A program made the translations under genes and the position numbers. Under the pieces are notes generated by a model, which was not told the origin of the DNA, did not search any database, and saw only the letters and a list, made by a program, of their open reading frames with translations. A stretch of 64,000 nt of DNA from a bacterium 0.1xD8-71 (GTDB lineage Bacteria; Bacillota; Clostridia; Lachnospirales; Lachnospiraceae). Numbering within the stretch: position 1 is the first letter of the stretch; each line of letters opens with the position of its first letter. The DNA lies in the NCBI GenBank assembly GCA_003612405.1, contig RAYR01000013.1, positions 113,334 to 177,333 on the forward strand, read 5' to 3'. Positions 1 through 64,000 of the stretch are shown piece by piece.

Positions 1-2616
1 AAGATACCGGTTGCGGGCATTGCTGTAAAGAATTGTCTCTCCATAATCCGCCGTGTATGCCTCAATGGCTTCCTCCACCATCTGCTGCGCCGCCTCTTTC
101 GGGAAATCAAACCAGGTATACCCCTTCTTTACAAGCCTTTCCGCAAAGATTTCCAGGACACCGTGAAATACGTTGCCCATATCCACCGCTTCAAAACTGT
201 AATCTCCCCGCTCACGAAGAGCCAGGCCATATTGCATAAAATGTGCATAGGCACAGGCTGCATACTTTTCCAGACGGCTGACGCTGTTATGCAGAACGGC
301 ACCGTAAAGCGCCCTTGTCACCATGGCAGACAGCGGCGTATCCTGATACTGGTAGAAGGCTGTCTCCAGAAGACTGTCCACTTCATCCTTATAATCGGGA
401 TCTGCATGATAGGTATGATAAAAAGTATATAATTGTTTCTGCGCTCTCTCCGCAAGCCGGCCCGCCGCATACTCCCGCAGCATATCCGCCATCAGACGGA
501 TGCCGTCCGGCACGTTTACAAGCTGCGCGGCAGCTGGATAAATCTCCGGCTTCTCCACACAAAGCCTTGGAAAAAGCTTGCGCATAAGGTCCACCAGATA
601 GGCCGGCCTTAAGCTTTTCCCGTCCGCCCCCACTCTGGCATAAGAAAGGTACAGATCCCTGGAAGGTTTGGTCATATTCAGATACAGATAAAGCCGCTGA
701 ATATACATCTGCTGTCTGGGCGTAGGGGCCAGCTCAAAGGATGCTTCCCGGATAAACTCCCGGTCAATATCCGATATGATGCCGCCGCTGCCCGTCCCTT
801 TGGGAATGTTGCCGTCATTAATCCCCAGAAAGAAAAGTACTTTCACCTGTTTTAACCTGGTACGCTCAATATCGCCCACCAGAATCCGATCTACATTCTG
901 GGGAATCGTCCCCACGCTGATCTCTCCCAGGCCCACATCCAGAATATCCGCAAATTCTTTTAACGTCATCTCCTCGTCTGACAACAGCCCTTCCATCTGA
1001 TCCAAAAGGTCTATTACCAGAGGATAAATCTGCCCATACTCTTTCGCTCTGGCCAGATCCCCTGACTGTTTGAAATCCCGCTCTAAGTCCGCCAGCTTCT
1101 GCTGCGCCTGGTTGGCTGTCAGGAACGCGTAAAGCGCCCGCACATGCTCGCCGGTCTTGTGATGAGGTACAAGCAAAGGCTCCATCTGCTCCATCAGACG
1201 GGACCGCATGGCGTTATAGGCCTCCAACTGCAAAAGCGCCGCTTCCTCCCCTTCCGGATTCTCTTCTTTATAGATGAACATAGTCTCCCAGCGCTTCCGC
1301 CCCCTGATGCCGAAACGCCGCACATAGTTTTCCAGTCTGTCCACCTCTTCCCGCCCAAACCCGGTCAGTCCGGTGCGCAGATAATGAAAAACCGCCTCAA
1401 AACTAAAGTCCTGTAACACAATCTGTAACGCACTCCTGAGATATGCCGCAAAAGGATTGCCCAGAATACCTCTGGTCTGATCCAGATAGATAGGAATTCC
1501 AAACTTCATGAATTCCTCTGCCGCGTCCCGTCCGTAAACCTCCATGTTACCGGTCACCACCGCAATATCCCGATAACACAGGATCTCACCCTGCCTGTCT
1601 GCCTCCTGCATGAGTCTGCGGATGGCAATACAGGTCTGATGCAGTTCTTCCCGGGGTGTGGAAGCTTCCAGAAGATGAATATGCTCTGCTTCCTTTTCAT
1701 AAGGCGCCGCCGGATAGCGGAACAGGTTGTGCTCCAGATGCGCAAGTTCCGGATTGCCTGTAAACCGGGGAAGCTGTCCGCCAAATCTTTCTTTACACCA
1801 GACTGCTTTCTCTTCCGTTACCTCCACTTCTTCCATCAGTCTGCGCAGATCCGCCACCGTCTTCTGCGTCAGATAAAACAGCTTCTGTTCGCCCTCCAGA
1901 CGGTATGGATTCTCCCGTTCATCTATCGTAAGTGATATAATAACTCTCTTGGTCAATCTCAGCAGTTCCTGAATAACCCGGTTCTGAATCGGTGTAAAGC
2001 CGGTAAAACCGTCGAAAGCAATCACGCTCTGCCGGATAATATCCGATTTCGGCAAAGCCTCCCGCAATCTGTCTAGCGTCTCCTCCGTGGTAATAAACCG
2101 GGTGCGGATATACTCCTGGAACGCCTGATACAAAATACCAAGATCCTGCAATTTATAATAAAGAGCCCCCCGGCTTTTGGCACAGTCCGTCAGCTCTTCC
2201 AACTCCCGGATGCCGATACCGTACTGCATAAACTCCGAGATGGCTGACTTCACCTCATGAATATAGCCGATCTTGTGCAGATGACTGCCCATCACCGTAA
2301 GCCGGTCCTTCTCCTTCTGGGAAACCTTGCGAAGCACCAGACTCTTACCGGTATCATCCAGTACCGGCATCTGTACAGCTCCCACCTCCTCCAGAATCCG
2401 GTGTGTCAATCTGCCGAAACTCAGCACATCGATATTCATAATGGCATGGTTGGGATGTTCCACCACCAGATCCATCTGCGTCTGCATGGTAAACTGATCC
2501 GGCACGATCAGAAGATAATTAATCTCCGGATGTTCCAGGGAGGCATCTATGATATCCCTATGCAGTTGTTTGCTCTTGCCGGCGCCGGATGCGCCAAAGT
2601 AGAATTGTAGTGCCAC
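1..2616 (-). CDS. addB: ATP-dependent helicase/nuclease subunit B (partial, 5' part)
   Basis: The frame is open for 872 codons from a GTG at 2616 and runs off the left edge, so the C-terminus is missing. An AAGGA lies upstream of the GTG. The N-terminus carries a Walker A motif (GASGAGKS, about residues 8-15), as expected for AddB. The later sequence has the UvrD-like helicase remnants and the beginning of the C-terminal nuclease region: a cysteine in a KYAACAYAHF context, the usual first ligand of the AddB iron-sulfur cluster, followed by GNVFHGVLEIF. AddB works with AddA to process double-strand ends and recognise Chi. The partner addA should follow beyond the window. The minus-strand terminator at 2712-2742 separates it from the met operon. 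Small plus-strand ORFs here are shadows. Confidence 0.93.
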   Translation of the reverse strand, partial: MALQFYFGASGAGKSKQLHRDIIDASLEHPEINYLLIVPDQFTMQTQMDLVVEHPNHAIMNIDVLSFGRLTHRILEEVGAVQMPVLDDTGKSLVLRKVSQKEKDRLTVMGSHLHKIGYIHEVKSAISEFMQYGIGIRELEELTDCAKSRGALYYKLQDLGILYQAFQEYIRTRFITTEETLDRLREALPKSDIIRQSVIAFDGFTGFTPIQNRVIQELLRLTKRVIISLTIDERENPYRLEGEQKLFYLTQKTVADLRRLMEEVEVTEEKAVWCKERFGGQLPRFTGNPELAHLEHNLFRYPAAPYEKEAEHIHLLEASTPREELHQTCIAIRRLMQEADRQGEILCYRDIAVVTGNMEVYGRDAAEEFMKFGIPIYLDQTRGILGNPFAAYLRSALQIVLQDFSFEAVFHYLRTGLTGFGREEVDRLENYVRRFGIRGRKRWETMFIYKEENPEGEEAALLQLEAYNAMRSRLMEQMEPLLVPHHKTGEHVRALYAFLTANQAQQKLADLERDFKQSGDLARAKEYGQIYPLVIDLLDQMEGLLSDEEMTLKEFADILDVGLGEISVGTIPQNVDRILVGDIERTRLKQVKVLFFLGINDGNIPKGTGSGGIISDIDREFIREASFELAPTPRQQMYIQRLYLYLNMTKPSRDLYLSYARVGADGKSLRPAYLVDLMRKLFPRLCVEKPEIYPAAAQLVNVPDGIRLMADMLREYAAGRLAERAQKQLYTFYHTYHADPDYKDEVDSLLETAFYQYQDTPLSAMVTRALYGAVLHNSVSRLEKYAACAYAHFMQYGLALRERGDYSFEAVDMGNVFHGVLEIFAERLVKKGYTWFDFPKEAAQQMVEEAIEAYTADYGETILYSNARNRYL

Positions 2617-2711
2617 GAGGAATTGTCCTTTCTGTTTGTTCTGTTAAAAGTATATCATATAAAACGGCTTATTTACATTCATTAACATAGTCTATTCTAT
2701 AATATATATCC

Positions 2712-2742
2712 AAAAAAGGCGCCTCCCACCCGGGAAGCACCT
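2712..2742 (-). terminator. Rho-independent terminator after metQ
   Basis: On the minus strand an 11-bp stem with two G-U pairs (arms 2732-2742 and 2717-2727) and a four-base loop is followed by a run of six T. It lies 46 bases past the metQ stop, so it should end the metNIQ transcript before addB. Confidence 0.85.
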
Positions 2743-2787
2743 CTTACTTTCCTAACCGTCCTAAACTCTTGTTCTGAGTTCTCACAA

Positions 2788-3600
2788 TCAGTCAAACGGA
2801 ATCACACCGCCATCATATGTATTGTTGATATACTCCTTAACCGCATCCGACTTCAAAGCATCTACCAACGCCTTGATTCCTTCCTTGCTCTCATTGCCCT
2901 CTTTGACTGCAATCACATTCACATAGGTCTTCGCCGCCTCGGAATCAGACTGCTCAAAAGCAACCGCATCCTTGGATACCGAAAAACCTGCCTCCATCGC
3001 ATAGTTGCCGTTTAAGACCACAAAGGCCGACTCATCCTTAACCCTGGGCACCTGAGCCGCCTCAAGCTCCTGAATCTCCACATTGTAGGGATTCTCCACG
3101 ATATCACGCACAGTAGCCTCCAGGCCCACGCCGTCTTTCAGTTTCAGGATACCATTGTCCTGTAACAGAAGAAGGGCTCTTGCCTCATTGGTGGTATCGT
3201 TGGGAACCGAGATTACATCTCCCTCTGTCAGCGTACTCAGATCACTCTTCGTACCAGGATAAATCCCGAAGGGCTCATAATGGATACCGCCCGCATTGAC
3301 AAGATGGGTTCCATGCTCTTCATTGAAAGATTCCAGATAGGGAATGTGCTGGAAGTAGTTGGCGTCATACTCGCCGCTCTCCACCACCTGATTGGGCTGT
3401 ACATAATCGCTGAATACTGTCACTTCCAGAGTATAACCCTGCTCTTCCAGAATGGGTTTTACCTGCTCTAAAATCTCCGCATGCGGTGTGGCAGAAGCCG
3501 CCACCGTAATGGTGCTGTCATCTTTGGCAGACCCGCAGCCCGTAAGCGCTGCAAGCGTCAAGGCCGCAGCGGCCACACTGACAATCAATTTCTTTTTCAT
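2788..3600 (-). CDS. metQ: Methionine ABC transporter substrate-binding lipoprotein MetQ
   Basis: A 270-residue NlpA/MetQ-family protein. It has a lysine-rich n-region, a hydrophobic stretch and a lipobox (LTGC, lipid-linked Cys at about residue 22), followed by the mature domain that begins TITVAASATPHAEIL, typical of this family. It should be anchored outside the membrane and deliver methionine to MetI/MetN. It is the last gene of the minus-strand metN-metI-metQ operon. A 170-base gap to metI contains a small hairpin (ATTCCC/GGGAAT, about 3653-3665), which may mark processing or separate expression of the binding protein. Ligand choice among methionine and its derivatives cannot be read from sequence. 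Confidence 0.93.
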   Translation of the reverse strand: MKKKLIVSVAAAALTLAALTGCGSAKDDSTITVAASATPHAEILEQVKPILEEQGYTLEVTVFSDYVQPNQVVESGEYDANYFQHIPYLESFNEEHGTHLVNAGGIHYEPFGIYPGTKSDLSTLTEGDVISVPNDTTNEARALLLLQDNGILKLKDGVGLEATVRDIVENPYNVEIQELEAAQVPRVKDESAFVVLNGNYAMEAGFSVSKDAVAFEQSDSEAAKTYVNVIAVKEGNESKEGIKALVDALKSDAVKEYINNTYDGGVIPFD

Positions 3601-3770
3601 AATCCTCTCCTCCTTGTTAACACACTCGTCTTTTCTATATATATAAAGATTCCCTTCCGGGAATTTCTATGTATATCACTTTACTAATTTGTCATAATCA
3701 TAAGGCAGCGTAACATATTCCTCCGAAAACCTCTGCATATACCGCCTGATTCCGCCAGTCATATCCCTGT

Positions 3771-4433
3771 CTATCTCTTACGCCTGTCTACTTTCACGGA
3801 AAGCCGCATCCCAAGCGTCTGGAATATCTGCACCAGAAGTACCAACAGTACTACCGATACGACCATGATAAGGGTTTCATAACGATAATATCCGTAACGC
3901 ATGGCAATATCACCCAGACCGCCGCCGCCGACCACGCCGGCCATGGCGGAATATCCCAGTATCGTGCCGATAGCGATAGTCACACCCACCAGAATCGAAG
4001 TCCTGGCCTCCACCAGAAGCACCTTCCAGATAATCGTAAACATACCGGCGCCCATACTCTGCGCCGCCTCAATCACACCATGATCCACCTCGTTTAAAGA
4101 GGATTCAATCATACGCCCGATAAAAGGCGCCGCCGCAATGGTAAGCGGCACGATGGTAGCTACAGATCCTGTGGTCTTACCAACAATCGCCCTGGTGAGC
4201 GGCATCACCAGAATCAGAAGAATCAAAAACGGAATACTTCTGGCAATATTCACGATCACATCAAGCACTTTATACACCACCGCATTGGGTTTGATTCCCG
4301 TCTTATCCGTCACGGCAAGGGTAATGCCTATGGGAAGCCCGAACAGATACCCGAACAAAGTTGACGAAAGTGTCATAAGTAAGGTATCCCTGACGCCTTC
4401 CAGCATCATCATCGTCAGATCACTCGTCCACAT
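3771..4433 (-). CDS. metI: Methionine ABC transporter permease MetI
   Basis: A 220-residue inner-membrane permease of the MetI family with about five hydrophobic segments. The conserved EAA loop that contacts the ATPase is seen as EAAQSMGAGMFTIIWKVLL at about residues 122-140. The start overlaps the end of metN by 14 bases, implying translational coupling. Together with MetN and MetQ it forms a complete methionine importer. Confidence 0.93.
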   Translation of the reverse strand: MWTSDLTMMMLEGVRDTLLMTLSSTLFGYLFGLPIGITLAVTDKTGIKPNAVVYKVLDVIVNIARSIPFLILLILVMPLTRAIVGKTTGSVATIVPLTIAAAPFIGRMIESSLNEVDHGVIEAAQSMGAGMFTIIWKVLLVEARTSILVGVTIAIGTILGYSAMAGVVGGGGLGDIAMRYGYYRYETLIMVVSVVLLVLLVQIFQTLGMRLSVKVDRRKR

Positions 4434-5460
4434 AGCCGTTCACCTCCTCCACCGCAAGCCCTCTTTCCATCAGATATGCTTTCATATCTTCCTGCATATC
4501 CTTATCATCGGGAAGACTTAAGATCATCTCTCCCCGGGCAATTCCTTCCACATTCTTGGTGTCGGCTTTCAGGATATTGATGGGCTGTCCGAATTTTAAA
4601 ACCATATTGGCGATGACCGGCTCAAAGGAAGAGTTCACGGAAAAGACAATACGGATACAGCACTTTCCTTTCATCAGTTCCTTCTGATGTCCCTCCAGGG
4701 TGCGTCTTTCTGTTCCGCTGCCCTTAAGAATCAGTTCCTTTGCCTCCGCAGTCCTGGGATGGGAAAAGATATCAAACACCCGGCCCTGTTCCACCAGATG
4801 TCCTTCCCCGATAATCGCCACATGGGAACAGATTTCCCTCACCACCGACATCTCATGGGTAATAATCACAATGGTAATACCATACTGCTGGTTAATTTCT
4901 TTTAACAACTGCAAAATCGACTGCGTGGTCCGCGGATCCAGGGCACTCGTAGCCTCGTCACACAACAGAATCTTAGGATTCGCAGCAAGGGCTCTGGCTA
5001 TCGCCACTCTCTGTTTCTGACCGCCGGAGAGCTGCGCAGGATAAGCCTTTGCCTTCTCCGTCAGACCCACTATCTCCAGAAGTTCCACTGCCCGCTTTCT
5101 GGCATCTTTCTTCTTCATACCGCCAATCAATAATGGAAAACAGATATTATCAACGACATTCTTCTGCATCAGCAGATTAAAATGCTGAAAGATCATGGCA
5201 ATTTCCCGGCGTTTTTCCCGAAGTCCCGCCTCAGACAACATGCCAAGATCACTGCCCTCAATCTCCACCGTACCGGATGTGGGTCTCTCCAGAAAATTCA
5301 GACAACGCACCAGGGTGCTCTTGCCCGCTCCCGACATACCGATAATTCCGTAAATATCACCAGCCTGAATGGACAGACTGATATCGTGCAGTGCTTCCAC
5401 CTTGGCTTCACTGGTCACAAACGTCTTACATAAATTGCGCACTTCTATCATTGCCGCCAT
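4420..5460 (-). CDS. metN: Methionine ABC transporter ATP-binding protein MetN
   Basis: The product is 346 residues if started at the ATG at 5460, which has AAAGGA ten bases upstream. The open frame extends further upstream into a repeated leader sequence, so a longer start is unlikely. It shows Walker A (GMSGAGKST), the ABC signature (LSGGQKQRVAIARAL), Walker B (ILLCDEATSALDP) and an H-loop (THEMSVV). The C-terminal ~80 residues form the NIL regulatory domain typical of MetN, which binds methionine and causes trans-inhibition. It is the first gene of metNIQ, transcribed from the promoter at 5644-5672. No SAM riboswitch signature is visible in the leader. Confidence 0.93.
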   Translation of the reverse strand: MAAMIEVRNLCKTFVTSEAKVEALHDISLSIQAGDIYGIIGMSGAGKSTLVRCLNFLERPTSGTVEIEGSDLGMLSEAGLREKRREIAMIFQHFNLLMQKNVVDNICFPLLIGGMKKKDARKRAVELLEIVGLTEKAKAYPAQLSGGQKQRVAIARALAANPKILLCDEATSALDPRTTQSILQLLKEINQQYGITIVIITHEMSVVREICSHVAIIGEGHLVEQGRVFDIFSHPRTAEAKELILKGSGTERRTLEGHQKELMKGKCCIRIVFSVNSSFEPVIANMVLKFGQPINILKADTKNVEGIARGEMILSLPDDKDMQEDMKAYLMERGLAVEEVNGYVDE

Positions 5461-5483
5461 GTTTGACTTATCCTTTCGTATCC

Positions 5484-5634
5484 GCTTCGCAGCCACTTGT
5501 TTTTCCTTTGCGGCCTTTCAGATTCGCAAGCCCGCGCTGACGCGCTCTCCTGTCCGATTGCATCGGACGCTTGCTCATTATCGCCGCAGAAAAACAAATG
5601 TCTGCTTCGCAGCCGCTTGTTTTTCCTTTGCGGC
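5484..5634 (-). promoter_or_regulatory. Repeat-bearing, foldable metN leader
   Basis: Two direct copies of a 31-base sequence with one mismatch lie at 5484-5514 and 5604-5634. A segment at 5583-5600 is an imperfect inverted copy that could pair with either of them. Between them, 5526-5574 can fold as a small junction: outer arms GCAAG/CTTGC, an inner hairpin GTCCGAT-TGC-ATCGGAC (5552-5568) and a short GCG/CGC hairpin. The second direct copy lies just upstream of the metN ribosome site. A short in-frame ORF (ATG at 5577, 36 codons, basic, ending at 5467) also spans this region. This could be a cis-acting RNA, a leader-peptide system or simply a dispersed repeat. It matches no riboswitch I know. 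Confidence 0.5.
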
Positions 5635-5643
5635 TTCTATATC

Positions 5644-5672
5644 AATTTAGTATGAATACCCCGAATTGTCAA
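5644..5672 (-). promoter_or_regulatory. Sigma-A promoter for metNIQ
   Basis: On the minus strand TTGACA (5672-5667) is separated by exactly 17 bases from TAAATT (5649-5644). It directs transcription through the leader into metN. Confidence 0.75.
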
Positions 5673-5727
5673 GGTTTGCACTGGATATTGTGCAAAGGAA
5701 CGGGGATTTTACCCTCACTTCTTTGAT

Positions 5728-6732
5728 TCAATGCCAGTACTGCCTGATATATTCCTGCGCTGCTCCCGGCGATATCTGCATCTTCTCCACCAACCGTTCC
5801 TGTGTCTCCTCTCTGGTGCTATGATACTCTATGCTCGTCTCAATCAGGGCTCTTATCCCTTGTTCTATCCCTTGTTCTATCCCTTGTTCTATCCCTTGTT
5901 CTATCCCCTGATTCAATCCCTCCATACGTCCCCGTTGTATCAGCTGCGCTATGGCATTACACATATTTACTTTTCCTCCCTCCATGCTGGATTCCTTTGT
6001 TTTTAAAAGTTCCACAGTTTTAATATGCTCTGCTATCACATCGTAGGTTTCCTCATCCAATTCCTGATAAGCCGGGTCATTGGTCATCAATTGATACAGT
6101 TTATCCGGATCATCTGCACAACGGATACAGTCAAAAACCTGCTTTAAATCCGTCTGAAACACATCCGTCTTATCAAATTTCCGTACCTCACAAACATAGA
6201 TTCTGTAATCATTGACCTTATCCCGCAAGTCCCTGGGAATATCTGTAAAATCCAGGATACTGTGCAGATTTGCGGCCCCGTCCCAATCCTCTCCATAGTA
6301 CAGCACCAATGTGACACATGGATGCAATCTACTATCCTTGGTAAAGCCCGACAAAAACTCCGCTGAAGTAATATCCTTACGCCGCCTGACCTGTCTGCCG
6401 ACCACAGCCGCCTGTCTCTCGTACTCCGACGCATCGTAGGACATACACCGAAGCGGCATCAGATAATGCACTTCCTCCTGATTCTCAATGCCGATCACCA
6501 TAAAGTTAACACCAAATGCCGCTTTCCGGATCACATCCCGATATTGCGGTCTTCGCCTTGGAACCCATCGTCCTCGTCTGGTTGATGCTTGTAGGTGTCC
6601 TGTTTGTGAATCCATCTCCGTCAGATCTGATGGCCGCAGAATCTTCTTGCCGCCACACACAACACCATTAATGAGATCCGCAAATCTCTCTGGTGCATGA
6701 AGATATTCCTTCTCCTGCAAGTCTTTTTCCAT
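5728..6732 (-). CDS. Rpn-family PD-(D/E)XK nuclease / putative transposase
   Basis: A 334-residue protein with a good ribosome site (GGAGG). Residues ~15-250 resemble the Rpn (recombination-promoting nuclease, YhgA-like) family. The DVIRKAAFG segment and the IGIENQEEVHYLMPLR segment hold the expected catalytic Asp and the E-x-Q of the PD-(D/E)XK fold. Near the C-terminus there are four perfect GIEQ repeats, after a degenerate one (GLNQ), linking to a short helical tail. Such proteins are common in multicopy in Lachnospiraceae and Bacteroides. They are thought to cut DNA and stimulate RecA-independent recombination. No inverted repeats were seen around the gene, so it is not annotated as an insertion sequence. 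Confidence 0.8.
   Translation of the reverse strand: MEKDLQEKEYLHAPERFADLINGVVCGGKKILRPSDLTEMDSQTGHLQASTRRGRWVPRRRPQYRDVIRKAAFGVNFMVIGIENQEEVHYLMPLRCMSYDASEYERQAAVVGRQVRRRKDITSAEFLSGFTKDSRLHPCVTLVLYYGEDWDGAANLHSILDFTDIPRDLRDKVNDYRIYVCEVRKFDKTDVFQTDLKQVFDCIRCADDPDKLYQLMTNDPAYQELDEETYDVIAEHIKTVELLKTKESSMEGGKVNMCNAIAQLIQRGRMEGLNQGIEQGIEQGIEQGIEQGIRALIETSIEYHSTREETQERLVEKMQISPGAAQEYIRQYWH
5857..5904 (-). repeat. Four tandem 12-bp units inside the Rpn gene
   Basis: The 12-base unit CCCTTGTTCTAT (plus strand) occurs four times without mismatch, followed by a degraded fifth copy. Because 12 is a multiple of three, copy changes would add or remove GIEQ units without breaking the frame. This points to linker-length variation, not on/off switching. 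Confidence 0.9.
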
Positions 6733-6907
6733 ATTCTGTTCCTCCTATGCAGGAGGTTTTCAGAAATCTCCTGCTCTTCATAAATTTGTGGATAAAAGCA
6801 TAGATTTCTGAAAATCTAAAAGAAAATCAAGAAGGCTTTCGCCTGAATCGTAGAATATATGCTTTGAAAAAATGATAACATCTTATAGATAATTTAGCAA
6901 GAAAAAA

Positions 6908-7957
6908 TTAGGATAGTTCCCTGCCAACCATCACCTTATTCGTAAAAACACCTTTATCCTGCATCACCTGTAATCCGTCATGCAGCCTGTCAAAAGAAAA
7001 TCTCTGGGTGATTTGTGCCGACGGCCGGATTATACCTGTTCGTATCGCCCTGACAGCCATGTGCCAGTCATCTTCCCTTTCTTTCGTAAAGGAAGAATTC
7101 CATGTACCATATATGGCAACCTGCTGCCGCAGAATCTTCCAGTAAATCTGCTTATCAAATGTAATATCCCCCGCAGGATTGCCAACAAATACCACCTGAC
7201 CGCCTGCCCTGACCAGACTGACGGCATTGTTGATGCTCTCACTTACACCCACACACTCAAAGACCACATCCACACCTGCACCGTCCGTCTGTTCCCTGAT
7301 ATAAGCAACCGGATTCTTCTCATGACAGCTACAGAAGGTACATGTGGTCAATCCCGCCGCTAACTCCTGCTGTTCTTTTCTGGTTCCGACAGCATATATA
7401 TTCTCAATCCCCATAGCGGCAAGCCATTGAAGCACCAACATGCCAATCGTTCCACAGCCATATACTGCCGCAGACCGGACCTCCATCATATCCGCCTGCC
7501 TGACAGCATGCAGGGCAACACATGTGGGTTCTAGCATCGCCGCATCCTCAAAGCTCACTTCCGAAGGCAGTTCGATCAGATTCCAGACCGGAACCGCCAC
7601 ATATTCGGCAAATCCACCGTCCGTTCTGGAACCCAGATAATTATAAGACTTACACATTTCATAGGCCATATCTTGGCACGGCTCACACTCCATACAGGGA
7701 ATCAACGGAAATACTCCTACATTCTTGCCTATAAAACGTTTATTTGCCTCTGTGGCAGCCTGCCGCACGATACCGGCAAATTCATGTCCAGGTATGGTCG
7801 GGAAATGATAAGTTCCGGTCTTAAAAATACGCGGGATATCCGACCCGCATATTCCCGCATTGACCACCTCCACCAGCACTTCATCGTCTCCCAGCTGCGG
7901 TGTGGGCACATCTTTATAAGCCAACTGTCCTATTTCTTCCAAAACATAGGCTTTCAT
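6908..7957 (-). CDS. Zinc-dependent alditol-phosphate dehydrogenase (TarJ-role candidate)
   Basis: A 349-residue medium-chain dehydrogenase. The catalytic zinc ligands are visible as GICGSD and GHEFAG (Cys38, His59, Glu60). The structural-zinc cysteines occur as C-x2-C-x2-C-x7-C around residues 89-102. The Rossmann motif GCGTIGMLVL binds NAD(P). Overall it resembles galactitol-1-phosphate/sorbitol dehydrogenases more than classical TarJ. Its start overlaps the end of the TarI-like gene by ATGA, and a ribulose-5-phosphate epimerase gene lies just upstream. The most likely role is therefore reduction of a pentulose phosphate to an alditol phosphate, which the cytidylyltransferase then activates. 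The exact sugar (ribitol, arabinitol or other) is not readable. Confidence 0.75.
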   Translation of the reverse strand: MKAYVLEEIGQLAYKDVPTPQLGDDEVLVEVVNAGICGSDIPRIFKTGTYHFPTIPGHEFAGIVRQAATEANKRFIGKNVGVFPLIPCMECEPCQDMAYEMCKSYNYLGSRTDGGFAEYVAVPVWNLIELPSEVSFEDAAMLEPTCVALHAVRQADMMEVRSAAVYGCGTIGMLVLQWLAAMGIENIYAVGTRKEQQELAAGLTTCTFCSCHEKNPVAYIREQTDGAGVDVVFECVGVSESINNAVSLVRAGGQVVFVGNPAGDITFDKQIYWKILRQQVAIYGTWNSSFTKEREDDWHMAVRAIRTGIIRPSAQITQRFSFDRLHDGLQVMQDKGVFTNKVMVGRELS

Positions 7958-8646
7958 TCTAATCCCTCCAGCAATGTCTTAAATCGTTCCAGATCTGCCT
8001 GCGTGGTAATCTTAAAATTCCTCTCCTCGCCCGGAATCATGGCAATATCCATCCCCGCCATGATGGCCGGTTCTGTGGAACCATTGATTCTCTCTATCTT
8101 ATCCGGTAACAGGCATCGGTTTGCTTCATAGTATTTCCCTAATACAAATGCTTCCGGCGCCTGCCCCGCATATACCTTTTCCCGCTCCAGAAGGGATGTA
8201 ATCTGGCAGCCATCCCCTAAATATACCGTATCCTTCATCGGAAGAACGGGCAGGCAGCCGTCATGCTCTTTGCAGGCATCAATGCAGGCGGTAAGTAAAG
8301 AAGCGGATACTAACGGCCTGGCCGCATCGTGAACAATCACGATATCCTCCTCTCTTGCATATTGTACAATGTCCTGAAGGCCATGATAAATGGAACCCTG
8401 TCTGTTGGTCCCAGGATTGGAAAATCCTTTGAATTTATCTGAAACCTTCTCCGGCATCTGCTTATGTATGCTCTCCCGCCATTCCACATGGGCAACAATC
8501 TGTATCGCATCGATCTGTGGATGCGTCCCAAACACCTCAAGACAATGCGTAATCACAGTTTTCCCTTGAACAGCAATATACTGTTTCGGAATGTCAGCCC
8601 CCAGTCTGACGCCGCTTCCTCCCGCCAATATTAACGCTATGTTCAT
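7954..8646 (-). CDS. IspD/TarI-family cytidylyltransferase (CDP-alditol synthesis)
   Basis: A 230-residue IspD-like nucleotidyltransferase. The CTP-binding loop is LAGGSGVRLGADIPKQY near the N-terminus, and the middle holds VHDAARPLV. IspD (isoprenoid synthesis) and TarI (CDP-ribitol) share this fold. Two arguments favour a TarI-like role: the four-base overlap with a polyol-phosphate dehydrogenase gene, and a pentulose-phosphate epimerase gene just before it. Together the three would convert a pentose phosphate to CDP-alditol, a donor for phosphodiester-linked alditol units. LicD/TagF-type transferases that could use such a donor lie ~11 kb upstream in the same orientation. Confidence 0.8.
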   Translation of the reverse strand: MNIALILAGGSGVRLGADIPKQYIAVQGKTVITHCLEVFGTHPQIDAIQIVAHVEWRESIHKQMPEKVSDKFKGFSNPGTNRQGSIYHGLQDIVQYAREEDIVIVHDAARPLVSASLLTACIDACKEHDGCLPVLPMKDTVYLGDGCQITSLLEREKVYAGQAPEAFVLGKYYEANRCLLPDKIERINGSTEPAIMAGMDIAMIPGEERNFKITTQADLERFKTLLEGLE

Positions 8647-8661
8647 ACAGGCATGCTCCTT

Positions 8662-9324
8662 CTAAAATTTCAGCTCCCTGATATCCTCCAAGGTTTCCCC
8701 ATATGGCTTCTGTTTGCCAAAAAGAAGTGTCGTCCCCAGCACAAAACCATCCACACCTTTAGGGGCGTACTCTATGATCTTATCCGCACCGCAGGCGCCG
8801 TCCCAGTAAATCTGGAAATTCATATCTTCCTTTAAGGCCAGCAGTTTTGTAATCTTTTTCCCCACATATGGCATATACATCTGCCCTGCATTTCCTGGAT
8901 TCACAGTCATCACCAGAACCTTCTTCACGATTCTGAGCATTTCCATGACTGTCTCCACGCTGGTTCCCGGATTGATTGCAATACCCGGTGTTATACCGGC
9001 ATTGATAATTTTCTGCAATGTGGTAGAAGGATGATATTCTGCTTCCGGATGAATATAGATTGTATCTCCCTCACGCAGATGATTGATAAATAACTCTACC
9101 GTGTGGTTGGGATGCTCTACCATCAGATGTACATCCAGAGGCTTCTTCGTTGCAGACGCAATATAGGCCATATCATTTAATGACATGGCAAAATTGGGAA
9201 CATAACGCCCGTCCATAATATCAATGTGGAAGGAATCTATGCCACCCGCTTCTAAATCTCTTACTTCTTTTTCCAGATTAGCATAATTTGCACACATCAT
9301 AGATGCCATCAGTTCAAATTTCAT
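8662..9324 (-). CDS. Ribulose-phosphate 3-epimerase family protein
   Basis: A 220-residue TIM-barrel protein with the family motif FHIDIMDGRYVPNF, conserved HLMVEHP and VMTVNPGNAGQMY, and a C-terminal GVDGFVLGTT segment. It should interconvert ribulose-5-phosphate and xylulose-5-phosphate or act on a related ketopentose phosphate. Since it opens the epimerase-TarI-dehydrogenase set and has its own promoter upstream (9378-9406), it probably feeds CDP-alditol synthesis and is not the housekeeping rpe. The gap to the next gene is 15 bases. Confidence 0.85.
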   Translation of the reverse strand: MKFELMASMMCANYANLEKEVRDLEAGGIDSFHIDIMDGRYVPNFAMSLNDMAYIASATKKPLDVHLMVEHPNHTVELFINHLREGDTIYIHPEAEYHPSTTLQKIINAGITPGIAINPGTSVETVMEMLRIVKKVLVMTVNPGNAGQMYMPYVGKKITKLLALKEDMNFQIYWDGACGADKIIEYAPKGVDGFVLGTTLLFGKQKPYGETLEDIRELKF

Positions 9325-9377
9325 ATATTCTCCTTAATCCTTACAGGCTGAATTCTCTATTAATATGCAATAATATT

Positions 9378-9406
9378 AATATAATAGATTTTTCTAATTT
9401 AGACAA
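9378..9406 (-). promoter_or_regulatory. Sigma-A-like promoter for the CDP-alditol genes
   Basis: On the minus strand TTGTCT (9406-9401) and TATATT (9383-9378) are 17 bases apart, in the 151-base gap downstream of wecB. This would let the epimerase/TarI/dehydrogenase trio be expressed apart from the large upstream cluster. Confidence 0.5.
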
Positions 9407-9475
9407 TGCTTTCATTAAATATTACTGTATCCTTCACACCATACCTCTTTTCTATCCTGAAAAGAATATCGATTT

Positions 9476-10576
9476 TTAACAGTCACTCTCGCAGATAATA
9501 TCCGCAATTCTTTTGGATGCAGTTCCATCGCCGTATACATTTACGGTCCGACTCATCTTTGCGTAGGCTTCATCATCCGTTAAGAGTTCATTCAATGCCA
9601 CCAAAATCCTGTCTTTTGAATTGCCCACCAAACGTAATATTCCCGCTTCCACGCCTTCCGGACGTTCCGTCATCTCCCGCATAACCAACACCGGCTTTCC
9701 TAACGCAGATGCCTCCTCCTGAATCCCGCCGCTATCCGTCAGAATCAGATAGCTTCTCTTCATGAAATTATGGAAATCCACCACATCTAACGGTTCAATC
9801 AGATGAATCCTGTCGCATCCCTGAAAATGCGCACCCGCAATCTGTCTGACAACAGGATTTAAATGCACAGGATAAATCACCCTGACGTCCGGCCAGGTAT
9901 CCACACATTCCCTGACAGCCTCAAACATTTCATGCATAGGCTCCCCTATATTTTCACGGCGGTGCGCCGTAAGCAATATCAGCTTTGCGTCCGCCGCCCA
10001 CTCCAGTTCCTCGTGCCGATAATCTTCCTTTACTGTTATTTTTACTGAATCTATGACAGTATTTCCCGTAACATAAATCTGTCTTTCATCTTTTCCTTCT
10101 GCCACAAGATTTTTCTTAGCCCACTGCGTCGGCGCAAAATGATACTTTGCAATCAGGCTGACCGCCTGACGGTTAAATTCTTCCGGATAAGGTGACGTAA
10201 TATCATAGGTTCTCAGTCCCGCCTCCACATGAGCAACTGGTATCTGTTGATAAAAGGCTGCCAGGGAAGCCGCAAACGATGTAGAAGTATCACCGTGTAC
10301 CATCACCAGATTCGGTTCTTCTTTCTTAAGTATCGGCTGTAATTTCTGTAAAACATTGATTGTAATATCAAACAGGCTCTGATTCTGCGTCATCACAGCC
10401 AAATCATAATCGGGCACCACCCGGAAAACATCCATGACCTGATTTAACATCTCTCTATGCTGCCCGGTTACACAGACCATCACTTCCACTTCTTTACGAG
10501 TTTTTAATTCCAATATCAACGGGCACATCTTAACAGCCTCCGGGCGGGTGCCAAATACTAACAATATTTTTTTCAT
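9476..10576 (-). CDS. wecB: UDP-N-acetylglucosamine 2-epimerase (non-hydrolysing)
   Basis: A 366-residue WecB/MnaA-family enzyme that interconverts UDP-GlcNAc and UDP-ManNAc. Family motifs include VFGTRPEAVKMCP at the N-terminus, MVHGDTSTS, HVEAGLRTYD, LTAHRRENIG and LTDSGGIQEEA. These fit the non-hydrolysing type, not the NeuC type. The ATG at 10576 overlaps the TGA of the upstream gene as ATGA, so a longer N-terminus is unlikely. In this cluster it would supply a ManNAc-type donor for the surface glycan. Confidence 0.92.
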   Translation of the reverse strand: MKKILLVFGTRPEAVKMCPLILELKTRKEVEVMVCVTGQHREMLNQVMDVFRVVPDYDLAVMTQNQSLFDITINVLQKLQPILKKEEPNLVMVHGDTSTSFAASLAAFYQQIPVAHVEAGLRTYDITSPYPEEFNRQAVSLIAKYHFAPTQWAKKNLVAEGKDERQIYVTGNTVIDSVKITVKEDYRHEELEWAADAKLILLTAHRRENIGEPMHEMFEAVRECVDTWPDVRVIYPVHLNPVVRQIAGAHFQGCDRIHLIEPLDVVDFHNFMKRSYLILTDSGGIQEEASALGKPVLVMREMTERPEGVEAGILRLVGNSKDRILVALNELLTDDEAYAKMSRTVNVYGDGTASKRIADIICESDC

Positions 10577-12390
10577 AACTTCTTCAATACCCATCCATTG
10601 AACAATCCATCTGCATAATTCTCATAGGGAATATTATGTATCGTTGTTAATGTACAGCCATTTTCCTCCGCCATTTTTTCAAAAAACCCATCAGAAAACC
10701 ATTGTTCCCATTCATCAATTTCCAGCATGCCTATGGCAGTTTCCGGCTTGTCAATGATTACTGCTTCTCCATTTTTTCTGAGAACCCGAAGCAGTTCCCT
10801 GACAGCGTTTTCTGCCAGTATGCTATGCTCCAAAGCTTCCACCACATAAACCATATCAAAAGATTCATTCTCATATGGAATATTGGTCAGTGTACCCGCC
10901 TTCTTCTCAACGTTTTCGGGAACACTTTCCATAACACGTTCTGAAATATCAACTGCGCTAAATTGTATTCCTTCCGTATCTTTTATCAGGTTCTTAAGAT
11001 ACCTGCCTTTGCCACAGCCGATATCACACACGGTCTGTGGTCTGGTATCTTTGATTTCCTGAAGAATAAAACGATATCTGCCATCCTCTTTTGCAATCTC
11101 ATCCATAAAGGTCTCTGCCTGCTCTTCAAACTCGGCCCGGCACTTATAGTACACAGCATCCAGGAAGTACTTCACTGCCCAGCTTATTTCACTATTCGGA
11201 AAATAATCGGGCCATTCTCTGTAATCCGTTGCCTTCGGGGCATCCGACACCGGATAACTTCCATACCATCCTCCGGACTCATTTTGCAACTTCACCGCAT
11301 AATAAAGCGCCTTATCCCCATGTACAAGGTCTCCCAGTTTATACCACACGACAGCCAGCTGAAACATGCCCGTAGAACATACCCAGTTCACATTCTTATA
11401 CGCAGGAATCCTCCCATCTTCTCTCTGGACTTTAGCCATTTTATCCATTGCTTCCTGTGCCAGTGCGCTCTCTCCAATATCCACCAGAGCCTCCATGACA
11501 TACGCATAAAAATGTGATAAAAAGCCAAAATCAAGAATCTGCTCTTTATAATTTGCTATATAGTACTGACTGATTTCCTTCGCCGCAGTCTTATATGCCT
11601 CGTTACAGAATATATTTCCGGCCTCCATGATTGGAGAAATACAATACATATGAATCAGTTCGGAACAGATGCCCTCCGGTCCCCAATCTGCATACTCCGG
11701 TTTCGGCAAACGCCCTTGTGCATCCATCTGTGAAATGATCCAGTCGCAGCCGCGTCTGATATGCCCATCCACCTGGGGCAATATTTTCCGTACTGCAATT
11801 AAACCTTTTAAAATCTGCGCTGTATCAAAAACATAGGGATGCTGATCATAGGTGTCATACCATGCCCCATCTTCCTTTTGTATACTGCAAAGCCACTTTG
11901 CATAATCCAGCGCCTTCTCCCGGAATCCCCATTGTAATAAAGTGGGAATAAAATAACCTGTCACCTCCGGATACGACTGGCGGACATCCGTATTATTAAT
12001 GATGCCGCCTCCCTGAACTGAGTTGTCTTCGATCCATTTCCCGGCAAGCTTCACGCGACTGATCCAGTCAATATTGCCGCTGTCCGCATTGGGCTTCTTA
12101 TAATGATTGACCAGTTCCATGTAAGAAGTGAATTCCCTGATTCCATGCTGTTCAAGCTGACCGGCTATCGCAGCCGTTTTTCTTACATCAACAGCAATAA
12201 CAATCTGATATTCCTGATATCGCTCTAAAAGTTCTGTAAAAGAAATCACTTTTTTCCCATTTATGACTGTTCCGGTCAGTTCTTCATTATTATCGGCATA
12301 GAAAGCTACCTTGTCCTCTCCAAAATATTCCAACGCTTTCCTGCCAAATTCTCCTGCTCCAAAGAGTATTATCTTCTTCTCATCGTTCAT
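10573..12390 (-). CDS. Three-domain fusion: FGAG Rossmann + alpha/alpha barrel + SAM methyltransferase
   Basis: A 605-residue protein with three apparent parts. Residues 1-100 are a Rossmann-like module beginning KKIILFGAGEFGRKALEY, shared with other proteins of this cluster. Residues ~110-400 look like an alpha/alpha toroid rich in Trp/Gly repeats (for example SIQKEDGAWYDTYDQHPY), as in terpene-cyclase-like or glycan-acting barrels. Residues ~440-600 are a class I SAM methyltransferase with motif I VCDIGCGKGRYLK and later VYVVEALEHS. It likely methylates or otherwise edits a sugar or lipid-linked intermediate. The substrate cannot be told. It is placed between two glycan genes, with a two-base gap upstream and an ATGA overlap with wecB downstream. 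Confidence 0.7.
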   Translation of the reverse strand: MNDEKKIILFGAGEFGRKALEYFGEDKVAFYADNNEELTGTVINGKKVISFTELLERYQEYQIVIAVDVRKTAAIAGQLEQHGIREFTSYMELVNHYKKPNADSGNIDWISRVKLAGKWIEDNSVQGGGIINNTDVRQSYPEVTGYFIPTLLQWGFREKALDYAKWLCSIQKEDGAWYDTYDQHPYVFDTAQILKGLIAVRKILPQVDGHIRRGCDWIISQMDAQGRLPKPEYADWGPEGICSELIHMYCISPIMEAGNIFCNEAYKTAAKEISQYYIANYKEQILDFGFLSHFYAYVMEALVDIGESALAQEAMDKMAKVQREDGRIPAYKNVNWVCSTGMFQLAVVWYKLGDLVHGDKALYYAVKLQNESGGWYGSYPVSDAPKATDYREWPDYFPNSEISWAVKYFLDAVYYKCRAEFEEQAETFMDEIAKEDGRYRFILQEIKDTRPQTVCDIGCGKGRYLKNLIKDTEGIQFSAVDISERVMESVPENVEKKAGTLTNIPYENESFDMVYVVEALEHSILAENAVRELLRVLRKNGEAVIIDKPETAIGMLEIDEWEQWFSDGFFEKMAEENGCTLTTIHNIPYENYADGLFNGWVLKKL

Positions 12391-12392
12391 TC

Positions 12393-13568
12393 TTAATATC
12401 CGCCTTTCACAAAATCAATTGCTTTCACGATTTTATCTTCATTAATTCCGCACCTGACCATCTGGTCAATCACCTCATCCGCATCTCCTGCAATACATAC
12501 GATAATGACTGATACCTTGTCCGTATCTGCATATTCTTCCAACGGAATACTCCGAATCCCATTCTTTGTAATTTTTCTTACATCGATAATGGCATTTACC
12601 TGAATCCCATTCCCGATTAACAAATCATAAATCTGTTCCCCGATTATTCCCATCCCATAAATAGCAACATCTTTAATATTCCTATCCTTAAGCTGCCCTC
12701 TAAAACCAGCGGGCGAAGCATTAATTTTGTTAATTTCCTGCGCAATTTCTGTTTTTAAATTCTTCCGTCCGTTTTCCATACTTATCTGACTCATCATATT
12801 TCTGATTAGGAAACTGTACACTTTCGTAAACAAAATTTCTCTATATTTATTATCCGGGATTTTCACCGGTTTTCTTTTTGTAAATACAACCTTGTTAAAA
12901 GGGCATTCCCCTTTTCCACAATACAATTCTATGTCCGCGTACTCTTGAAATATTTCAGGCACATCAATCCGTATTCCCTCACGCCATACAATAAAGCTGT
13001 TTTCCGGATTTTTCAGAGATAAATTCCATTGATGAAATCCCTGATACCCCTCATTCTCCGCTTCATTTTCAGCATGTCTGAGAATTACTTTCCCGCCTAT
13101 TTTACAAATATACAATAACTGATAAATTCCCATGATCACATCAAAACTATGATCAAGTGAATTACTCATATGAACCATATCAAAACTATTCTCCGGATAC
13201 TGACTGTCCAGCGCCTCCACAAATCCTGTTTGCAGTAAAACATCATTATCAAGATTATTTTTTTCTTTCAGGAGCTTATATACCTCTGCCAACGGATCTA
13301 TCGCAACCATATTAAGCTTTACTTTTCCAGATACAAAACCACAATTGGAAAAAGGGCCTGAACCAACATCTGCAAACTGATATATCATCCCTTTCTTTTC
13401 GTCCGGTATATCCTCTTCCAATACAAATCCGGCATCTTTTTGTGTAATTCTGCCATATTCATTTGTATAGATTCCGCCCCGCTCCTCGATATATTCCTTC
13501 CAGAACAAAATTTCAGCATAAATTCCACTCAACCATTTATCAATATATTCCCCGTAACAGTTATCCAT
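12393..13568 (-). CDS. SAM methyltransferase-like protein with C-terminal YGxG Rossmann module
   Basis: A 391-residue protein. Residues ~60-220 look like a class I methyltransferase: FADVGSGPFSNCG is the cofactor loop, and VAIDPLAEVYK and FDMVHMSNSLDH follow. A C-terminal module (~300-391) starts KDVAIYGMGIIGEQIYDLL and resembles the GAG-type Rossmann modules of neighbouring genes. The start has AGGAGA upstream. Possible roles are sugar methylation or, less likely, an enzyme-inactive binding protein. Substrate unknown. Confidence 0.65.
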   Translation of the reverse strand: MDNCYGEYIDKWLSGIYAEILFWKEYIEERGGIYTNEYGRITQKDAGFVLEEDIPDEKKGMIYQFADVGSGPFSNCGFVSGKVKLNMVAIDPLAEVYKLLKEKNNLDNDVLLQTGFVEALDSQYPENSFDMVHMSNSLDHSFDVIMGIYQLLYICKIGGKVILRHAENEAENEGYQGFHQWNLSLKNPENSFIVWREGIRIDVPEIFQEYADIELYCGKGECPFNKVVFTKRKPVKIPDNKYREILFTKVYSFLIRNMMSQISMENGRKNLKTEIAQEINKINASPAGFRGQLKDRNIKDVAIYGMGIIGEQIYDLLIGNGIQVNAIIDVRKITKNGIRSIPLEEYADTDKVSVIIVCIAGDADEVIDQMVRCGINEDKIVKAIDFVKGGY

Positions 13569-13590
13569 CCCTGTCTCCTATATACTCCTG

Positions 13591-14703
13591 TCATTCCGTA
13601 ATTCTGTTAATCAATTCAATAAAACAAATATAATCTGTGATTCCACATTCATCCAACTGCTTTGCAAGTACAGTTACTTTTCCACTGTCCACAGCGATGA
13701 CAATCTGATACTCCTGATAAATATCCTGCAACTCTTCAAATGAGATAATCTGTTTGCCATAAAGCCTGGTACCGACAATATCCGAATTATTATCAACAAA
13801 ACAATAAATTTTATCTTCTCCGAAATATGTAAGGGCATTTTGTCCAAAGATACCGGCTCCAAAAAGAATTATTTTTTTCTCTGTATCGTATTTTCTTTTC
13901 CGTTCTATCCACTGTATATTTTCCGGCAGCTTGTCATGCCAGAATATACGCTTTAACTCTACATATCTGCTTTCATCCTGGAATATCATATCAATGAATA
14001 AACATTCTTTCTCTTCCGGTGCAATTTTAGACAGGAGAAACGGCAGTTCCCGTAACCGCAACCGGTAAAGCTGCCTGTTGATCAAATCGGCTTTGGTCTG
14101 CGTCAGACTGCCTTTATGCCTGCGATAATAATAATCAAGGCTGTCAAGATGATAAATCTCATACTGCGCGTTAATCCGCAGCCAATAATCATAATCTTCC
14201 ACCAGGAACATTTCCTCGTCATATCCGCCCGTTTTCTCAGCGGCTTCCCGCCGATACAAAAAACAGCCGCCAACTACATCTTTGTAATATAGTTTCTCTG
14301 CTCCTTCCGAAAAAGCCCCTTCTATCTGCCCGTCAGAGTCGATAAAATACATACTGCTGTAAACCATGGCATAGCGTGGATTTTTCTCCAGAAAAAGCAC
14401 CATATGTTCTAATGCCTTTTCTCCAAACCGATTATCATCTGATGTCCATGTAAAATATCTCCCGGAAGCATAACGAAACCCTATATTCAGACTTCGCGGA
14501 AGCTTCTGGTTTGTTTCGTTGTTGATAATCCTGATTCTTGCATCATCATACTCCTTCATAATTTCAAGCGATCGGTCAGAAGAACAGTCATTGACCAGGA
14601 TCAGTTCCCAGTCTGCAAACGTCTGTGAAACAATACTGTCTATGGATTCCCTTAAATATTTCTCCCCATTATAAACAGGCATTACAATACTCACCATCGG
14701 CAT
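13591..14703 (-). CDS. GT2 glycosyltransferase with C-terminal FGAG Rossmann module
   Basis: A 370-residue protein. The N-terminal GT-A domain opens MPMVSIVMPVYNGEKYLRE, with VNDCSSDRS and a DxD-like TSDDNRFGEKA. The acceptor side holds LVEDYDYWLRI, which fits an inverting family 2 transferase. From about residue 275 a Rossmann module begins KKIILFGAGIFGQNALTYFG. It is nearly the same as the N-terminal module of the 605-residue fusion two genes downstream, so the module seems to have been moved between proteins. It should add a sugar to the surface or flagellin glycan. Confidence 0.8.
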   Translation of the reverse strand: MPMVSIVMPVYNGEKYLRESIDSIVSQTFADWELILVNDCSSDRSLEIMKEYDDARIRIINNETNQKLPRSLNIGFRYASGRYFTWTSDDNRFGEKALEHMVLFLEKNPRYAMVYSSMYFIDSDGQIEGAFSEGAEKLYYKDVVGGCFLYRREAAEKTGGYDEEMFLVEDYDYWLRINAQYEIYHLDSLDYYYRRHKGSLTQTKADLINRQLYRLRLRELPFLLSKIAPEEKECLFIDMIFQDESRYVELKRIFWHDKLPENIQWIERKRKYDTEKKIILFGAGIFGQNALTYFGEDKIYCFVDNNSDIVGTRLYGKQIISFEELQDIYQEYQIVIAVDSGKVTVLAKQLDECGITDYICFIELINRITE

Positions 14704-14704
14704 A

Positions 14705-15913
14705 TCAATTTTCCTCCAGCCACTTTGGCAGATCTTCCTGAAGCAATAACTGCTTGTCTATCCATATAATTTTATTGCCGTCAATCTGTTTTTCTATCAG
14801 ACTGTCATAAATTTCCCGTGCAATCTCCTCATTCAGAATCGTAATCAGAATATAATCGCACTCTATTTGGTTTAAGTTATCTGGCCTGATAACCGGCAAC
14901 TGCCTTTTATCCCGCTGCCCTGCATTTTTATCCACCCACGATACCAGCTTGCAAAATCCAGTCTTTACAATATATTTGTACATCGTAATCCCAAATTGCC
15001 CTGCCCCGTACAATATCACATTGGATGCTTTCTTCACTCCCCGGAACGGAAACAAATATCCATAATCCTCTGACATTGTTTTTTCATATTGACGAAGTAA
15101 AATCACAAACCAAAGATATAGCTTCACCTGTTTTGCAAACAGCTCATAATCCCAATGCGCTTTGATTATCGCCGTTACAGCAGCATACAAATACCGGATA
15201 TCGCTCTGGCTTACGCTGATCGTATCCAACCCGTTGATATAATTATTCTGCCTGTAATGATATGGACAGATGTCCAGAACAAGTAAATTCCCTGCCTGTG
15301 ACAGAACATGAAGTGTTCCTACCGCATCCTCTCCGTAGACAACACGCTCCTCAGAATTCAGGTACTGAGACTTCAATAACACTTCCCTTCTTACGACCTT
15401 CGTAACCCAATTAGGCAAAATCCCCCATTCAAAAAAACTGCCGTTGCAAAAAATGCCGGAATACATTGTATGTAACTGTTCTTCCTTATAATAGCCGCTT
15501 GCTATATTATTTCTTTTTGAGACAATATAATCTGTATAAACTTCCTGCAATCCGAATACAACACAGTCTACTTCTTCATAATCCCCAATGGCCGTGATAA
15601 CTTTTTCATACATATCCTTCTCAATAAAATCATCCGAATCAATAAAAGATATGTATTCTCCATTCGCTGCCCTCAGTCCGGCCTTTCTGGCTGCAACCAT
15701 CCCTTTATTGATCTGATGGATAACAGTAATCCGACTGTCCTTGGCTGCATAATAATCACAAATATTCCCACTTTCATCGGTAGAACCATCGTCTACCAGG
15801 ATAATTTCAAGATCTGTATAGGTCTGATGAATGATACTGTCAAGACATTCCCCTAAATATCCGGCCGTATTATATATAGCAACAATAACACTTATGGCAG
15901 CTTTGTTTTTCAC
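14705..15913 (-). CDS. GT2 glycosyltransferase with C-terminal YGAG Rossmann module
   Basis: A 402-residue protein whose start overlaps the preceding gene by ATGA. The GT-A domain has ISVIVAIYNTAGYLGECL, VDDGSTDESGN and the metal-binding FIDSDDFIEKD. From residue ~300 a Rossmann module starts SNVILYGAGQFGITMYKYI. It lacks transmembrane segments and is probably cytoplasmic. Similar in design to the next gene downstream, but the GT domains differ clearly, so the acceptors probably differ. Confidence 0.8.
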   Translation of the reverse strand: MKNKAAISVIVAIYNTAGYLGECLDSIIHQTYTDLEIILVDDGSTDESGNICDYYAAKDSRITVIHQINKGMVAARKAGLRAANGEYISFIDSDDFIEKDMYEKVITAIGDYEEVDCVVFGLQEVYTDYIVSKRNNIASGYYKEEQLHTMYSGIFCNGSFFEWGILPNWVTKVVRREVLLKSQYLNSEERVVYGEDAVGTLHVLSQAGNLLVLDICPYHYRQNNYINGLDTISVSQSDIRYLYAAVTAIIKAHWDYELFAKQVKLYLWFVILLRQYEKTMSEDYGYLFPFRGVKKASNVILYGAGQFGITMYKYIVKTGFCKLVSWVDKNAGQRDKRQLPVIRPDNLNQIECDYILITILNEEIAREIYDSLIEKQIDGNKIIWIDKQLLLQEDLPKWLEEN

Positions 15914-17016
15914 GACATTCTCTCCAATACCCTGCGATAATTTTCCCTTGTAATCTTTCGGTTGTATACGGCTTCCTCGTCAAGCCATCCACCATTGAAA
16001 TGATGGATGGAGAAGGTATTCTCCGTTATACTTATTTCGCCGCTCATATAGTTATACGGACAGAAAAAATCAGATGAATAAACCGTCAGCCCCTCTATGA
16101 TCTGAATGGTATTGTTAACCTTCATCCCTTTTTCAATTAATGGTTTGGTCTCATAATATCCACAGGTTGTAAGGTTTAATGAGCCATCCTCATTCACAAA
16201 CGGGTCATTCACTCTGTACTCCAGAATCTGACGTATGGTTTCATGTCCTTTGACAGCCCCGGAACAACCGCCAAAATTTACATCTCCCCATCTCTCGACT
16301 CCACAGAAAGCCTCCTGATACAGCATATCATCAAGACTTCTGATCAGTTCCACATCGGTGTCCATATAAATTCCCCCATGCTCATATAAAATCTGAAGCC
16401 TTGCAATATCCGGTATAAATCCCCACTTTTTGTTTTGATATGCCTGTCTGGTATATGTATGCTGATTTATATCATAATTACTTTCATCCCATCTGATAAT
16501 CTCATAATCCGGACAGTATTTCTTCCAACTGTCGATGCAGCTTTCCAGTTTTGCCGGCATGGGATTACCCGAAAACCAGCAATAATGAATTTTCTTTGGA
16601 ATGATGGCTTCCTTCGATATCTTTACCGGAGCGCCCCCATCCACACCCTCACAGGTAGACTGCATCACTGGTAAAATATAAACTTCTCTATCCTTTAACG
16701 CATCATACTCCTCTAAGAATTTCAAACTGGAATGAAAATAACTGTTTGTAAGCAGAATCACATAATCATTCTGATCCGCAGTCATGTGTTCCACCGGATT
16801 CACTACCGCACTCTTCGAGGCAACATCGATCCTCATCCCATGCTTTCGGCTGTCCATGTCTACGTAATACAGAAGATAATCCTCCAGTTTGTACTCACTT
16901 AAAAAAGATGGCGCCACAATCTGCCCTATCATTCCGGCGCCATACACAATAATCTTTCTTTTCTGTTTTATTATTCTATCCGCAAACTGCTGATACGAAG
17001 CATTTTTCAGAATCAT
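15910..17016 (-). CDS. GT32-like glycosyltransferase with N-terminal YGAG Rossmann module
   Basis: A 368-residue protein. Residues ~15-115 form a Rossmann module (RKIIVYGAGMIGQIVAPSF). Residues ~130-330 match the GT32/capsular sugar-binding DXD family: IPKKIHYCWFSGNPMP, WGFIPDIARLQILYEHGG and the metal site GIYMDTDVELI. Here the module is N-terminal, whereas the next two genes carry it at the C-terminus. A retaining hexosyl or GlcNAc transfer is typical of the family. The donor is unknown. Confidence 0.8.
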   Translation of the reverse strand: MILKNASYQQFADRIIKQKRKIIVYGAGMIGQIVAPSFLSEYKLEDYLLYYVDMDSRKHGMRIDVASKSAVVNPVEHMTADQNDYVILLTNSYFHSSLKFLEEYDALKDREVYILPVMQSTCEGVDGGAPVKISKEAIIPKKIHYCWFSGNPMPAKLESCIDSWKKYCPDYEIIRWDESNYDINQHTYTRQAYQNKKWGFIPDIARLQILYEHGGIYMDTDVELIRSLDDMLYQEAFCGVERWGDVNFGGCSGAVKGHETIRQILEYRVNDPFVNEDGSLNLTTCGYYETKPLIEKGMKVNNTIQIIEGLTVYSSDFFCPYNYMSGEISITENTFSIHHFNGGWLDEEAVYNRKITRENYRRVLERMS

Positions 17017-17028
17017 TTTATATTACCT

Positions 17029-17682
17029 TTAGTCAACTTGATATCCATTCCTTACCCATTGGACAGCTCTTTCATAATCATTAATTGTGTCTATTTCTCT
17101 TGTTCTTATATTCATGAATTCCACCGGCAGATAAGGTTCGATTAATTGAAATACATGTCCCATTCCTTTTTGTATTTTGTCACTTTTCATCTGCGTGATT
17201 CCATTCCACTCATAATTGCCGCGGCATCTTGAAAAAGCGCTTACCAATTCTTTCCCTTTTTCCTCATAAGTTTGAAGCATCCATGGATCATCTGTCTCCA
17301 CAGGACCGCCGCCGACAAATTCATGTTGGCAGTCTAAAATTATTTTCATATCATCCGGATGAACAAGCAAATCACCGTCAAGAGATAAGATATATTCATT
17401 TGCATAACGGGCCGCCAAAACTACACTTGCTCCAGTTCCTGTATTCCGAAAATCATGATTAAAAACAAATACAACATCATTCCTGTATTTTCTAATCGTT
17501 TCTATCACTTTTTCGGCCTGATATCCAACGACTACCCGGATATCAGTTTCCTTATCGAGCATTTCAAGATGTCTCACAATAAGCGGCTTTCCTTCAACCT
17601 CAACCAACGCCTTTGTCGTGCTAAGTCCCAGCCTGTTACCCATTCCCGCACAAGATATAATGATCGTCCGTGAAAATCCCAT
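17029..17682 (-). CDS. LicC-like nucleotidyltransferase
   Basis: A 217-residue sugar-nucleotidyltransferase fold protein. The N-terminal loop reads IISCAGMGNRLGLSTTKAL, with LSLDGDLLVHP and a C-terminal REIDTINDYERAVQWV typical of LicC/CTP:phosphocholine cytidylyltransferases. It has a strong ribosome site (GGAGG). It follows a SerB-like HAD gene, a methyltransferase gene and a LicD/TagF fusion gene. That set resembles, from memory, the C. difficile type A flagellin modification genes (CD0241-CD0244). It would activate a phosphorylated small molecule as a CDP derivative for phosphotransfer. Confidence 0.75.
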   Translation of the reverse strand: MGFSRTIIISCAGMGNRLGLSTTKALVEVEGKPLIVRHLEMLDKETDIRVVVGYQAEKVIETIRKYRNDVVFVFNHDFRNTGTGASVVLAARYANEYILSLDGDLLVHPDDMKIILDCQHEFVGGGPVETDDPWMLQTYEEKGKELVSAFSRCRGNYEWNGITQMKSDKIQKGMGHVFQLIEPYLPVEFMNIRTREIDTINDYERAVQWVRNGYQVD

Positions 17683-17698
17683 CGCCCGTCACCTCCGT

Positions 17699-18301
17699 TT
17701 ACAGTAATCTTTCCAATAAATCCACTAATTTTTCCTCACAATATATAGCATGACTTGCACACTCTAATACAGCAGGTGCAATCTCACGAACTCCTCCATA
17801 ACCAATCCCTATCTCTGCGGCTTCTATCATTTCTGCATCATTATTTCCATCTCCGACTGCCACAAAAGGTAAAATCATTTGGCTGACCACTGCATTTTTA
17901 TCAACTACACTGAACACATCCTGTATGTAATTGTCTTTTACCAGTGCTTTAGACGAAAACACATGGTGTTCCATTCCGATTTTTTTCATAAGACCATCAA
18001 TCCAAATATCCAAATTACCTGTGACAATATGACATCTTGCACGGTTTCTTCTGATGAAACTTACTAATGCTTCATTTAATTCAATACTGTTTACAATACT
18101 GTCAATCTGGTTCACCGGAATATCTTTCAACAGTTCCACCCTTTGAAGAAAACTCTGCTTAAACGGTATTTCCCCATACATGGTACTTTCCGTCAAAGCG
18201 CACATCTTTTCATATACACCTGTATTCTTCGCAATTGTTGGCAAAATCTCCTGTTTTGTAATAGTTGAGTCCAAATCAAAAAGAAATATATATCTGCTCA
18301 T
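17699..18301 (-). CDS. HAD-family SerB-like phosphatase
   Basis: A 200-residue HAD protein. Motif I is FLFDLDSTIT (nucleophile Asp in the DxDST pattern), motif II is near HIVTGN, and motif III/IV is VAVGDGNNDAEMIEAA, with a helical cap between. This resembles phosphoserine phosphatases. In C. difficile and P. aeruginosa flagellin-modification loci a related HAD gene sits beside a nucleotidyltransferase gene, as here. It may act on a phospho-amino acid or phospho-alcohol intermediate. It is probably not the housekeeping serine enzyme. Confidence 0.75.
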   Translation of the reverse strand: MSRYIFLFDLDSTITKQEILPTIAKNTGVYEKMCALTESTMYGEIPFKQSFLQRVELLKDIPVNQIDSIVNSIELNEALVSFIRRNRARCHIVTGNLDIWIDGLMKKIGMEHHVFSSKALVKDNYIQDVFSVVDKNAVVSQMILPFVAVGDGNNDAEMIEAAEIGIGYGGVREIAPAVLECASHAIYCEEKLVDLLERLL

Positions 18302-18329
18302 CCCAAATGCCCTCTCCGTTCAACATAGA

Positions 18330-19067
18330 TTACCTTTCCAATATGTAATAATATTGTGCTGTCTCTTTTCGATTATTCAACTGATCTTCTTCAAATAAAA
18401 ATCCCTCATGGGTTATTGCAAACCCAGCCGACAAGAAACTATCTTGAAATAGTTTTTTTAATTCATGATCCGTCCTATATATGGCATTATAATTTTCTTC
18501 TAATTCCTCAGAATAAAAATCTTTTAATGTTAATCTGTTTTGCAAACCAATCGGCTCACGGATACACACAATACAATGTTCTTCACAATGCTTAATAATA
18601 CTATGCAGTGCCTGCATCAAATCTTCATCATTTATATATACCAAAATACCTATTAACAAGATCCTGTTAAAATATTCCTTCTGGTTCTCCTCCAATACCC
18701 TGTCAATATCTGTAATTGAGCCCGCCAAAAAAATCATATTCTCCCGTTTATTTCTTTCATTCGCAATGGAAATCAACTCTTCCGAAAAATCAACACCACA
18801 ATACTCTGTTATTTCCTCCTGAACAGCGTCTGCCCATCTTCCTATTCCACACGCTAAATCCAATATTCTTGAATTTTGATCAATCTTAAGCATTGGGTAT
18901 AATTTTTCAATTTCTTTTGTATTTCTCTGTTTCACAAGCTCGGCATTATTATCCTGATACATCGTTACCGCATAGGGATTATTTTCATTATACTTATTCG
19001 CTCTTTTTCCAAAAAAACGTTTTGTCTCACAATAATCCAAATTCTCCGTTTTATCCTTAAGTCTCAT
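18330..19067 (-). CDS. Class I SAM-dependent methyltransferase
   Basis: A 245-residue methyltransferase. Motif I is ILDLACGIGRWADAV (~residue 68 onward), then YCGVDFSEELIS, and a post-motif with RILLIGILVYINDED. The start overlaps the upstream LicD/TagF fusion gene by 11 bases, so the two are translated together. By analogy with the C. difficile type A locus it could N-methylate an amino acid or amino alcohol that is later attached through phosphate. That assignment is inferred from neighbours. N-methylation of ethanolamine phosphate is an alternative. Confidence 0.75.
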   Translation of the reverse strand: MRLKDKTENLDYCETKRFFGKRANKYNENNPYAVTMYQDNNAELVKQRNTKEIEKLYPMLKIDQNSRILDLACGIGRWADAVQEEITEYCGVDFSEELISIANERNKRENMIFLAGSITDIDRVLEENQKEYFNRILLIGILVYINDEDLMQALHSIIKHCEEHCIVCIREPIGLQNRLTLKDFYSEELEENYNAIYRTDHELKKLFQDSFLSAGFAITHEGFLFEEDQLNNRKETAQYYYILER

Positions 19068-21327
19068 GTTTACTATCCTCCCTTATCATACAAACCAGCT
19101 CTTCCAGTTCCTTTATATTCTTATTACCATATATCTGTTTAACCAATTCTTTTCTACTTTCCAGAAAATCATCTTTCATCATCACATGATCAACCACATT
19201 ATGTAATTCAGATGGTGTTTTAACACTTACAGCCAATCTATCCATAATAGGCTTAAAGCTGTTCTTTTCTTTTATTGGTGAATAAAGTAATATCAACTTT
19301 ATCCCCTCATTTGCAAAAGGCACTTCTGTTGCCGCCCCCGAAATAGCATCGCACAATGCAATGTTCCCTAAGTTCGCAGCTTTTTCAAATTCATAATTCC
19401 CGGCTAATACAACATCCGATATTTCATCCAATACACTTAAACGTTCCTGCTCTGTTTCTAATCGATATGTGCAATGATGTGCTTTGGTTATGATGAAATA
19501 TTTTTGTCTAAGCCTGCTGATTTCGTCTGCATACCATAATATTGACGAACTATCATCCCATGTCGGAAAATACACCAAAACCGGTTTTCGTTCTGGATTA
19601 AGTACATCAAAATTTATATCTGTATTCTCTATATGCAGCCTGTCATACACATTCATATACTTGGGATAACCAATTTGTATAATCCCCGTAGTTCCTTTGT
19701 CAGATAAAAGCTGCTCATAACTTACTTTTCCATGAACAAGTTTATAATCAAATCCTGCTATGGTCTTTTTCGATTCGCAAAATGAATATGTTGTAAGACC
19801 ATATCCATATGCCATATGAACCTTTTTCTTTTTATATTTTCTTAAAACATCAGCCTCCTGTGTCGTAAATGCAAAATCCGCTTCCGGATTACACTCAAAA
19901 CCATATCTGACATGATTTTCATTCAAAATTTTATTTGCAGTATCAAAATCAAACCATCTTCCAGAGGTGTTTCTTTCAGCCGGTTCGGCAATGAATTTGG
20001 AATAGATTCTATTTTTTTCAAAAGCCCAATATAAAGGCAGAAAATGATATATCTCAAATGCATCCACTAAATAAAATTCAACAGTCGGCCAAAAATCCAC
20101 AAAATATTTTTCCATATATTCCCCATGCGGATTATTGCCAAATTCTCTCGGAAACTCCATATAATCCGGATATTCATACTGTAAAAAACGATGTGGATTA
20201 TTGGGCACAAAGAAAAAAGTATTCTCAAATCTGTGTTCCTTAAGCGGAAACAAATCCACTGCATCTATCCAGCCTCTCCCCTTTTTATATCTCAAAAACC
20301 CTTCAACACTATCTATGCCCGGATGAATTTTGCCTGTCGGCTGCTCACTGATATTATTATTGTGTTTTATTTCATTTCTTATAAAGGACATAATATCAGG
20401 TACATTCCCAATTTCCTTTTTTCTGTTTTCCAACCAGGCCAGATACTTATTATGTTCTTCTATGGAATACTCCTCTTTGTAAAAATCAAATGGCCAGAAG
20501 TCAACCGCCTTACGGTCAAGTGCAGAAGTTCCCCTCGTAATCTGTATCTGGTCAACCCAAATATCTAAAATATACTGATTCGGATGCTCACATACCACTC
20601 TGTCCAATCTTGCCATATGCTTATCTGTGGTATAATCCAGCCAGCTGCCATCATAGATTTCAACAAAACATTTTTCCCTGCAAAAAAGAAGCAATTTCTC
20701 ATAATCTTCTCTTATCAGCCCAAAATCCAAATCGTCATCCCATGGCACATATCCGTTATGTCTGACTGCTCCAATCAAATTGCCGCCAATCAAAAATGGC
20801 TTGATATTTAATTCTTGTATAAATTCAAAGAATTCTAAAGCAAATCTCATGATATCCATTTGCTTTTTCCTCAGATATCCTGTCGCAGGTTTTAATGCCG
20901 TAATATCCGCATGTTGTTTCAGATAATCCAACTGATACTGTAGTTTCTGTGCCTTATCACGATAATAATCCCGTTGAAGATAACTTCGCTTCTCCGGAGA
21001 GGCATATTTACTTATAAATTCCCCGGCAGTTAATTCCTTTAACACATCCTTCTTAATCATTTCATAGATTAAAAAATCATAGATTTCCCTTGCCTCAAGC
21101 ATATCGGCTATTTCATGCGCAATATTAATACTGGTACTGATTAATAAAATATAATCCCCATGTATTTCCTCTAATCGGCTTCTGGAAATGACTTCTTTTC
21201 CATATACGGTTTTCCCGACCAGATCGTCCCTGCTGTCACAAAAACAGGCAATATTCTCTTCTCCGAAAAAATCCAGAGCCTCCCTACCAATATTTCCACA
21301 ACCGTATAATATTATCCTGACAGCCAT
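19057..21327 (-). CDS. Rossmann-LicD-TagF-like triple fusion phosphotransferase
   Basis: A 756-residue protein. Residues 1-110 hold a Rossmann module (VRIILYGCGNIGREALDFFG). Residues ~150-400 hold a LicD domain with the hallmark LIGGNLIGAVRHNGYVPWDDD and following LDFG. Residues ~480-750 resemble CDP-glycerol/teichoic-acid transferases of the TagB/TagF group (KKVHMAYGYGLTTYSF, QIGYPKYMNVYDR, ISGAATEVPFANEG). LicD transfers phosphocholine-like groups and TagF transfers alditol phosphates, so the protein likely forms phosphodiester bonds on a glycan. Ribosome site AAGGAG. It resembles C. difficile CD0244 in neighbourhood. Donor identity is unproven. Confidence 0.75.
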   Translation of the reverse strand: MAVRIILYGCGNIGREALDFFGEENIACFCDSRDDLVGKTVYGKEVISRSRLEEIHGDYILLISTSINIAHEIADMLEAREIYDFLIYEMIKKDVLKELTAGEFISKYASPEKRSYLQRDYYRDKAQKLQYQLDYLKQHADITALKPATGYLRKKQMDIMRFALEFFEFIQELNIKPFLIGGNLIGAVRHNGYVPWDDDLDFGLIREDYEKLLLFCREKCFVEIYDGSWLDYTTDKHMARLDRVVCEHPNQYILDIWVDQIQITRGTSALDRKAVDFWPFDFYKEEYSIEEHNKYLAWLENRKKEIGNVPDIMSFIRNEIKHNNNISEQPTGKIHPGIDSVEGFLRYKKGRGWIDAVDLFPLKEHRFENTFFFVPNNPHRFLQYEYPDYMEFPREFGNNPHGEYMEKYFVDFWPTVEFYLVDAFEIYHFLPLYWAFEKNRIYSKFIAEPAERNTSGRWFDFDTANKILNENHVRYGFECNPEADFAFTTQEADVLRKYKKKKVHMAYGYGLTTYSFCESKKTIAGFDYKLVHGKVSYEQLLSDKGTTGIIQIGYPKYMNVYDRLHIENTDINFDVLNPERKPVLVYFPTWDDSSSILWYADEISRLRQKYFIITKAHHCTYRLETEQERLSVLDEISDVVLAGNYEFEKAANLGNIALCDAISGAATEVPFANEGIKLILLYSPIKEKNSFKPIMDRLAVSVKTPSELHNVVDHVMMKDDFLESRKELVKQIYGNKNIKELEELVCMIREDSKHET

Positions 21328-21351
21328 AATTACTCCTTCAAAGTATATTTA

Positions 21352-23901
21352 TTATTCAGCAACCAGCTCATTAATACATTTGTTGATTATCTTTCCGGCG
21401 TTCCCGTCAGAATTTACAAACAGACTGCAATACTTTTCCTTTTGCTTCTCCGATACTGCTGTTTCTGGCTGAAATTCGTTCAGAACATGCCGCAGGTTAT
21501 AAATATGATTTTCCCTTATCACAAAGTCATCCGCCAGAATACTGCTGTACTTTTCCCCTCTCAAACCGGAACATGACAGCTTCTCCATATCCTCCTGTTG
21601 ATAGGCGGGCGTAAAAGTGTCTGTCGGCCTGCCGCCTTTTCCAATGACCATCAACATGGAATTTCCGTCTGAATAAGAAATCCCCGCAATAACCTCTTCA
21701 TCGTTCATCTTTTTCAGAACAGACCTTGTCCCGGAGAAAAACCTGTCCTTTGATGTGAATACGGATTCCATCCCGCCTGTCGCCGGATTCACCCTGACGA
21801 GCATATTCCCCTGATAAGGAAGCAGCCATAAAAACCCATTGGCATAACAGATGCTTTCCCAATAACGCGGCAATACGCAACCGTCCGGCAATGCATCATA
21901 TTCTGTTAATGTCCCAGCATCCTTATTCCACTTGATTACACCTTTATACCTCTGCGAAATCAACCAGAAGTCTTTGCCGTCAAACGCTATGCCGCTGTAA
22001 GTCTTCGTGCTGTTACCAATCTGAAACAGCTTCATCCGATGCTCTTCAAAGCTATACTCTGCAACCAGATTTCTATTGTTAATGCAAAGATATATTTTGT
22101 TATCAACAATACAGTCGCTATTGTAAAAAACAGGTTCATCCTGTTCAAAGCGATATTGCCCCTGCAACACAAGGTCATTTAACTGCTCTTTTCTAAAGCT
22201 GTTATTATCAGTGTCATACACGATGACACAGTCCCCTCTCCACGGGAACATATAGAGACAATTCTTCCACATGGAAGCGGCAAAAAACTTATATCCCCGC
22301 AGTTGTAAGGACTCCGGTAATGCAATCCTTGTAAAACTGCCACTCGCAAGTTCATACTTGGCAATCGCTACTGCTTTACATGGTATCATCCAGATTGCAT
22401 CCGCCGTTTTGATCATCCGGGAATACAGCCAGTCATCAAAATCATTTTCATCCGGCACTTTTCCTACAAAAACAGTCCTGCGCTGCGCAGCATCCCATTC
22501 ATATAATCCATTATACTCCTGCGCAGTAAACCAAAGTCTTTTATTCTCCCAGGCACAATCTGTAATGCGAATATCCTTTCTTTCTTCCAGCAGTCTGACT
22601 AACATACTTTGCAGGACAATCGGCTTCCCGGTAATCCCATATAAATGCACAACAGAACTGTCATCTCCATAATATAAATCCGTCCAGGCAATCGCTCTGT
22701 GCAAGTCGGCCGTTGTATCATAAATGCCCCATTCATTTTGTTCAAATTCCTGTATAATCTGCTGATACTCTTCCCAAAGCCCGGAACGCATGGATAAAAT
22801 TGCGCTGGCACTTAACGGATGCGGTCTCCACCAGAGTACAAAATCCTGATTCCCTTTAAAAAAGCTTATTGTATCTTTTATTTTTTCCAGCTCCTGTCTT
22901 TTCCCTGCCAGAATACCGGAAATACTTGTATTATAAAAAACCGCTTTTCTGCCCCCGATAATCTCCTTCCATTTCTGTGGAATCACAAAATCTTCTCTGG
23001 AAGAATTTATCACCTTATCTATTTTGGGAGACCCCAGTATGAGCCATTTGTTTTGTAGTATCTGAGTAACCTGCGTTTCCGAAATCCCTTCCTCCACAGC
23101 ACTCCGTACAAATTCCCTTGTAAAAACATCTGCCTCCTTTTGCGACTGCAAAACAACCTTATCCGCATGAATCGTTGCCGCATTAACCGCAAACACAGGA
23201 TGTATGATATCTCCCATTATGAAGTACGGTATATATATTAAACATTCTGTGTATTTTTGCAGCTCTGTAGAATAGAACCGTGGATGAACGCTCGTAACCT
23301 TATTTCCGCCGTCATATGGATTATGAATGTAAATAATATCCGGTCTGCGTTCCTCCAGGAGGTAATCCTCATAATGGGTGATCTGCACATATTCCGGAAA
23401 ATCATATCCTTCATAATGCATCTCCATAGATTCTCCGTCTGCACCTCTGCCATAATAAGGAATCGGCACACAATATACATCACATCTCATGTCTTCTTTC
23501 GCTGCCAGATAAACGCTCTCCAGACTATCCCACATAGACGCCTTATATGGCATGAAAACAATCTCTTTACGGCACGCAATATCATAGCGAACACTGTTCT
23601 CTATCCGAAGCAAGTGCTTTTTCAGCATTTTGTATGCTTTATTGTCCGAAAAATCATCTATATTTTCAAACACACAATAAATCGCCTCGCAGTATTCTTC
23701 CACATAAGAAACAGTAACACACGATTCTCCTTCAGCCGCCTCAATCGTTGTGCCAAGTTCTATGGCATAATCCTGGCATTTGGCAAGCAATTCCTGCGCA
23801 GCTACATGGTCATGTTTACGCATATTCTCCCTGATGTTTGTGTGTACCTGATGTAAATTCTTTATAAAATTGTGTATTTCACGCTTCCCTGCCAGTCTCA
23901 T
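21352..23901 (-). CDS. TagB/TagF-like transferase fused to a beta-propeller-like domain
   Basis: About 849 residues from the ATG at 23901, which aligns with the start of its paralogue at 32198-33550 (MRLAGKREI versus MRIAQKQQA) and has AGGGAAG upstream. An ATG at 23922 is also possible. Residues 1-~440 match the paralogue throughout: EIVFMPYKASMWDSLESV, DIIYIHNPYDGGNKVTSVHP, WLILGSPKIDK and WWRPHPL. The region looks like a GT-B/CDP-glycerol-transferase type protein. Residues ~460-820 contain repeated Trp/Tyr-rich blades (for example LYMFPWRGDCVIVYD, FWLISQRYKGVIKW, LWLLPYQGNMLVRV), consistent with a beta-propeller that may bind glycan or flagellin. Exact activity is not known. Confidence 0.6.
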   Translation of the reverse strand: MRLAGKREIHNFIKNLHQVHTNIRENMRKHDHVAAQELLAKCQDYAIELGTTIEAAEGESCVTVSYVEEYCEAIYCVFENIDDFSDNKAYKMLKKHLLRIENSVRYDIACRKEIVFMPYKASMWDSLESVYLAAKEDMRCDVYCVPIPYYGRGADGESMEMHYEGYDFPEYVQITHYEDYLLEERRPDIIYIHNPYDGGNKVTSVHPRFYSTELQKYTECLIYIPYFIMGDIIHPVFAVNAATIHADKVVLQSQKEADVFTREFVRSAVEEGISETQVTQILQNKWLILGSPKIDKVINSSREDFVIPQKWKEIIGGRKAVFYNTSISGILAGKRQELEKIKDTISFFKGNQDFVLWWRPHPLSASAILSMRSGLWEEYQQIIQEFEQNEWGIYDTTADLHRAIAWTDLYYGDDSSVVHLYGITGKPIVLQSMLVRLLEERKDIRITDCAWENKRLWFTAQEYNGLYEWDAAQRRTVFVGKVPDENDFDDWLYSRMIKTADAIWMIPCKAVAIAKYELASGSFTRIALPESLQLRGYKFFAASMWKNCLYMFPWRGDCVIVYDTDNNSFRKEQLNDLVLQGQYRFEQDEPVFYNSDCIVDNKIYLCINNRNLVAEYSFEEHRMKLFQIGNSTKTYSGIAFDGKDFWLISQRYKGVIKWNKDAGTLTEYDALPDGCVLPRYWESICYANGFLWLLPYQGNMLVRVNPATGGMESVFTSKDRFFSGTRSVLKKMNDEEVIAGISYSDGNSMLMVIGKGGRPTDTFTPAYQQEDMEKLSCSGLRGEKYSSILADDFVIRENHIYNLRHVLNEFQPETAVSEKQKEKYCSLFVNSDGNAGKIINKCINELVAE

Positions 23902-24002
23902 AATGCTTTGCTTCCCTGCCATTTTATTCTATTAATAATTTATTTTCACTATATTCAAAATCATATGCATCGCTATATAAAGCCAGGTCACATATCAAAT
24001 TA

Positions 24003-24031
24003 ATCTTAATTGCTTTTTTATGTTTTTTCAA
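24003..24031 (-). promoter_or_regulatory. Sigma-A-like internal promoter of the glycan cluster
   Basis: In the 271-base gap between the CBS/CitC-like gene and the propeller fusion, TTGAAA (24031-24026) and TAAGAT (24008-24003) are 17 bases apart on the minus strand. The region is very AT-rich. The promoter would start a second transcript of the cluster. Confidence 0.5.
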
Positions 24032-24172
24032 TATATTTTATGTTTTTTCGATTTTTTATATAAACAACTGCTTTTCTGTCTATGTTCGAGACATTCCTCC
24101 GACCATAGTTGGCACCAAAATCCTATTTTAATAAAAAATGGAAGATCATCGTTCTAATTCAACAATCCCCAT

Positions 24173-26260
24173 TTAAATAATACCAAGCAGTTTTCTTGTG
24201 GTTTTTGGTAATAATGCAACCAGTTTTTCCCTATTATTTTCCTCCATATACCTACGAACCGACGATGCACTGATATACTTTCCATCTGCTTCCTTTCGCG
24301 GTATCTCAATCAATTCCATCCCATACTGCGGAAGTACCTTCTTCATTGCAAGATTATACTGATTCGTAATCTCATCATATGGTTCTTCTCCCACAAACCT
24401 ATATTTAATCCCAAGCTGCGGTGCTATCTTTTCAGCAAAAGTTCTAATGTCCTGTTCCGTATGCTCTACAATATCGTCCGACGTCTGTTTAATGAAATAT
24501 TCCGGAAAACTCATCTGCGATACAATAAACATACCGCTTGGCACCACCATGACATTTTCTAAATCGGAAACACCTTTTTGAATCATAGTAATACGTTCCC
24601 AGAAAGGAAACAGCGATTTGTCTTCTTCCACAACAAATATAATAAGATAATCAATCCGTTTCAATGCCTCTTCTATCAGATATCGGTGTCCGTAAGTGAA
24701 AGGATTACAATTCATTACGATAGATCCGATTTTTTGATATCTTGAGAAATCAAAACTCCGGAAATACCGGTCAAGATACATGAACTTTATAAAATTCTCA
24801 TCCTTTTGTACCAGCTCCCCTCCATTTTCAACTTTTTCTTCCAAAATGGGTACCAACGCATCATATATCGCATCAGCGTACAATTGATTCACTTTATGGT
24901 TACAATGGCCTGTCCAATCTGCCAGCCATCTTGCCTTTACATTATGTTTCTCTAAAACACAATTTAAATCAAGATAGTCCACTCCTTTTATCCCTTTGGG
25001 AAGACTCCCAACCACTACCACATCCCCCATCTTAAATTGCGTAACCGCAATGCGTGTCAGATACTTATTATTAATATTTGTATCCAGGCACCCATAATTC
25101 ACAACTCTCGCTGAAATCCCCGTATCACAGAATAGTCTCTGTAAAAAGCTTTCTATCGTATTTTTATCTTCCACATAATGTCCATACATGTAGCACGGGC
25201 CAAAAAAGTAGATATTTTTTATATCTCCTGTCTGTGCCGGCTGACAATCTGTCTTCCGTTCTCCATTCACAACATTATAATATGGACTTTGGCAGTCTTT
25301 CAGACTTAAGACTCCTATATTATTGATACACGCAAAGGGCATATTACAAATCTGCTCCGCATATTCCTCACTATATAGATCGTCAAAAAACTCTCGATAC
25401 ATGGATTTTGATAATTTACTGCTTGGTTTTTCTCCGACTGCTGCATACTTACTATAAATCTCTTCCTCTATATGCCTTGCATATTCACTTTCCTCAAATA
25501 ACAGCCCCAAAACTCTGATACCTTTCTCACAGAGATTTTCTAAATATTGCGCACATCTCTCATCATTACAGTCAAGGTCATATTTTAAAATATTTCTGTA
25601 CGTTTGTAATTTGTGAAATCCCTCATAGTCTTCTGCAAATATAAAGCCGAGTAATGTCAGACAAGCCCTAAGCTCATTCTCATCAACAAACACTACCCTG
25701 TCATTCTTATCCGGATTCAGATATTCTGACACTTCTGAATGATTTATACACGAATAGCCCACTCCATGTAACGACAGATATTCTTTAAACTGTTCAAAAA
25801 TCCTCTGTCTTTGTGCCGCAATCTCATTAGGGCGTACCAGTAATATATGTCTTCTGTCTTTTAAGGCAGAAGAAAGGCGGTCTTTCCCTATATTTAATTC
25901 ATATGTTACCTCTAAAAGTTCATCCCATCTTATATATTCCCCGGTCAAAACCTTCTCTTGGGTAACAATCGGAAGGGCATTAATTCCCTGCTTTTCCTTA
26001 AAAATGCGTTTGGCTTTTCCACACTCACCTTCGTAAAGACTGATAAACTCCCTGTTTACCTGAACAGCATCCAGATTTTCCCTGCGCGCCCTCAAAATAT
26101 CTCCTGTACTAATAATCCCGGCAAGTCTCCCCTTTGTTTCACAATATATCATATTTGATGGCCGTCTCTCTAATACATTCTTAAGTTTCGCAACTGCAAC
26201 TTTCTCTTCATCCTCCTCCAGATTTATGATTGTCAATTGTTGCCTTTCTGTATACAGCAT
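24173..26260 (-). CDS. CBS-domain protein with CitC-like nucleotidyltransferase domain
   Basis: A 695-residue protein of unusual build. The N-terminal ~130 residues look like a CBS pair (MIYCETKGRLAGIISTGDI, INALPIVTQEKVLTGEYI), a nucleotide-sensing module. The middle (~340-490) has an SGNH-hydrolase-like look (IYFFGPCYMYGHYVEDKNT). The C-terminus (~510-690) closely resembles the catalytic domain of citrate lyase ligase CitC: GSIVMNCNPFTYGHRYLIE (an HxGH-type site in the form TYGH), KYRFVGEEPYDEITNQYN and YISASSVRRYM. No citrate lyase genes are nearby, so it probably activates another acid with a nucleotide for glycan building. Product unknown. Confidence 0.65.
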   Translation of the reverse strand: MLYTERQQLTIINLEEDEEKVAVAKLKNVLERRPSNMIYCETKGRLAGIISTGDILRARRENLDAVQVNREFISLYEGECGKAKRIFKEKQGINALPIVTQEKVLTGEYIRWDELLEVTYELNIGKDRLSSALKDRRHILLVRPNEIAAQRQRIFEQFKEYLSLHGVGYSCINHSEVSEYLNPDKNDRVVFVDENELRACLTLLGFIFAEDYEGFHKLQTYRNILKYDLDCNDERCAQYLENLCEKGIRVLGLLFEESEYARHIEEEIYSKYAAVGEKPSSKLSKSMYREFFDDLYSEEYAEQICNMPFACINNIGVLSLKDCQSPYYNVVNGERKTDCQPAQTGDIKNIYFFGPCYMYGHYVEDKNTIESFLQRLFCDTGISARVVNYGCLDTNINNKYLTRIAVTQFKMGDVVVVGSLPKGIKGVDYLDLNCVLEKHNVKARWLADWTGHCNHKVNQLYADAIYDALVPILEEKVENGGELVQKDENFIKFMYLDRYFRSFDFSRYQKIGSIVMNCNPFTYGHRYLIEEALKRIDYLIIFVVEEDKSLFPFWERITMIQKGVSDLENVMVVPSGMFIVSQMSFPEYFIKQTSDDIVEHTEQDIRTFAEKIAPQLGIKYRFVGEEPYDEITNQYNLAMKKVLPQYGMELIEIPRKEADGKYISASSVRRYMEENNREKLVALLPKTTRKLLGII

Positions 26261-26311
26261 ACCTCTCTGCCTCCTTATCTTTCCCTGTTCTCTCTTATCC
26301 CTGCCACAAGT

Positions 26312-27349
26312 CTACGTCAGCATAATCCGCCCCGTATGTACAATATTCAAACTTTCCTGATGATACATGAAATAAAGCGTAAGCAGATTTTCCCCCAGAT
26401 ATCCTATATATCTGTCTGCCCGTTCACAGCCTTTGGGTCTGCTTAATTCCTCTGTCCGCTCAAGAATGGGAAACAGCCACTGGCAATATTCTCTCAGTAC
26501 TTCTTTCCTTGCTATCAGCATATTATAATGATACATATACTGTTGTCCGAATATTCTGTCATATGTTTCCGCATAGGAAGGCTGCAATTCCCGCAAAGCC
26601 TGACGCATTGCCATCCAGTCATCTTCTCTTACATATCTGTCATGGTGTTCTCTGATGTCCGGCTCATGTATCATAGGATACGGAAGTATCACATCAACCT
26701 TATTTTGTTTCATTCTTGCTACATCCTCATCTGAGATATCAAGAAATCTCCGATAATGAAACAAGCCGCAATACTCTGCACCATCATCTTCGCACAATCT
26801 GTTTTTCCATATCCAGTAGAGCGCTGTAAGTTCACAGTAATTGACATTTTTGCCAGAAATATTCTCCCCTGTGTCATCTGTCAGATCTGCCACCCGCTCC
26901 TGTGTCAGAGCTGCCCCCACTTGTATCATCTTTACCCAGTCAGGCAGCGTATAACTATTTCTCAGCGGCCTGTCTCTATGGAATTTTGCCGCATATACAT
27001 CAATAATACTCTCCCTTATCCCCCGGAACTTCCCTGTTTTGTTATAATACCGGCTCATAAGTTCCGCTTCTTTCCTGGAAGTAAGGCAGATAACCTTCTC
27101 AAACCCCTGCCTCTTCAGCGTATCTGCCACACGTTCCTGTGCTTCCTCGGGGATGGCTACAAGAACAGGTATGGTCTTATCCTTATAATGAGAAATTTCC
27201 TGTACAGGCAGCCCGCATACCACATCTGAATTGCCTCTCATACTACTGACCATAAATCCTATAACACGATATCCGCAATACAATTCCTTTATTGCAAGGT
27301 ATGCCCCCAGAGCAATACTTTTGGCCCCGAATATGATAATTTCCTGCAT
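26312..27349 (-). CDS. DUF4422 glycosyltransferase with N-terminal FGAK Rossmann module
   Basis: A 345-residue protein. Residues 1-100 form a divergent copy of the Rossmann module (EIIIFGAKSIALGAYLAI). Residues ~130-340 match DUF4422, a glycosyltransferase domain frequent in exopolysaccharide loci: IQVGAALTQERVADL, NYCELTALYWIWKN, YCGLFHYRRFLDIS and RYIGYLGENLLTLYF. The next gene downstream is CBS/CitC-like, the one upstream is kdsA-like. Sugar specificity is not readable. Confidence 0.75.
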   Translation of the reverse strand: MQEIIIFGAKSIALGAYLAIKELYCGYRVIGFMVSSMRGNSDVVCGLPVQEISHYKDKTIPVLVAIPEEAQERVADTLKRQGFEKVICLTSRKEAELMSRYYNKTGKFRGIRESIIDVYAAKFHRDRPLRNSYTLPDWVKMIQVGAALTQERVADLTDDTGENISGKNVNYCELTALYWIWKNRLCEDDGAEYCGLFHYRRFLDISDEDVARMKQNKVDVILPYPMIHEPDIREHHDRYVREDDWMAMRQALRELQPSYAETYDRIFGQQYMYHYNMLIARKEVLREYCQWLFPILERTEELSRPKGCERADRYIGYLGENLLTLYFMYHQESLNIVHTGRIMLT

Positions 27350-27367
27350 CCGAACACATCCTTTCCC

Positions 27368-28147
27368 CTATTGCTTTTGGACCACTTCATATATTTTTAT
27401 TAGGTTATGAAGCAGGCGGTCAACATCCTTCAATCGAATAGAATTGGGGCCGTCAGAAAGCGCTTCTTCCGGATTCGGATGCACTTCCATAAACAGGCCG
27501 TCTGCACCTGCCGCCACGGCCGCCTTGGCAAGATATTCCACATACCCTCTGTTACCTCCGGTAGATGTGCCATTCCCTCCGGGTTTTTGCACACTGTGAG
27601 TTGCGTCAAAGATAACCGGCACCTTATTTTTTTGCATCTCAATAATAGATGTCATATCTACCACAAGGGTATTGTATCCAAAACTGGTTCCCCTCTCACT
27701 CAGCATAATCTTACTGTTTCCGGACATACGTATTTTCTCAACCACATGCTGCATGTCCCAGGGCGCCATGAACTGTCCCTTCTTAATATTAATCATCCTG
27801 CCTGTCCTTGCTGCCGCAGTGAGCAAGTCCGTCTGCCTGCACAAAAAAGCCGGTATCTGAATGATATCAGCCACTTCTGCCGCTCTCTGTGCCTGCCATG
27901 GCTCATGAATATCCGTACATATCTTCAACCCATACTTCTGCTTTACCTTCTTTAAAATCCCCAGCCCTTTCTCCATGCCCGGACCTCTGTAGGACGACAG
28001 GGAAGTGCGGTTTGCTTTGTCAAAGGAAGCTTTAAAATAATAATCTACATCATATTTTGATATGATATCCTTCATCTGTCCTGCAATCTCCATAATCATG
28101 TCTTCGGACTCAATCACACAAGGGCCTGCTATTATGATAAATTTCAT
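27368..28147 (-). CDS. kdsA: KdsA-like 3-deoxy-ulosonic acid 8-phosphate synthase
   Basis: A 259-residue TIM-barrel protein that matches the KDO-8-phosphate synthase family: IIAGPCVIES, YYFKASFDKANRTS, YRGPGMEKGL, LKICTDIHEP, IIQIPAFLCRQTDLL, KKGQFMAPWDM and VIFDATHSVQKPGG. The family condenses phosphoenolpyruvate with arabinose-5-phosphate. Gram-positive bacteria lack lipid A, so here it most likely makes an ulosonic acid for a surface or flagellar glycan. A KdsC-like phosphatase gene lies in the same operon. No clear KdsB gene (CMP activation) was found in the window. Confidence 0.9.
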   Translation of the reverse strand: MKFIIIAGPCVIESEDMIMEIAGQMKDIISKYDVDYYFKASFDKANRTSLSSYRGPGMEKGLGILKKVKQKYGLKICTDIHEPWQAQRAAEVADIIQIPAFLCRQTDLLTAAARTGRMINIKKGQFMAPWDMQHVVEKIRMSGNSKIMLSERGTSFGYNTLVVDMTSIIEMQKNKVPVIFDATHSVQKPGGNGTSTGGNRGYVEYLAKAAVAAGADGLFMEVHPNPEEALSDGPNSIRLKDVDRLLHNLIKIYEVVQKQ

Positions 28148-28252
28148 ATTCTTTCTCCTCCGTCTCTATTGCATCCGCCTTCATATAAAAATTTATATCT
28201 AACATTTTTCTTCCTCTCGCCATTCCTATAGTTTTGGCACAATAAGCTACAA

Positions 28253-29653
28253 TTAAACTGGTCTGAATCCTCTGAACTCTGCATTATGCTTTTGATACAA
28301 CTCAAAAAGACACAGTCGGTTTTTCTCTTTTACTTTATCCAGATAAGCATCTAATAAGACACCGTTTGCCCAATCCAACGCTTTATAAAACTCCTCATCC
28401 GTCATTTGAGTAAAGTTACAGGTAAGCAAGTCAGAATTGGTATGCTTATTCTCATAAAAATCGCCAATATTCTTTAGCAGCCCTCTTTCAATCGCAATCT
28501 GATATAATTCCGTGCCCGGATATGGTGTCACAGGACGTATCGTTCTTATCTGGGCACCGTCATCATATTTCAGGAGGAAATCAACATCCTTTTTTAAGGT
28601 CTCCATATCCTCATCAAGATTACCGAATATAATATTTAATCCCGGTGAAATACCTGCTTTCAGTGTGTTTTCAATGCCCGCAATAATCATATCTGTTTTC
28701 AGATTCTTATGCATACGCTCCAACGCCCCGTCATCCATGGATTCGATTCCATAATTGATAAACACACATCCCGCTTCCTTTAACAGACGCAGCATATCTA
28801 TATCTTTACATGCATAATTCAATCTTCCTTCACACCAGAATTTTATATTTAATTTATTATCAATAATCGCCTGTGCGATTTCCTTTGTTCTTGCCACAGA
28901 TGACATTAAAAGCTCATCATCGAACGCTATGTAATTCACGTGAAAGCGGTCTATCAGTTCTTTCATCTCATCAATAATACTCTGTGTGGAACGCGGTCGG
29001 AAGCCACTGTCCATCCGATAGCAGAAATTACAGTGAAAAGGACACCCTCGTCCACTCAACATCTGCATACACCTGTCGCTCCTGCTGGCATTGGGATACT
29101 GATACAGTACATGATGTTCCATGGTAAACAAGTCCCATGCCGGATATGGAATGGAATCTACATCCTTAATCAGAGGCCTTCTGGGATTTTCAACATAACA
29201 ATTATTCTCGTCAATATAGGCCATGCCCTTTACCGTTGAAAAGTCGCCTCCCTGCTCCCAAACCTGAAGCATTTCCTTACAGGTCTCTTCACCTTCCCCC
29301 ATAACCACAGCATCAACACCCGCAAAATTGCGCAGAAAATATTCTGGATCGGGTGACGGCATATGTCCGCCCATCCAGAAAAACGGCTTTTCTCTTACTT
29401 CACTGACTGCCTGCGCTATTTTCTTAACTTTTCGATACTGGTAATAGCCACCGCAGCTGCCTATACCAACAGCATCAAAATGATTATTATTTAAATAATC
29501 CTTCAATTCTTCCTCGGTATAGTGAAAAATATTCTGCTCATAAATCTCCACCTCATATCCAACAGACAATAACGCTGCTGCAATATATCCCAGTCCTAAT
29601 GGAAAATAACTCACATGGCTATCATTATCATAAGCAATTAAAAGCACTCGCAT
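28253..29653 (-). CDS. B12-binding radical SAM protein
   Basis: A 466-residue protein. Residues 1-150 form a cobalamin-binding Rossmann domain (FPLGLGYIAAALLSVGYEV, GGHMPSPDPEY, VVMGEGEETCKEML). Residues ~190-400 form a radical SAM barrel whose cluster ligands are C-x3-C-x2-C in GRGCPFHCNFCYR. Such enzymes methylate unreactive carbons or rearrange substrates. Located between NeuB-like and KdsA-like genes, it may modify a sugar precursor. It has a good AGGAGG site. Whether B12 is really used is unproven. Confidence 0.8.
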   Translation of the reverse strand: MRVLLIAYDNDSHVSYFPLGLGYIAAALLSVGYEVEIYEQNIFHYTEEELKDYLNNNHFDAVGIGSCGGYYQYRKVKKIAQAVSEVREKPFFWMGGHMPSPDPEYFLRNFAGVDAVVMGEGEETCKEMLQVWEQGGDFSTVKGMAYIDENNCYVENPRRPLIKDVDSIPYPAWDLFTMEHHVLYQYPNASRSDRCMQMLSGRGCPFHCNFCYRMDSGFRPRSTQSIIDEMKELIDRFHVNYIAFDDELLMSSVARTKEIAQAIIDNKLNIKFWCEGRLNYACKDIDMLRLLKEAGCVFINYGIESMDDGALERMHKNLKTDMIIAGIENTLKAGISPGLNIIFGNLDEDMETLKKDVDFLLKYDDGAQIRTIRPVTPYPGTELYQIAIERGLLKNIGDFYENKHTNSDLLTCNFTQMTDEEFYKALDWANGVLLDAYLDKVKEKNRLCLFELYQKHNAEFRGFRPV

Positions 29654-29688
29654 TTATGCAACCTCCTGTTAAATGGTCTTGCTACCCT

Positions 29689-30567
29689 TTATCCCCTCAG
29701 TTTTTTAAGTACAGCTATTTCCCCCTCATGCAACACCTTTTCTCCATTTCCCACAATATCCTTTACCTCTCTTATCCTTCCCTTTAAAAGAGACATCGCA
29801 TGAACTGTCAGACTCGGTTTCTGATCCGTCCCCCACATTTCATGTGACAGTGTAACATGTCTTTCTATCACTTTGGCTCCAAGCATGGAAGCTGCCACTG
29901 TGGGTTCCAAGCCCATTTCATGTCCGCTGTAACCAACCAGACAATCATACCTGTCCCTTAACGTTTTAATCATACTTAAATTGATATCTTCATATGGCGT
30001 CGGATACTCAGAGTTGGCATGTAACAGAATATAATTGCCATCGGAATATTTTTCCAAAACATCTACCGCTGCATCAATTTCCTCCAATGTACTCATACCG
30101 GTTGCCATAATGATTATTTTGCCTGACTGACATGCTTTCCTCAAAAGCTCCAGATTGGTTATCGTTGCGGAAGCTATTTTGATATAAGGGACATTATATT
30201 GTAACAAGAACTCCAAACTCGGCATGTCCCATGGCGAAGCCGACCAACTTATCGGCTTTTCACTGCAATATCTGTCTATGTAATCATATTCCTCTTTACC
30301 AAACTCGATACGCTTTTTATAATCAAGGTATGTCATCTCTCCCCATGGTGTCTGACGTATCACTGATTTTTGATGCTCCAATACCGCTATATCTGGTTCT
30401 CTCTTTTGAAATTTAACAGAATTCCATCCGGTCGCAAATGCCGCATCAATTAACTTTTTGGCAATCTGTAAATCCCCATTATGATTGATACCAATCTCAG
30501 CTATCAGATAAGGCTCTGAGGTCTCATTAATAACATAATCATCAATAACTATTTCTTTTCTGCCCAT
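29689..30567 (-). CDS. NeuB-like nonulosonic acid synthase lacking the SAF domain
   Basis: A NeuB-family TIM-barrel protein of about 292 residues from the ATG at 30567. A TTG at 30624 would add 19 residues but has poor initiation signals. Family motifs are YLIAEIGINHNGDL, SVKFQKREPD, YIKIASATITNLELL, IIMATGMSTLEEID, LLHANSEYPTP, VGYSGHEMGLEP, AKVIERHVTL and DQKPSL. Normal NeuB has a C-terminal antifreeze-like (SAF) domain of ~60 residues. This one ends soon after the barrel. It should condense phosphoenolpyruvate with a hexosamine-type aldose, giving a sialic-acid-like sugar. Exact product not readable. Confidence 0.85.
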   Translation of the reverse strand: MGRKEIVIDDYVINETSEPYLIAEIGINHNGDLQIAKKLIDAAFATGWNSVKFQKREPDIAVLEHQKSVIRQTPWGEMTYLDYKKRIEFGKEEYDYIDRYCSEKPISWSASPWDMPSLEFLLQYNVPYIKIASATITNLELLRKACQSGKIIIMATGMSTLEEIDAAVDVLEKYSDGNYILLHANSEYPTPYEDINLSMIKTLRDRYDCLVGYSGHEMGLEPTVAASMLGAKVIERHVTLSHEMWGTDQKPSLTVHAMSLLKGRIREVKDIVGNGEKVLHEGEIAVLKKLRG

Positions 30568-30627
30568 CTTTATCCCGTATATCCTTTCTATCCATACATC
30601 ACACCTTGACGGACTAATATTCAAATC

Positions 30628-31530
30628 TTATGCATCTTCTTCTGAAAATAAAGAATGTTTTCCAACACGCATGGACTTGTTCGTCGTATACACAAGCGCA
30701 TCCTCACGGCTATACAGTTGATCACAGTCTCCGCAGATCATATTACTGTTTCTTAAGCTGTCTTCTTCCTGCATGTCTCTTAGTTTTCTCAAAACTGGTC
30801 CATCTATAATTTCCTGCAACGTAGATTCCTGAATATTCCCAAGTGATAACTCTGTATTAAAATCATAACAACAAGGTGAAACCTCTCCATTCACTTTAAT
30901 ATAAAGTCCGTTTAAGGTATCCAGGCGGAGGCAGCGGCAAGGGGCTTTCTGCCTGAAAGATAAATCCGAATCATCCGAATGTGGCCAACGGTTTAATTTC
31001 CAGATATTAATCTGTTCCACTTTCTCTTCATAATAGCTTTTCCACTCTTCCATCTCATCGTGTGTATCCGGCATATCCAGATAGGACATAACTACAGCCG
31101 GGCGTTTTTCTAATTTGAGAAAATTATCTATATTTATTTTATTTTCCTCGTATTTCAAAGAACCTCCATGTACATGTTCGTATGTTTCCTTATGAATTCC
31201 ATACATGGAAAAATTAATTTCATCAAGGTAAGTACATATGATTTCCAAAATATGACCACTTAACCTATGTCCTGTTGTCGTTAATGCCAATTTAATATGC
31301 GGATAATTCTCCTTGACATACACCAACTTTCTCTCCAGCTCAGGATCCATAAGCGGCTCTCCAAATCCTGTCAGTGTCATCATTTCTACACCACACTGTG
31401 CAGATTCCACCACACATTTTTCAAACAATTCCTGTTTCATATGGGTTAGTAAACCCGTATATTTATCTCTGACACACATGATACAGTTGCCTGCACACAG
31501 CGTCGTATTCTCAATCGAAATAATTTTCAT
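30628..31530 (-). CDS. Radical SAM protein with SPASM-like C-terminus
   Basis: A 300-residue protein. The iron-sulfur ligands are C-x3-C-x2-C in TTLCAGNCIMCVRDK. The glycine motif is LTGFGEPLMDPE. A C-terminal set of cysteines (APCRCLRLD, SPCCYD, MICGDCDQ) fits an auxiliary-cluster SPASM domain. SPASM enzymes act on peptides, aminoglycosides or sugars. In this operon it most likely edits a sugar precursor, for example by dehydrogenation or epimerisation, but no specific reaction can be stated. Confidence 0.8.
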   Translation of the reverse strand: MKIISIENTTLCAGNCIMCVRDKYTGLLTHMKQELFEKCVVESAQCGVEMMTLTGFGEPLMDPELERKLVYVKENYPHIKLALTTTGHRLSGHILEIICTYLDEINFSMYGIHKETYEHVHGGSLKYEENKINIDNFLKLEKRPAVVMSYLDMPDTHDEMEEWKSYYEEKVEQINIWKLNRWPHSDDSDLSFRQKAPCRCLRLDTLNGLYIKVNGEVSPCCYDFNTELSLGNIQESTLQEIIDGPVLRKLRDMQEEDSLRNSNMICGDCDQLYSREDALVYTTNKSMRVGKHSLFSEEDA

Positions 31531-31600
31531 AATACAATGCCGTTCCTTTCATCTGATTTGGACATAAAGCATAATAAATATATAATCTGCCTCTTGAATC

Positions 31601-32110
31601 TTATTCCCCTTTAGCAGAATCAGCCGTTAGATATTCCGCCAGCTCACGTACAACTCCATATCCGCCTCTTGTCTCCAATACAACATCCGCTTCCTTCTTT
31701 ACAATTTCATATGCATCCGACGGCACTACAGATATACCGACAATCTGCATTGCTTCCAAATCATTAATATCATTTCCGACATACAGAATATTTTCCAGAT
31801 TCATTCCCCTGCTTTCAACATATCGTCTTAACACTTCTTTCTTATTTCCAACGCCTTGTATTACATTTATTTTTAACTTTTCTGCTCTTTTACCAACCAC
31901 AGCATTTTGTTCTGTTGATAAAATCATACATTCAAATCCCGCTTCTTTGAGCATATTGATTCCCATACCATCAGCCCTGCTGACAAATACACTTTCTATT
32001 CCACATTCATCTACCAATACACGGTTGTCTGTCATAACACCGTCAAAATCAAACACAAGCATATCTATTTGGTGTACATCTACATTTAATATATCTTCCC
32101 TTGTTTTCAT
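31601..32110 (-). CDS. KdsC-like HAD phosphatase
   Basis: A 169-residue HAD phosphatase from the ATG at 32110 (AAAGGA six bases upstream). It has DMLVFDFDGVMTDNRV, ILSTEQNAVVGKRAEKL and YVGNDINDLEAM, the KdsC pattern without a cap domain. KdsC removes phosphate from KDO-8-phosphate. Relatives act in the 9-phosphate step of sialic acid synthesis. With KdsA-like and NeuB-like synthases in the same operon, either partner is possible. Confidence 0.88.
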   Translation of the reverse strand: MKTREDILNVDVHQIDMLVFDFDGVMTDNRVLVDECGIESVFVSRADGMGINMLKEAGFECMILSTEQNAVVGKRAEKLKINVIQGVGNKKEVLRRYVESRGMNLENILYVGNDINDLEAMQIVGISVVPSDAYEIVKKEADVVLETRGGYGVVRELAEYLTADSAKGE

Positions 32111-32197
32111 AAATTTTCCTTTATATAACAAATAAACAACTAAGGCATCTGCTGCTTCTCCTGACTCAAAGGAGCCAAACTGACATTACCATAATTT

Positions 32198-33550
32198 CTA
32201 CTGGGAATTACGTTCTATATTTTGCATCATGATCATCTTTCCCGTTTTCCTATATAACTGCACCACACTGCTGGCATCTCCATAATACGCATCTGAAAGT
32301 GCCACAGCCCTGTCCATATCAGCGCTTTCATCGTAAATTCCCCAGCCTTCTTCTCTATAACGCTCTACAATCTCCTTATACATATTCCAAAGCTGAGGCC
32401 TCATAGACTCAATCGTAGCCTGTATCAACGGATGTGGACGCCACAGCAGTGTCATTTCATCCTGATTCTTCTTAAATATCTCAAGCACTGACAATATCTT
32501 CTGAAGCATCTTTTCATCATGAACAAGTAATCCTGATACACTCGTATTGTAAAAAACAATCTTCTTCCAACTTCCATCAGGCTTCTCTATGACTTTCAGC
32601 CACTCGTCAGGTACTTTCAGGCTCTCTTTTCTTGTATCCAGTACCTTATCTACTTTGGGAGAGCCTAAACCCAGAATTTTTTCTTCCCAGATTTTCCGCG
32701 TATCCTCCCCCATTGTTTCACTCATAACATTAATATAAATCTGTCGCATCTTTTCTGATTGCACAATCACCTTATCCGCATTAACCACTGCCGGCACTGC
32801 ACAGAAACGTCCCATACCTTTTACTGCCTCTTCATTATCCGGTTCAATCTCCCCTAATATATAATAAGATATATATACTAATTTATTTGTCAATCTCTTT
32901 AAATTAGGTGAATAAAAAAAGGGATGTACACTGGTCACAAGATTCCGCTCATCATAAGGGTTATGAATATATATCATATCCGGTTTCCGATTCTCGAAAT
33001 CATACGCATCGTATTTCGTAATCGGAACATAATCGGGATATAAACCTCCTTCATAGTGTACTTCCCTGAAACTTCCGTCTGGATTCTTATCATAGTAAGG
33101 GATCGGGATCACATAAGCATCACATTCCGGATCAGCATCCGCTGCCTTCCACACACTTTCCAGACTGTCCCACATGCTTGCTTTATAAGGAATAAAAACT
33201 ACCTCTCTTCTTATCACAACATCATTTTTTAAACTGTTTTCTACTTTAATCAGTTTCTGCCTCAACAATTTTTGGATTTTGGCGGCACTGATTTCACTCT
33301 TCTCTGCCAATTCTTTGTGAACCCGATAGATTGTTTCACAATAATCTTCCAATACTGCAACTGTCGGATGGTTTTCGCCCTCGGTCTCTTCAATTAAAGT
33401 TCCCATGGCAATCCCGCCGTTTTGACAGTCTTCCAAAAGCGCTGCAGCAAGCTGTATATTTTTCTGTTCTATATAATTTCTAACCTGATTATGTGCTTCC
33501 TCTATCTGCTTGACCAGTTCCTCTGCCTGTTGCTTTTGCGCAATTCTCAT
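32198..33550 (-). CDS. TagB/TagF-like transferase, paralogue without propeller
   Basis: A 450-residue protein, paralogous over its length to the N-terminal half of the 21352-23901 product: VFIPYKASMWDSLESV, PDMIYIHNPYDERNLVTSV, KILGLGSPKVDKVLD, LLWRPHPLIQ and YYGDASSVVQLY. The C-terminal pattern (HPL, then a Tyr-Gly-Asp-Ser-Ser segment) is like CDP-glycerol glycerophosphotransferases. The N-terminal ~110 residues are helical. It is the first gene of the minus-strand cluster and has a strong AGGAG start. The transferred group and the acceptor are unknown. Confidence 0.6.
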   Translation of the reverse strand: MRIAQKQQAEELVKQIEEAHNQVRNYIEQKNIQLAAALLEDCQNGGIAMGTLIEETEGENHPTVAVLEDYCETIYRVHKELAEKSEISAAKIQKLLRQKLIKVENSLKNDVVIRREVVFIPYKASMWDSLESVWKAADADPECDAYVIPIPYYDKNPDGSFREVHYEGGLYPDYVPITKYDAYDFENRKPDMIYIHNPYDERNLVTSVHPFFYSPNLKRLTNKLVYISYYILGEIEPDNEEAVKGMGRFCAVPAVVNADKVIVQSEKMRQIYINVMSETMGEDTRKIWEEKILGLGSPKVDKVLDTRKESLKVPDEWLKVIEKPDGSWKKIVFYNTSVSGLLVHDEKMLQKILSVLEIFKKNQDEMTLLWRPHPLIQATIESMRPQLWNMYKEIVERYREEGWGIYDESADMDRAVALSDAYYGDASSVVQLYRKTGKMIMMQNIERNSQ

Positions 33551-33973
33551 TATCCTCTCCTATCTATAAAACTTCGCACTCTTATCAGGCCAAAGTCCAT
33601 AATCTAAAAAATCCATTAATGCCATAAGTGCAATAACAGATTTTACGCCAATACCAACTTATCTCTGCATCCATGCAACTTTTCCACAATCCTTGTCTAT
33701 ATTTTATCATATTATATATCGACTGAAAAGTTGAAAATATTAGCTAATAATTACGTCCCTGCCACTAACTCTCTGTTGTAAAGCAGCACTCAGACATGCT
33801 TAACTTTATATTTTGCGAACTTAATGTTTCATTAATTTTTATCCGTATTTTTCCATTTTCTATTTTTATTGTTTATTTTTATTCCTTTTATCATGAATTA
33901 TTGTAGAGTTAAGAATGTGAGATAACACAATGACATGTGCAACTCAAAGACTATTTTACTTTCGGAGAAAACT
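33551..33973. other. Divergent intergenic region between glycan cluster and XRE gene
   Basis: This 423-base AT-rich stretch holds no convincing gene. On the minus strand it holds the sigma-28-like promoter listed separately (33716-33742). A plus-strand ATG at 33935 could extend the XRE gene but has a weaker ribosome site than the ATG at 33974. Confidence 0.7.
33716..33742 (-). promoter_or_regulatory. Sigma-28-like promoter of the minus-strand glycan cluster
   Basis: Minus strand: TAAT (33742-33739), 15-base spacer, GTCGATAT (33723-33716). The consensus is TAAA-N15-GCCGATAT, so it has one mismatch in each box. A TATAAT overlaps downstream and could instead be a sigma-A -10. It lies 166 bases upstream of the first gene. 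Confidence 0.5.
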
Positions 33974-34333
33974 ATGGAATTTGGTGAATTTCTAGCTAAA
34001 CTGCGCAGGGAAAAGGGATATTATCAAAAAGAAGTAGCCGCATACCTGAATGTGACTGTAGCGACTATCTCCAACTATGAGAAAGGTGTACATTCTCCCG
34101 ATCTTGATACCCTTGTTAAACTGGCAGACTTCTATGATGTATCTACGGACTATCTCTTACAGAGAACCAGGTATAAAGCAAGTATTCGTACGCTCAACAA
34201 ACGATTATCTGCTGACTACACCATAAGCGATATTATTAATACCACTTTGGAGTTAGACCGGCGTAATATCAAGGCCCTCTTAGACTATTATGAACTTCTG
34301 ACGCTGCGTAACTCTGTCAGCCATATCAAATAA
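33974..34333 (+). CDS. XRE-family transcriptional regulator
   Basis: About 119 residues from the ATG at 33974, which has CGGAG six bases upstream. The helix-turn-helix (residues ~3-60) is clear: FLAKLRREKGYYQKEVAAYL, VTVATISNYEKG, PDLDTLVKLADFYDVSTDYL. The C-terminal ~60 residues are helical with no known ligand domain. It lies between the minus-strand glycan cluster and plus-strand glycosyltransferases, so it may regulate one or both. Targets are not known. Confidence 0.88.
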   Translation: MEFGEFLAKLRREKGYYQKEVAAYLNVTVATISNYEKGVHSPDLDTLVKLADFYDVSTDYLLQRTRYKASIRTLNKRLSADYTISDIINTTLELDRRNIKALLDYYELLTLRNSVSHIK

Positions 34334-34564
34334 ACATTAGAACATGCCATATAAGTACCAAAATAAATTTATCCAACTGGCATCTATATGTAATTTGTCG
34401 TATGTAGCATAACACAACCCCCCGTAAAACACAAGCATGGCTTCTTTTGCACTCTGTCCAACCATCGGAAACTATGGTAAACTGTATACAGCACATATGC
34501 TGGTAACCCCTGCGGCCTGCCAGATGACACTGTAGCCAGAATACAACCATGGAGATTCCCTGTT

Positions 34565-35719
34565 ATGACAATCCTTTATATCGAATGGAATAGTTTCGGC
34601 AACGAAGACATGAAAGAAGCCTTTCAGACAGAAGGACACACTCTGATCTGCTTTCCTTTCTCCAACAAAGAAGGCCGGCATGATGAGACTGTAGAGTCTT
34701 CCATTATGGGAGTGTTGCGCAAGAAAGCTCCTGATATTGTTTTTTCTTTCAATTACTTTCCCCTGATCTCCAATGTCTGTAAAAAGGCGGATATCCCCTA
34801 TATTTCCTGGGTCTATGACAGTCCTTATGTGATGCTTTATTCCTATACTGTCATCAATCCCTGCAATACCATCTATGTATTTGACAAAGAATTATGTCTG
34901 GAGTTTGCACGCTCCGGTATTCATACCGTACAATATCTGCCCATGGCAGCTAATACTGAACGACTGGACAGGCTGTGTCCTGTGCCGGCACAGATTCCCA
35001 TCCTGTATGATATCTCCTTCGTTGGCTCCCTCTATACTGAAAAGCACAACTTTTTCGAGCGTATGACCACTTTGGGCGGCTATACCAAAGGCTACCTGGA
35101 TGCCCTGATGTCCATGCAGATGCATATTCAGGGTTATAATTTCATTCAGGATTCATTGTCTCCCATTATGGAAGACTTATATCAAGCACTTCCTATGGAC
35201 CCAAATACAGACGGTGTAGAGACACGAGAATATCTCTATGCCCAGTATGTGATCAACCGCAAGATTACCGGCCTTGAGCGCGCAGAACTCCTTCGGGCTA
35301 TTACCAGACACTACGCTATGGATCTTTTTACCCATGACAGGAGTTACTCCATGCCAAACCTGACCAATCACGGCCCTGTGGATAATGTCATACAGATGCC
35401 CCTGGTCTTTAAACAGAGCAGAATCAATCTGAATATTTCCCTTCGCAGCATTAAGAGCGGCATCCCCCAACGGGCATTCGATATTATGGGCAGCGGAGGA
35501 TTTCTTCTGAGTAATTATCAGGCGGATTTTCTGGACGATTTTATCCCTGGAAAAGATTTTGATTATTATGAAAGTAAAGAAGACCTGCTTGCCAAGATTG
35601 ATTATTACCTGAGCCACGAAGATGAACGCCAGGCCATTGCCGGCAACGGCCATGATAAGATAGCCGCCGCCCACACCTATCGGCACAGAGTCCGGGAAAT
35701 GTTGGACCGGTTTCAGTAA
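34565..35719 (+). CDS. CgeB/DUF3880-type glycosyltransferase
   Basis: A 384-residue GT-B-like protein. The N-terminal DUF3880 part has ILYIEWNSFGNEDM, PDIVFSFNYFPLISNVC and IPYISWVYDSP. The C-terminal part has a CgeB/Glyco_trans_1_2 pattern: SFVGSLYTEKHNF, INLNISLRSIKSGIPQRAFD, IMGSGGFLLSNYQADF. It is paralogous to the 47792-48982 product, and the two copies flank the flagellin/GT2 region. It likely adds a sugar to flagellin or the attached glycan. The 231-base region upstream has no promoter I could assign. Confidence 0.82.
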   Translation: MTILYIEWNSFGNEDMKEAFQTEGHTLICFPFSNKEGRHDETVESSIMGVLRKKAPDIVFSFNYFPLISNVCKKADIPYISWVYDSPYVMLYSYTVINPCNTIYVFDKELCLEFARSGIHTVQYLPMAANTERLDRLCPVPAQIPILYDISFVGSLYTEKHNFFERMTTLGGYTKGYLDALMSMQMHIQGYNFIQDSLSPIMEDLYQALPMDPNTDGVETREYLYAQYVINRKITGLERAELLRAITRHYAMDLFTHDRSYSMPNLTNHGPVDNVIQMPLVFKQSRINLNISLRSIKSGIPQRAFDIMGSGGFLLSNYQADFLDDFIPGKDFDYYESKEDLLAKIDYYLSHEDERQAIAGNGHDKIAAAHTYRHRVREMLDRFQ

Positions 35720-35791
35720 CCGTCCTTACCGGATTATTGCCGGAGATTTTGAGCAATTCATAAAATCTTTTGCCTTTTAGTCACTGTCTGA

Positions 35792-35820
35792 TTCAAAGAC
35801 CATAGATTTTCTGATATAAT
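35792..35820 (+). promoter_or_regulatory. Extended -10 promoter for the GT2-TPR operon
   Basis: TTCAAA (35792-35797), 17-base spacer, TATAAT (35815-35820) preceded by TGA, which gives the extended -10 pattern TGnTATAAT. It sits 46 bases upstream of the first of four glycosyltransferase genes. Confidence 0.65.
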
Positions 35821-35866
35821 TAAGATAAAACAGATAGGTGATACCCACGAAAGCAAAGGAGTCCTT

Positions 35867-36979
35867 ATGCAGCCCATTTCCGTATGCATTATTGCAAAGA
35901 ACGAAGAATCCAGAATCGAACAGTGTCTCTCATCCCTCAAGCCTTACGGCTTTGAGATTGTGGTAGTGGATACCGGTTCCACAGACCGGACAAAGGAAAT
36001 TGCCGCCAGGTACGCAGACAAGGTACTTGACTTTGCATGGTGTGATGATTTCAGCGCCGCCAGAAACTATTCCCTGCGGGAAGCTTCCAACAACTGGATC
36101 TTTATGATAGACTGCGATGAGTCTGTAAAATATCTGGATTTAGAAGAGCTTACCTACTTTCGCAAGCACCTTGCAGACAGCGTCGGCTCTGTCTCCCGTG
36201 AAAACCTGGTGACAGAAAACGGCACCCTCACACTCAACAACACAGACTACACGGAACGGTTCTTTGACAGACGGCTGTACCGTTACACGGGTATTATCCA
36301 TGAGCAACTGACTCCCATACGGGGACATGAATTTCCTAACTACCTGCTCAAGACCACCCTCCTGCACACGGGCTACGACATGACGGATGCAGAACGTGAC
36401 GCCAAATACCAGCGCAATTACAATCTTTTATTAAAACAATTGGAACAGGATCCTGAGAATCCTTATCTCTACTACCAGCTGGGCAAAAGCTGTGAGATTT
36501 TAAAAGATTACAGCCGTGCCTGCGAATATTATGACAAAGGACTTACCTTCGACCTGGACCCGGAGCTTGCCTATGTGCAGGCAATGGTAGTCTCCTACGG
36601 CAATGCTTTACTGTGTACAGGCAATGCCGGGACTGCGCTGGGTTTTGAAGGTATCTATGAGGAATTTGGCAATGTAACGGATTTTGTCTATCTGATGGGC
36701 AATATTTACAGAGAAAATGGCATGTATGAGCAGGCTCTGATGCAATACCAGAAGGCTGTCGGTATGCCGCCCGGCAAACAGAACGGTACCAACAGTTTTC
36801 TGCCCGTCTACCAGTCAGGCACTATTTTAGAGACCCTGGGGGATATGGACTCCGCCATCGCCTGCTACAGGCAGTGCACCGGCTTTACACCCGCAGAAGA
36901 GAAACTAACGGCACTGATCAATGCAGCAAATAAGGCCGCAAATGAACGCACCGCAACATCGGATACCGAAACGAACTAA
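35867..36979 (+). CDS. GT2 glycosyltransferase with TPR-like C-terminus (copy 1, type A)
   Basis: A 370-residue protein. The GT-A domain opens ISVCIIAKNEESRIEQCL, with VVDTGSTDRTKEIA, WCDDFSAARNYS and the catalytic-metal segment FMIDCDESVK. From about residue 190 there are TPR-like repeats (PYLYYQLGKSCEILKDYSRA, YEQALMQYQKAV). This family includes flagellin and bacteriocin (SunS-like) glycosyltransferases, in which the TPR part helps bind protein acceptors. It is the first of four tandem paralogues, with a 15-base gap to the next. Its nearest relative here is copy 3. Confidence 0.88.
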   Translation: MQPISVCIIAKNEESRIEQCLSSLKPYGFEIVVVDTGSTDRTKEIAARYADKVLDFAWCDDFSAARNYSLREASNNWIFMIDCDESVKYLDLEELTYFRKHLADSVGSVSRENLVTENGTLTLNNTDYTERFFDRRLYRYTGIIHEQLTPIRGHEFPNYLLKTTLLHTGYDMTDAERDAKYQRNYNLLLKQLEQDPENPYLYYQLGKSCEILKDYSRACEYYDKGLTFDLDPELAYVQAMVVSYGNALLCTGNAGTALGFEGIYEEFGNVTDFVYLMGNIYRENGMYEQALMQYQKAVGMPPGKQNGTNSFLPVYQSGTILETLGDMDSAIACYRQCTGFTPAEEKLTALINAANKAANERTATSDTETN

Positions 36980-36994
36980 CATAAAGGAGCACCC

Positions 36995-38044
36995 ATGATT
37001 CCCATATCGGCCTGTATTATTACCAAAAATGAATCCGCAAATCTGGATAAATGCCTGGCTGCCCTGGCCGCCTACCCCTTTGAGATTGTGGTAGTGGACA
37101 CCGGTTCCACAGACGATTCCAAAGAGGTTGCCCGCAAATATACCGATAAAATATATGATTTTACATGGGTAGACGATTTCAGCGCCGCCAGAAACTATGC
37201 CGCCGGACGGGCGTCCCATAATATGATATTTCCCGTTGATACGGATGAATTTATTACCCGTCTGGATTGGGATGAATTGCAGGCACTGCTGGAAACAAAC
37301 CCCAAATCCGTGGGCAGTATCAAACGGCTGGACTACTTCGAGACAGACGGTGAAACCCATTGTCAGATCTGTATCATTGACAGGATTTACAACCGGAAAT
37401 ACTATCATTACGACAAGCCGATTCACGAAGTCATTGTTCCTCTGGCCCGTATCCCTTATACTTCCTATACCACGACCATTGAGGCCGATCATGTAGGATA
37501 TCTTGGCCCAGGCAATAAACTGAAGGAAAAGGCCATGCGGGATATGGAACTGCTTCTGAAAGAGCTGGAAGAGAATCCCGAGGAACCTTATTACTACTTC
37601 CAGATTGCCCAGAGCTACATGTTGATGCGCGACCCGGAGAACTCCCTTATTTACTTTCAGAAAGCAATGGAGCACCACCCGAATCCCAGAGCCGATTATA
37701 CGCATATTCTGGTATACAACTATGGCCACCTGCTTTTGGAAAAGGGTCTGCTTACAGAGGCATCCATCCTGCTTACCTACTACGAGTATTACAGTGATAA
37801 CAGGGACTACCTGTGCCTGATCGGACTTTATTATCTACACCAGAATCAGCCTTTAAAGGCGCTTCCCGAATTTGTAAAAGCATTGACTGCTCCCATGTAT
37901 GACATGACTGACCCTCGAGAACCGTCTTATTATATCGGTTATATTTATGAACTGTTTGGCAAGAAGGATATTGCCAGGACGCATTATGTAAACTGCGGTA
38001 AAGATTATGCCCCTGCTGTGGAAGCGCTTGCACGGCTAGGTTGA
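36995..38044 (+). CDS. GT2 glycosyltransferase with TPR-like C-terminus (copy 2, type B)
   Basis: A 349-residue protein: ISACIITKNESANLDKCL, VVDTGSTDDSKEVA, WVDDFSAARNYAAGRASH, FPVDTDEFITR, then helical repeats. It shares long segments with copy 4, such as RIYNRKYYHYDKPIHEVIV, FVKALTAP and FGKKDIARTHY, and less with copies 1 and 3. It probably glycosylates flagellin Ser/Thr residues or extends the first sugar. Ribosome site AAGGAG. Confidence 0.88.
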   Translation: MIPISACIITKNESANLDKCLAALAAYPFEIVVVDTGSTDDSKEVARKYTDKIYDFTWVDDFSAARNYAAGRASHNMIFPVDTDEFITRLDWDELQALLETNPKSVGSIKRLDYFETDGETHCQICIIDRIYNRKYYHYDKPIHEVIVPLARIPYTSYTTTIEADHVGYLGPGNKLKEKAMRDMELLLKELEENPEEPYYYFQIAQSYMLMRDPENSLIYFQKAMEHHPNPRADYTHILVYNYGHLLLEKGLLTEASILLTYYEYYSDNRDYLCLIGLYYLHQNQPLKALPEFVKALTAPMYDMTDPREPSYYIGYIYELFGKKDIARTHYVNCGKDYAPAVEALARLG

Positions 38045-38117
38045 TTGGGAACAGCGCTGCAAAGCCCTTCCCTGCAACGGGTTGGCACAAACATATATTT
38101 TAAAAAGGAGACTGCTT

Positions 38118-39200
38118 ATGATTCCCCTGTCAGTATGTATTATCGGTAAAAATGAAGAAAAAAATATTGAGAGATGCCTGGCCCCTCTTGTACCCTATGG
38201 CTTCGAGATCATCTATGTAGATACCGGATCCACAGACCGCACCAAAGAGCTGGCCGCCAAATATACGGATAACATTTATGACTTTGAATGGGTCAATGAC
38301 TTCAGTGCCGCCAGGAACTTTTCTCTTCAGAAAGCATCCCATAACTACGTGTTGGTCATCGACTGTGATGAATTTCTGACTGACATCGATCTTGACGGCA
38401 TCGAACATGCAGTCAATGAACATCCCCGCGGAATTGGTATGGTACTGCGAATCAACCAGTGTGAATCCAATGGTAAGATGACGACCTCTCCCGACCGCGT
38501 GGAACGCCTGTTCCACAAACGCTATTATCACTATAATTATACAATACACGAACAGGTATGCGATATTAATACCAACAGTACTTACTGTGAGCGCTATGAT
38601 ATTCCACTTACTCTGGATCATGTGGGTTATGTAGGGGGAGAGGAAGATAAAAGGCGTAAGGCGGAGCGCAACAATGAACTGCTTTTTAAAGAAATTGAGA
38701 AACACCCGGACGATCCCTATTTCTATTTCCAGGTCGGACAGTCCTACAACTTGATTAATGACTATGAAAATTCCTACATTTATTATAAAAAAGCCTTTGA
38801 GCTTCCTCTGAACACGGAAGAACTCTGGGTACAGTTCATGGCAGTCACCTTTATCAACTCCATGACACATACCGGACGATCCGATGAGGCCCTGGAACTT
38901 TTTGAACCTGTTTACAGCTGTTTTGCCAACACGGCTGATTTCTATTGTAGTATGGGTAATATTTACTTAAATCTGACAAACCCACAGCCTCTCAAGGCAA
39001 TGATGGAATATGTGAAAGCCTCACAATGTCCAGAGGCCCGGGAGGAAGGTTCCAATACCTTTATTCCCTATTACAATATGGGCATCATCAATGAAATGCT
39101 CGGCAATGTGCCTGCTGCCATAAACTTTTATCAAAAATCTGCGGCCTATCATTATCCGCTTGCAGAAGAACGGCTTTCCGTACTGAATCGGCAGTGTTAG
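38118..39200 (+). CDS. GT2 glycosyltransferase with TPR-like C-terminus (copy 3, type A)
   Basis: A 360-residue protein from the ATG at 38118 (AAAGGAG seven bases upstream); an upstream in-frame start at 38082 lacks a ribosome site. It shows LSVCIIGKNEEKNIERCL, YVDTGSTDRTKELA, WVNDFSAARNFSLQKASH and VLVIDCDEFLTDID, followed by TPR-like helices (YFYFQVGQSYNLINDYENS). The RTKE-LAAKY and IDCDE patterns group it with copy 1, supporting duplication of a two-gene unit. Confidence 0.88.
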   Translation: MIPLSVCIIGKNEEKNIERCLAPLVPYGFEIIYVDTGSTDRTKELAAKYTDNIYDFEWVNDFSAARNFSLQKASHNYVLVIDCDEFLTDIDLDGIEHAVNEHPRGIGMVLRINQCESNGKMTTSPDRVERLFHKRYYHYNYTIHEQVCDINTNSTYCERYDIPLTLDHVGYVGGEEDKRRKAERNNELLFKEIEKHPDDPYFYFQVGQSYNLINDYENSYIYYKKAFELPLNTEELWVQFMAVTFINSMTHTGRSDEALELFEPVYSCFANTADFYCSMGNIYLNLTNPQPLKAMMEYVKASQCPEAREEGSNTFIPYYNMGIINEMLGNVPAAINFYQKSAAYHYPLAEERLSVLNRQC

Positions 39201-39256
39201 CGCCGTATCAGACCGGTTACCCTAAGGCAGACAGTTATCAATACAAGGAGATTCCC

Positions 39257-40312
39257 ATGATACCTATTTCCGTATGCATTATTACCAAAAACGAGGCGGA
39301 GCGTTTAGAACAATGTCTTCAGACGTTACAGCCCTATCCTTTTGAAATCGTAGTTGTGGACACCGGTTCAACAGACACCTCCAAGGAAACAGCCAGAAAA
39401 TACACTGATAAAGTCTATGAATTTAGCTGGATTGACGATTTCAGCGCTGCCAGAAATTATGCAGCCAAATGTGCTTCTCATGACATGATATTTTCCATTG
39501 ATACCGATGAGCTTATCAGATCCCTTGACTGGGATGCCTTGCAATCCATAATTGCAGATAATCCCAAGGGCATAGGATGCATCAGACATCTGGATTATTT
39601 TGAGACAGATTCAGAAACCAAATGCTATGATAAGATGCTTGAACGAATCTATAACCGAAAGTATTATCATTATGAACGACCCATTCACGAAGCAATCGTT
39701 CCCATGACCGCCATTTCCTGCAAATCCTACGAAACCTCCGTCACCGTAGATCATATCGGTTACCTGGGCAATAAGGATACACTACGGCACAAGGCGGAAA
39801 GAAATCTTGCTCTGCTTAAAAAAGAACTGCAAAGAACACCCGATGATCCCTATACTTACTTTCAGGTTGGCCAGAGCTACATGCTACTGCGGGACCATGA
39901 GCATGCCTGTGATTACTTTCGGGAAGCAATAGCGCGCAATCCTTCCCCCTCAGACAGTTACACCCGTATGCTGGTCAATAATTACGGGAATGTCCTGATT
40001 GATCTGGACAGGCCTGAGGAAGCCATAGGCCTGCTCTCCTATTATGAATATTATGACAATAACATAGATTACCTGTGTATGATCGGCCTGAGCTATATGC
40101 TTGTAGGACAGCCTTTAAGAGCCCTGCCGGAATTCGTTAAAGCACTAACCGCTCCCACAAGTGATTCAAGCGATCCGCGGATTCCTTCTTATTATATCGG
40201 TTATCTCTATGAGTATTTCGGCAAGAAAGATATCGCCAGAACACATTATCTGAACTGCGGAGACTACGCACCGGCCGTAGAGGCTCTGACACGACTCGAA
40301 TCTCAGATATAA
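39257..40312 (+). CDS. GT2 glycosyltransferase with TPR-like C-terminus (copy 4, type B)
   Basis: A 351-residue protein from the ATG at 39257 (AAGGAG six bases upstream). It shows ISVCIITKNEAERLEQCL, VVDTGSTDTSKETA, WIDDFSAARNYAAKCASH and FSIDTDELIRSLDWD, then repeats with SYMLLRDHEHACDYFREAI. It is closely related to copy 2 over the whole length. It ends 90 bases before flagellin, with which it converges. Confidence 0.88.
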   Translation: MIPISVCIITKNEAERLEQCLQTLQPYPFEIVVVDTGSTDTSKETARKYTDKVYEFSWIDDFSAARNYAAKCASHDMIFSIDTDELIRSLDWDALQSIIADNPKGIGCIRHLDYFETDSETKCYDKMLERIYNRKYYHYERPIHEAIVPMTAISCKSYETSVTVDHIGYLGNKDTLRHKAERNLALLKKELQRTPDDPYTYFQVGQSYMLLRDHEHACDYFREAIARNPSPSDSYTRMLVNNYGNVLIDLDRPEEAIGLLSYYEYYDNNIDYLCMIGLSYMLVGQPLRALPEFVKALTAPTSDSSDPRIPSYYIGYLYEYFGKKDIARTHYLNCGDYAPAVEALTRLESQI

Positions 40313-40340
40313 CCGAAAAGTTTATACAATATGACAGAAA

Positions 40341-40366
40341 AAAGCCCACCCTTTCGGGTGGGCTTT
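40341..40366 (-). terminator. Terminator between copy-4 glycosyltransferase and flagellin
   Basis: A perfect 11-bp stem (40341-40351 with 40356-40366) and four-base loop. On the minus strand it is followed by six T, so it is best read as the flagellin terminator. It may also stop plus-strand transcripts, but no T tract follows on that side. Confidence 0.88.
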
Positions 40367-40402
40367 GATAGTTCACTTTGCAATTTCTCTCTACTATAGC
40401 AA

Positions 40403-41461
40403 TTAGCCAAGTAAGGACAGTGCCAACTGGTTGGACTGATTTGCCTGTGAAAGCATGGAAGTACCAGCCTGCTGTAAGATATTGTTGTTGGAGTACTGAA
40501 CCATCTCTGTAGCAATATCTGTATCGCGGATAGCTGCCTCTGCGGAAGAGGTGTTCTCAACGATGTTATCCAGGTTGTTGATTGTGTGCTCTAATCTGTT
40601 CTGGATTGCACCGAGGTCACTTCTCTGCTGAGATACTAATACCAGCGCGCCCTTGATAAATGCGTTCAGGGAGTTGAAATCCTGTGCTGTAGCAACAGAT
40701 TCAGCCTTACCACCATCCAACTTCATGAAGGAGTTGATCAGCTTACTAGCAACATCACTCGTCATAGTTGCAGATGAATAGGAAGTACCTTTCAATGTAG
40801 AGAATGTTGTAGTTGTCTTATTACCAGCTGTACCAATCATGACACTCTGACCAGATGACAGTTTTGTGCTGCTATATGTTGTAGCTACATAGCTTGCTGC
40901 CTCATTCTTAACCAGATTATTGTAGGTAATCTTGGTATACATCTTGGTATCGATGCCTTTTGCAAGACCTGCCATACTCATATTCTGGATGGAGATGTCG
41001 ATATGCTGACCAGCTTCTGCACCAACCTGAAGGCCTTTAATGAAGGAACCGTCTAAGAGGTTCATCTCATTGAAAGTGGTTGTGCTCTGTACACGGTCAA
41101 CTTCGCTCATCAACTGTCTGATCTCGGCCTGGATAGATGCACGATCGGATGTTGTAAGTGTACCATTCTCACCCTTAACAGCCAGCTCGTTCATTCTCTG
41201 TAACATATCCTCAACTTCGTTCAATGCACCTTCAGCTGTCTGTACAACGCTGATACCATCCTGTGCATTAGCGGAAGCCTGTGTAAGACCTCTGATCTGT
41301 CTTCTCATCTTCTCGGAAATGGAGAGCCCTGCTGCATCATCTGCTGCGCGGTTGATCTTATAACCGGAAGATAATTTCTCAGTAGATTTAGCCTGAGAAG
41401 AAGTTGTCAGTCCTAACATTCTGTTAGAGTTCATTGCTGTAATGTTGTGTTTTACTACCAT
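40403..41461 (-). CDS. hag: Flagellin
   Basis: A 352-residue flagellin from the ATG at 41461, which has a perfect AAGGAGG eight bases upstream. The conserved N-terminal D0/D1 (HNITAMNSNRMLGL, LSSGYKINRAADDAAGLSIS) and C-terminal D1/D0 (AEAAIRDTDIATEMVQYS, ANQSNQLALSLL) are intact. The central part (~residues 190-260) is short and very rich in Ser and Thr, a likely O-glycosylation surface. Flagellin is secreted by the flagellar export system and polymerises into the filament. The gene has a sigma-28 promoter and a CsrA-type leader, and is flanked by glycosyltransferase genes. Confidence 0.97.
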   Translation of the reverse strand: MVVKHNITAMNSNRMLGLTTSSQAKSTEKLSSGYKINRAADDAAGLSISEKMRRQIRGLTQASANAQDGISVVQTAEGALNEVEDMLQRMNELAVKGENGTLTTSDRASIQAEIRQLMSEVDRVQSTTTFNEMNLLDGSFIKGLQVGAEAGQHIDISIQNMSMAGLAKGIDTKMYTKITYNNLVKNEAASYVATTYSSTKLSSGQSVMIGTAGNKTTTTFSTLKGTSYSSATMTSDVASKLINSFMKLDGGKAESVATAQDFNSLNAFIKGALVLVSQQRSDLGAIQNRLEHTINNLDNIVENTSSAEAAIRDTDIATEMVQYSNNNILQQAGTSMLSQANQSNQLALSLLG

Positions 41462-41469
41462 AATATATT

Positions 41470-41501
41470 CCTCCTTGAATTTATTGCGGCATCCTTGCCG
41501 C
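41470..41501 (-). promoter_or_regulatory. CsrA-binding hairpin and Shine-Dalgarno site in the hag leader
   Basis: On the transcript a 6-bp stem (GCGGCA/TGCCGC, 41501-41496 with 41491-41486) presents an AGGA loop. The core CAAGGATG matches the CsrA consensus CARGGAUG exactly. The Shine-Dalgarno sequence AAGGAGG (41476-41470), about ten bases downstream, gives the second GGA site. This is the arrangement known for B. subtilis hag (BS1 in a hairpin, BS2 over the ribosome site). Further GGA motifs lie at 41520-41540. Confidence 0.75.
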
Positions 41502-41563
41502 CACTTTGTTTTTGTAAAGATATCTCCGTCCCGTCCGCTGACTTTGATATCTCTACAGTTGTT

Positions 41564-41587
41564 CAAGTAAATTTCTTACTTTACTTG
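41564..41587 (-). other. Hairpin at the 5' end of the hag mRNA
   Basis: A perfect inverted repeat with 8-bp arms (CAAGTAAA/TTTACTTG) and an 8-base loop begins right where transcription from the sigma-28 promoter should start (about 41587). A stem at the very 5' end could protect the mRNA from 5'-dependent decay. Confidence 0.6.
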
Positions 41588-41593
41588 TATTAT

Positions 41594-41620
41594 ATATCGG
41601 TGTTTCTCCGATTTACTTTA
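41594..41620 (-). promoter_or_regulatory. Sigma-28 promoter of flagellin
   Basis: Minus strand: TAAA (41620-41617), 15-base spacer, ACCGATAT (41601-41594). It is a near-perfect match to the Gram-positive SigD consensus TAAA-N15-GCCGATAT. The spacer contains ATCGG, an inverted repeat of the -10 CCGAT. Confidence 0.88.
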
Positions 41621-41665
41621 GGGCAGTTTTGAATTTTTTTTAAATTTTTTTGCTGCCCGTAAGTA

Positions 41666-42142
41666 CTACTTTTTGTTGTCATAAAACTGAGGTGCAACAA
41701 CGTGCAGATTGTTCATGCTGTTATAATAATTCTTGCTCACCTTCATTTTAGACGCTGCCTTGCCAATCTGGTTCCGGCTTCTCTGGAACTGCCTTTCAGC
41801 CTTCATTTTATTACGCATCCTGACTGCATTGATACGAACCACCTTGTCAGTAATCTGGCTGATCAGTTCCTGCATATGTGCAATCTCACTGCGATAGGCT
41901 GACTTGTTCGCCATCAGCTCTTCCCTGGTACGTTCGTACACAATCTCAAAGCCATCATCCAACTTTTCAAGTGCCTCAGCCAGAGAACCAATCCGGTCTG
42001 TGGATGCATCCAGGGCATCCATATCCAGTTCCTCCTGTTTCAGGATTTCCTCCTGTACTTCATTCTCCCGGATAATATCATCCAGAAGGCGGTTTTTCTT
42101 CTCAAGACTTTCTACCAGTATCTGTACACTGCTCTGATCCAT
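41666..42142 (-). CDS. FliT-like flagellar export chaperone (candidate)
   Basis: A 158-residue, mainly helical, charged protein starting at the ATG at 42142 (AAAGG nine bases upstream); an upstream TTG is less likely. It begins DQSSVQILVESLEKKNRLLDD, as in FlgN/FliT-type chaperones, and ends with an Asn/Tyr-rich basic tail. It directly follows fliS in a fliD-fliS-(fliT) order, so a FliT-type role as a chaperone of the filament cap FliD is most likely. Direct sequence resemblance is weak. Confidence 0.65.
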   Translation of the reverse strand: MDQSSVQILVESLEKKNRLLDDIIRENEVQEEILKQEELDMDALDASTDRIGSLAEALEKLDDGFEIVYERTREELMANKSAYRSEIAHMQELISQITDKVVRINAVRMRNKMKAERQFQRSRNQIGKAASKMKVSKNYYNSMNNLHVVAPQFYDNKK

Positions 42143-42156
42143 GCCGCACAACCTTT

Positions 42157-42540
42157 CTATGACTGTCTGCTTCGTCTCATAACTTCTTTCCAGGTATCCC
42201 TGACGCTCCTTAGGTGCGTATTGACTTCCTCCAGGATTGCCGGATCTTTCTTCATATTCGCCTCAAAGAGTCTCTGCAACAGATAGACGTAAATCCTGTC
42301 AAAATCTTTCGCTACGGCATATTTATGATCCAAGGTATTCCTGAATTCCTCAATAATACGCTGTGTCTTCTTGATATTCAGATGTGCCTTCTCAATCTCT
42401 CCATGTTCTATGGATACGATTGCTATATTACAGAACTTGATGGCGCCCTCATACAGCATCAGCGTAATTTCCGCCGGGGAAGCTGTCATAATCTTATTAT
42501 TTGTATACTCCGCAAAGGGATTGTGTGCCGGCATAGCCAT
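42157..42540 (-). CDS. fliS: Flagellin export chaperone FliS
   Basis: A 127-residue all-helical protein with the family pattern NPFAEYTNNKIMTASPAEITL, LMLYEGAIKFCNIA and AHLNIKKTQRIIEEFRNTLD. FliS binds the flagellin C-terminus and keeps it unpolymerised in the cytoplasm. In B. subtilis it also balances flagellin, FliW and CsrA. It has a strong ribosome site. A small hairpin (about 42582-42606) lies in the gap after fliD. Confidence 0.95.
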   Translation of the reverse strand: MAMPAHNPFAEYTNNKIMTASPAEITLMLYEGAIKFCNIAIVSIEHGEIEKAHLNIKKTQRIIEEFRNTLDHKYAVAKDFDRIYVYLLQRLFEANMKKDPAILEEVNTHLRSVRDTWKEVMRRSRQS

Positions 42541-42634
42541 TCTCCTCCTTGATCCAACCTGCCATTATCATGCTGCAAACAACGGATGCCGGGCTTTGCC
42601 GGACATCCTTGTATTTACACATTACCCGCCAAAA

Positions 42635-44923
42635 TCAGCCGCCAAACATGCTGGATACCGCATTGTTCTTGGACTCCATCTTTGCCAGGGCCGTCTCCAT
42701 CGCCGAGAACTTCGCATACCACTTATCCATCAGCGCGTTCAGCTTCTCTTCCTGCTTCTTGATCTTATCCGTGTAATTGTCATACTCTTTCTGCATCTGC
42801 TTGTCGTTATAAACGGTAAGCGCACTGCTGAGTGTGGTCGCAGACATTTTCTTATTCAGCTCATCATGCATGTTGTTGGTGAGGCCGACAAAGAAATTCA
42901 TGACCGTTTCCGGATCTGATGCAATCATACTGCGCAGCATATCGTCCTTGCCCCGTACGGTAGGATCATCCTGGTCGCCGTCAATATGATAGGCATTTCT
43001 CTCATTGTCCTTAGATGCAAAGTATCCCAGTGTGGCAATCCCGAAATCCGACAGATACATATTCTTGCCGCCCACATTGACACCCTTAAGCATTATACTC
43101 TTCATTGCCGAAGCCACGGTGCTTAATGTAGAGTCTCTGCGAAGCAGGGAGTCCTTAATCTTCTTCTCCCACTCCTCGATCTCATCGTCAGACATGGCTT
43201 CCTTCTCTTCTGCGGTAAGAGGCTCGTAATCCTTGGCGGACTCCGCATTATACATGCCGTCCATCTCATTAATCAGCTTGTTGTACTCCGTAAAGAGTCC
43301 CTTGATCATGTCATAAATGCCATCGGTATCCGTAGTGGTGGATAAGGTAACCTCCTTATCGGTCTCCTCCAACGCCGTAATGGTCATACCGTTGACAGAA
43401 ATGGTATTGTTATAGGAAGTGTACTTCACACCGTTCAGTGTCATTTCCGCATCGCTTCCCTGAATCTTGTGGGCCATTTTCTTATCCGACAGGCCTTGGG
43501 TAAACTCGCCGTCCAGGAACTTAATCGCCGCAATGACCTTCTTATTTACTTCTGCCGTCACATCGTCTATTAAATCCTGGGTTTCTTTTATCTCCACTTT
43601 ACTGGAATCATTAGGATCTACCGTCTCAGTGAAGTACTTCTTATTCTCATCAATCGTATCCTGATTTTTCTTTATGGTAGCCTCATTGGTGGCAATGGCA
43701 TTGACATAGCTGTAACATTCGCTTGCTTTCTCGATCTCCTTCTCTACGCTCTCAACATCCGCTTTGGCTGCCGCGATAGCCGCCTCGTCACGGTCAGCCC
43801 CCTGTTTGGCATCCAACTCTGCATATTTTTTGCGTTTCTCTTCAAGATCCTGCACCAGACCGCCCTGACGAACCGTCTCCTTAACCTCGTTGCCGTCTTT
43901 GTCAAGCACCGGTTGGCCATGTTCATCCTTCTTGACAACCTCGGTGGGCGTGCCATGGATCCTGTTATAGAGATCTTTTTTTAACTCGGCATAATCGCCG
44001 TTATACGGGGACTTAGACACATCCCCATACTCTGCAAAGCCGTCCAGCTTGGCAAGTTCTGTCTTATTATAGTCATTGGCCTTTGTCAATGCTTCATTGT
44101 CTTTTGCGAGGGCATCATTTGTCTCTTTATAAGCCGCTGCCCGCGCCGCAACCATATCCGCAATCAGCTTATTCCTTGCCTCATCGTTGGTCGCATAATC
44201 CTTCCACTTCGCATACTCCTTGTATTCCGCGGTGTTCATATAAGCCTTATACTCATCGGAATCCTTGTCTGCCGGCGGTGCACTGAGAAGTCCCAGCGTC
44301 GCAAGCGCCTCAAAGCCTTTTGAGTCATTGGCGGAGAGGGTAAAGTTTGCGTTCTTACCGGTATCCTTGGAGCTGATATAAATACGCTGGTTATCCTGGT
44401 CGAAGTTGGCATTTAACCCCACGCCCTTTAACTTATCAACAAAATCGTTGATTGTCATATTTGCATCGACTGCAATCTCCACCGACTGTCCAAGCGCACC
44501 GTTGACACTGATTTTGCCATCCCCTTTAAATCCCAGATTGCCTAATGTAGCCTTGCCCGTAAAACATGTACCGTTATCGGTTTCCAGACTGCCGCCTGTC
44601 AGATACGCACGTTTTGCCATCTTATCCACGGTCAGGGTGTGCACGCCATCCACGGTACTCTCACCGCTCACTACTTTAACCGCATTAGGATTGGACACGG
44701 TGGTCTTTTTCTTCATATAAGAACTTTGCAGGCGCATATCATCCAGTTTCTGATAGAAACTGTAAATCTTGGTATTTAACGCTTTCCACGCATCCTGTTT
44801 CCAGCTCAGTTTCTTCTGCGCCTTTACCAGTTTCGTCTTCTTATAGCTCTGAGCCGATGCCAGCTCATTGATGATACTCTCGGTATCAAGTCCGGAGTAC
44901 ATACCTGTTATTCTGATAGCCAT
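42635..44923 (-). CDS. fliD: Flagellar filament cap protein FliD
   Basis: A 762-residue protein. The N-terminal domain (RITGMYSGLDTESIINELA) and C-terminal coiled coil (MQKEYDNYTDKIKKQEEKL, LAKMESKNNAVSSMFGG) are typical. Between residues ~215 and ~470 lies a long, charged, Lys/Glu/Ala-rich segment, probably coiled coil, which makes the protein longer than common FliD. The insertion could be a surface-exposed arm of the cap. The gene lies in flaG-fliD-fliS-fliT under the sigma-28 promoter at 45521-45547. Confidence 0.94.
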   Translation of the reverse strand: MAIRITGMYSGLDTESIINELASAQSYKKTKLVKAQKKLSWKQDAWKALNTKIYSFYQKLDDMRLQSSYMKKKTTVSNPNAVKVVSGESTVDGVHTLTVDKMAKRAYLTGGSLETDNGTCFTGKATLGNLGFKGDGKISVNGALGQSVEIAVDANMTINDFVDKLKGVGLNANFDQDNQRIYISSKDTGKNANFTLSANDSKGFEALATLGLLSAPPADKDSDEYKAYMNTAEYKEYAKWKDYATNDEARNKLIADMVAARAAAYKETNDALAKDNEALTKANDYNKTELAKLDGFAEYGDVSKSPYNGDYAELKKDLYNRIHGTPTEVVKKDEHGQPVLDKDGNEVKETVRQGGLVQDLEEKRKKYAELDAKQGADRDEAAIAAAKADVESVEKEIEKASECYSYVNAIATNEATIKKNQDTIDENKKYFTETVDPNDSSKVEIKETQDLIDDVTAEVNKKVIAAIKFLDGEFTQGLSDKKMAHKIQGSDAEMTLNGVKYTSYNNTISVNGMTITALEETDKEVTLSTTTDTDGIYDMIKGLFTEYNKLINEMDGMYNAESAKDYEPLTAEEKEAMSDDEIEEWEKKIKDSLLRRDSTLSTVASAMKSIMLKGVNVGGKNMYLSDFGIATLGYFASKDNERNAYHIDGDQDDPTVRGKDDMLRSMIASDPETVMNFFVGLTNNMHDELNKKMSATTLSSALTVYNDKQMQKEYDNYTDKIKKQEEKLNALMDKWYAKFSAMETALAKMESKNNAVSSMFGG

Positions 44924-44943
44924 TTTATTTACCTCCTAGCTGT

Positions 44944-45420
44944 CTAACGCTTTTCGTCCACAAGAATCCCTGCCATCTCCCAGATTCTGGCAATCATGTC
45001 TAATGTTTTCTCCGGAGGAAATTCTTTGATAACCTCCTTGGTATCCTTATCCATGATTTTAATCATTATCCTGTTGGTTCCTTCATGAACACCAAAAACA
45101 GCTTCTTCATTGCTGTTATTGATCTTTCGGTTCATCTCAGCGATGGCCTTCTTAAGATGTTCAGGCATAGCCTGTTTCTGCTGTGTGCCCTTTGTCTGCT
45201 GTGCATTTCCTGCTGCCTGTTGCTGCTGGCTTCCTGTACCCTCACTGCCGCTGTTGGTATCATCCTCAGCCTGTGGCTTCGTCACAGGTGCCGTTGTTTC
45301 ATCCACATTGACTGTCTGTCCATCTACAGGAACTTCCGTGTTCACTGGTGTCACTGTCTGCGGTTTTACTGCTGTCTGTACCTGATAGGTCATAGCACTG
45401 TTTAATGGTTCAATCGCCAT
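44944..45420 (-). CDS. flaG: FlaG family protein
   Basis: A 158-residue protein whose C-terminal ~75 residues match FlaG (LKKAIAEMNRKINNSNEEAVF, IKIMDKDTKEVIKEFPPEK, MIARIWEMAGILVDEKR). The N-terminal half is low-complexity, Thr/Gln-rich and probably disordered. It immediately precedes fliD in the transcription order. FlaG is linked to filament length control, mechanism unclear. Confidence 0.88.
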   Translation of the reverse strand: MAIEPLNSAMTYQVQTAVKPQTVTPVNTEVPVDGQTVNVDETTAPVTKPQAEDDTNSGSEGTGSQQQQAAGNAQQTKGTQQKQAMPEHLKKAIAEMNRKINNSNEEAVFGVHEGTNRIMIKIMDKDTKEVIKEFPPEKTLDMIARIWEMAGILVDEKR

Positions 45421-45520
45421 TGTAAATCACCTCCATGTGATATAGTAAAGTATTAATAGAATCGTCTTTTGACAACGTCCCCTCCACTGACACAGGAACA
45501 GACGCAATCTCTTATAACTT

Positions 45521-45547
45521 ATATCGGAAAAAAGTAATAATAATTTA
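45521..45547 (-). promoter_or_regulatory. Sigma-28 promoter of flaG-fliD-fliS
   Basis: Minus strand: TAAA (45547-45544), 15-base spacer, TCCGATAT (45528-45521), the SigD pattern with one change. It lies about 100 bases upstream of flaG. Confidence 0.85.
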
Positions 45548-45586
45548 GCTGTAATGCCAAAGAATTTTCTCCATTCCTTCTTAAAT

Positions 45587-45615
45587 TTGAAAAAAAAAGA
45601 TATCTGGGGTATAAT
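45587..45615 (+). promoter_or_regulatory. Sigma-A promoter for the second glycosyltransferase operon
   Basis: TTGAAA (45587-45592), 17-base spacer, TATAAT (45610-45615), close to consensus. It is divergent from the flaG sigma-28 promoter; the two lie only 40 bases apart. Confidence 0.8.
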
Positions 45616-45654
45616 CAATCATATCACAAAAACAAGGAGTTTTACATTTTCTCT

Positions 45655-46794
45655 ATGAAAAAATACAATATCTGCGTCATTCCGGCCTACCCGCTGGAAA
45701 ATGTACAGTTGTTAAAAGACCGGGTGCTGGTTCCCTATGCATGTTACAGGCATTTCGGGGAAAGTCTGACCATTGTGACCCAGGCAGTCGAGGAATATCC
45801 TTATCTTACTTATCTGGAGGGCGCACAGCTTCACAGCCTGCCCTGTTCGGAGTCGCTGTCCCATATGGAAGCCGCCATTGCCTATGTGTCGGATCATTAC
45901 AAAGAGATAGACCTTCTCTGTTTATTTGGCGCGCGGTTGGAATATACACAGCTGGCGTTACAATACAAGGCACTGCGGCCTGAGGGTATCCTCTATCTGA
46001 AGCTGGACATCAATTCCGGCTGGGCCAACGCCCTGCCCCTGGATCATGAACCCTATGCCGCTTTCCTGGATTCCTGCGATATCATAAGCTGTGAGGCAAG
46101 GCGCCTGCAACAGCTGCTCTGTCAGAAATGGCGAAAAATCATAGAATATATTCCTAATGGTATCTATTATCCTTTTTATCCTACTATAGAAAATACGACC
46201 TATGGAGACAAGGAAAACCTCATTCTCACAGTAGGACGAATCGGCAGTGTCCAGAAAAATTCGCACGTGCTTTTGTATGCTTATGCTCTGGCTTATCTGC
46301 ACTTTACTACTCCCTGGGATCTGGTCATGATCGGCTCTGTCACCCCGGAATTTCAGGAAATTTACGATGTATTCTGTCGGGAGTTCCCGGCGATTGCTCC
46401 CCATGTCCATCTGACAGGAAGCATCACCGATAAGACACAGCTTCATACCTACTATAGAAGAGCCAAAATCTTTGCCCTTACTTCTCAGATGGAGGGCGGC
46501 AGCCCCAATGTGTACGCCGAAGCCGCCGGTTTTGGATGTACCATTCTCACTACGGATATTGACTGTGCACAGGACATGACCGACCAGGAAAGACTGGGCA
46601 GGATCGTAAAAGATCCCGATGATATCCATGCCTACGCCCAGGCTCTGTCTGCCCTCTGTGCCGACCAGGTTTATCTGGAGCACAACTTTACGGCCGTCAG
46701 GGACTATATCCGCCATTATTTTGACTATGACCATATCGCAAGACGGCTGGGACTTCTGATAGAATACACAGCCACAGAAAAGGAAACTTTATGA
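45655..46794 (+). CDS. GT4-family glycosyltransferase
   Basis: A 379-residue GT-B protein. It has IPNGIYYPF, LILTVGRIGSVQKN, a donor-site segment ALTSQMEGGSPNVYAEAAGFG and a final DYDHIARRLG tail, the GT4 pattern. The AAGGAG sequence stands 15 bases from the ATG, unusually far, so either initiation is weak or an unusual start codon nearer to it is used. Its stop overlaps the next start by ATGA. The operon sits inside the late flagellar genes, which suggests flagellin or flagellar glycan work. Confidence 0.8.
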   Translation: MKKYNICVIPAYPLENVQLLKDRVLVPYACYRHFGESLTIVTQAVEEYPYLTYLEGAQLHSLPCSESLSHMEAAIAYVSDHYKEIDLLCLFGARLEYTQLALQYKALRPEGILYLKLDINSGWANALPLDHEPYAAFLDSCDIISCEARRLQQLLCQKWRKIIEYIPNGIYYPFYPTIENTTYGDKENLILTVGRIGSVQKNSHVLLYAYALAYLHFTTPWDLVMIGSVTPEFQEIYDVFCREFPAIAPHVHLTGSITDKTQLHTYYRRAKIFALTSQMEGGSPNVYAEAAGFGCTILTTDIDCAQDMTDQERLGRIVKDPDDIHAYAQALSALCADQVYLEHNFTAVRDYIRHYFDYDHIARRLGLLIEYTATEKETL

Positions 46795-47768
46795 ATATCA
46801 TTATAAACGATACCAATATTACACTGCAAACCGATGATGGCACATCATCCCATATCTTACTGACCAAGCCGGACATTGCAGATTATGGCAATGTCACCAC
46901 CAGACCCCTGGTGAAATCCTACCATCTGGTCAGAGAAACCATCTGGGAACGGTTCTGCGAATGTGTACAGGAGATAAACGAGCACTGCCGTCATGATATC
47001 CACTGTGGTTGCTATCTCATGACTTTCGGGCCACTCTATACCGCCCTGCTGTCCAACAGTCAGGCTAAGAATATTCTGTATTACGGAAAGAAAGAGGCAT
47101 CCTCTTTCCTTTCTTCCTTGCAGGATTTCATGACCTTCTTGCAGGCGGACAGCAGCCTGGTATCACTGCCCCTGCATCCTCTGGTATTCTCCGGACTGGC
47201 CAACGGCTCCTGGCATGCAATCGTCATGGATCTGGATGCCGGCTGCAACATAAGAACTGTCTGTGATGCCATAACAAAAGTCAGAAAAGGGGGAATCCTC
47301 CTGTTGTATACCGCCTTGGATGCTCCTGCGGATGATATGGCCGGCCTTCTGCATCATGCCGTGAAGACAGCCTTTTCCTCCTGCACCCTCTATACCTTTA
47401 CCATGGAGCCATCCCTCTGCGAGCTGCTATACCCCTACAGCGCCGAAGCCCTTGTTCTGACTTATACGGAAGAGCTTCTTACCCATGCTGCAAAGGTGAA
47501 CTCTCTTACACAAAACATACTACAGGGAGAATATCTGCCAGAAGACTGCCGATATGCCATGGAGCTGCTTACCACTGCGGAAAAAGACCTCCTGGCCCTA
47601 TATGACTATCTGGAAGATCCCTGTCTTCCAGTCTATGCCAACACGCTGAAAGAAGCCCTTATGGATTGCTGTATAGGACTCTCTGACGGAACAGAAACAC
47701 AGGTTTACTTAGACAAGCTGCGGCTTGCGGCGCAGATTTTCTTTACGGCTATAGAGTCAGAATTCTAA
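46791..47768 (+). CDS. Conserved-looking protein of unknown function in glycosyltransferase operon
   Basis: A 325-residue protein that I do not recognise. It overlaps the upstream GT4 gene by ATGA and is followed 23 bases later by a CgeB-type gene. A central segment (WHAIVMDLDAGCNIRTVCDA, then GGILLLYTALD) recalls the last strands of a methyltransferase-like Rossmann fold, but no SAM-binding loop is visible. The C-terminal ~100 residues are helical (YAMELLTTAEKDLLALYDYL). No signal peptide or membrane segment. It may be a partner of the glycosyltransferases. Confidence 0.65.
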   Translation: MNIIINDTNITLQTDDGTSSHILLTKPDIADYGNVTTRPLVKSYHLVRETIWERFCECVQEINEHCRHDIHCGCYLMTFGPLYTALLSNSQAKNILYYGKKEASSFLSSLQDFMTFLQADSSLVSLPLHPLVFSGLANGSWHAIVMDLDAGCNIRTVCDAITKVRKGGILLLYTALDAPADDMAGLLHHAVKTAFSSCTLYTFTMEPSLCELLYPYSAEALVLTYTEELLTHAAKVNSLTQNILQGEYLPEDCRYAMELLTTAEKDLLALYDYLEDPCLPVYANTLKEALMDCCIGLSDGTETQVYLDKLRLAAQIFFTAIESEF

Positions 47769-47791
47769 AGAATCCAGATAAGGTGACCCCC

Positions 47792-48982
47792 ATGGAAATA
47801 TTATTCTATCGTTACAACAGCATATGCGAACCCGACATCCTGAAAGTATTTACGGACTTTGGCATTACGGTACAGGTAGAGGACATGGAAATATATGACA
47901 AGAGTGTCACACCAAGACAATGCGCCGAGAGAGTAGCGGAACACATCCTGTCACACACTTTTGCTTTCGTATTCAGCATCAATTTCTTCCCGGCCGTCTC
48001 CTACACCTGTGAACGCCTGAAAGTACCTTATGTCTGCTGGAGCGTGGACTCTCCGGTACCGGAACTTTTCTCCAACGCGCTGAAGAACTCCTGTAACCGC
48101 ATTTTTCTCTTTGACCGGGCCCAGTATGAATTCTTCTTTCCTGTCAATCCTTCCTGCATCTACTACCTGCCCCTGGCCACAAATGTAAAGCGCTGGGAAG
48201 AGGCAGTACTTGCCATGACAGACGCCGACTACGAAACCTACGGGGCCGACGTATCCTTTGTGGGTTCCCTCTATACGGAAAAATGCCGGTATGATACTTT
48301 GTGCCGCACACTTTCTCCTTACACACAGGGATTTGTGGACGGACTGATGGAAGCCCAACTTAAGATTTATGGCTGTAACCTGATTCCCGACAACTTGACT
48401 GACCGGGTAATTCAGGAAATTGCAAAGGCAGATCCTGATTTTTATAAGGGAGAAGACACCTACGCAGACACAGACCGTTATCTCGTCGCCCACCAGTATA
48501 TCGGTATGAAACTGGCGGCAGTAGAACGGGAGCGGACTCTCAATCGTCTTGCGGAGCATTTTGACGTAACACTCTATACAAGAAGCGACAGTTCCGCTCT
48601 TCCCAAGGTCCACTGCAAAGGCGGTGTAAGCACCCTGACCGAAATGCCCAGGGTCTTTCAGGCAAGCAAAATCAACCTGAATATGACCATCCGCCCCATT
48701 GAGACCGGCCTTTCCCTAAGAGTGTGGGATATCCTGGGCTGCGGGGGCTTCCTGCTCACCAACTATCAGGCCGAAATCCCGGATTATTTTGAGATTGGAA
48801 AAGAGCTGGAGACTTACGAGTCCATGGAAGAACTGGAAGAAAAGATACAATACTACCTGACGCACGAAGAAGAACGCATGGAAATTGCGATAAATGGGTA
48901 TGAAAAGGCAGCCAGGCACCACACTTATGAGATGCGGCTGGCGCAGATGCTGAAGGTGCTGACAGAGAATCTGCCTGAATAG
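47792..48982 (+). CDS. CgeB/DUF3880-type glycosyltransferase (second copy)
   Basis: A 396-residue protein from the ATG at 47792 (AAGG upstream); a GTG at 47783 is the only alternative. It shows ILFYRYNSICEPDILK, FVFSINFFPAVSYTCER, VPYVCWSVDSPV, SFVGSLYTEKCRYD and INLNMTIRPIETGLSLRVWD with ILGCGGFLLTNYQAEIP. It is paralogous to the 34565-35719 product, though diverged. The two likely perform related steps, perhaps on different sugars. Confidence 0.82.
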   Translation: MEILFYRYNSICEPDILKVFTDFGITVQVEDMEIYDKSVTPRQCAERVAEHILSHTFAFVFSINFFPAVSYTCERLKVPYVCWSVDSPVPELFSNALKNSCNRIFLFDRAQYEFFFPVNPSCIYYLPLATNVKRWEEAVLAMTDADYETYGADVSFVGSLYTEKCRYDTLCRTLSPYTQGFVDGLMEAQLKIYGCNLIPDNLTDRVIQEIAKADPDFYKGEDTYADTDRYLVAHQYIGMKLAAVERERTLNRLAEHFDVTLYTRSDSSALPKVHCKGGVSTLTEMPRVFQASKINLNMTIRPIETGLSLRVWDILGCGGFLLTNYQAEIPDYFEIGKELETYESMEELEEKIQYYLTHEEERMEIAINGYEKAARHHTYEMRLAQMLKVLTENLPE

Positions 48983-49011
48983 CTTATTGTATTTACCGGA
49001 TTCATAGTTGC

Positions 49012-49178
49012 TTGACACAAATAGAGATAGCTGTCTTCGTCGCCGCGCTTTCGCTCCGTTCACAACGCAACAGACGCTAAGTTCGGAAAACCCTCACTAA
49101 GCGCTGGCCGTTTTAATCCGAAGGATTTAAACATATTCAAGGGGCTCCTTAAGACAGCTATCTCTATTTGTGTGTCAA
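49012..49178. repeat. 167-bp long-inverted-repeat element
   Basis: The left arm (49012-49037) and right arm (49151-49178) are inverted copies that share 18 + 8 perfect bases, separated by a CA insertion in the right arm. The 113-base interior contains a small hairpin around 49111-49131 and no ORF. No T tract follows, so it is not a normal terminator. Structure and intergenic place between convergent genes suggest a MITE-like or other repetitive element. Copies elsewhere could not be tested. Confidence 0.7.
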
Positions 49179-49203
49179 CGCATCCGTTGTCTTCAAATAC
49201 AAG

Positions 49204-49237
49204 AAAAGGCAGACATGACACCACCGTCATATCTGCC
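49204..49237 (-). terminator. Terminator after csrA
   Basis: A 12-bp stem with one G-U pair (arms 49226-49237 and 49208-49219) and six-base loop, followed on the minus strand by TTTTC. It ends the flgM-to-csrA operon. Confidence 0.85.
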
Positions 49238-49256
49238 CTGTATTCTATTCTCCTGC

Positions 49257-49475
49257 CTAGCCAAGCAGATTCTTCAAAGCTTCCATACCGTCCACATCCA
49301 CGGCCTCCTTATTGGCATCCTGAATCTGGATATAGACTTCTTTACGGTATACGGGCACTTCCCTCGGTGCGGTAATGCCTAGCTTTACCTGTTCACCCTT
49401 AATCTCGAGAACCGTGATCTCCACATTGTTGTTGATCACAAGCGCCTCATTCTTTTTTCTGGATAAAGCTAACAT
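49257..49475 (-). CDS. csrA: Carbon storage/translation regulator CsrA
   Basis: A 72-residue RNA-binding protein: MLALSRKKNEALVINNNVE, VLEIKGEQVKLGITAPREV, PVYRKEVY. The conserved RNA-binding Arg residues (Arg6 in LSRKK and Arg44 in VYRKEV) are present. In Gram-positives it represses hag translation and is antagonised by FliW. It begins directly after the fliW stop codon. Its likely target, the hag leader, is in the same window. Confidence 0.96.
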   Translation of the reverse strand: MLALSRKKNEALVINNNVEITVLEIKGEQVKLGITAPREVPVYRKEVYIQIQDANKEAVDVDGMEALKNLLG

Positions 49476-49937
49476 TTACTCACCTGCTTTCTCTTTATTC
49501 TTATTGAGAATATCATAAATCGGGAACTTAACCGGATACTCGTCTCCCTCCACAATTACCTGTGTTGCCTTCCTCTGTGCCGCATTGATCACCATGGGGC
49601 CTTTTAAATTGACTGTCATGTTTTTGATGTCCTTCGGCACTGTCACCGTAACCATCACCAGAAGCTCCTCCGGCACAATCTCGCCTATGCTGTTAAGCAG
49701 TTCATCATCCACTTCCGGGTTATAATCCGGACACACAATGAGGGGATCCATAACAGGCATCGCAAAAGCCGGTTCCTGAAGAGACTGTAACCAGTGAATC
49801 GTATCTGTGCCCTTCTCTTCATCATGAATCATCGCAAAATCCGTCAGTTCCGGAAATCCTATGATACCGTTCGGAAAATGTATGATCTTCTCATCGTCGA
49901 TGGTAATTTCTCCAAATACCTTCGTTGTAATCTGCAT
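49476..49937 (-). CDS. fliW: Flagellar assembly factor FliW
   Basis: A 153-residue FliW protein: TTKVFGEITIDDEKIIHFPNG, IIGFPELTDFAMIHDEE, WLQSLQEPAFAMPVMDP, VTVTVPKDIKNMTVNLKGP. FliW binds either CsrA or free flagellin, so that flagellin that has not been exported shuts off its own translation. It is translationally adjacent to csrA and lies after flgL, the order known from B. subtilis. Confidence 0.96.
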   Translation of the reverse strand: MQITTKVFGEITIDDEKIIHFPNGIIGFPELTDFAMIHDEEKGTDTIHWLQSLQEPAFAMPVMDPLIVCPDYNPEVDDELLNSIGEIVPEELLVMVTVTVPKDIKNMTVNLKGPMVINAAQRKATQVIVEGDEYPVKFPIYDILNKNKEKAGE

Positions 49938-49961
49938 ACCCTTGTAACCGCCTTCCTCAAA

Positions 49962-51596
49962 TTAGATGTAATTCATCAGATTTGTCTGCATGATCTTACT
50001 GGTAGCCATCAGTGCCGCACTGTAGGTCATCTCGGAACTAGTCAGTTCCACCGCCACCTCAGTGACATCAATCCCTTCATTATCAGTCTGAAGCTCCTTA
50101 AAAGTAGCCTTCTGATTAGTGAGACGAGTAGCAATCAGTTCCAGTCTGCTTCCTCTTGTGGCATTGTTGGTCATTGCCACTCTGGTCTCATCCTGATACT
50201 GCTGGTACTTTGTAATCTGGTTCTCAAACTTATTATGAATACTCTCTCTGATATAGCTTCCGGCCTTCTTCACCGCATCCAGTTTCTTCTGATAATCCTC
50301 ATACTGGGGTGTGCCTTCCGCAAATTCCTTCATCTTATCTTCTATTTCTTTTTCCTTCTGCTCAATGGCCTCAAGCTCTTTCAGGCAGTGGTCGAAATCA
50401 TCCATATCTCTTCTGACATCATGGGTAAACACTTCATCCGCACGTGTGTTGACCTGAATCTGCTGATTGAATCCCACATCATAATAGATATCCTGATCCT
50501 TGCCTTCCATCTTTTCCCTGACGTTATAAGCTGTCTTTCTCACATCCGTCATGGTGCCGTCGCCAATATCCTTGGTTTCTATACACTTAAAGTGGTGCAC
50601 CGGATTAGCATCCCCATCCGCCCAGCTGCTCTTGTCATAGGTGAAAGTAAAGCTGTCACCTTCCTTAAAATTATTCTGGTAAAACTCCTGGCCGAAAATC
50701 AGCTCTCCGCTGGTAGGACAGTAAACAATACCTTTAAAGTTCGGATCAGCCACCTTTTTGTAAGCAGCTTCCGGATCCATCTCTTCCTCAATGGTAATCT
50801 GGGTCAGAGGATCACCTGCCGGCAATGGATTCCCATCCGCATCGAGCCAGCTCAATCCCTGGTCATCCAACCGTATGGTATTGCCGTTCTTATCCTGCAT
50901 CTGGATCGCACCCGGCATTTTGCTGTTATTGTTGCCTCCATTGATGGAGTCCAGTCCGTTATAGGACAGGCGGAACCGGTATAAATCAACATTGGTCACT
51001 CCCTGCTCGTAAGACGCCGCACCGGCACCAGGGGCAGGCCCATCCACCACATCATAGTTGGTATAGTTAATCGTACTGATCTGTTTATAATCTATATCTT
51101 CTTCAATCTCAAAGGATACCGGATGTTTTCCCATCTCCAGAATATCCGCCTGGGTAAATGTGACAGGCGTGTCAGTCCTGTATCCGGAGAAAATAAAGCG
51201 TCCTGCATAATCCACATTGCCGCTGGAATAAAACTCCTTCGTAAGAGACTCCATCTGCTCCATAATAATCTTTAAGTCTTTGGATGTCTGATATTTATTG
51301 GCACCCGTCTCCGACTGCTCACAAAGGCCGTTGAGCACTGAGTTTATGGTCAGAAGCGCATCCTCCGTCAGTTTCAGCCACTGTTTTGCATCTTCCGCAT
51401 TTTTGTCATTATACTGTGTCACAGCAGACACGTTGTTACGCAGACGAAGTGCGCGGATTGCCACCACCGGATCGTCGGAGGGTCTGACAATCTTACTCTG
51501 ACTGGTCATCTGATTCGTCAACTGATCTTGCAGAATCTTATTCTGGTTGATATTATAGATCGAATTATTCCGCATAATCTTATTCGTCATTCTCAT
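49962..51596 (-). CDS. flgL: Flagellar hook-filament junction protein FlgL
   Basis: A 544-residue protein from the ATG at 51596 (GGGAGA six bases upstream). The N-terminus RMTNKIMRNNSIYNINQN and the C-terminus (VTEVAVELTSSEMTYSAALMATSKIMQTNL) are the FlgL/flagellin-type D0/D1 helices. Common FlgL proteins are ~300 residues, so about 240 extra residues form an enlarged central region. It is the second junction protein, placed between FlgK and the filament. Confidence 0.93.
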   Translation of the reverse strand: MRMTNKIMRNNSIYNINQNKILQDQLTNQMTSQSKIVRPSDDPVVAIRALRLRNNVSAVTQYNDKNAEDAKQWLKLTEDALLTINSVLNGLCEQSETGANKYQTSKDLKIIMEQMESLTKEFYSSGNVDYAGRFIFSGYRTDTPVTFTQADILEMGKHPVSFEIEEDIDYKQISTINYTNYDVVDGPAPGAGAASYEQGVTNVDLYRFRLSYNGLDSINGGNNNSKMPGAIQMQDKNGNTIRLDDQGLSWLDADGNPLPAGDPLTQITIEEEMDPEAAYKKVADPNFKGIVYCPTSGELIFGQEFYQNNFKEGDSFTFTYDKSSWADGDANPVHHFKCIETKDIGDGTMTDVRKTAYNVREKMEGKDQDIYYDVGFNQQIQVNTRADEVFTHDVRRDMDDFDHCLKELEAIEQKEKEIEDKMKEFAEGTPQYEDYQKKLDAVKKAGSYIRESIHNKFENQITKYQQYQDETRVAMTNNATRGSRLELIATRLTNQKATFKELQTDNEGIDVTEVAVELTSSEMTYSAALMATSKIMQTNLMNYI

Positions 51597-51641
51597 AAGG
51601 CATCTCCCTCTCTTCTCTAATCTCAACTTCTTCTCACACGA

Positions 51642-53507
51642 CTAGACTCCCGTCTGTAAAATCAATCTGTCGTACACCTCTGTCAGCACATTGATCATCT
51701 TGGAAGCCAGCGTATAAGAATTCTCATACTTGACAAGGTTTAATGCCTCTTCATCTTCATCCACACCGGAGATAGAGGTTCTCTGGTTATCTATGTTCGT
51801 CTCCAGGCTGAGATATGTGGAATAAAAAGTATTGGCATTGCTTGCATTTAAAGTAGCATCCGACAAAATACATTCCAGGAAACCGCCTGCACTCCTGCCG
51901 CGGAAGCTGAACTGATTCTTATCGCTGATCATAGAAATCACTGCATGTACCTGTCTGCACTGCTCTACACCATCGACATCCTGCACATCGTCAGTCTTAT
52001 CCAGATCCACATCGCTCCTGGTACCCAGAAGATCCGGATTCTTGACCACATCATTGAAAATGGCATAATTGCCTGCCGTCATATAATAATATCCCTTACC
52101 GTTGTTTCGGGAATCATTCAATTCTGCCTCTGAATACTGATCCTCGGAGGTCGCTTTATCCGCTGTAAACAGGATGCCTGCATCCTGCGGGGGATCCTCC
52201 TGTGTGATACCCGCTGTGAAAATGTCATTGACTTTCTTGGAAAAATCACGGATCCATTCATTCATCTGTTTAAGATAATAAGGAACACCCTGATAATTTA
52301 TTTCGCCGCCAATGGAAACTTCCTGCTGGTTCTTCACCGGAGTAAGAGCCTCATCACTGGCATTGTTGTCTACGATAAAGGTATATCGGCCGGTTTCTGT
52401 ATCATAAGACCAGTCCTTATAGTAATAGAGCTGATCGCCGATATTGATGATACCGCCTGTATCGGACAGGTTACATTTCGCCATGCCGTTCAAATAGGAA
52501 GCTTTGGTCTCAATCACAACCTTCGTGGTATTGCCCTGATAAGAAATCTGTGTGGCCTTACCATGGAAATATTCTCCGTTATTACCGTCACGCATCTCAA
52601 TCAGCCCGCGCAGCGAACCGCCCATGGATGCATTGTATAAACCAAATTCCAGACCATTATCCCAGTAAATGTCATAGAGTCCGTCCACATCGGTCTGATT
52701 GACTTTCTCATTATCCTTGCGGGCTACGCATACCAGCTGTCTGTAATTGTCCATATCTACCAGAGTCTGCCGTCCAGCAATCTTTACCATAAACCTGTTG
52801 GCCCTGGTGGCATTGCCCTGTTCATCATAAATCGGAGTCTCGCTGGTCTCCACATCCACGATAGAAGACAGTTCGTCAATCAGCATATCTCTCTTATCCC
52901 GCAGTTCATTGGCAATCGTACCTGTCATCTCAATCGTATTAATCTGCTTATTCACTGTCGCCAGATCCTGCGCAATGGAATTGATCTGATCTGCACGGAT
53001 CTTAATCTCATCATTTACATCGGACTGTAAATTCTGTAAATCGCCGTACATATTATTGAAATAATCCGAAAGGCTCTTGGCCGCCGCAATAAACTGTGCC
53101 TTGGTATTGGTATTGCTGGCATCCTTCGTGATATCCTGTAAGGCTGCCTCTATCCGTGCAAACACCGATACAAATCCGGTCTTATTATCATCTTCCAGAT
53201 AATCCTCTATCATCTTGCAGTAGTATGCCTTTGCATCATACTCGCCAAGCTTGGTCTCGTTTGACCAGAATTTATTGTCATAGAATTTATCCCGGACACG
53301 CTCGATCGCAATGGTCTCAACACCCGCACCTGCACAGCCATAGGTGGCAAATACACGAAGTGCATTGGCAGCTTCCTGTGTCACCTGCTGACGGCTGTAA
53401 CCGGCCGTATTCACATTGCTGATATTATTGCCTGTGGTATTTAAGGCCGCGTTAGCTGCCCGAAGACCCGATGATGCAATTGTCAAGCCAAAAAAAGTTG
53501 ATGCCAT
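51642..53507 (-). CDS. flgK: Flagellar hook-associated protein FlgK (copy 1)
   Basis: A 621-residue protein: FFGLTIASSGLRAANAALNTT, NNISNVNTAGYSRQQVTQE at the N-terminus, and LVKYENSYTLASKMINVLTEV at the C-terminus. These are the diagnostic FlgK ends. The downstream gene is flgL, as usual. A second FlgK-like gene lies directly upstream. Confidence 0.94.
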   Translation of the reverse strand: MASTFFGLTIASSGLRAANAALNTTGNNISNVNTAGYSRQQVTQEAANALRVFATYGCAGAGVETIAIERVRDKFYDNKFWSNETKLGEYDAKAYYCKMIEDYLEDDNKTGFVSVFARIEAALQDITKDASNTNTKAQFIAAAKSLSDYFNNMYGDLQNLQSDVNDEIKIRADQINSIAQDLATVNKQINTIEMTGTIANELRDKRDMLIDELSSIVDVETSETPIYDEQGNATRANRFMVKIAGRQTLVDMDNYRQLVCVARKDNEKVNQTDVDGLYDIYWDNGLEFGLYNASMGGSLRGLIEMRDGNNGEYFHGKATQISYQGNTTKVVIETKASYLNGMAKCNLSDTGGIINIGDQLYYYKDWSYDTETGRYTFIVDNNASDEALTPVKNQQEVSIGGEINYQGVPYYLKQMNEWIRDFSKKVNDIFTAGITQEDPPQDAGILFTADKATSEDQYSEAELNDSRNNGKGYYYMTAGNYAIFNDVVKNPDLLGTRSDVDLDKTDDVQDVDGVEQCRQVHAVISMISDKNQFSFRGRSAGGFLECILSDATLNASNANTFYSTYLSLETNIDNQRTSISGVDEDEEALNLVKYENSYTLASKMINVLTEVYDRLILQTGV

Positions 53508-53524
53508 GTTCTCACCTCTCTATC

Positions 53525-55171
53525 CTAGTGTCCCAACGTCGACAGAATATGCTCTAACATTTCATCGACCACATTGATATATCTGCTGGATGCATTATAT
53601 GCATTCTGATACATAATCATATTCGTCAGTTCTTCATCGGAAGATACTCCGACAATCTGCTCCCTGGCTCCTGCCAGTGCATCGGCAGCCACCGTCTGAT
53701 TCGCCTGTACAGCCCGGAACACGGATCCTGTATTACCAATCTGTGCCACCAGGTTCTTATAATAATCCTGGAAATTCACCGGCATCTGCACCTTGGGATT
53801 CAGCTTATAGATTGCCTCCTCAAAAGCATTTTTTAACAGCTCCGTAGTGATATTATCTTCCGAATGATCCGAAAGCCTGAACGTCAGCAGGGAAGGATTC
53901 TGTCTGAGCTCACTGTTGATAATGATATTGCTTACCGTCCAGTCTTCCCCCTCCACAATTTTCTGAAAGAGCTGATAGGGCTCCCCATTCTCGTCTCTTA
54001 AATAGTAAGATTCCGGGGGCTGTCCCTCTCTGTTGGCAGCGTCTGCCAGAATATCATTAATCTTTGTCACCACCGCATGAATCAGCTGGTCAAACTCCGC
54101 TTCCACATTCATCACAACAGACTGCTCAACATTGCTGGTATACCAGCCTTCTTCATATACGCCGTCTTTGTTAATATCATTGAGTTCCCGATAGGTGGCA
54201 TAATGATCGCCTCTGGCATACAGTGTACTCTTCAAAGAACCGATATCTGTATTATATTCCGAGGAAATCCTGGCCGTCAGGTCAAATACCTTGGCACCCG
54301 CGATTGCCTCCTCGGTAACAATCGGATTACCCTCTTTATCATAATCACAATTCGCCAGCATCGTCCAGTAAGGCGTATAGAAACCGGTCGCCAGATCTTC
54401 ATAAAGACCCATTTCATATGCGATACCGCCCTGTACCAGGTCAACTCCCTCGAATCTCACCCGCACATAACCGTTCATATCCTCTGAATATTTGATCGAA
54501 CCAAGTTTACCCAGTTCATCCAGAAGGTAGTTGCGGCGGTCTCTTAAATCGTTGGCGTTCTCCACCCCTGCCTCAATGCTCACGATCTTCCGATTGAGCG
54601 CCTCAATCTCCTTGGCATAGGCATTGATTTTATTCACATCCGTGACAACCGTCTTGTTCAGATTCTGCTGAAACTCACGCAGGCTGTCATACACTGCCTG
54701 CGCCCTGGTAATAAACTCATACGCCTTGGTCACAAACAGGTTCTGGTTAACTGAATTAGTGGGGTCCTTGCTGAGCTCTTCCACAGCAACCCAGAATCCG
54801 TTCTCCCCATTGAGTGCCAATGCAAATTCATGACCCTCGTTGGATTCGCCCAGAATATACTCCACCTCTTCCAGCGCGCCTGCCGAGACATCGTAAAAAG
54901 ACAACCGTCCCGACTCCCGGCGATAGTTTTTATCCAATATTAAATCTCTTTCCTGTCTGGTAAGGGTATAATTGACACCGAGACCTGTCTGTTTCCAGTT
55001 CGTCTTGTTGCTCTTGGCAATCGTAATATATGTCCTTGTGCCCTGAGCAACCTGCTGCCTGGTATATCCGATGGTGTCCAGATTAGACATGTTATGCGCT
55101 GTTGTATTGAGCGCATTGTTTGATGTTTGTAAGCCTGAAACGCCTATATAAAAACTTCCCATTAATGACAT
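53525..55171 (-). CDS. FlgK-like hook-associated protein (copy 2)
   Basis: A 548-residue protein with a FlgK-type N-terminus (FYIGVSGLQTSNNALNTTAH, NMSNLDTIGYTRQQVAQ) and C-terminus (NMIMYQNAYNASSRYINVVDEM). The middle differs strongly from copy 1. Two tandem FlgK-like genes mean that the junction may contain two related proteins. The ribosome site is GAGGA nine bases from the ATG. Confidence 0.92.
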   Translation of the reverse strand: MSLMGSFYIGVSGLQTSNNALNTTAHNMSNLDTIGYTRQQVAQGTRTYITIAKSNKTNWKQTGLGVNYTLTRQERDLILDKNYRRESGRLSFYDVSAGALEEVEYILGESNEGHEFALALNGENGFWVAVEELSKDPTNSVNQNLFVTKAYEFITRAQAVYDSLREFQQNLNKTVVTDVNKINAYAKEIEALNRKIVSIEAGVENANDLRDRRNYLLDELGKLGSIKYSEDMNGYVRVRFEGVDLVQGGIAYEMGLYEDLATGFYTPYWTMLANCDYDKEGNPIVTEEAIAGAKVFDLTARISSEYNTDIGSLKSTLYARGDHYATYRELNDINKDGVYEEGWYTSNVEQSVVMNVEAEFDQLIHAVVTKINDILADAANREGQPPESYYLRDENGEPYQLFQKIVEGEDWTVSNIIINSELRQNPSLLTFRLSDHSEDNITTELLKNAFEEAIYKLNPKVQMPVNFQDYYKNLVAQIGNTGSVFRAVQANQTVAADALAGAREQIVGVSSDEELTNMIMYQNAYNASSRYINVVDEMLEHILSTLGH

Positions 55172-55192
55172 AATCTACCGTCCTCAACAATT

Positions 55193-55711
55193 CTACTGCT
55201 TTGCGTCAAAAGCCTTATTACTCATCCCGATCATATCACCGGTATTATAAGCGCCCCTGTTATAGTTTGCCGTCTCCGGTGCCTTGTTCATGGACTGAAG
55301 AATATTCATGTTAAACTGGACTAATTCCAAAGCATTTTCGATCAGTTCCCTGTTCTGCTCGTTAACCCGCTTTACCGCGCGGACATTATCCCGCAGACTG
55401 TCGAATACTGCCGCCAGTTTAGCCTGTTCTTCCGGCCTTGCCTCCAGCATCTTAATTAAGTCTACAATTTTCAGCTTCGTAACATCCTTGTTAAGTACGT
55501 TCGCAATATCATCAACAGCTTCACTTCTCTGATTATCCAGATGATTGATCCTGCTTACTATGATTTGCTCCTCATCCGTGATCTTGTTTAATGCCTGTAA
55601 GTCCTCAGACACAATGGCTGGTGTTTTCCTGATGGATAAATCTAACAGATTCTTGTACTCCAGATTTTCTTTCTCTAAAACCTCGATCAAGGTCTCCATT
55701 AAACTTGCCAC
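55193..55711 (-). CDS. flgN: FlgN export chaperone
   Basis: A 172-residue helical protein starting with GTG (GAGG seven bases upstream): LMETLIEVLEKENLEYKNLL, LNKITDEEQIIVSRINHLD, VKRVNEQNRELIENALELVQF. These match the FlgN family, chaperone for FlgK and FlgL. It sits between flgM and flgK, the usual place. Confidence 0.9.
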   Translation of the reverse strand: MASLMETLIEVLEKENLEYKNLLDLSIRKTPAIVSEDLQALNKITDEEQIIVSRINHLDNQRSEAVDDIANVLNKDVTKLKIVDLIKMLEARPEEQAKLAAVFDSLRDNVRAVKRVNEQNRELIENALELVQFNMNILQSMNKAPETANYNRGAYNTGDMIGMSNKAFDAKQ

Positions 55712-55736
55712 AATTATTCCTCACCTTTCATTGTGT

Positions 55737-56018
55737 CTACAGACTTTCCATTTCTTCATACTGCTTCATCAGTTTCTCTGCAAAACTTTCTGCGCTCACC
55801 TGATATGTTCCGTTCGCAATACTTGCTTTGAGAGGAGCTGTCAGTTCACTCCTGATATCACTGGCTGCTGCCACTGCATTTTTGGCAGTCTGGATATCTT
55901 TACCGATACTGGAGATCTGAATCTGGTCTGAAGCCGTATTTTTAGCTGTTTTCTGTGTTTTTGTCAGATTCTTTGCACCATATATCTGCTGAACCTGTGA
56001 ATAAGCCTCAATACGCAT
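55737..56018 (-). CDS. flgM: Anti-sigma-28 factor FlgM
   Basis: A 93-residue protein: MRIEAYSQVQQIYGAKN, DQIQISSIGKDIQTAKNAV, then a C-terminal sigma-binding helix part (DIRSELTAPLKASIANGTYQV, FAEKLMKQYEE). FlgM holds sigma-28 until the hook is finished and is then exported. It has a strong AGGAGG site and is the first gene of flgM-flgN-flgK2-flgK1-flgL-fliW-csrA. Confidence 0.94.
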   Translation of the reverse strand: MRIEAYSQVQQIYGAKNLTKTQKTAKNTASDQIQISSIGKDIQTAKNAVAAASDIRSELTAPLKASIANGTYQVSAESFAEKLMKQYEEMESL

Positions 56019-56060
56019 ATCGGACTCCTCCTTCTTTTTGTTCTAAACCTTACATTATTT

Positions 56061-56087
56061 GTATCGGATAATTCTCCAAAGACTTTA
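56061..56087 (-). promoter_or_regulatory. Sigma-28 promoter of the flgM operon
   Basis: Minus strand: TAAA (56087-56084), 15-base spacer, TCCGATAC (56068-56061). It lies 43 bases upstream of flgM, so the anti-sigma factor is probably expressed under the sigma factor it inhibits. Confidence 0.82.
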
Positions 56088-56180
56088 GAGGTGAAATGAT
56101 ATTTTCTGTCCACAAAAGAAGAAAAGTTAAAAAACAGGGAAACGCTGTAAATAGCAACGTTTCCCCTCTTTCAGAATAGT

Positions 56181-56265
56181 GCCGGCGACCGGAATCGAAC
56201 CGGTACGGGAGGTTAGTCCCGCAGGATTTTAAGTCCTGTGCGTCTGCCAGTTCCGCCACGCCGGC
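56181..56265 (-). tRNA. tRNA-Leu (UAA)
   Basis: An 85-base class II tRNA with a 7-bp GCCGGCG/CGCCGGC acceptor, discriminator A, anticodon loop CTTAAAA and a long variable arm. CCA is not encoded. Confidence 0.95.
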
Positions 56266-56301
56266 ATATTGTGACAATCTGTTTATGAGTTTGTTTTGAA
56301 A

Positions 56302-56375
56302 CGACCCGGATGGGACTCGAACCCACGACCTCCGCCGTGACAGGGCGGCGCTCTAACCAACTGAGCCACCGGGCC
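56302..56375 (-). tRNA. tRNA-Asp (GUC)
   Basis: A 74-base tRNA with the GGCCCGG/CCGGGTC acceptor (one G-U), anticodon loop CTGTCAC, GGTTCGAGTCC T arm and discriminator G. Confidence 0.95.
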
Positions 56376-56476
56376 TTTTGTTTCAGCTATTACATTATAT
56401 ATCCAGAAGATATCTTGTGTCAATGACGTAAATCTCTTCGGAATTAACTCCGCGAGAATCCTGGCGGATTCTCTGA

Positions 56477-56550
56477 TGGACCTTCGGGGACTCGAACCCA
56501 GGACCGACCGGTTATGAGCCGGTTGCTCTAACCAACTGAGCTAAAGGTCC
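56477..56550 (-). tRNA. tRNA with CAU anticodon, probably tRNA-Ile2
   Basis: A 74-base tRNA with GGACCTT/AAGGTCC acceptor and anticodon loop CTCATAA. The acceptor (C4-G69, C5-G68) resembles the TilS-modified tRNA-Ile2 of B. subtilis rather than elongator tRNA-Met, so it may read AUA after lysidine formation. Automated tools may call it Met. Confidence 0.9.
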
Positions 56551-56568
56551 GCAAACTCATAAAACTAA

Positions 56569-56640
56569 TGACTCCAACGGGAATCGAACCCGTGTTACCG
56601 CCGTGAAAGGGCGATGTCTTAACCGCTTGACCATGGAGCC
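56569..56640 (-). tRNA. tRNA-Glu (UUC)
   Basis: A 72-base tRNA with GGCTCCA/TGGAGTC acceptor (one A-C mismatch-like first/second pair aside) and anticodon loop CTTTCAC. It is the first of the four-gene cluster in transcription order. Confidence 0.93.
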
Positions 56641-56772
56641 TCAACGCTTGATATAATACCATACTCCGCCAGGTTTGGCAAGGGAAATGAATGAAAATAT
56701 ATAAAACTAAATCATTTGGACACAGTTATTTCGTTATATACTTATGAGGGGACATCCCCAGGAGGAATTATC

Positions 56773-57318
56773 TTGACAGGCGAAGAGAAATTGCTACAAA
56801 GAATAGAACAGGGCGACACAGGCGCCACAGACGAATTGATAGAAATATACTATCCTGAGATTCTGCGCTATTGTATCTGGCATACGCCTGACCGTTCCCT
56901 GGCGGAAGATGCGGCACAGGAAACCTTTCTCAAGGTAATCCGCTACTTTGACCGCTATACCCACAAAGGCAGATGGAAATCCTTTCTCTATCAGGTGGCC
57001 GCAAATACCTGCACCGATATCCTGAGAAAGCATCGGCATCTCGATGTATCCTTAGAAGAATCTTCTGTGGATATTGCCTATGTGGAACCGGATTTTGAAA
57101 ATGTGCAGGCAGATATGGCACTGCGGCAGCTGATCAGAAATCTGCCGGAGGATTCCCAGGAAATCGTTCTCTTACGGTTTGGACAGGAACTGACACTGCG
57201 GGAAATCGCGGGAGTACTCCATCTGCCGCTGCGCACTGTCCAGTCCAGACTGCGGGCTGCATTAAAAAGACTGAAAAAAGAAATCGAGAAAGGAGCAAAT
57301 GGCCATGACGAAAAATAA
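56773..57318 (+). CDS. ECF-type RNA polymerase sigma factor
   Basis: About 181 residues from a TTG at 56773 that has GGAGG seven bases upstream; the upstream TTG at 56716 has no ribosome site. Region 2 is present (YYPEILRYCIWHTPDRSLAE, AEDAAQETFLKVIRYFDRY, KGRWKSFLYQVAANTCTDIL) and so is region 4 (LPEDSQEIVLLRFGQELTLR, REIAGVLHLPLRTVQSRL). It starts an operon with a membrane protein and an ABC transporter. The membrane protein may be the sensor or anti-sigma partner. Confidence 0.92.
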   Translation: MTGEEKLLQRIEQGDTGATDELIEIYYPEILRYCIWHTPDRSLAEDAAQETFLKVIRYFDRYTHKGRWKSFLYQVAANTCTDILRKHRHLDVSLEESSVDIAYVEPDFENVQADMALRQLIRNLPEDSQEIVLLRFGQELTLREIAGVLHLPLRTVQSRLRAALKRLKKEIEKGANGHDEK

Positions 57319-58081
57319 AATATTAGAAAACAGAGTAAGACAGGCATTGCAGCAATCCCCCTCCGTCACGAATGAGACGCACCTGCATAATACTCTTATA
57401 CTTGTCAGACAGGAAGCCTGCCGCAGGCAGATGCGGAAACGTATATCCTTTCCACAATTCCTGGCAAAGCAGATAAAGTTTATGGGTTATAAAATCTGGA
57501 TTGTACAGGGAATTTTCCTGTTCTTTATCAACAGACTGCTCTCTTATTCCTACGGGTATACATTGCGTCCACAGAGCATGGTCAAACTACTGTTTTGTTT
57601 GTCGGTTCTGGTTTTTGTAACCATCCTGCCTTTTCTCTATCACTCTGTATGCTATCAGATGCAGGAAATCGAAGCGGCGTCCCGCTTTTCCTGCGCAAAG
57701 CTTCTGCTGGCGAAACTGGTCATTGTCGGCATCGGGGATCTTTGCCTTTTAGGCGGTATTTTCTTTACCATGATGCTACAGGCATCTTTACCTGCTGAGC
57801 GCACGATTCTATATCTGTGTCTGCCGTTCCTTCTGGCCGGCAGCGGCTGTCTGTTCCTGCTTGGCCATTGCAGTCCCCGGCACTTTATCATGGGAAGCCT
57901 TTTATTCTGTATGCTTTTGGCATTGGGATTTTGTGTGATTCCGGGACACTATGTATTCTGGTTTCAGCAATCCTTTTCCCCGATATGGATCCTGGTGTGT
58001 ATACTGCTTGTATTTTTCTGCGAAAGACAGCTTCGCCATATCATCCGGGATGCCTCTTACACGGAAATACAGTTAGCCTGA
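57305..58081 (+). CDS. Multi-pass membrane protein, possible anti-sigma partner
   Basis: A 258-residue protein from the ATG at 57305, overlapping the sigma gene by 14 bases. The ~60-residue N-terminal part is charged and cytoplasmic (RVRQALQQSPSVTNETHLHN). About six hydrophobic segments follow. I do not recognise the family. Co-translation with the sigma gene suggests an anti-sigma or sensor function, and the next two genes could form an export system responding to it. Confidence 0.7.
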   Translation: MTKNKILENRVRQALQQSPSVTNETHLHNTLILVRQEACRRQMRKRISFPQFLAKQIKFMGYKIWIVQGIFLFFINRLLSYSYGYTLRPQSMVKLLFCLSVLVFVTILPFLYHSVCYQMQEIEAASRFSCAKLLLAKLVIVGIGDLCLLGGIFFTMMLQASLPAERTILYLCLPFLLAGSGCLFLLGHCSPRHFIMGSLLFCMLLALGFCVIPGHYVFWFQQSFSPIWILVCILLVFFCERQLRHIIRDASYTEIQLA

Positions 58082-58109
58082 CTTATCAATCATCATGGAG
58101 GAAATGACA

Positions 58110-58991
58110 ATGGAATTATCTATGGAACATGTTTCAAAACAATTCAAGGACCTAACCGCAGTGGATGATATTTCCCTGCATATCACCCCCGGCGTATGGG
58201 GACTGTTAGGAGCCAACGGGGCCGGCAAGACCACTCTCATGCGGATGATCGCCGGTATTATGACGCCCTCTTCGGGACACATCCTCTACGACGGAGTTCC
58301 CATTACCGAATTAAAGGAAAGCTACCGCGATGTCTTTGGCTATCTTCCCCAGGAATTCGGATTTTATCCGGAATTTACCGTAAAAGATTATCTGGAGTAT
58401 GTCTCCGTGCTGAAAGGTCTTACAGAAAAAGACGGCAGGCGCAAAATCAATGAACTCCTGGAGCAGCTGACCCTGTCCCATGTAAAAAACAAGAAAATCA
58501 TCAAACTATCCGGCGGCACGAAACGCCGGGTGGGCATTGCACAGGCCCTGTTAAATGACCCGGAAGTCCTGATCCTGGACGAACCCACCAGCGGCCTTGA
58601 TCCGGGGGAAAGAGTCCGTTTCCGCAATCTGCTCTCTGAGTTTGCGCACGACCGCATTGTACTGATTTCGACCCATATTGTTTCCGATGTGGAATATATC
58701 GCCACACAAAATGCGGTGATGAAGGACGGAAAACTTCTCGCAAAAGGTACCACCGAAGAACTGGTAAAACTGGTTGCCGGGAAAGTATGGACCGCCAGGA
58801 TTTCCATGAGCAGTTTGCCGGAATACGAGCACAGACTCCAGATTGTCAATCTCCGCAACGAAGAGAACGGACAGATTTCCATCCGCTATCTCGCTGACAG
58901 ACCCCATACCGGCGATTCACAGCCTGTACCGCCTCATCTGGAGGATTTATATTTATGGATGTTTCCACAGAAAAATATTGACCGGAGGTAA
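58110..58991 (+). CDS. ABC transporter ATP-binding protein
   Basis: A 293-residue ATPase from the ATG at 58110 (GGAGG eight bases upstream). Walker A LLGANGAGKTTLM, signature LSGGTKRRVGIAQALL, Walker B VLILDEPTSGLDP and H-loop ISTHIVSDVE are intact. It is of the ABC-2 export type (antibiotic/peptide or lipid exporters). The permease gene follows after five bases. Confidence 0.92.
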   Translation: MELSMEHVSKQFKDLTAVDDISLHITPGVWGLLGANGAGKTTLMRMIAGIMTPSSGHILYDGVPITELKESYRDVFGYLPQEFGFYPEFTVKDYLEYVSVLKGLTEKDGRRKINELLEQLTLSHVKNKKIIKLSGGTKRRVGIAQALLNDPEVLILDEPTSGLDPGERVRFRNLLSEFAHDRIVLISTHIVSDVEYIATQNAVMKDGKLLAKGTTEELVKLVAGKVWTARISMSSLPEYEHRLQIVNLRNEENGQISIRYLADRPHTGDSQPVPPHLEDLYLWMFPQKNIDRR

Positions 58992-58996
58992 TTGCT

Positions 58997-60244
58997 ATGC
59001 GTTTAATGAAACTGGAAATAAAAAGAATCATAAAGACCCGTCTTACCCTTGTCCTGCTGACACTGGCCCTGCTGTTTTCTTTACTGCTGGCATGGCTGCC
59101 CATTACCTTTTCTTACAACAGCTACACGGACACAGACGGCACCAAGGTGGAACTGAAAGGACTGGCCGCTATTGCCTATGAGAAAAAACTACAGGCAGAC
59201 ATTACCGGCACAGTGACTCCGGAAAAGGTACGGCAGGCAGTGGAAGACTATCAGGCCTGTCTGAGAAAATACGGGGTGGAACTTTCCTATGACCTGCCCG
59301 ACGGCGTCTATGAAGAAGAGATCCTGCCCTATGCCCCGCTTTTGCACGGCATCCGGGAAGCTTTTGCCAATCCGGATACCGGCGTTGCCCCGACGATTCT
59401 GGAAATTGACCCGAAAAAAGTGGATGCCTATTATGATGTGTGTGAAGAACGCATTGTATCCCTGATGAAACAGGAACAGAAAAACCATCCGGCTGCACAA
59501 AAGAAGGCCATCGATTTATACAGTACAGTGGAAAAACCCTATCAGTTCTTCCCGGGATACAGCACCAATGCCATGGATTACCAGATTATCCTTTCCTTTC
59601 TGGTCATGCTCTTCTGCACCGTCATCACAGCGCCCGTATTCACATCCGATTACCAGACCGGCGCAGACGACATCTTCCGCTGTACCAAATACGGCAGGAC
59701 AAAATTTGCCCTGATAAAGATTCTGTCCGCCTTTATTATCTGCGGAACGGCTTACCTGCTCTGCGCCGGGATATATGTCCTGGTATCCAACAGTCTCTGG
59801 GGATGGGAATGTACCAGGACCTCCATGCAGATGCTGTATTCCATTATCAACCTGCCAAATATGACGATTGGGCAGCTGCAATGTTTTAATGTCATCTGCG
59901 GACTATTAAGCATACTGGCAGTGATCAGTTTTACCGTTTTCCTTTCTTCCAGAATCAAAACCATAGCGTCCTGCCTGTCAATCGCACTTTTGTTTGGCCT
60001 TTTACCAATCGTCATCTATATGATGTTCCCGTCCGAAATCGGCATCTGGCTTTATAGTATTCTTCCGGCAGGCGGAACCGGACTCCAGACCAGTTTCTTA
60101 TATGCTGCCACCGAATTTGATTTCTGGAATATCGGGAATATCGCCATCTGGCTTCCTCATGTCATGGCTGGTGCATACACGATTGAAATTCCGCTGTTTG
60201 GTTTTCTGGCGGTTTCTTCTTATAACAAATATAAGAGAAAATGA
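58997..60244 (+). CDS. ABC-2-type transporter permease
   Basis: A 415-residue protein. After one N-terminal membrane segment (LTLVLLTLALLFSLLLAWL) there is a ~150-residue extracytoplasmic domain, then about five more membrane segments (for example IILSFLVMLFCTVITAPVF and LSILAVISFTVFLSS). TSDYQTGADDIF is a typical ABC-2 loop. It should pair with the upstream ATPase. Substrate not known. Confidence 0.82.
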   Translation: MRLMKLEIKRIIKTRLTLVLLTLALLFSLLLAWLPITFSYNSYTDTDGTKVELKGLAAIAYEKKLQADITGTVTPEKVRQAVEDYQACLRKYGVELSYDLPDGVYEEEILPYAPLLHGIREAFANPDTGVAPTILEIDPKKVDAYYDVCEERIVSLMKQEQKNHPAAQKKAIDLYSTVEKPYQFFPGYSTNAMDYQIILSFLVMLFCTVITAPVFTSDYQTGADDIFRCTKYGRTKFALIKILSAFIICGTAYLLCAGIYVLVSNSLWGWECTRTSMQMLYSIINLPNMTIGQLQCFNVICGLLSILAVISFTVFLSSRIKTIASCLSIALLFGLLPIVIYMMFPSEIGIWLYSILPAGGTGLQTSFLYAATEFDFWNIGNIAIWLPHVMAGAYTIEIPLFGFLAVSSYNKYKRK

Positions 60245-60285
60245 AAAACCATATGACATAACTATCTCCATTCAGACGACAGGAA

Positions 60286-60331
60286 GAGGGTGTCGCAGCA
60301 TCATCAATTCAGATGATTGGGCGGCACCCTC
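60286..60331. terminator. Hairpin between convergent ABC and lipoprotein genes
   Basis: GAGGGTGTCGC (60286-60296) pairs with GCGGCACCCTC (60321-60331) with one G-U pair, and the interior ATCATC/GATGAT extends it. There is no clear T tract on either side, so it probably works as a bidirectional but imperfect terminator. Confidence 0.55.
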
Positions 60332-60336
60332 CTTCT

Positions 60337-62166
60337 TCATCCCCAATAACTGTCTTCCGCATAATAACTCTCATACGCTTCCGGATATACCGTCTCTTCT
60401 CCCTCTACCGACACCGCGTAAGAATTTCTCACTTCCGCCACTTTTCCGTCTTCCATGATTTCTTCCCGCCAACGCCATACCTCGGCACCTTCCGGCACCT
60501 CTAACTCCGGTGGTATATCATCTTCATCCAAAAGTTCTTCCGTCAGAATACCTTGTACCACAAACTTTCCGTCCACATACCGGTAAATTGCCCAGCTATG
60601 GGAAGCGGCCCAGTTGCGCCAGGAACTGCGCACCAGTTGATGCTCCGGATCTATGGAAGGGTTGCTGATCATGCTATAAGTCGGTGAAAACACATACCTG
60701 CCTGAAGCCTGATCCCAGAGATAACCAAACTCACACAGAAGCCCCTGACTGCCAAAATGCCCGGCTTCCAATACAATATCTTTCACCCCGTCAAAATTGA
60801 TATCCTCAAACCTCATCCGGTCGCTTCTGGCATCGCCAAAGCAAAATTCTCCGTCCTCTTCTCCCGGACTCAGTTCATAGACCGATGCACCGGCAGTGAC
60901 CCGGATCCAGGGATCAAAACTGTACATATAAATCTCATCTGTTTCACGGGAAATCCACTTCTTTGTAAAACATTCTGCCACCAGATCTCCCTCTTCCCTG
61001 CGCTGATAAATGCCCAGGAACCCTTCATCCCCGGATCCCCCGGGCCAGGAAACCGCCTTATTAAACTCAGGACATACGGTATAGGTTGTGCTCCCGTAGG
61101 CTTCCTCTTCCAACGCCGTTGTCTGCCTGCAAAAGTCCAGATAAAGAGAGAGCCCCTTTCTGTGCAGCAAAGGTGATAGATCCCGCTCCGCAACAATACA
61201 GCCATTAAGCTCCTCCAACTGCCCAAGTTCCTTCACAAAACACAAATCCGTATCCTGATCGATACAGCCCTCTATCCGTACAAGCGCAGAACCTTTTAAA
61301 GCTGCTTCCTCCCTCACCTGGATGGATACCTCATTTAAAACCAGCTCCTTTAACGTACCTATCTGTGCCGCCTCATCCAGCCAGAATCCCTGATAGTCCT
61401 CTGCCTCCCAATCCGGTCTTACTGTAAGCATTTCCACCCGGGAGTCCTGTAAAACACCAAGAAGCGTGTGGTACTTCTCCTCCCGATAATCGTACAATGC
61501 CACGGATTTTATCTGCCTCGGAAAGACCTCTCCTTCCGACAATGTTCCCGTCACATCCGTCACATCCGTATCCACAGAAAAATACACTTCCTGCGCACCT
61601 GTCAGATAAGTAAGCGCACGCACCGGGAATGTTCCTGAATCACTCTCCACCTGCACACTTTCATGGAGAATCTTAAGTGCCAGTAAGTCTTCCTCCTGCC
61701 ATTCCTGCAAATCCCTGGAAAAATAAACAATGACACTATGAACATTGTCCCAATTATACCATTCCCGCAGCCGGGCAAACTCCTCCCCATCATGAATGGT
61801 GACAGAATTAGCCCACAGTTTTCCCTTTACCGCCTCTATCTCTTCTTTTCTGATCTTTTCATGGGCATCCCTGCCGTAGTAGCGGTAGATGGAATCCCGG
61901 AGGGTGTCGTTGTCCATGGGGTTGGTGTGCCGGGTCGCTTCTTCTCTGGTTTCAGATTCTTCTTCCACTCCGGATTCCGTTTCCATGCCGGATTTTTCTC
62001 TGGCCCCAGTGTCCTCCCTGCCGCTTTCCGCTGCCTGCCCACAACCTCCGAAAAGACAAACTGCAAACACCATCAGAATCCATATCATTTTCCGCCGGCT
62101 TCTTATAAATCCCAGCTTCATTACCTGTTCTGCCTGCTGTATTGAAAAACTTCCATCATCAAGCAT
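60337..62166 (-). CDS. Large lipoprotein with XAC2610/FG-GAP-like region
   Basis: About 609 residues from the ATG at 62166 (AAGG upstream); the ATG at 62121 is an alternative that gives a normal-length signal peptide. The membrane segment ends in a lipobox LFGGC (WILMVFAVCLFGGC). A disordered, acidic Glu/Thr stretch follows. The middle has leucine-rich-repeat-like parts (IGTLKELVLNEVSI, LGQLEELNG). The C-terminal region has FEDINFDGVKDIVLEAG, an FG-GAP/XAC2610-like calcium-loop pattern. It should face outside. Function unknown. Confidence 0.65.
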   Translation of the reverse strand: MLDDGSFSIQQAEQVMKLGFIRSRRKMIWILMVFAVCLFGGCGQAAESGREDTGAREKSGMETESGVEEESETREEATRHTNPMDNDTLRDSIYRYYGRDAHEKIRKEEIEAVKGKLWANSVTIHDGEEFARLREWYNWDNVHSVIVYFSRDLQEWQEEDLLALKILHESVQVESDSGTFPVRALTYLTGAQEVYFSVDTDVTDVTGTLSEGEVFPRQIKSVALYDYREEKYHTLLGVLQDSRVEMLTVRPDWEAEDYQGFWLDEAAQIGTLKELVLNEVSIQVREEAALKGSALVRIEGCIDQDTDLCFVKELGQLEELNGCIVAERDLSPLLHRKGLSLYLDFCRQTTALEEEAYGSTTYTVCPEFNKAVSWPGGSGDEGFLGIYQRREEGDLVAECFTKKWISRETDEIYMYSFDPWIRVTAGASVYELSPGEEDGEFCFGDARSDRMRFEDINFDGVKDIVLEAGHFGSQGLLCEFGYLWDQASGRYVFSPTYSMISNPSIDPEHQLVRSSWRNWAASHSWAIYRYVDGKFVVQGILTEELLDEDDIPPELEVPEGAEVWRWREEIMEDGKVAEVRNSYAVSVEGEETVYPEAYESYYAEDSYWG

Positions 62167-62257
62167 TTTCTGCAACCTTACCTTTCCGCATCAGATGTTA
62201 CCAAAAAGTATAACATATCTCCTTCCATGCATCTATGATAAAACCCGGCTTTCTCTT

Positions 62258-62743
62258 TTATTCTTTATGTCTGGAATTTTTAATCCATACGAAAATCACG
62301 ATAGCAGTTGCAATCAAAAACTCAGCAAATATCGTATGCTTGCCCAATAATCCCCATACCAGTTCCGATTCCAAAGTAAATACCATCTCGTGTTCCACAA
62401 AAACCACCGCAAGAAACAGCAGGTAGACGGCAAGTGAATACATGATGTTTTTGAATATCCGAGTACGCTTCTCCTCTCTGAACAACATCTTCTTTTGCTG
62501 CTGTTCCAATATCTGTGTCTTCACCGATAATTCATCTATCTCAGACGGTTTTAATAAATAATCGATGCTGACATCAAACAGCTTACTCAATTCCACAATC
62601 TTATCTACTTCCGGTATGACCTGACCGCTTTCCCATTTGGAAATGGACTGCCTGGAAACGTTGAGCTGTTCCGCCAGCTGTTCCTGTGTCAGCTCCCTTC
62701 CCTTGCGTAGTGCTGTAAGTTTTTCTGCAAATTTCATATTCAT
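62258..62743 (-). CDS. Membrane-anchored XRE-family regulator
   Basis: A 161-residue protein. Residues ~1-66 form a clear HTH (FAEKLTALRKGRELTQEQLA, NVSRQSISKWESGQVIPEVD, KLFDVSIDYLL). After a basic linker there are two hydrophobic segments (IMYSLAVYLLFLAVVF and FLIATAIVIFVWI). Such XRE proteins with a membrane tail are common in Firmicutes and are thought to sense the membrane or environment. It shares orientation with the lipoprotein gene 92 bases downstream and may control it. Confidence 0.87.
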   Translation of the reverse strand: MNMKFAEKLTALRKGRELTQEQLAEQLNVSRQSISKWESGQVIPEVDKIVELSKLFDVSIDYLLKPSEIDELSVKTQILEQQQKKMLFREEKRTRIFKNIMYSLAVYLLFLAVVFVEHEMVFTLESELVWGLLGKHTIFAEFLIATAIVIFVWIKNSRHKE

Positions 62744-63352
62744 CTGCGTTCCTCCTTTTGATTTTGTACATGAATCATAGCAAAATACCTGTTAGCACTC
62801 CAGCAAGTAAAGGATACATTTCTATGACAATGAAAAACATTTTCATATTTTTCTGTACAGTCTGATTGTCATGCAGAAAAAGCTGTAGACGAGAAAATAA
62901 AAAGAAGCCAAACAATCAATGCTGTTAAGAATTGACCTCTTCGACTCCAGACTCTATGGTTACCAATATTTCATTTTTACAGTACGCCGGAAAATTTTTA
63001 ATTCTGGTATCCGGCCTTACTTTGATGAAATGCTCAAATCCGCATCTGGGACACCTGCACCATCTTACGACCATATCCACTGCCCATTGTATATAATCGT
63101 GTCATTAAATTTGATTATGCACCACATCAATATTATTTTTATTAATACTTATTGCTAAACCGAATAATCAACCGGCAGGCGTAGCCTTCTCCTGCATCTC
63201 TCGGGTTTTCCCTGTCAGTACCAACGGCGTGTGGTAGCTACGAAATTTACCACCTCAATTAATTATTCGGGTAAAGCCATACTAATATACATATTATAAA
63301 TCTCTTATTCTTTTTTGTAAAGAGGCACGTTATTCCTAAGCCGTTGTGCAAA
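62744..63352. other. 609-base intergenic region with small inverted-repeat element
   Basis: No supported gene. The first part is AT-rich and holds a possible extended -10 promoter for the XRE gene (TGCTATGAT near 62774-62782, minus strand). The structured element at 63160-63270 is listed separately. No other features seen. Confidence 0.6.
63160..63270. repeat. 111-bp element with terminal inverted repeats
   Basis: The ends CCGAATAAT (63160-63168) and ATTATTCGG (63262-63270) are perfect inverted repeats. The interior is much more GC-rich than the flanks. It has at least three small stems on the minus strand (GTGGTA/TACCAC, GGG-AAAA-CCC, GCAGG/CCTGC). No target duplication is evident. It could be a MITE-like element, an IS-end remnant or a structured RNA. 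Confidence 0.55.
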
Positions 63353-63802
63353 TCACTTTTCATTTTCCCCTACTGCCGTAATAATAGAATTCTTATATTC
63401 AGGGTTATCTACGGAAGTAACCAGGCGAAGTGCAATATTGATATATTTCCCATCATCAATAATTTTTTTACAGACTAACGCTGTATTTTTCTTATCTGGA
63501 AATATATAATCTGGGTCTTTAAGGATCTCACTGAAATATTTACCGTATTTTTTATAAAAATCTCGTTCGCATCGTTGTGTTATATGTTCAATTCTTTCAT
63601 CCGTAATGATCACTTCATCTGTTACGATATCTTCCGTAACACATTTGTATATATTCTTATCTATCTTTCCTATCGTATGCACTTCTATGCCCTTCTCTTT
63701 TGTTTCTCTTAGTATATCATATCTTTCTACATTTGTAAATTTTTCCTGTGATTCGGCATCCACAGACAACACTTTCTCCCCCTCATTTACAAGCTTTACC
63801 AC
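63353..63802 (-). CDS. PBECR-type nuclease-domain protein, possibly a mobile-element remnant
   Basis: About 149 residues from a GTG at 63802 with weak initiation signals. The C-terminal ~100 residues resemble PBECR (phage Barnase-EndoU-ColicinE5/D-RelE-like) nuclease domains: VIITDERIEHITQRCERDFY, YFSEILKDPDYIFPDKKNT, DNPEYKNSIITAVGE. Such domains often end phage head or conjugative element proteins. The frame continues upstream for ~20 codons without a start, suggesting a truncated 5' end. It lies 126 bases downstream of tRNA-Asn, a common integration site. Confidence 0.6.
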   Translation of the reverse strand: MVKLVNEGEKVLSVDAESQEKFTNVERYDILRETKEKGIEVHTIGKIDKNIYKCVTEDIVTDEVIITDERIEHITQRCERDFYKKYGKYFSEILKDPDYIFPDKKNTALVCKKIIDDGKYINIALRLVTSVDNPEYKNSIITAVGENEK

Positions 63803-63887
63803 AAAACCTGAAGCAGTTATGGTCTTGCATGAGGTCTTAGATGAATATTACGAACTCTTTTTGTTTTGGGAATAAAACAATCCACAA

Positions 63888-63922
63888 CAAAAAACCTTGC
63901 AAACACCTATGTTTACAAGGTT
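63888..63922 (-). terminator. Terminator after tRNA-Asn
   Basis: A 13-bp stem with one mismatch (arms 63910-63922 and 63893-63905), four-base loop and a T tract on the minus strand, directly downstream of the tRNA-Asn gene. Confidence 0.8.
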
Positions 63923-63927
63923 TTTAG

Positions 63928-63999
63928 CTCCCCGAGTAGGGCTCGAACCTACAACCCCGCGGTTAACAGCCGCGTGCTCTACCATTGAGCTATCGAGGA
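63928..63999 (-). tRNA. tRNA-Asn (GUU)
   Basis: A 72-base tRNA with TCCTCGA/TCGGGGA acceptor (one U-G), anticodon loop CTGTTAA, T arm GGTTCGAGCCC and discriminator G. CCA is not encoded. Confidence 0.94.
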
Positions 64000-64000
64000 T

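Follow-up and report, generated by a model that had tools for sequence, protein, structure and literature searches.

Two strains, C. difficile 630 and P. aeruginosa PAO1, are known to cap their flagellin with phospho-threonine (PMC10714395, PMC11833859). The published model comprises a phosphoserine:threonine phosphotransferase, a CTP:phosphothreonine cytidylyltransferase, an N-methyltransferase and a CDP-threonine:sugar transferase, and is based on mutants and homology, the enzyme activities being hypothetical (PMC10714395, PMC11833859). One of these papers calls the step of the HAD protein the 'most challenging' prediction of the model (PMC10714395). According to a 2014 study, clustered orthologues beyond C. 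difficile occurred in PAO1 only (PMC4441256). Literature records, mostly at the level of listings, contain no recognised description of a type A-like set in Lachnospiraceae, which is weak evidence of absence, and passages of two papers on flagellin islands do not mention this set. Here we describe a Lachnospiraceae gene set that is related to the type A flagellin genes and, from sequence, is predicted with some confidence to make a CDP-activated, likely N-methylated amino acid whose phospho-amino-acid part would be placed on a flagellin sugar.

The gene set and its island

The window, the whole stretch of 64,000 nucleotides that was analysed, derives from a 4.1 Mb genome of 98.3% completeness. 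The earlier note had described four genes at 17029..21327 as encoding a nucleotidyltransferase (NTP), a HAD protein, a methyltransferase (MT) and a LicD/TagF-like protein, and gene and domain calls bear out all four types. With the adjoining gene at 21352-23922 they form a minus-strand run in the order 856-aa protein, 756-aa fusion, MT, HAD and NTP, in which neighbours lie 24, 28 and 16 nt apart or, in one case, overlap by 11 nt. The features discussed below are as follows, with identities to L067, the type A reference locus.

17029..17682, minus strand: NTP, LicC/CD0242-like nucleotidyltransferase, predicted to act in CDP-amino-acid synthesis (PF12804; 43% to L067; reciprocal E 2.7e-60)
17699..18301, minus strand: HAD, SerB/CD0241-like, with a predicted role in forming or handling a phospho-amino acid (TIGR01488; 51% to L067; reciprocal E 3.0e-60)
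18330..19067, minus strand: MT, CD0243-like SAM methyltransferase, predicted N-methyltransferase (PF13649; 38% to L067; reciprocal E 6.7e-44)
19057..21327, minus strand: 756-aa fusion of Rossmann, LicD and TagF-like parts, candidate phosphotransferase (domain matches)
21352..23922, minus strand: 856-aa CD0244-like TagF-type protein (34% to L067; second reciprocal match, E 2.3e-48)
32198..33550, minus strand: 450-aa CD0244-like TagF-type protein (35% to L067; first reciprocal match, E 7.0e-53)
35867..36979, plus strand: GT2 protein with a CD0240-like domain, candidate first-sugar transferase (34% over 230 residues to L067)
36995..38044, plus strand: GT2 paralogue (30% to the CD0240-like protein of L067)
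38082..39200, plus strand: GT2 paralogue (31% to the same protein)
39194..40312, plus strand: GT2 paralogue (28% to the same protein)
40403..41566, minus strand: flagellin, proposed target (PF00669, 149 bits; 41% to L067 FliC)

The run lies in a minus-strand glycan island at ~6.9-33.6 kb of the window, which also encodes glycosyltransferases and radical-SAM genes. WecB and KdsA of the island both score above their profile cut-offs, while the NeuB-like and KdsC-like proteins score under theirs. The GC content is 35-45% at 12-34 kb of the window and 43-49% at 34-62 kb. Past the island come four GT2 genes, then the flagellin gene (40403-41566), 19 kb from the HAD/NTP/MT set, and then more flagellar genes, the latter named from sequence reading.

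Kinship with the type A locus

The type A yardstick was L067, a locus of genome G740 from the Clostridioides genus, in place of the strain 630 proteins themselves. The exact flagellin pattern matched only C. difficile CD160, in whose genome the window HAD had no strong match (best E 0.01). A HAD search of 60 genomes of the family of CD160 gave six matches at E 0.001, four of them strong, and an NTP search of eight genomes of its genus gave two matches, one strong (G740). L067 and the loci L055, L056 and L057 share the order FlgK, FlgL, FliW, FliS, FliD, FliC, GT2 protein, HAD, NTP, MT and TagF-type protein, the GT2 proteins measuring 713-745 aa and the TagF-type proteins 492-504 aa. The published order of cd0239-cd0244 in C. 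difficile matches this arrangement (PMC10714395). L054, the fourth strong family match, contains HAD and NTP, a LicD-like ORF and pieces of a TagF-type gene, with no match for MT; in L055 the MT frame corresponds to no more than residues 89-245 of its window counterpart.

All six L067 proteins (FliC and the CD0240-CD0244-like proteins) have a counterpart among the window ORFs. FliC is 41% identical to the window flagellin, the GT2 domain displays 34% identity to the protein at 35867-36979 and, for the three paralogues of that protein, 28-31%, and the identities of HAD, NTP and MT to their window counterparts are 51%, 43-44% and 38%, respectively. When L067 HAD, NTP and MT were used as queries, the first matches in the own genome were the window HAD (3.0e-60), NTP (2.7e-60) and MT (6.7e-44). 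The kinship with the C. difficile type A genes proposed in the earlier note, for which it had suggested reciprocal searches, thus holds for these three genes when Clostridioides-genus proteins serve as queries, but does not extend to the fourth gene, as the CD0244-like query missed the fusion. Nor do the best matches lie in phosphocholine teichoic-acid loci only, the outcome the note had set against its proposal; HAD, NTP and MT match type A genes.

The 756-aa fusion comprises a Rossmann domain (residues 1-~100), a LicD domain (~150-400) and a TagF-like GT-B domain (~412-756). Structural comparison of the model of this protein listed no LicD match, the list being filled by the GT-B domain. The Rossmann domain that the note had seen as an addition to the phosphotransferase is indeed present, although it is not a peculiarity of this enzyme, as it also occurs in the products of 10573-12390, 13591-14703 and 14705-15913. 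In the own genome the L067 TagF query found 32198-33550 (35% identity, 7.0e-53), then 21352-23922 (34%, 2.3e-48) and then an ORF on contig C69; the fusion was not among these matches at E 0.001, nor among the window-ORF matches. The fusion was consequently rejected as the CD0244 counterpart and, because it is missing from the TagF matches at this threshold, the fourth gene appears to encode an additional transferase. Both CD0244 counterparts lie outside 17029..21327, one adjoining the 756-aa gene (21352-23922) and one 11 kb away (32198-33550). The C-terminus of the 450-aa copy stops earlier than that of the type A protein, while in the 856-aa copy a long insert is followed by a C-terminal stretch that again aligns with the type A protein.

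Distribution, headgroup and target

Judged from homology searches, the type A-related set is distributed patchily. HAD was found at E 1e-15 in 10 of 397 genomes of the own family, and in 13 of the 291 genomes of a class-wide sample at E 0.001, strongly only in the own genome and G259; the names given among the 120 HAD homologues listed are Roseburia intestinalis, Lachnospiraceae bacterium and Eubacterium plexicaudatum, which makes a Lachnospiraceae the likely source. The neighbourhoods of the nine other family HAD matches were examined over up to 20 kb. One of these, L032 in G465, is a flagellin locus where MT, a racemase, HAD and NTP occur together. In the remaining eight, HAD and NTP are present, fused together in L040, and the up to 20 kb examined gave no match to flagellar genes. 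A CobD-like (threonine-phosphate decarboxylase) domain fused to a second NTP lies near HAD and NTP in seven of the eight (L033-L035 and L037-L040), where HAD is 52-61% and NTP 52-55% identical and MT is absent within the same distance. In L036 a racemase homologue (34%) takes the place of the CobD-NTP fusion. The four fusions that were profiled (L035, L037, L068 and L071) scored best, in their C-terminal part, against CobD TIGR01140, under its cut-off, and the separate enzyme in L073 scored best against HisC. An assignment of these 602-622-aa sister-locus proteins as 6pd1-like phosphonate enzymes was rejected in view of this CobD score in the four profiled; the 6pd1 match of the L035 protein is limited to its N-terminal part.

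A search of 294 relatives returned seven MT matches in six genomes, including the own genome; adding G465 brings the count beyond the own genome to six carriers and seven MT loci. In G789 (40 kb examined) and G341 (20 kb examined) no flagellin locus was found in the stretch around MT. In the flagellin locus of G320 the distance is about 25 kb for MT and 5 kb for a second MT. MT occurs together with HAD and a full NTP in only two of the seven loci (L032 and L069), which argues against a fixed set; in both, HAD residues are altered. Of the other loci, L070 pairs MT with an NTP fragment, L068 and L071 pair it with the CobD-NTP fusion and L073 with the HisC-like enzyme and its own NTP, while L072 has neither. 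As the MT loci differ in their HAD, NTP, CobD and HisC-like partners, MT apparently functions in more than one route to a headgroup.

The window HAD contains D9, D11, E18, R54, K135, D151 and N154, which are conserved phosphoserine-phosphatase residues. Its alignment with the M. jannaschii phosphoserine phosphatase covers the catalytic motifs, and E18 and R54 presumably correspond to the amino-acid-binding residues of that enzyme. All 13 aligned HADs keep E18 and K135, and 12 of them keep each of D9, R54, D151 and N154. Deviations occur in L069 (D9N, by which the nucleophile is lost, R54Q and D151N) and in L032 (N154H); these are the two flagellin loci in which an amino-acid racemase lies between MT and HAD. 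In view of D9N and D151N in L069 and N154H in L032, close relatives may do without the HAD step or carry it out differently. A phospho-amino-acid headgroup is favoured by the HAD residues, by the CobD-like enzymes and racemase in sister loci and by the missing choline kinase. The HAD-NTP fusion and the CobD-like additions in sister loci provide an independent genomic hint at a phospho-amino-acid product of HAD.

Threonine is the first candidate for the amino acid, the headgroup evidence falling short of proof. It is possible, though we consider it unlikely, that the same chemistry uses an amino acid other than N-methyl-L-threonine, for instance serine, an unmethylated residue or a D-amino acid. 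Among solved structures, the CobD-like domain is closest to 6oux, a 'threonine phosphate decarboxylase-like enzyme' that we take to be a serine-phosphate decarboxylase. This, the phosphoserine phosphatases as the closest relatives of HAD and the amino-acid racemase in sister flagellin loci are all consistent with such a substitution. Conversely, no racemase gene was found among the window ORFs, and the type A set, to which MT, HAD and NTP correspond reciprocally, yields N-methyl-L-threonine in strain 630 (PMC10714395).

Trees were built of 13 HADs, 11 NTPs and 10 MTs, from all of which L034, L038, L040 and fragments were omitted; the NTP tree further lacks L036 and L039, and the MT tree lacks L055 and the fusion of L071. 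In the HAD and NTP trees the own family splits from the Peptostreptococcaceae-side type A clade with support of 100/100. In the MT tree five family members, including that of the window, form a clade (99/99), with the divergent L072 and L073 unplaced (64/61). The set could instead decorate a different surface glycan, its proximity to flagellin being incidental, as might be suggested by the HAD and NTP of the eight family loci lacking a flagellar match, by the decayed relatives that the set has in a further polysaccharide locus of the own genome, on C69, and by two MT loci (L068/L079 and L072) that are non-flagellar in the stretch examined. This explanation is improbable, however, as MT lies within a flagellin locus in four of the six other carrier genomes (G465, G807, G795 and G320) and the NTPs of three flagellin loci form a single clade (100/99) apart from the non-flagellin NTPs; the HADs of the three loci group in the same way (89/86).

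A Lic-type phosphocholine or phosphoethanolamine pathway is very improbable, even though LicC is the closest relative of NTP with a solved structure, a LicD domain is present and MT is weakly similar to phosphoethanolamine methyltransferases, since the pathway has no role for HAD, all three enzymes match type A genes in reciprocal searches and the choline kinase model PF01633, positive in 5 of 14 control genomes, had no match in the own genome, for which reason a phosphocholine headgroup was rejected.

Proposed pathway and relation to known systems

For the preferred reading, transfer of a methylated phospho-amino acid to flagellin, the published scheme was carried over to the window set. HAD would form the phospho-amino acid, in line with the phosphoserine:threonine phosphotransferase of the published model, and NTP would couple this product to CMP, yielding a CDP-amino acid (threonine being the first candidate). 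MT would methylate the amino group. The 756-aa LicD-TagF fusion, the 856-aa CD0244-like protein or both may then transfer the phospho-amino acid to a glycan whose synthesis on flagellin would be initiated by the GT2 enzymes at 35867-40312. The tight same-strand run, the HAD-NTP fusion in L040 and the racemase that separates MT from HAD in L032 and L069 speak for this pathway; the 19 kb to flagellin, the adjacent LicD fusion that is not the CD0244 counterpart and the occurrence of HAD and NTP in eight non-flagellar loci speak against it.

More tentatively, and with somewhat less than even probability, the set may belong to a modular CDP-amino-acid family, in which a shared HAD-NTP core would yield a CDP-phospho-amino acid that swappable tails convert into varied phospho-headgroups. 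The tail modules would be the N-methyltransferase, the CobD-type decarboxylase fused to a second nucleotidyltransferase and the amino-acid racemase; LicD and TagF proteins would place the headgroups on flagellin and other glycans, and the window would represent a methylated flagellin version with a two-transferase fusion.

A similar phosphate-linked methylated amino-acid cap is likely because relatives of the C. difficile cap genes lie in the flagellin region. If true, the chemistry would reach beyond the two pathogens where it was worked out, and the core in a Lachnospiraceae flagellin region would extend the cap to bacteria whose flagellins, according to literature listings, are studied as immune targets.

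Among known systems, the Lic phosphocholine pathway (LicA-LicD) shares with the window a LicC-like NTP and a LicD domain, but in the window HAD and CD0244-like partners are present and the choline kinase (LicA, PF01633) was not found. L033-L035 and L037-L040 resemble the window in their adjacent, or in L040 fused, HAD and NTP, and differ in that MT and flagellar matches are absent (up to 20 kb) and a CobD-like decarboxylase is fused to a second NTP. The P. aeruginosa PAO1 b-type locus (PA1088-PA1091) is, by published description, likewise a flagellin locus with MT, HAD, NTP and a TagF-type function, with GT2 and TagF parts joined in one protein, PA1091 (PMC11833859, PMC4441256). The likeness to C. 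difficile type A, whose product on flagellin is GlcNAc-phospho-N-methyl-L-threonine, compared through the Clostridioides-genus locus of the same order, comprises HAD, NTP, MT, TagF-type, GT2-domain and FliC counterparts. By gene content this is the known, type A kind of set; what is different here is the transferase equipment and the gene order. Type A is a short operon, GT2-HAD-NTP-MT-TagF, directly downstream of fliC, whereas in the window the genes are spread over a large island, with the order TagF-type, LicD-TagF, MT, HAD and NTP at 19 kb from flagellin. The window has an additional LicD-TagF fusion beside MT, a pair of CD0244-like proteins, of which one carries an insert and the other is shortened, and separate short GT2 proteins in contrast to the single 713-745-aa protein of type A.

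Domain and catalytic variants of the set

In the island, four different enzymes, encoded at 10573-12390, 13591-14703, 14705-15913 and 19057-21327 in the window, share a Rossmann-like domain of ∼85 residues, whose position varies among them, being either N- or C-terminal. It is conceivable that the domain is a common docking or sensing module. The insert of the 856-aa TagF-type protein (21352-23922) spans about residues 450-800 and is matched, at 21-24% identity, by stand-alone ORFs of 411-416 aa in L068 and L070, two methyltransferase loci of the family.

The HAD protein and the nucleotidyltransferase (NTP) occur as a single 439-aa fusion in L040 (5965-7284), another HAD-NTP locus. At the flagellin locus L069, the HAD protein (2027-2638) lacks both the nucleophile aspartate and the second catalytic aspartate, and is 56% identical to the window HAD despite these losses.

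A decayed second relative of the set lies elsewhere in the same genome, at about 8835-11008 of L022 (G000:C69:155000-174999). Its surroundings on C69 are another polysaccharide locus.
About 8835-11008: NTP, HAD and methyltransferase, each as fragments
Adjoining these fragments, in the same stretch: 374-aa Rossmann-LicD gene with an open frame, lacking the TagF part

Other sugar and nucleotidyltransferase genes of the window

Three further stretches of the window were annotated.
6908-9324: genes for a zinc-type dehydrogenase, an IspD/TarI-like cytidylyltransferase and a protein like ribulose-phosphate epimerase
24173-26260: 695-aa protein that matches CBS weakly and contains a nucleotidyltransferase domain resembling citrate lyase ligase
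27368-32131: KDO-8-phosphate synthase (above its cut-off), NeuB-like, KdsC-like and B12-radical-SAM genes

The first possibly encodes a CDP-pentitol pathway, and the last, within the flagellin island, is predicted from sequence to specify a keto-acid sugar pathway. The locus L079 holds homologues of the epimerase-like gene (84%) and the 695-aa protein (43%).

A possible different headgroup route near flagellin

In L071, also a methyltransferase locus of the family, a flagellin gene lies 5 kb from a pair of fusions.
10610-14141: LicD-methyltransferase fusion, adjoining an NTP-CobD fusion

This gene pair looks like a route to a different phospho-headgroup on flagellin.
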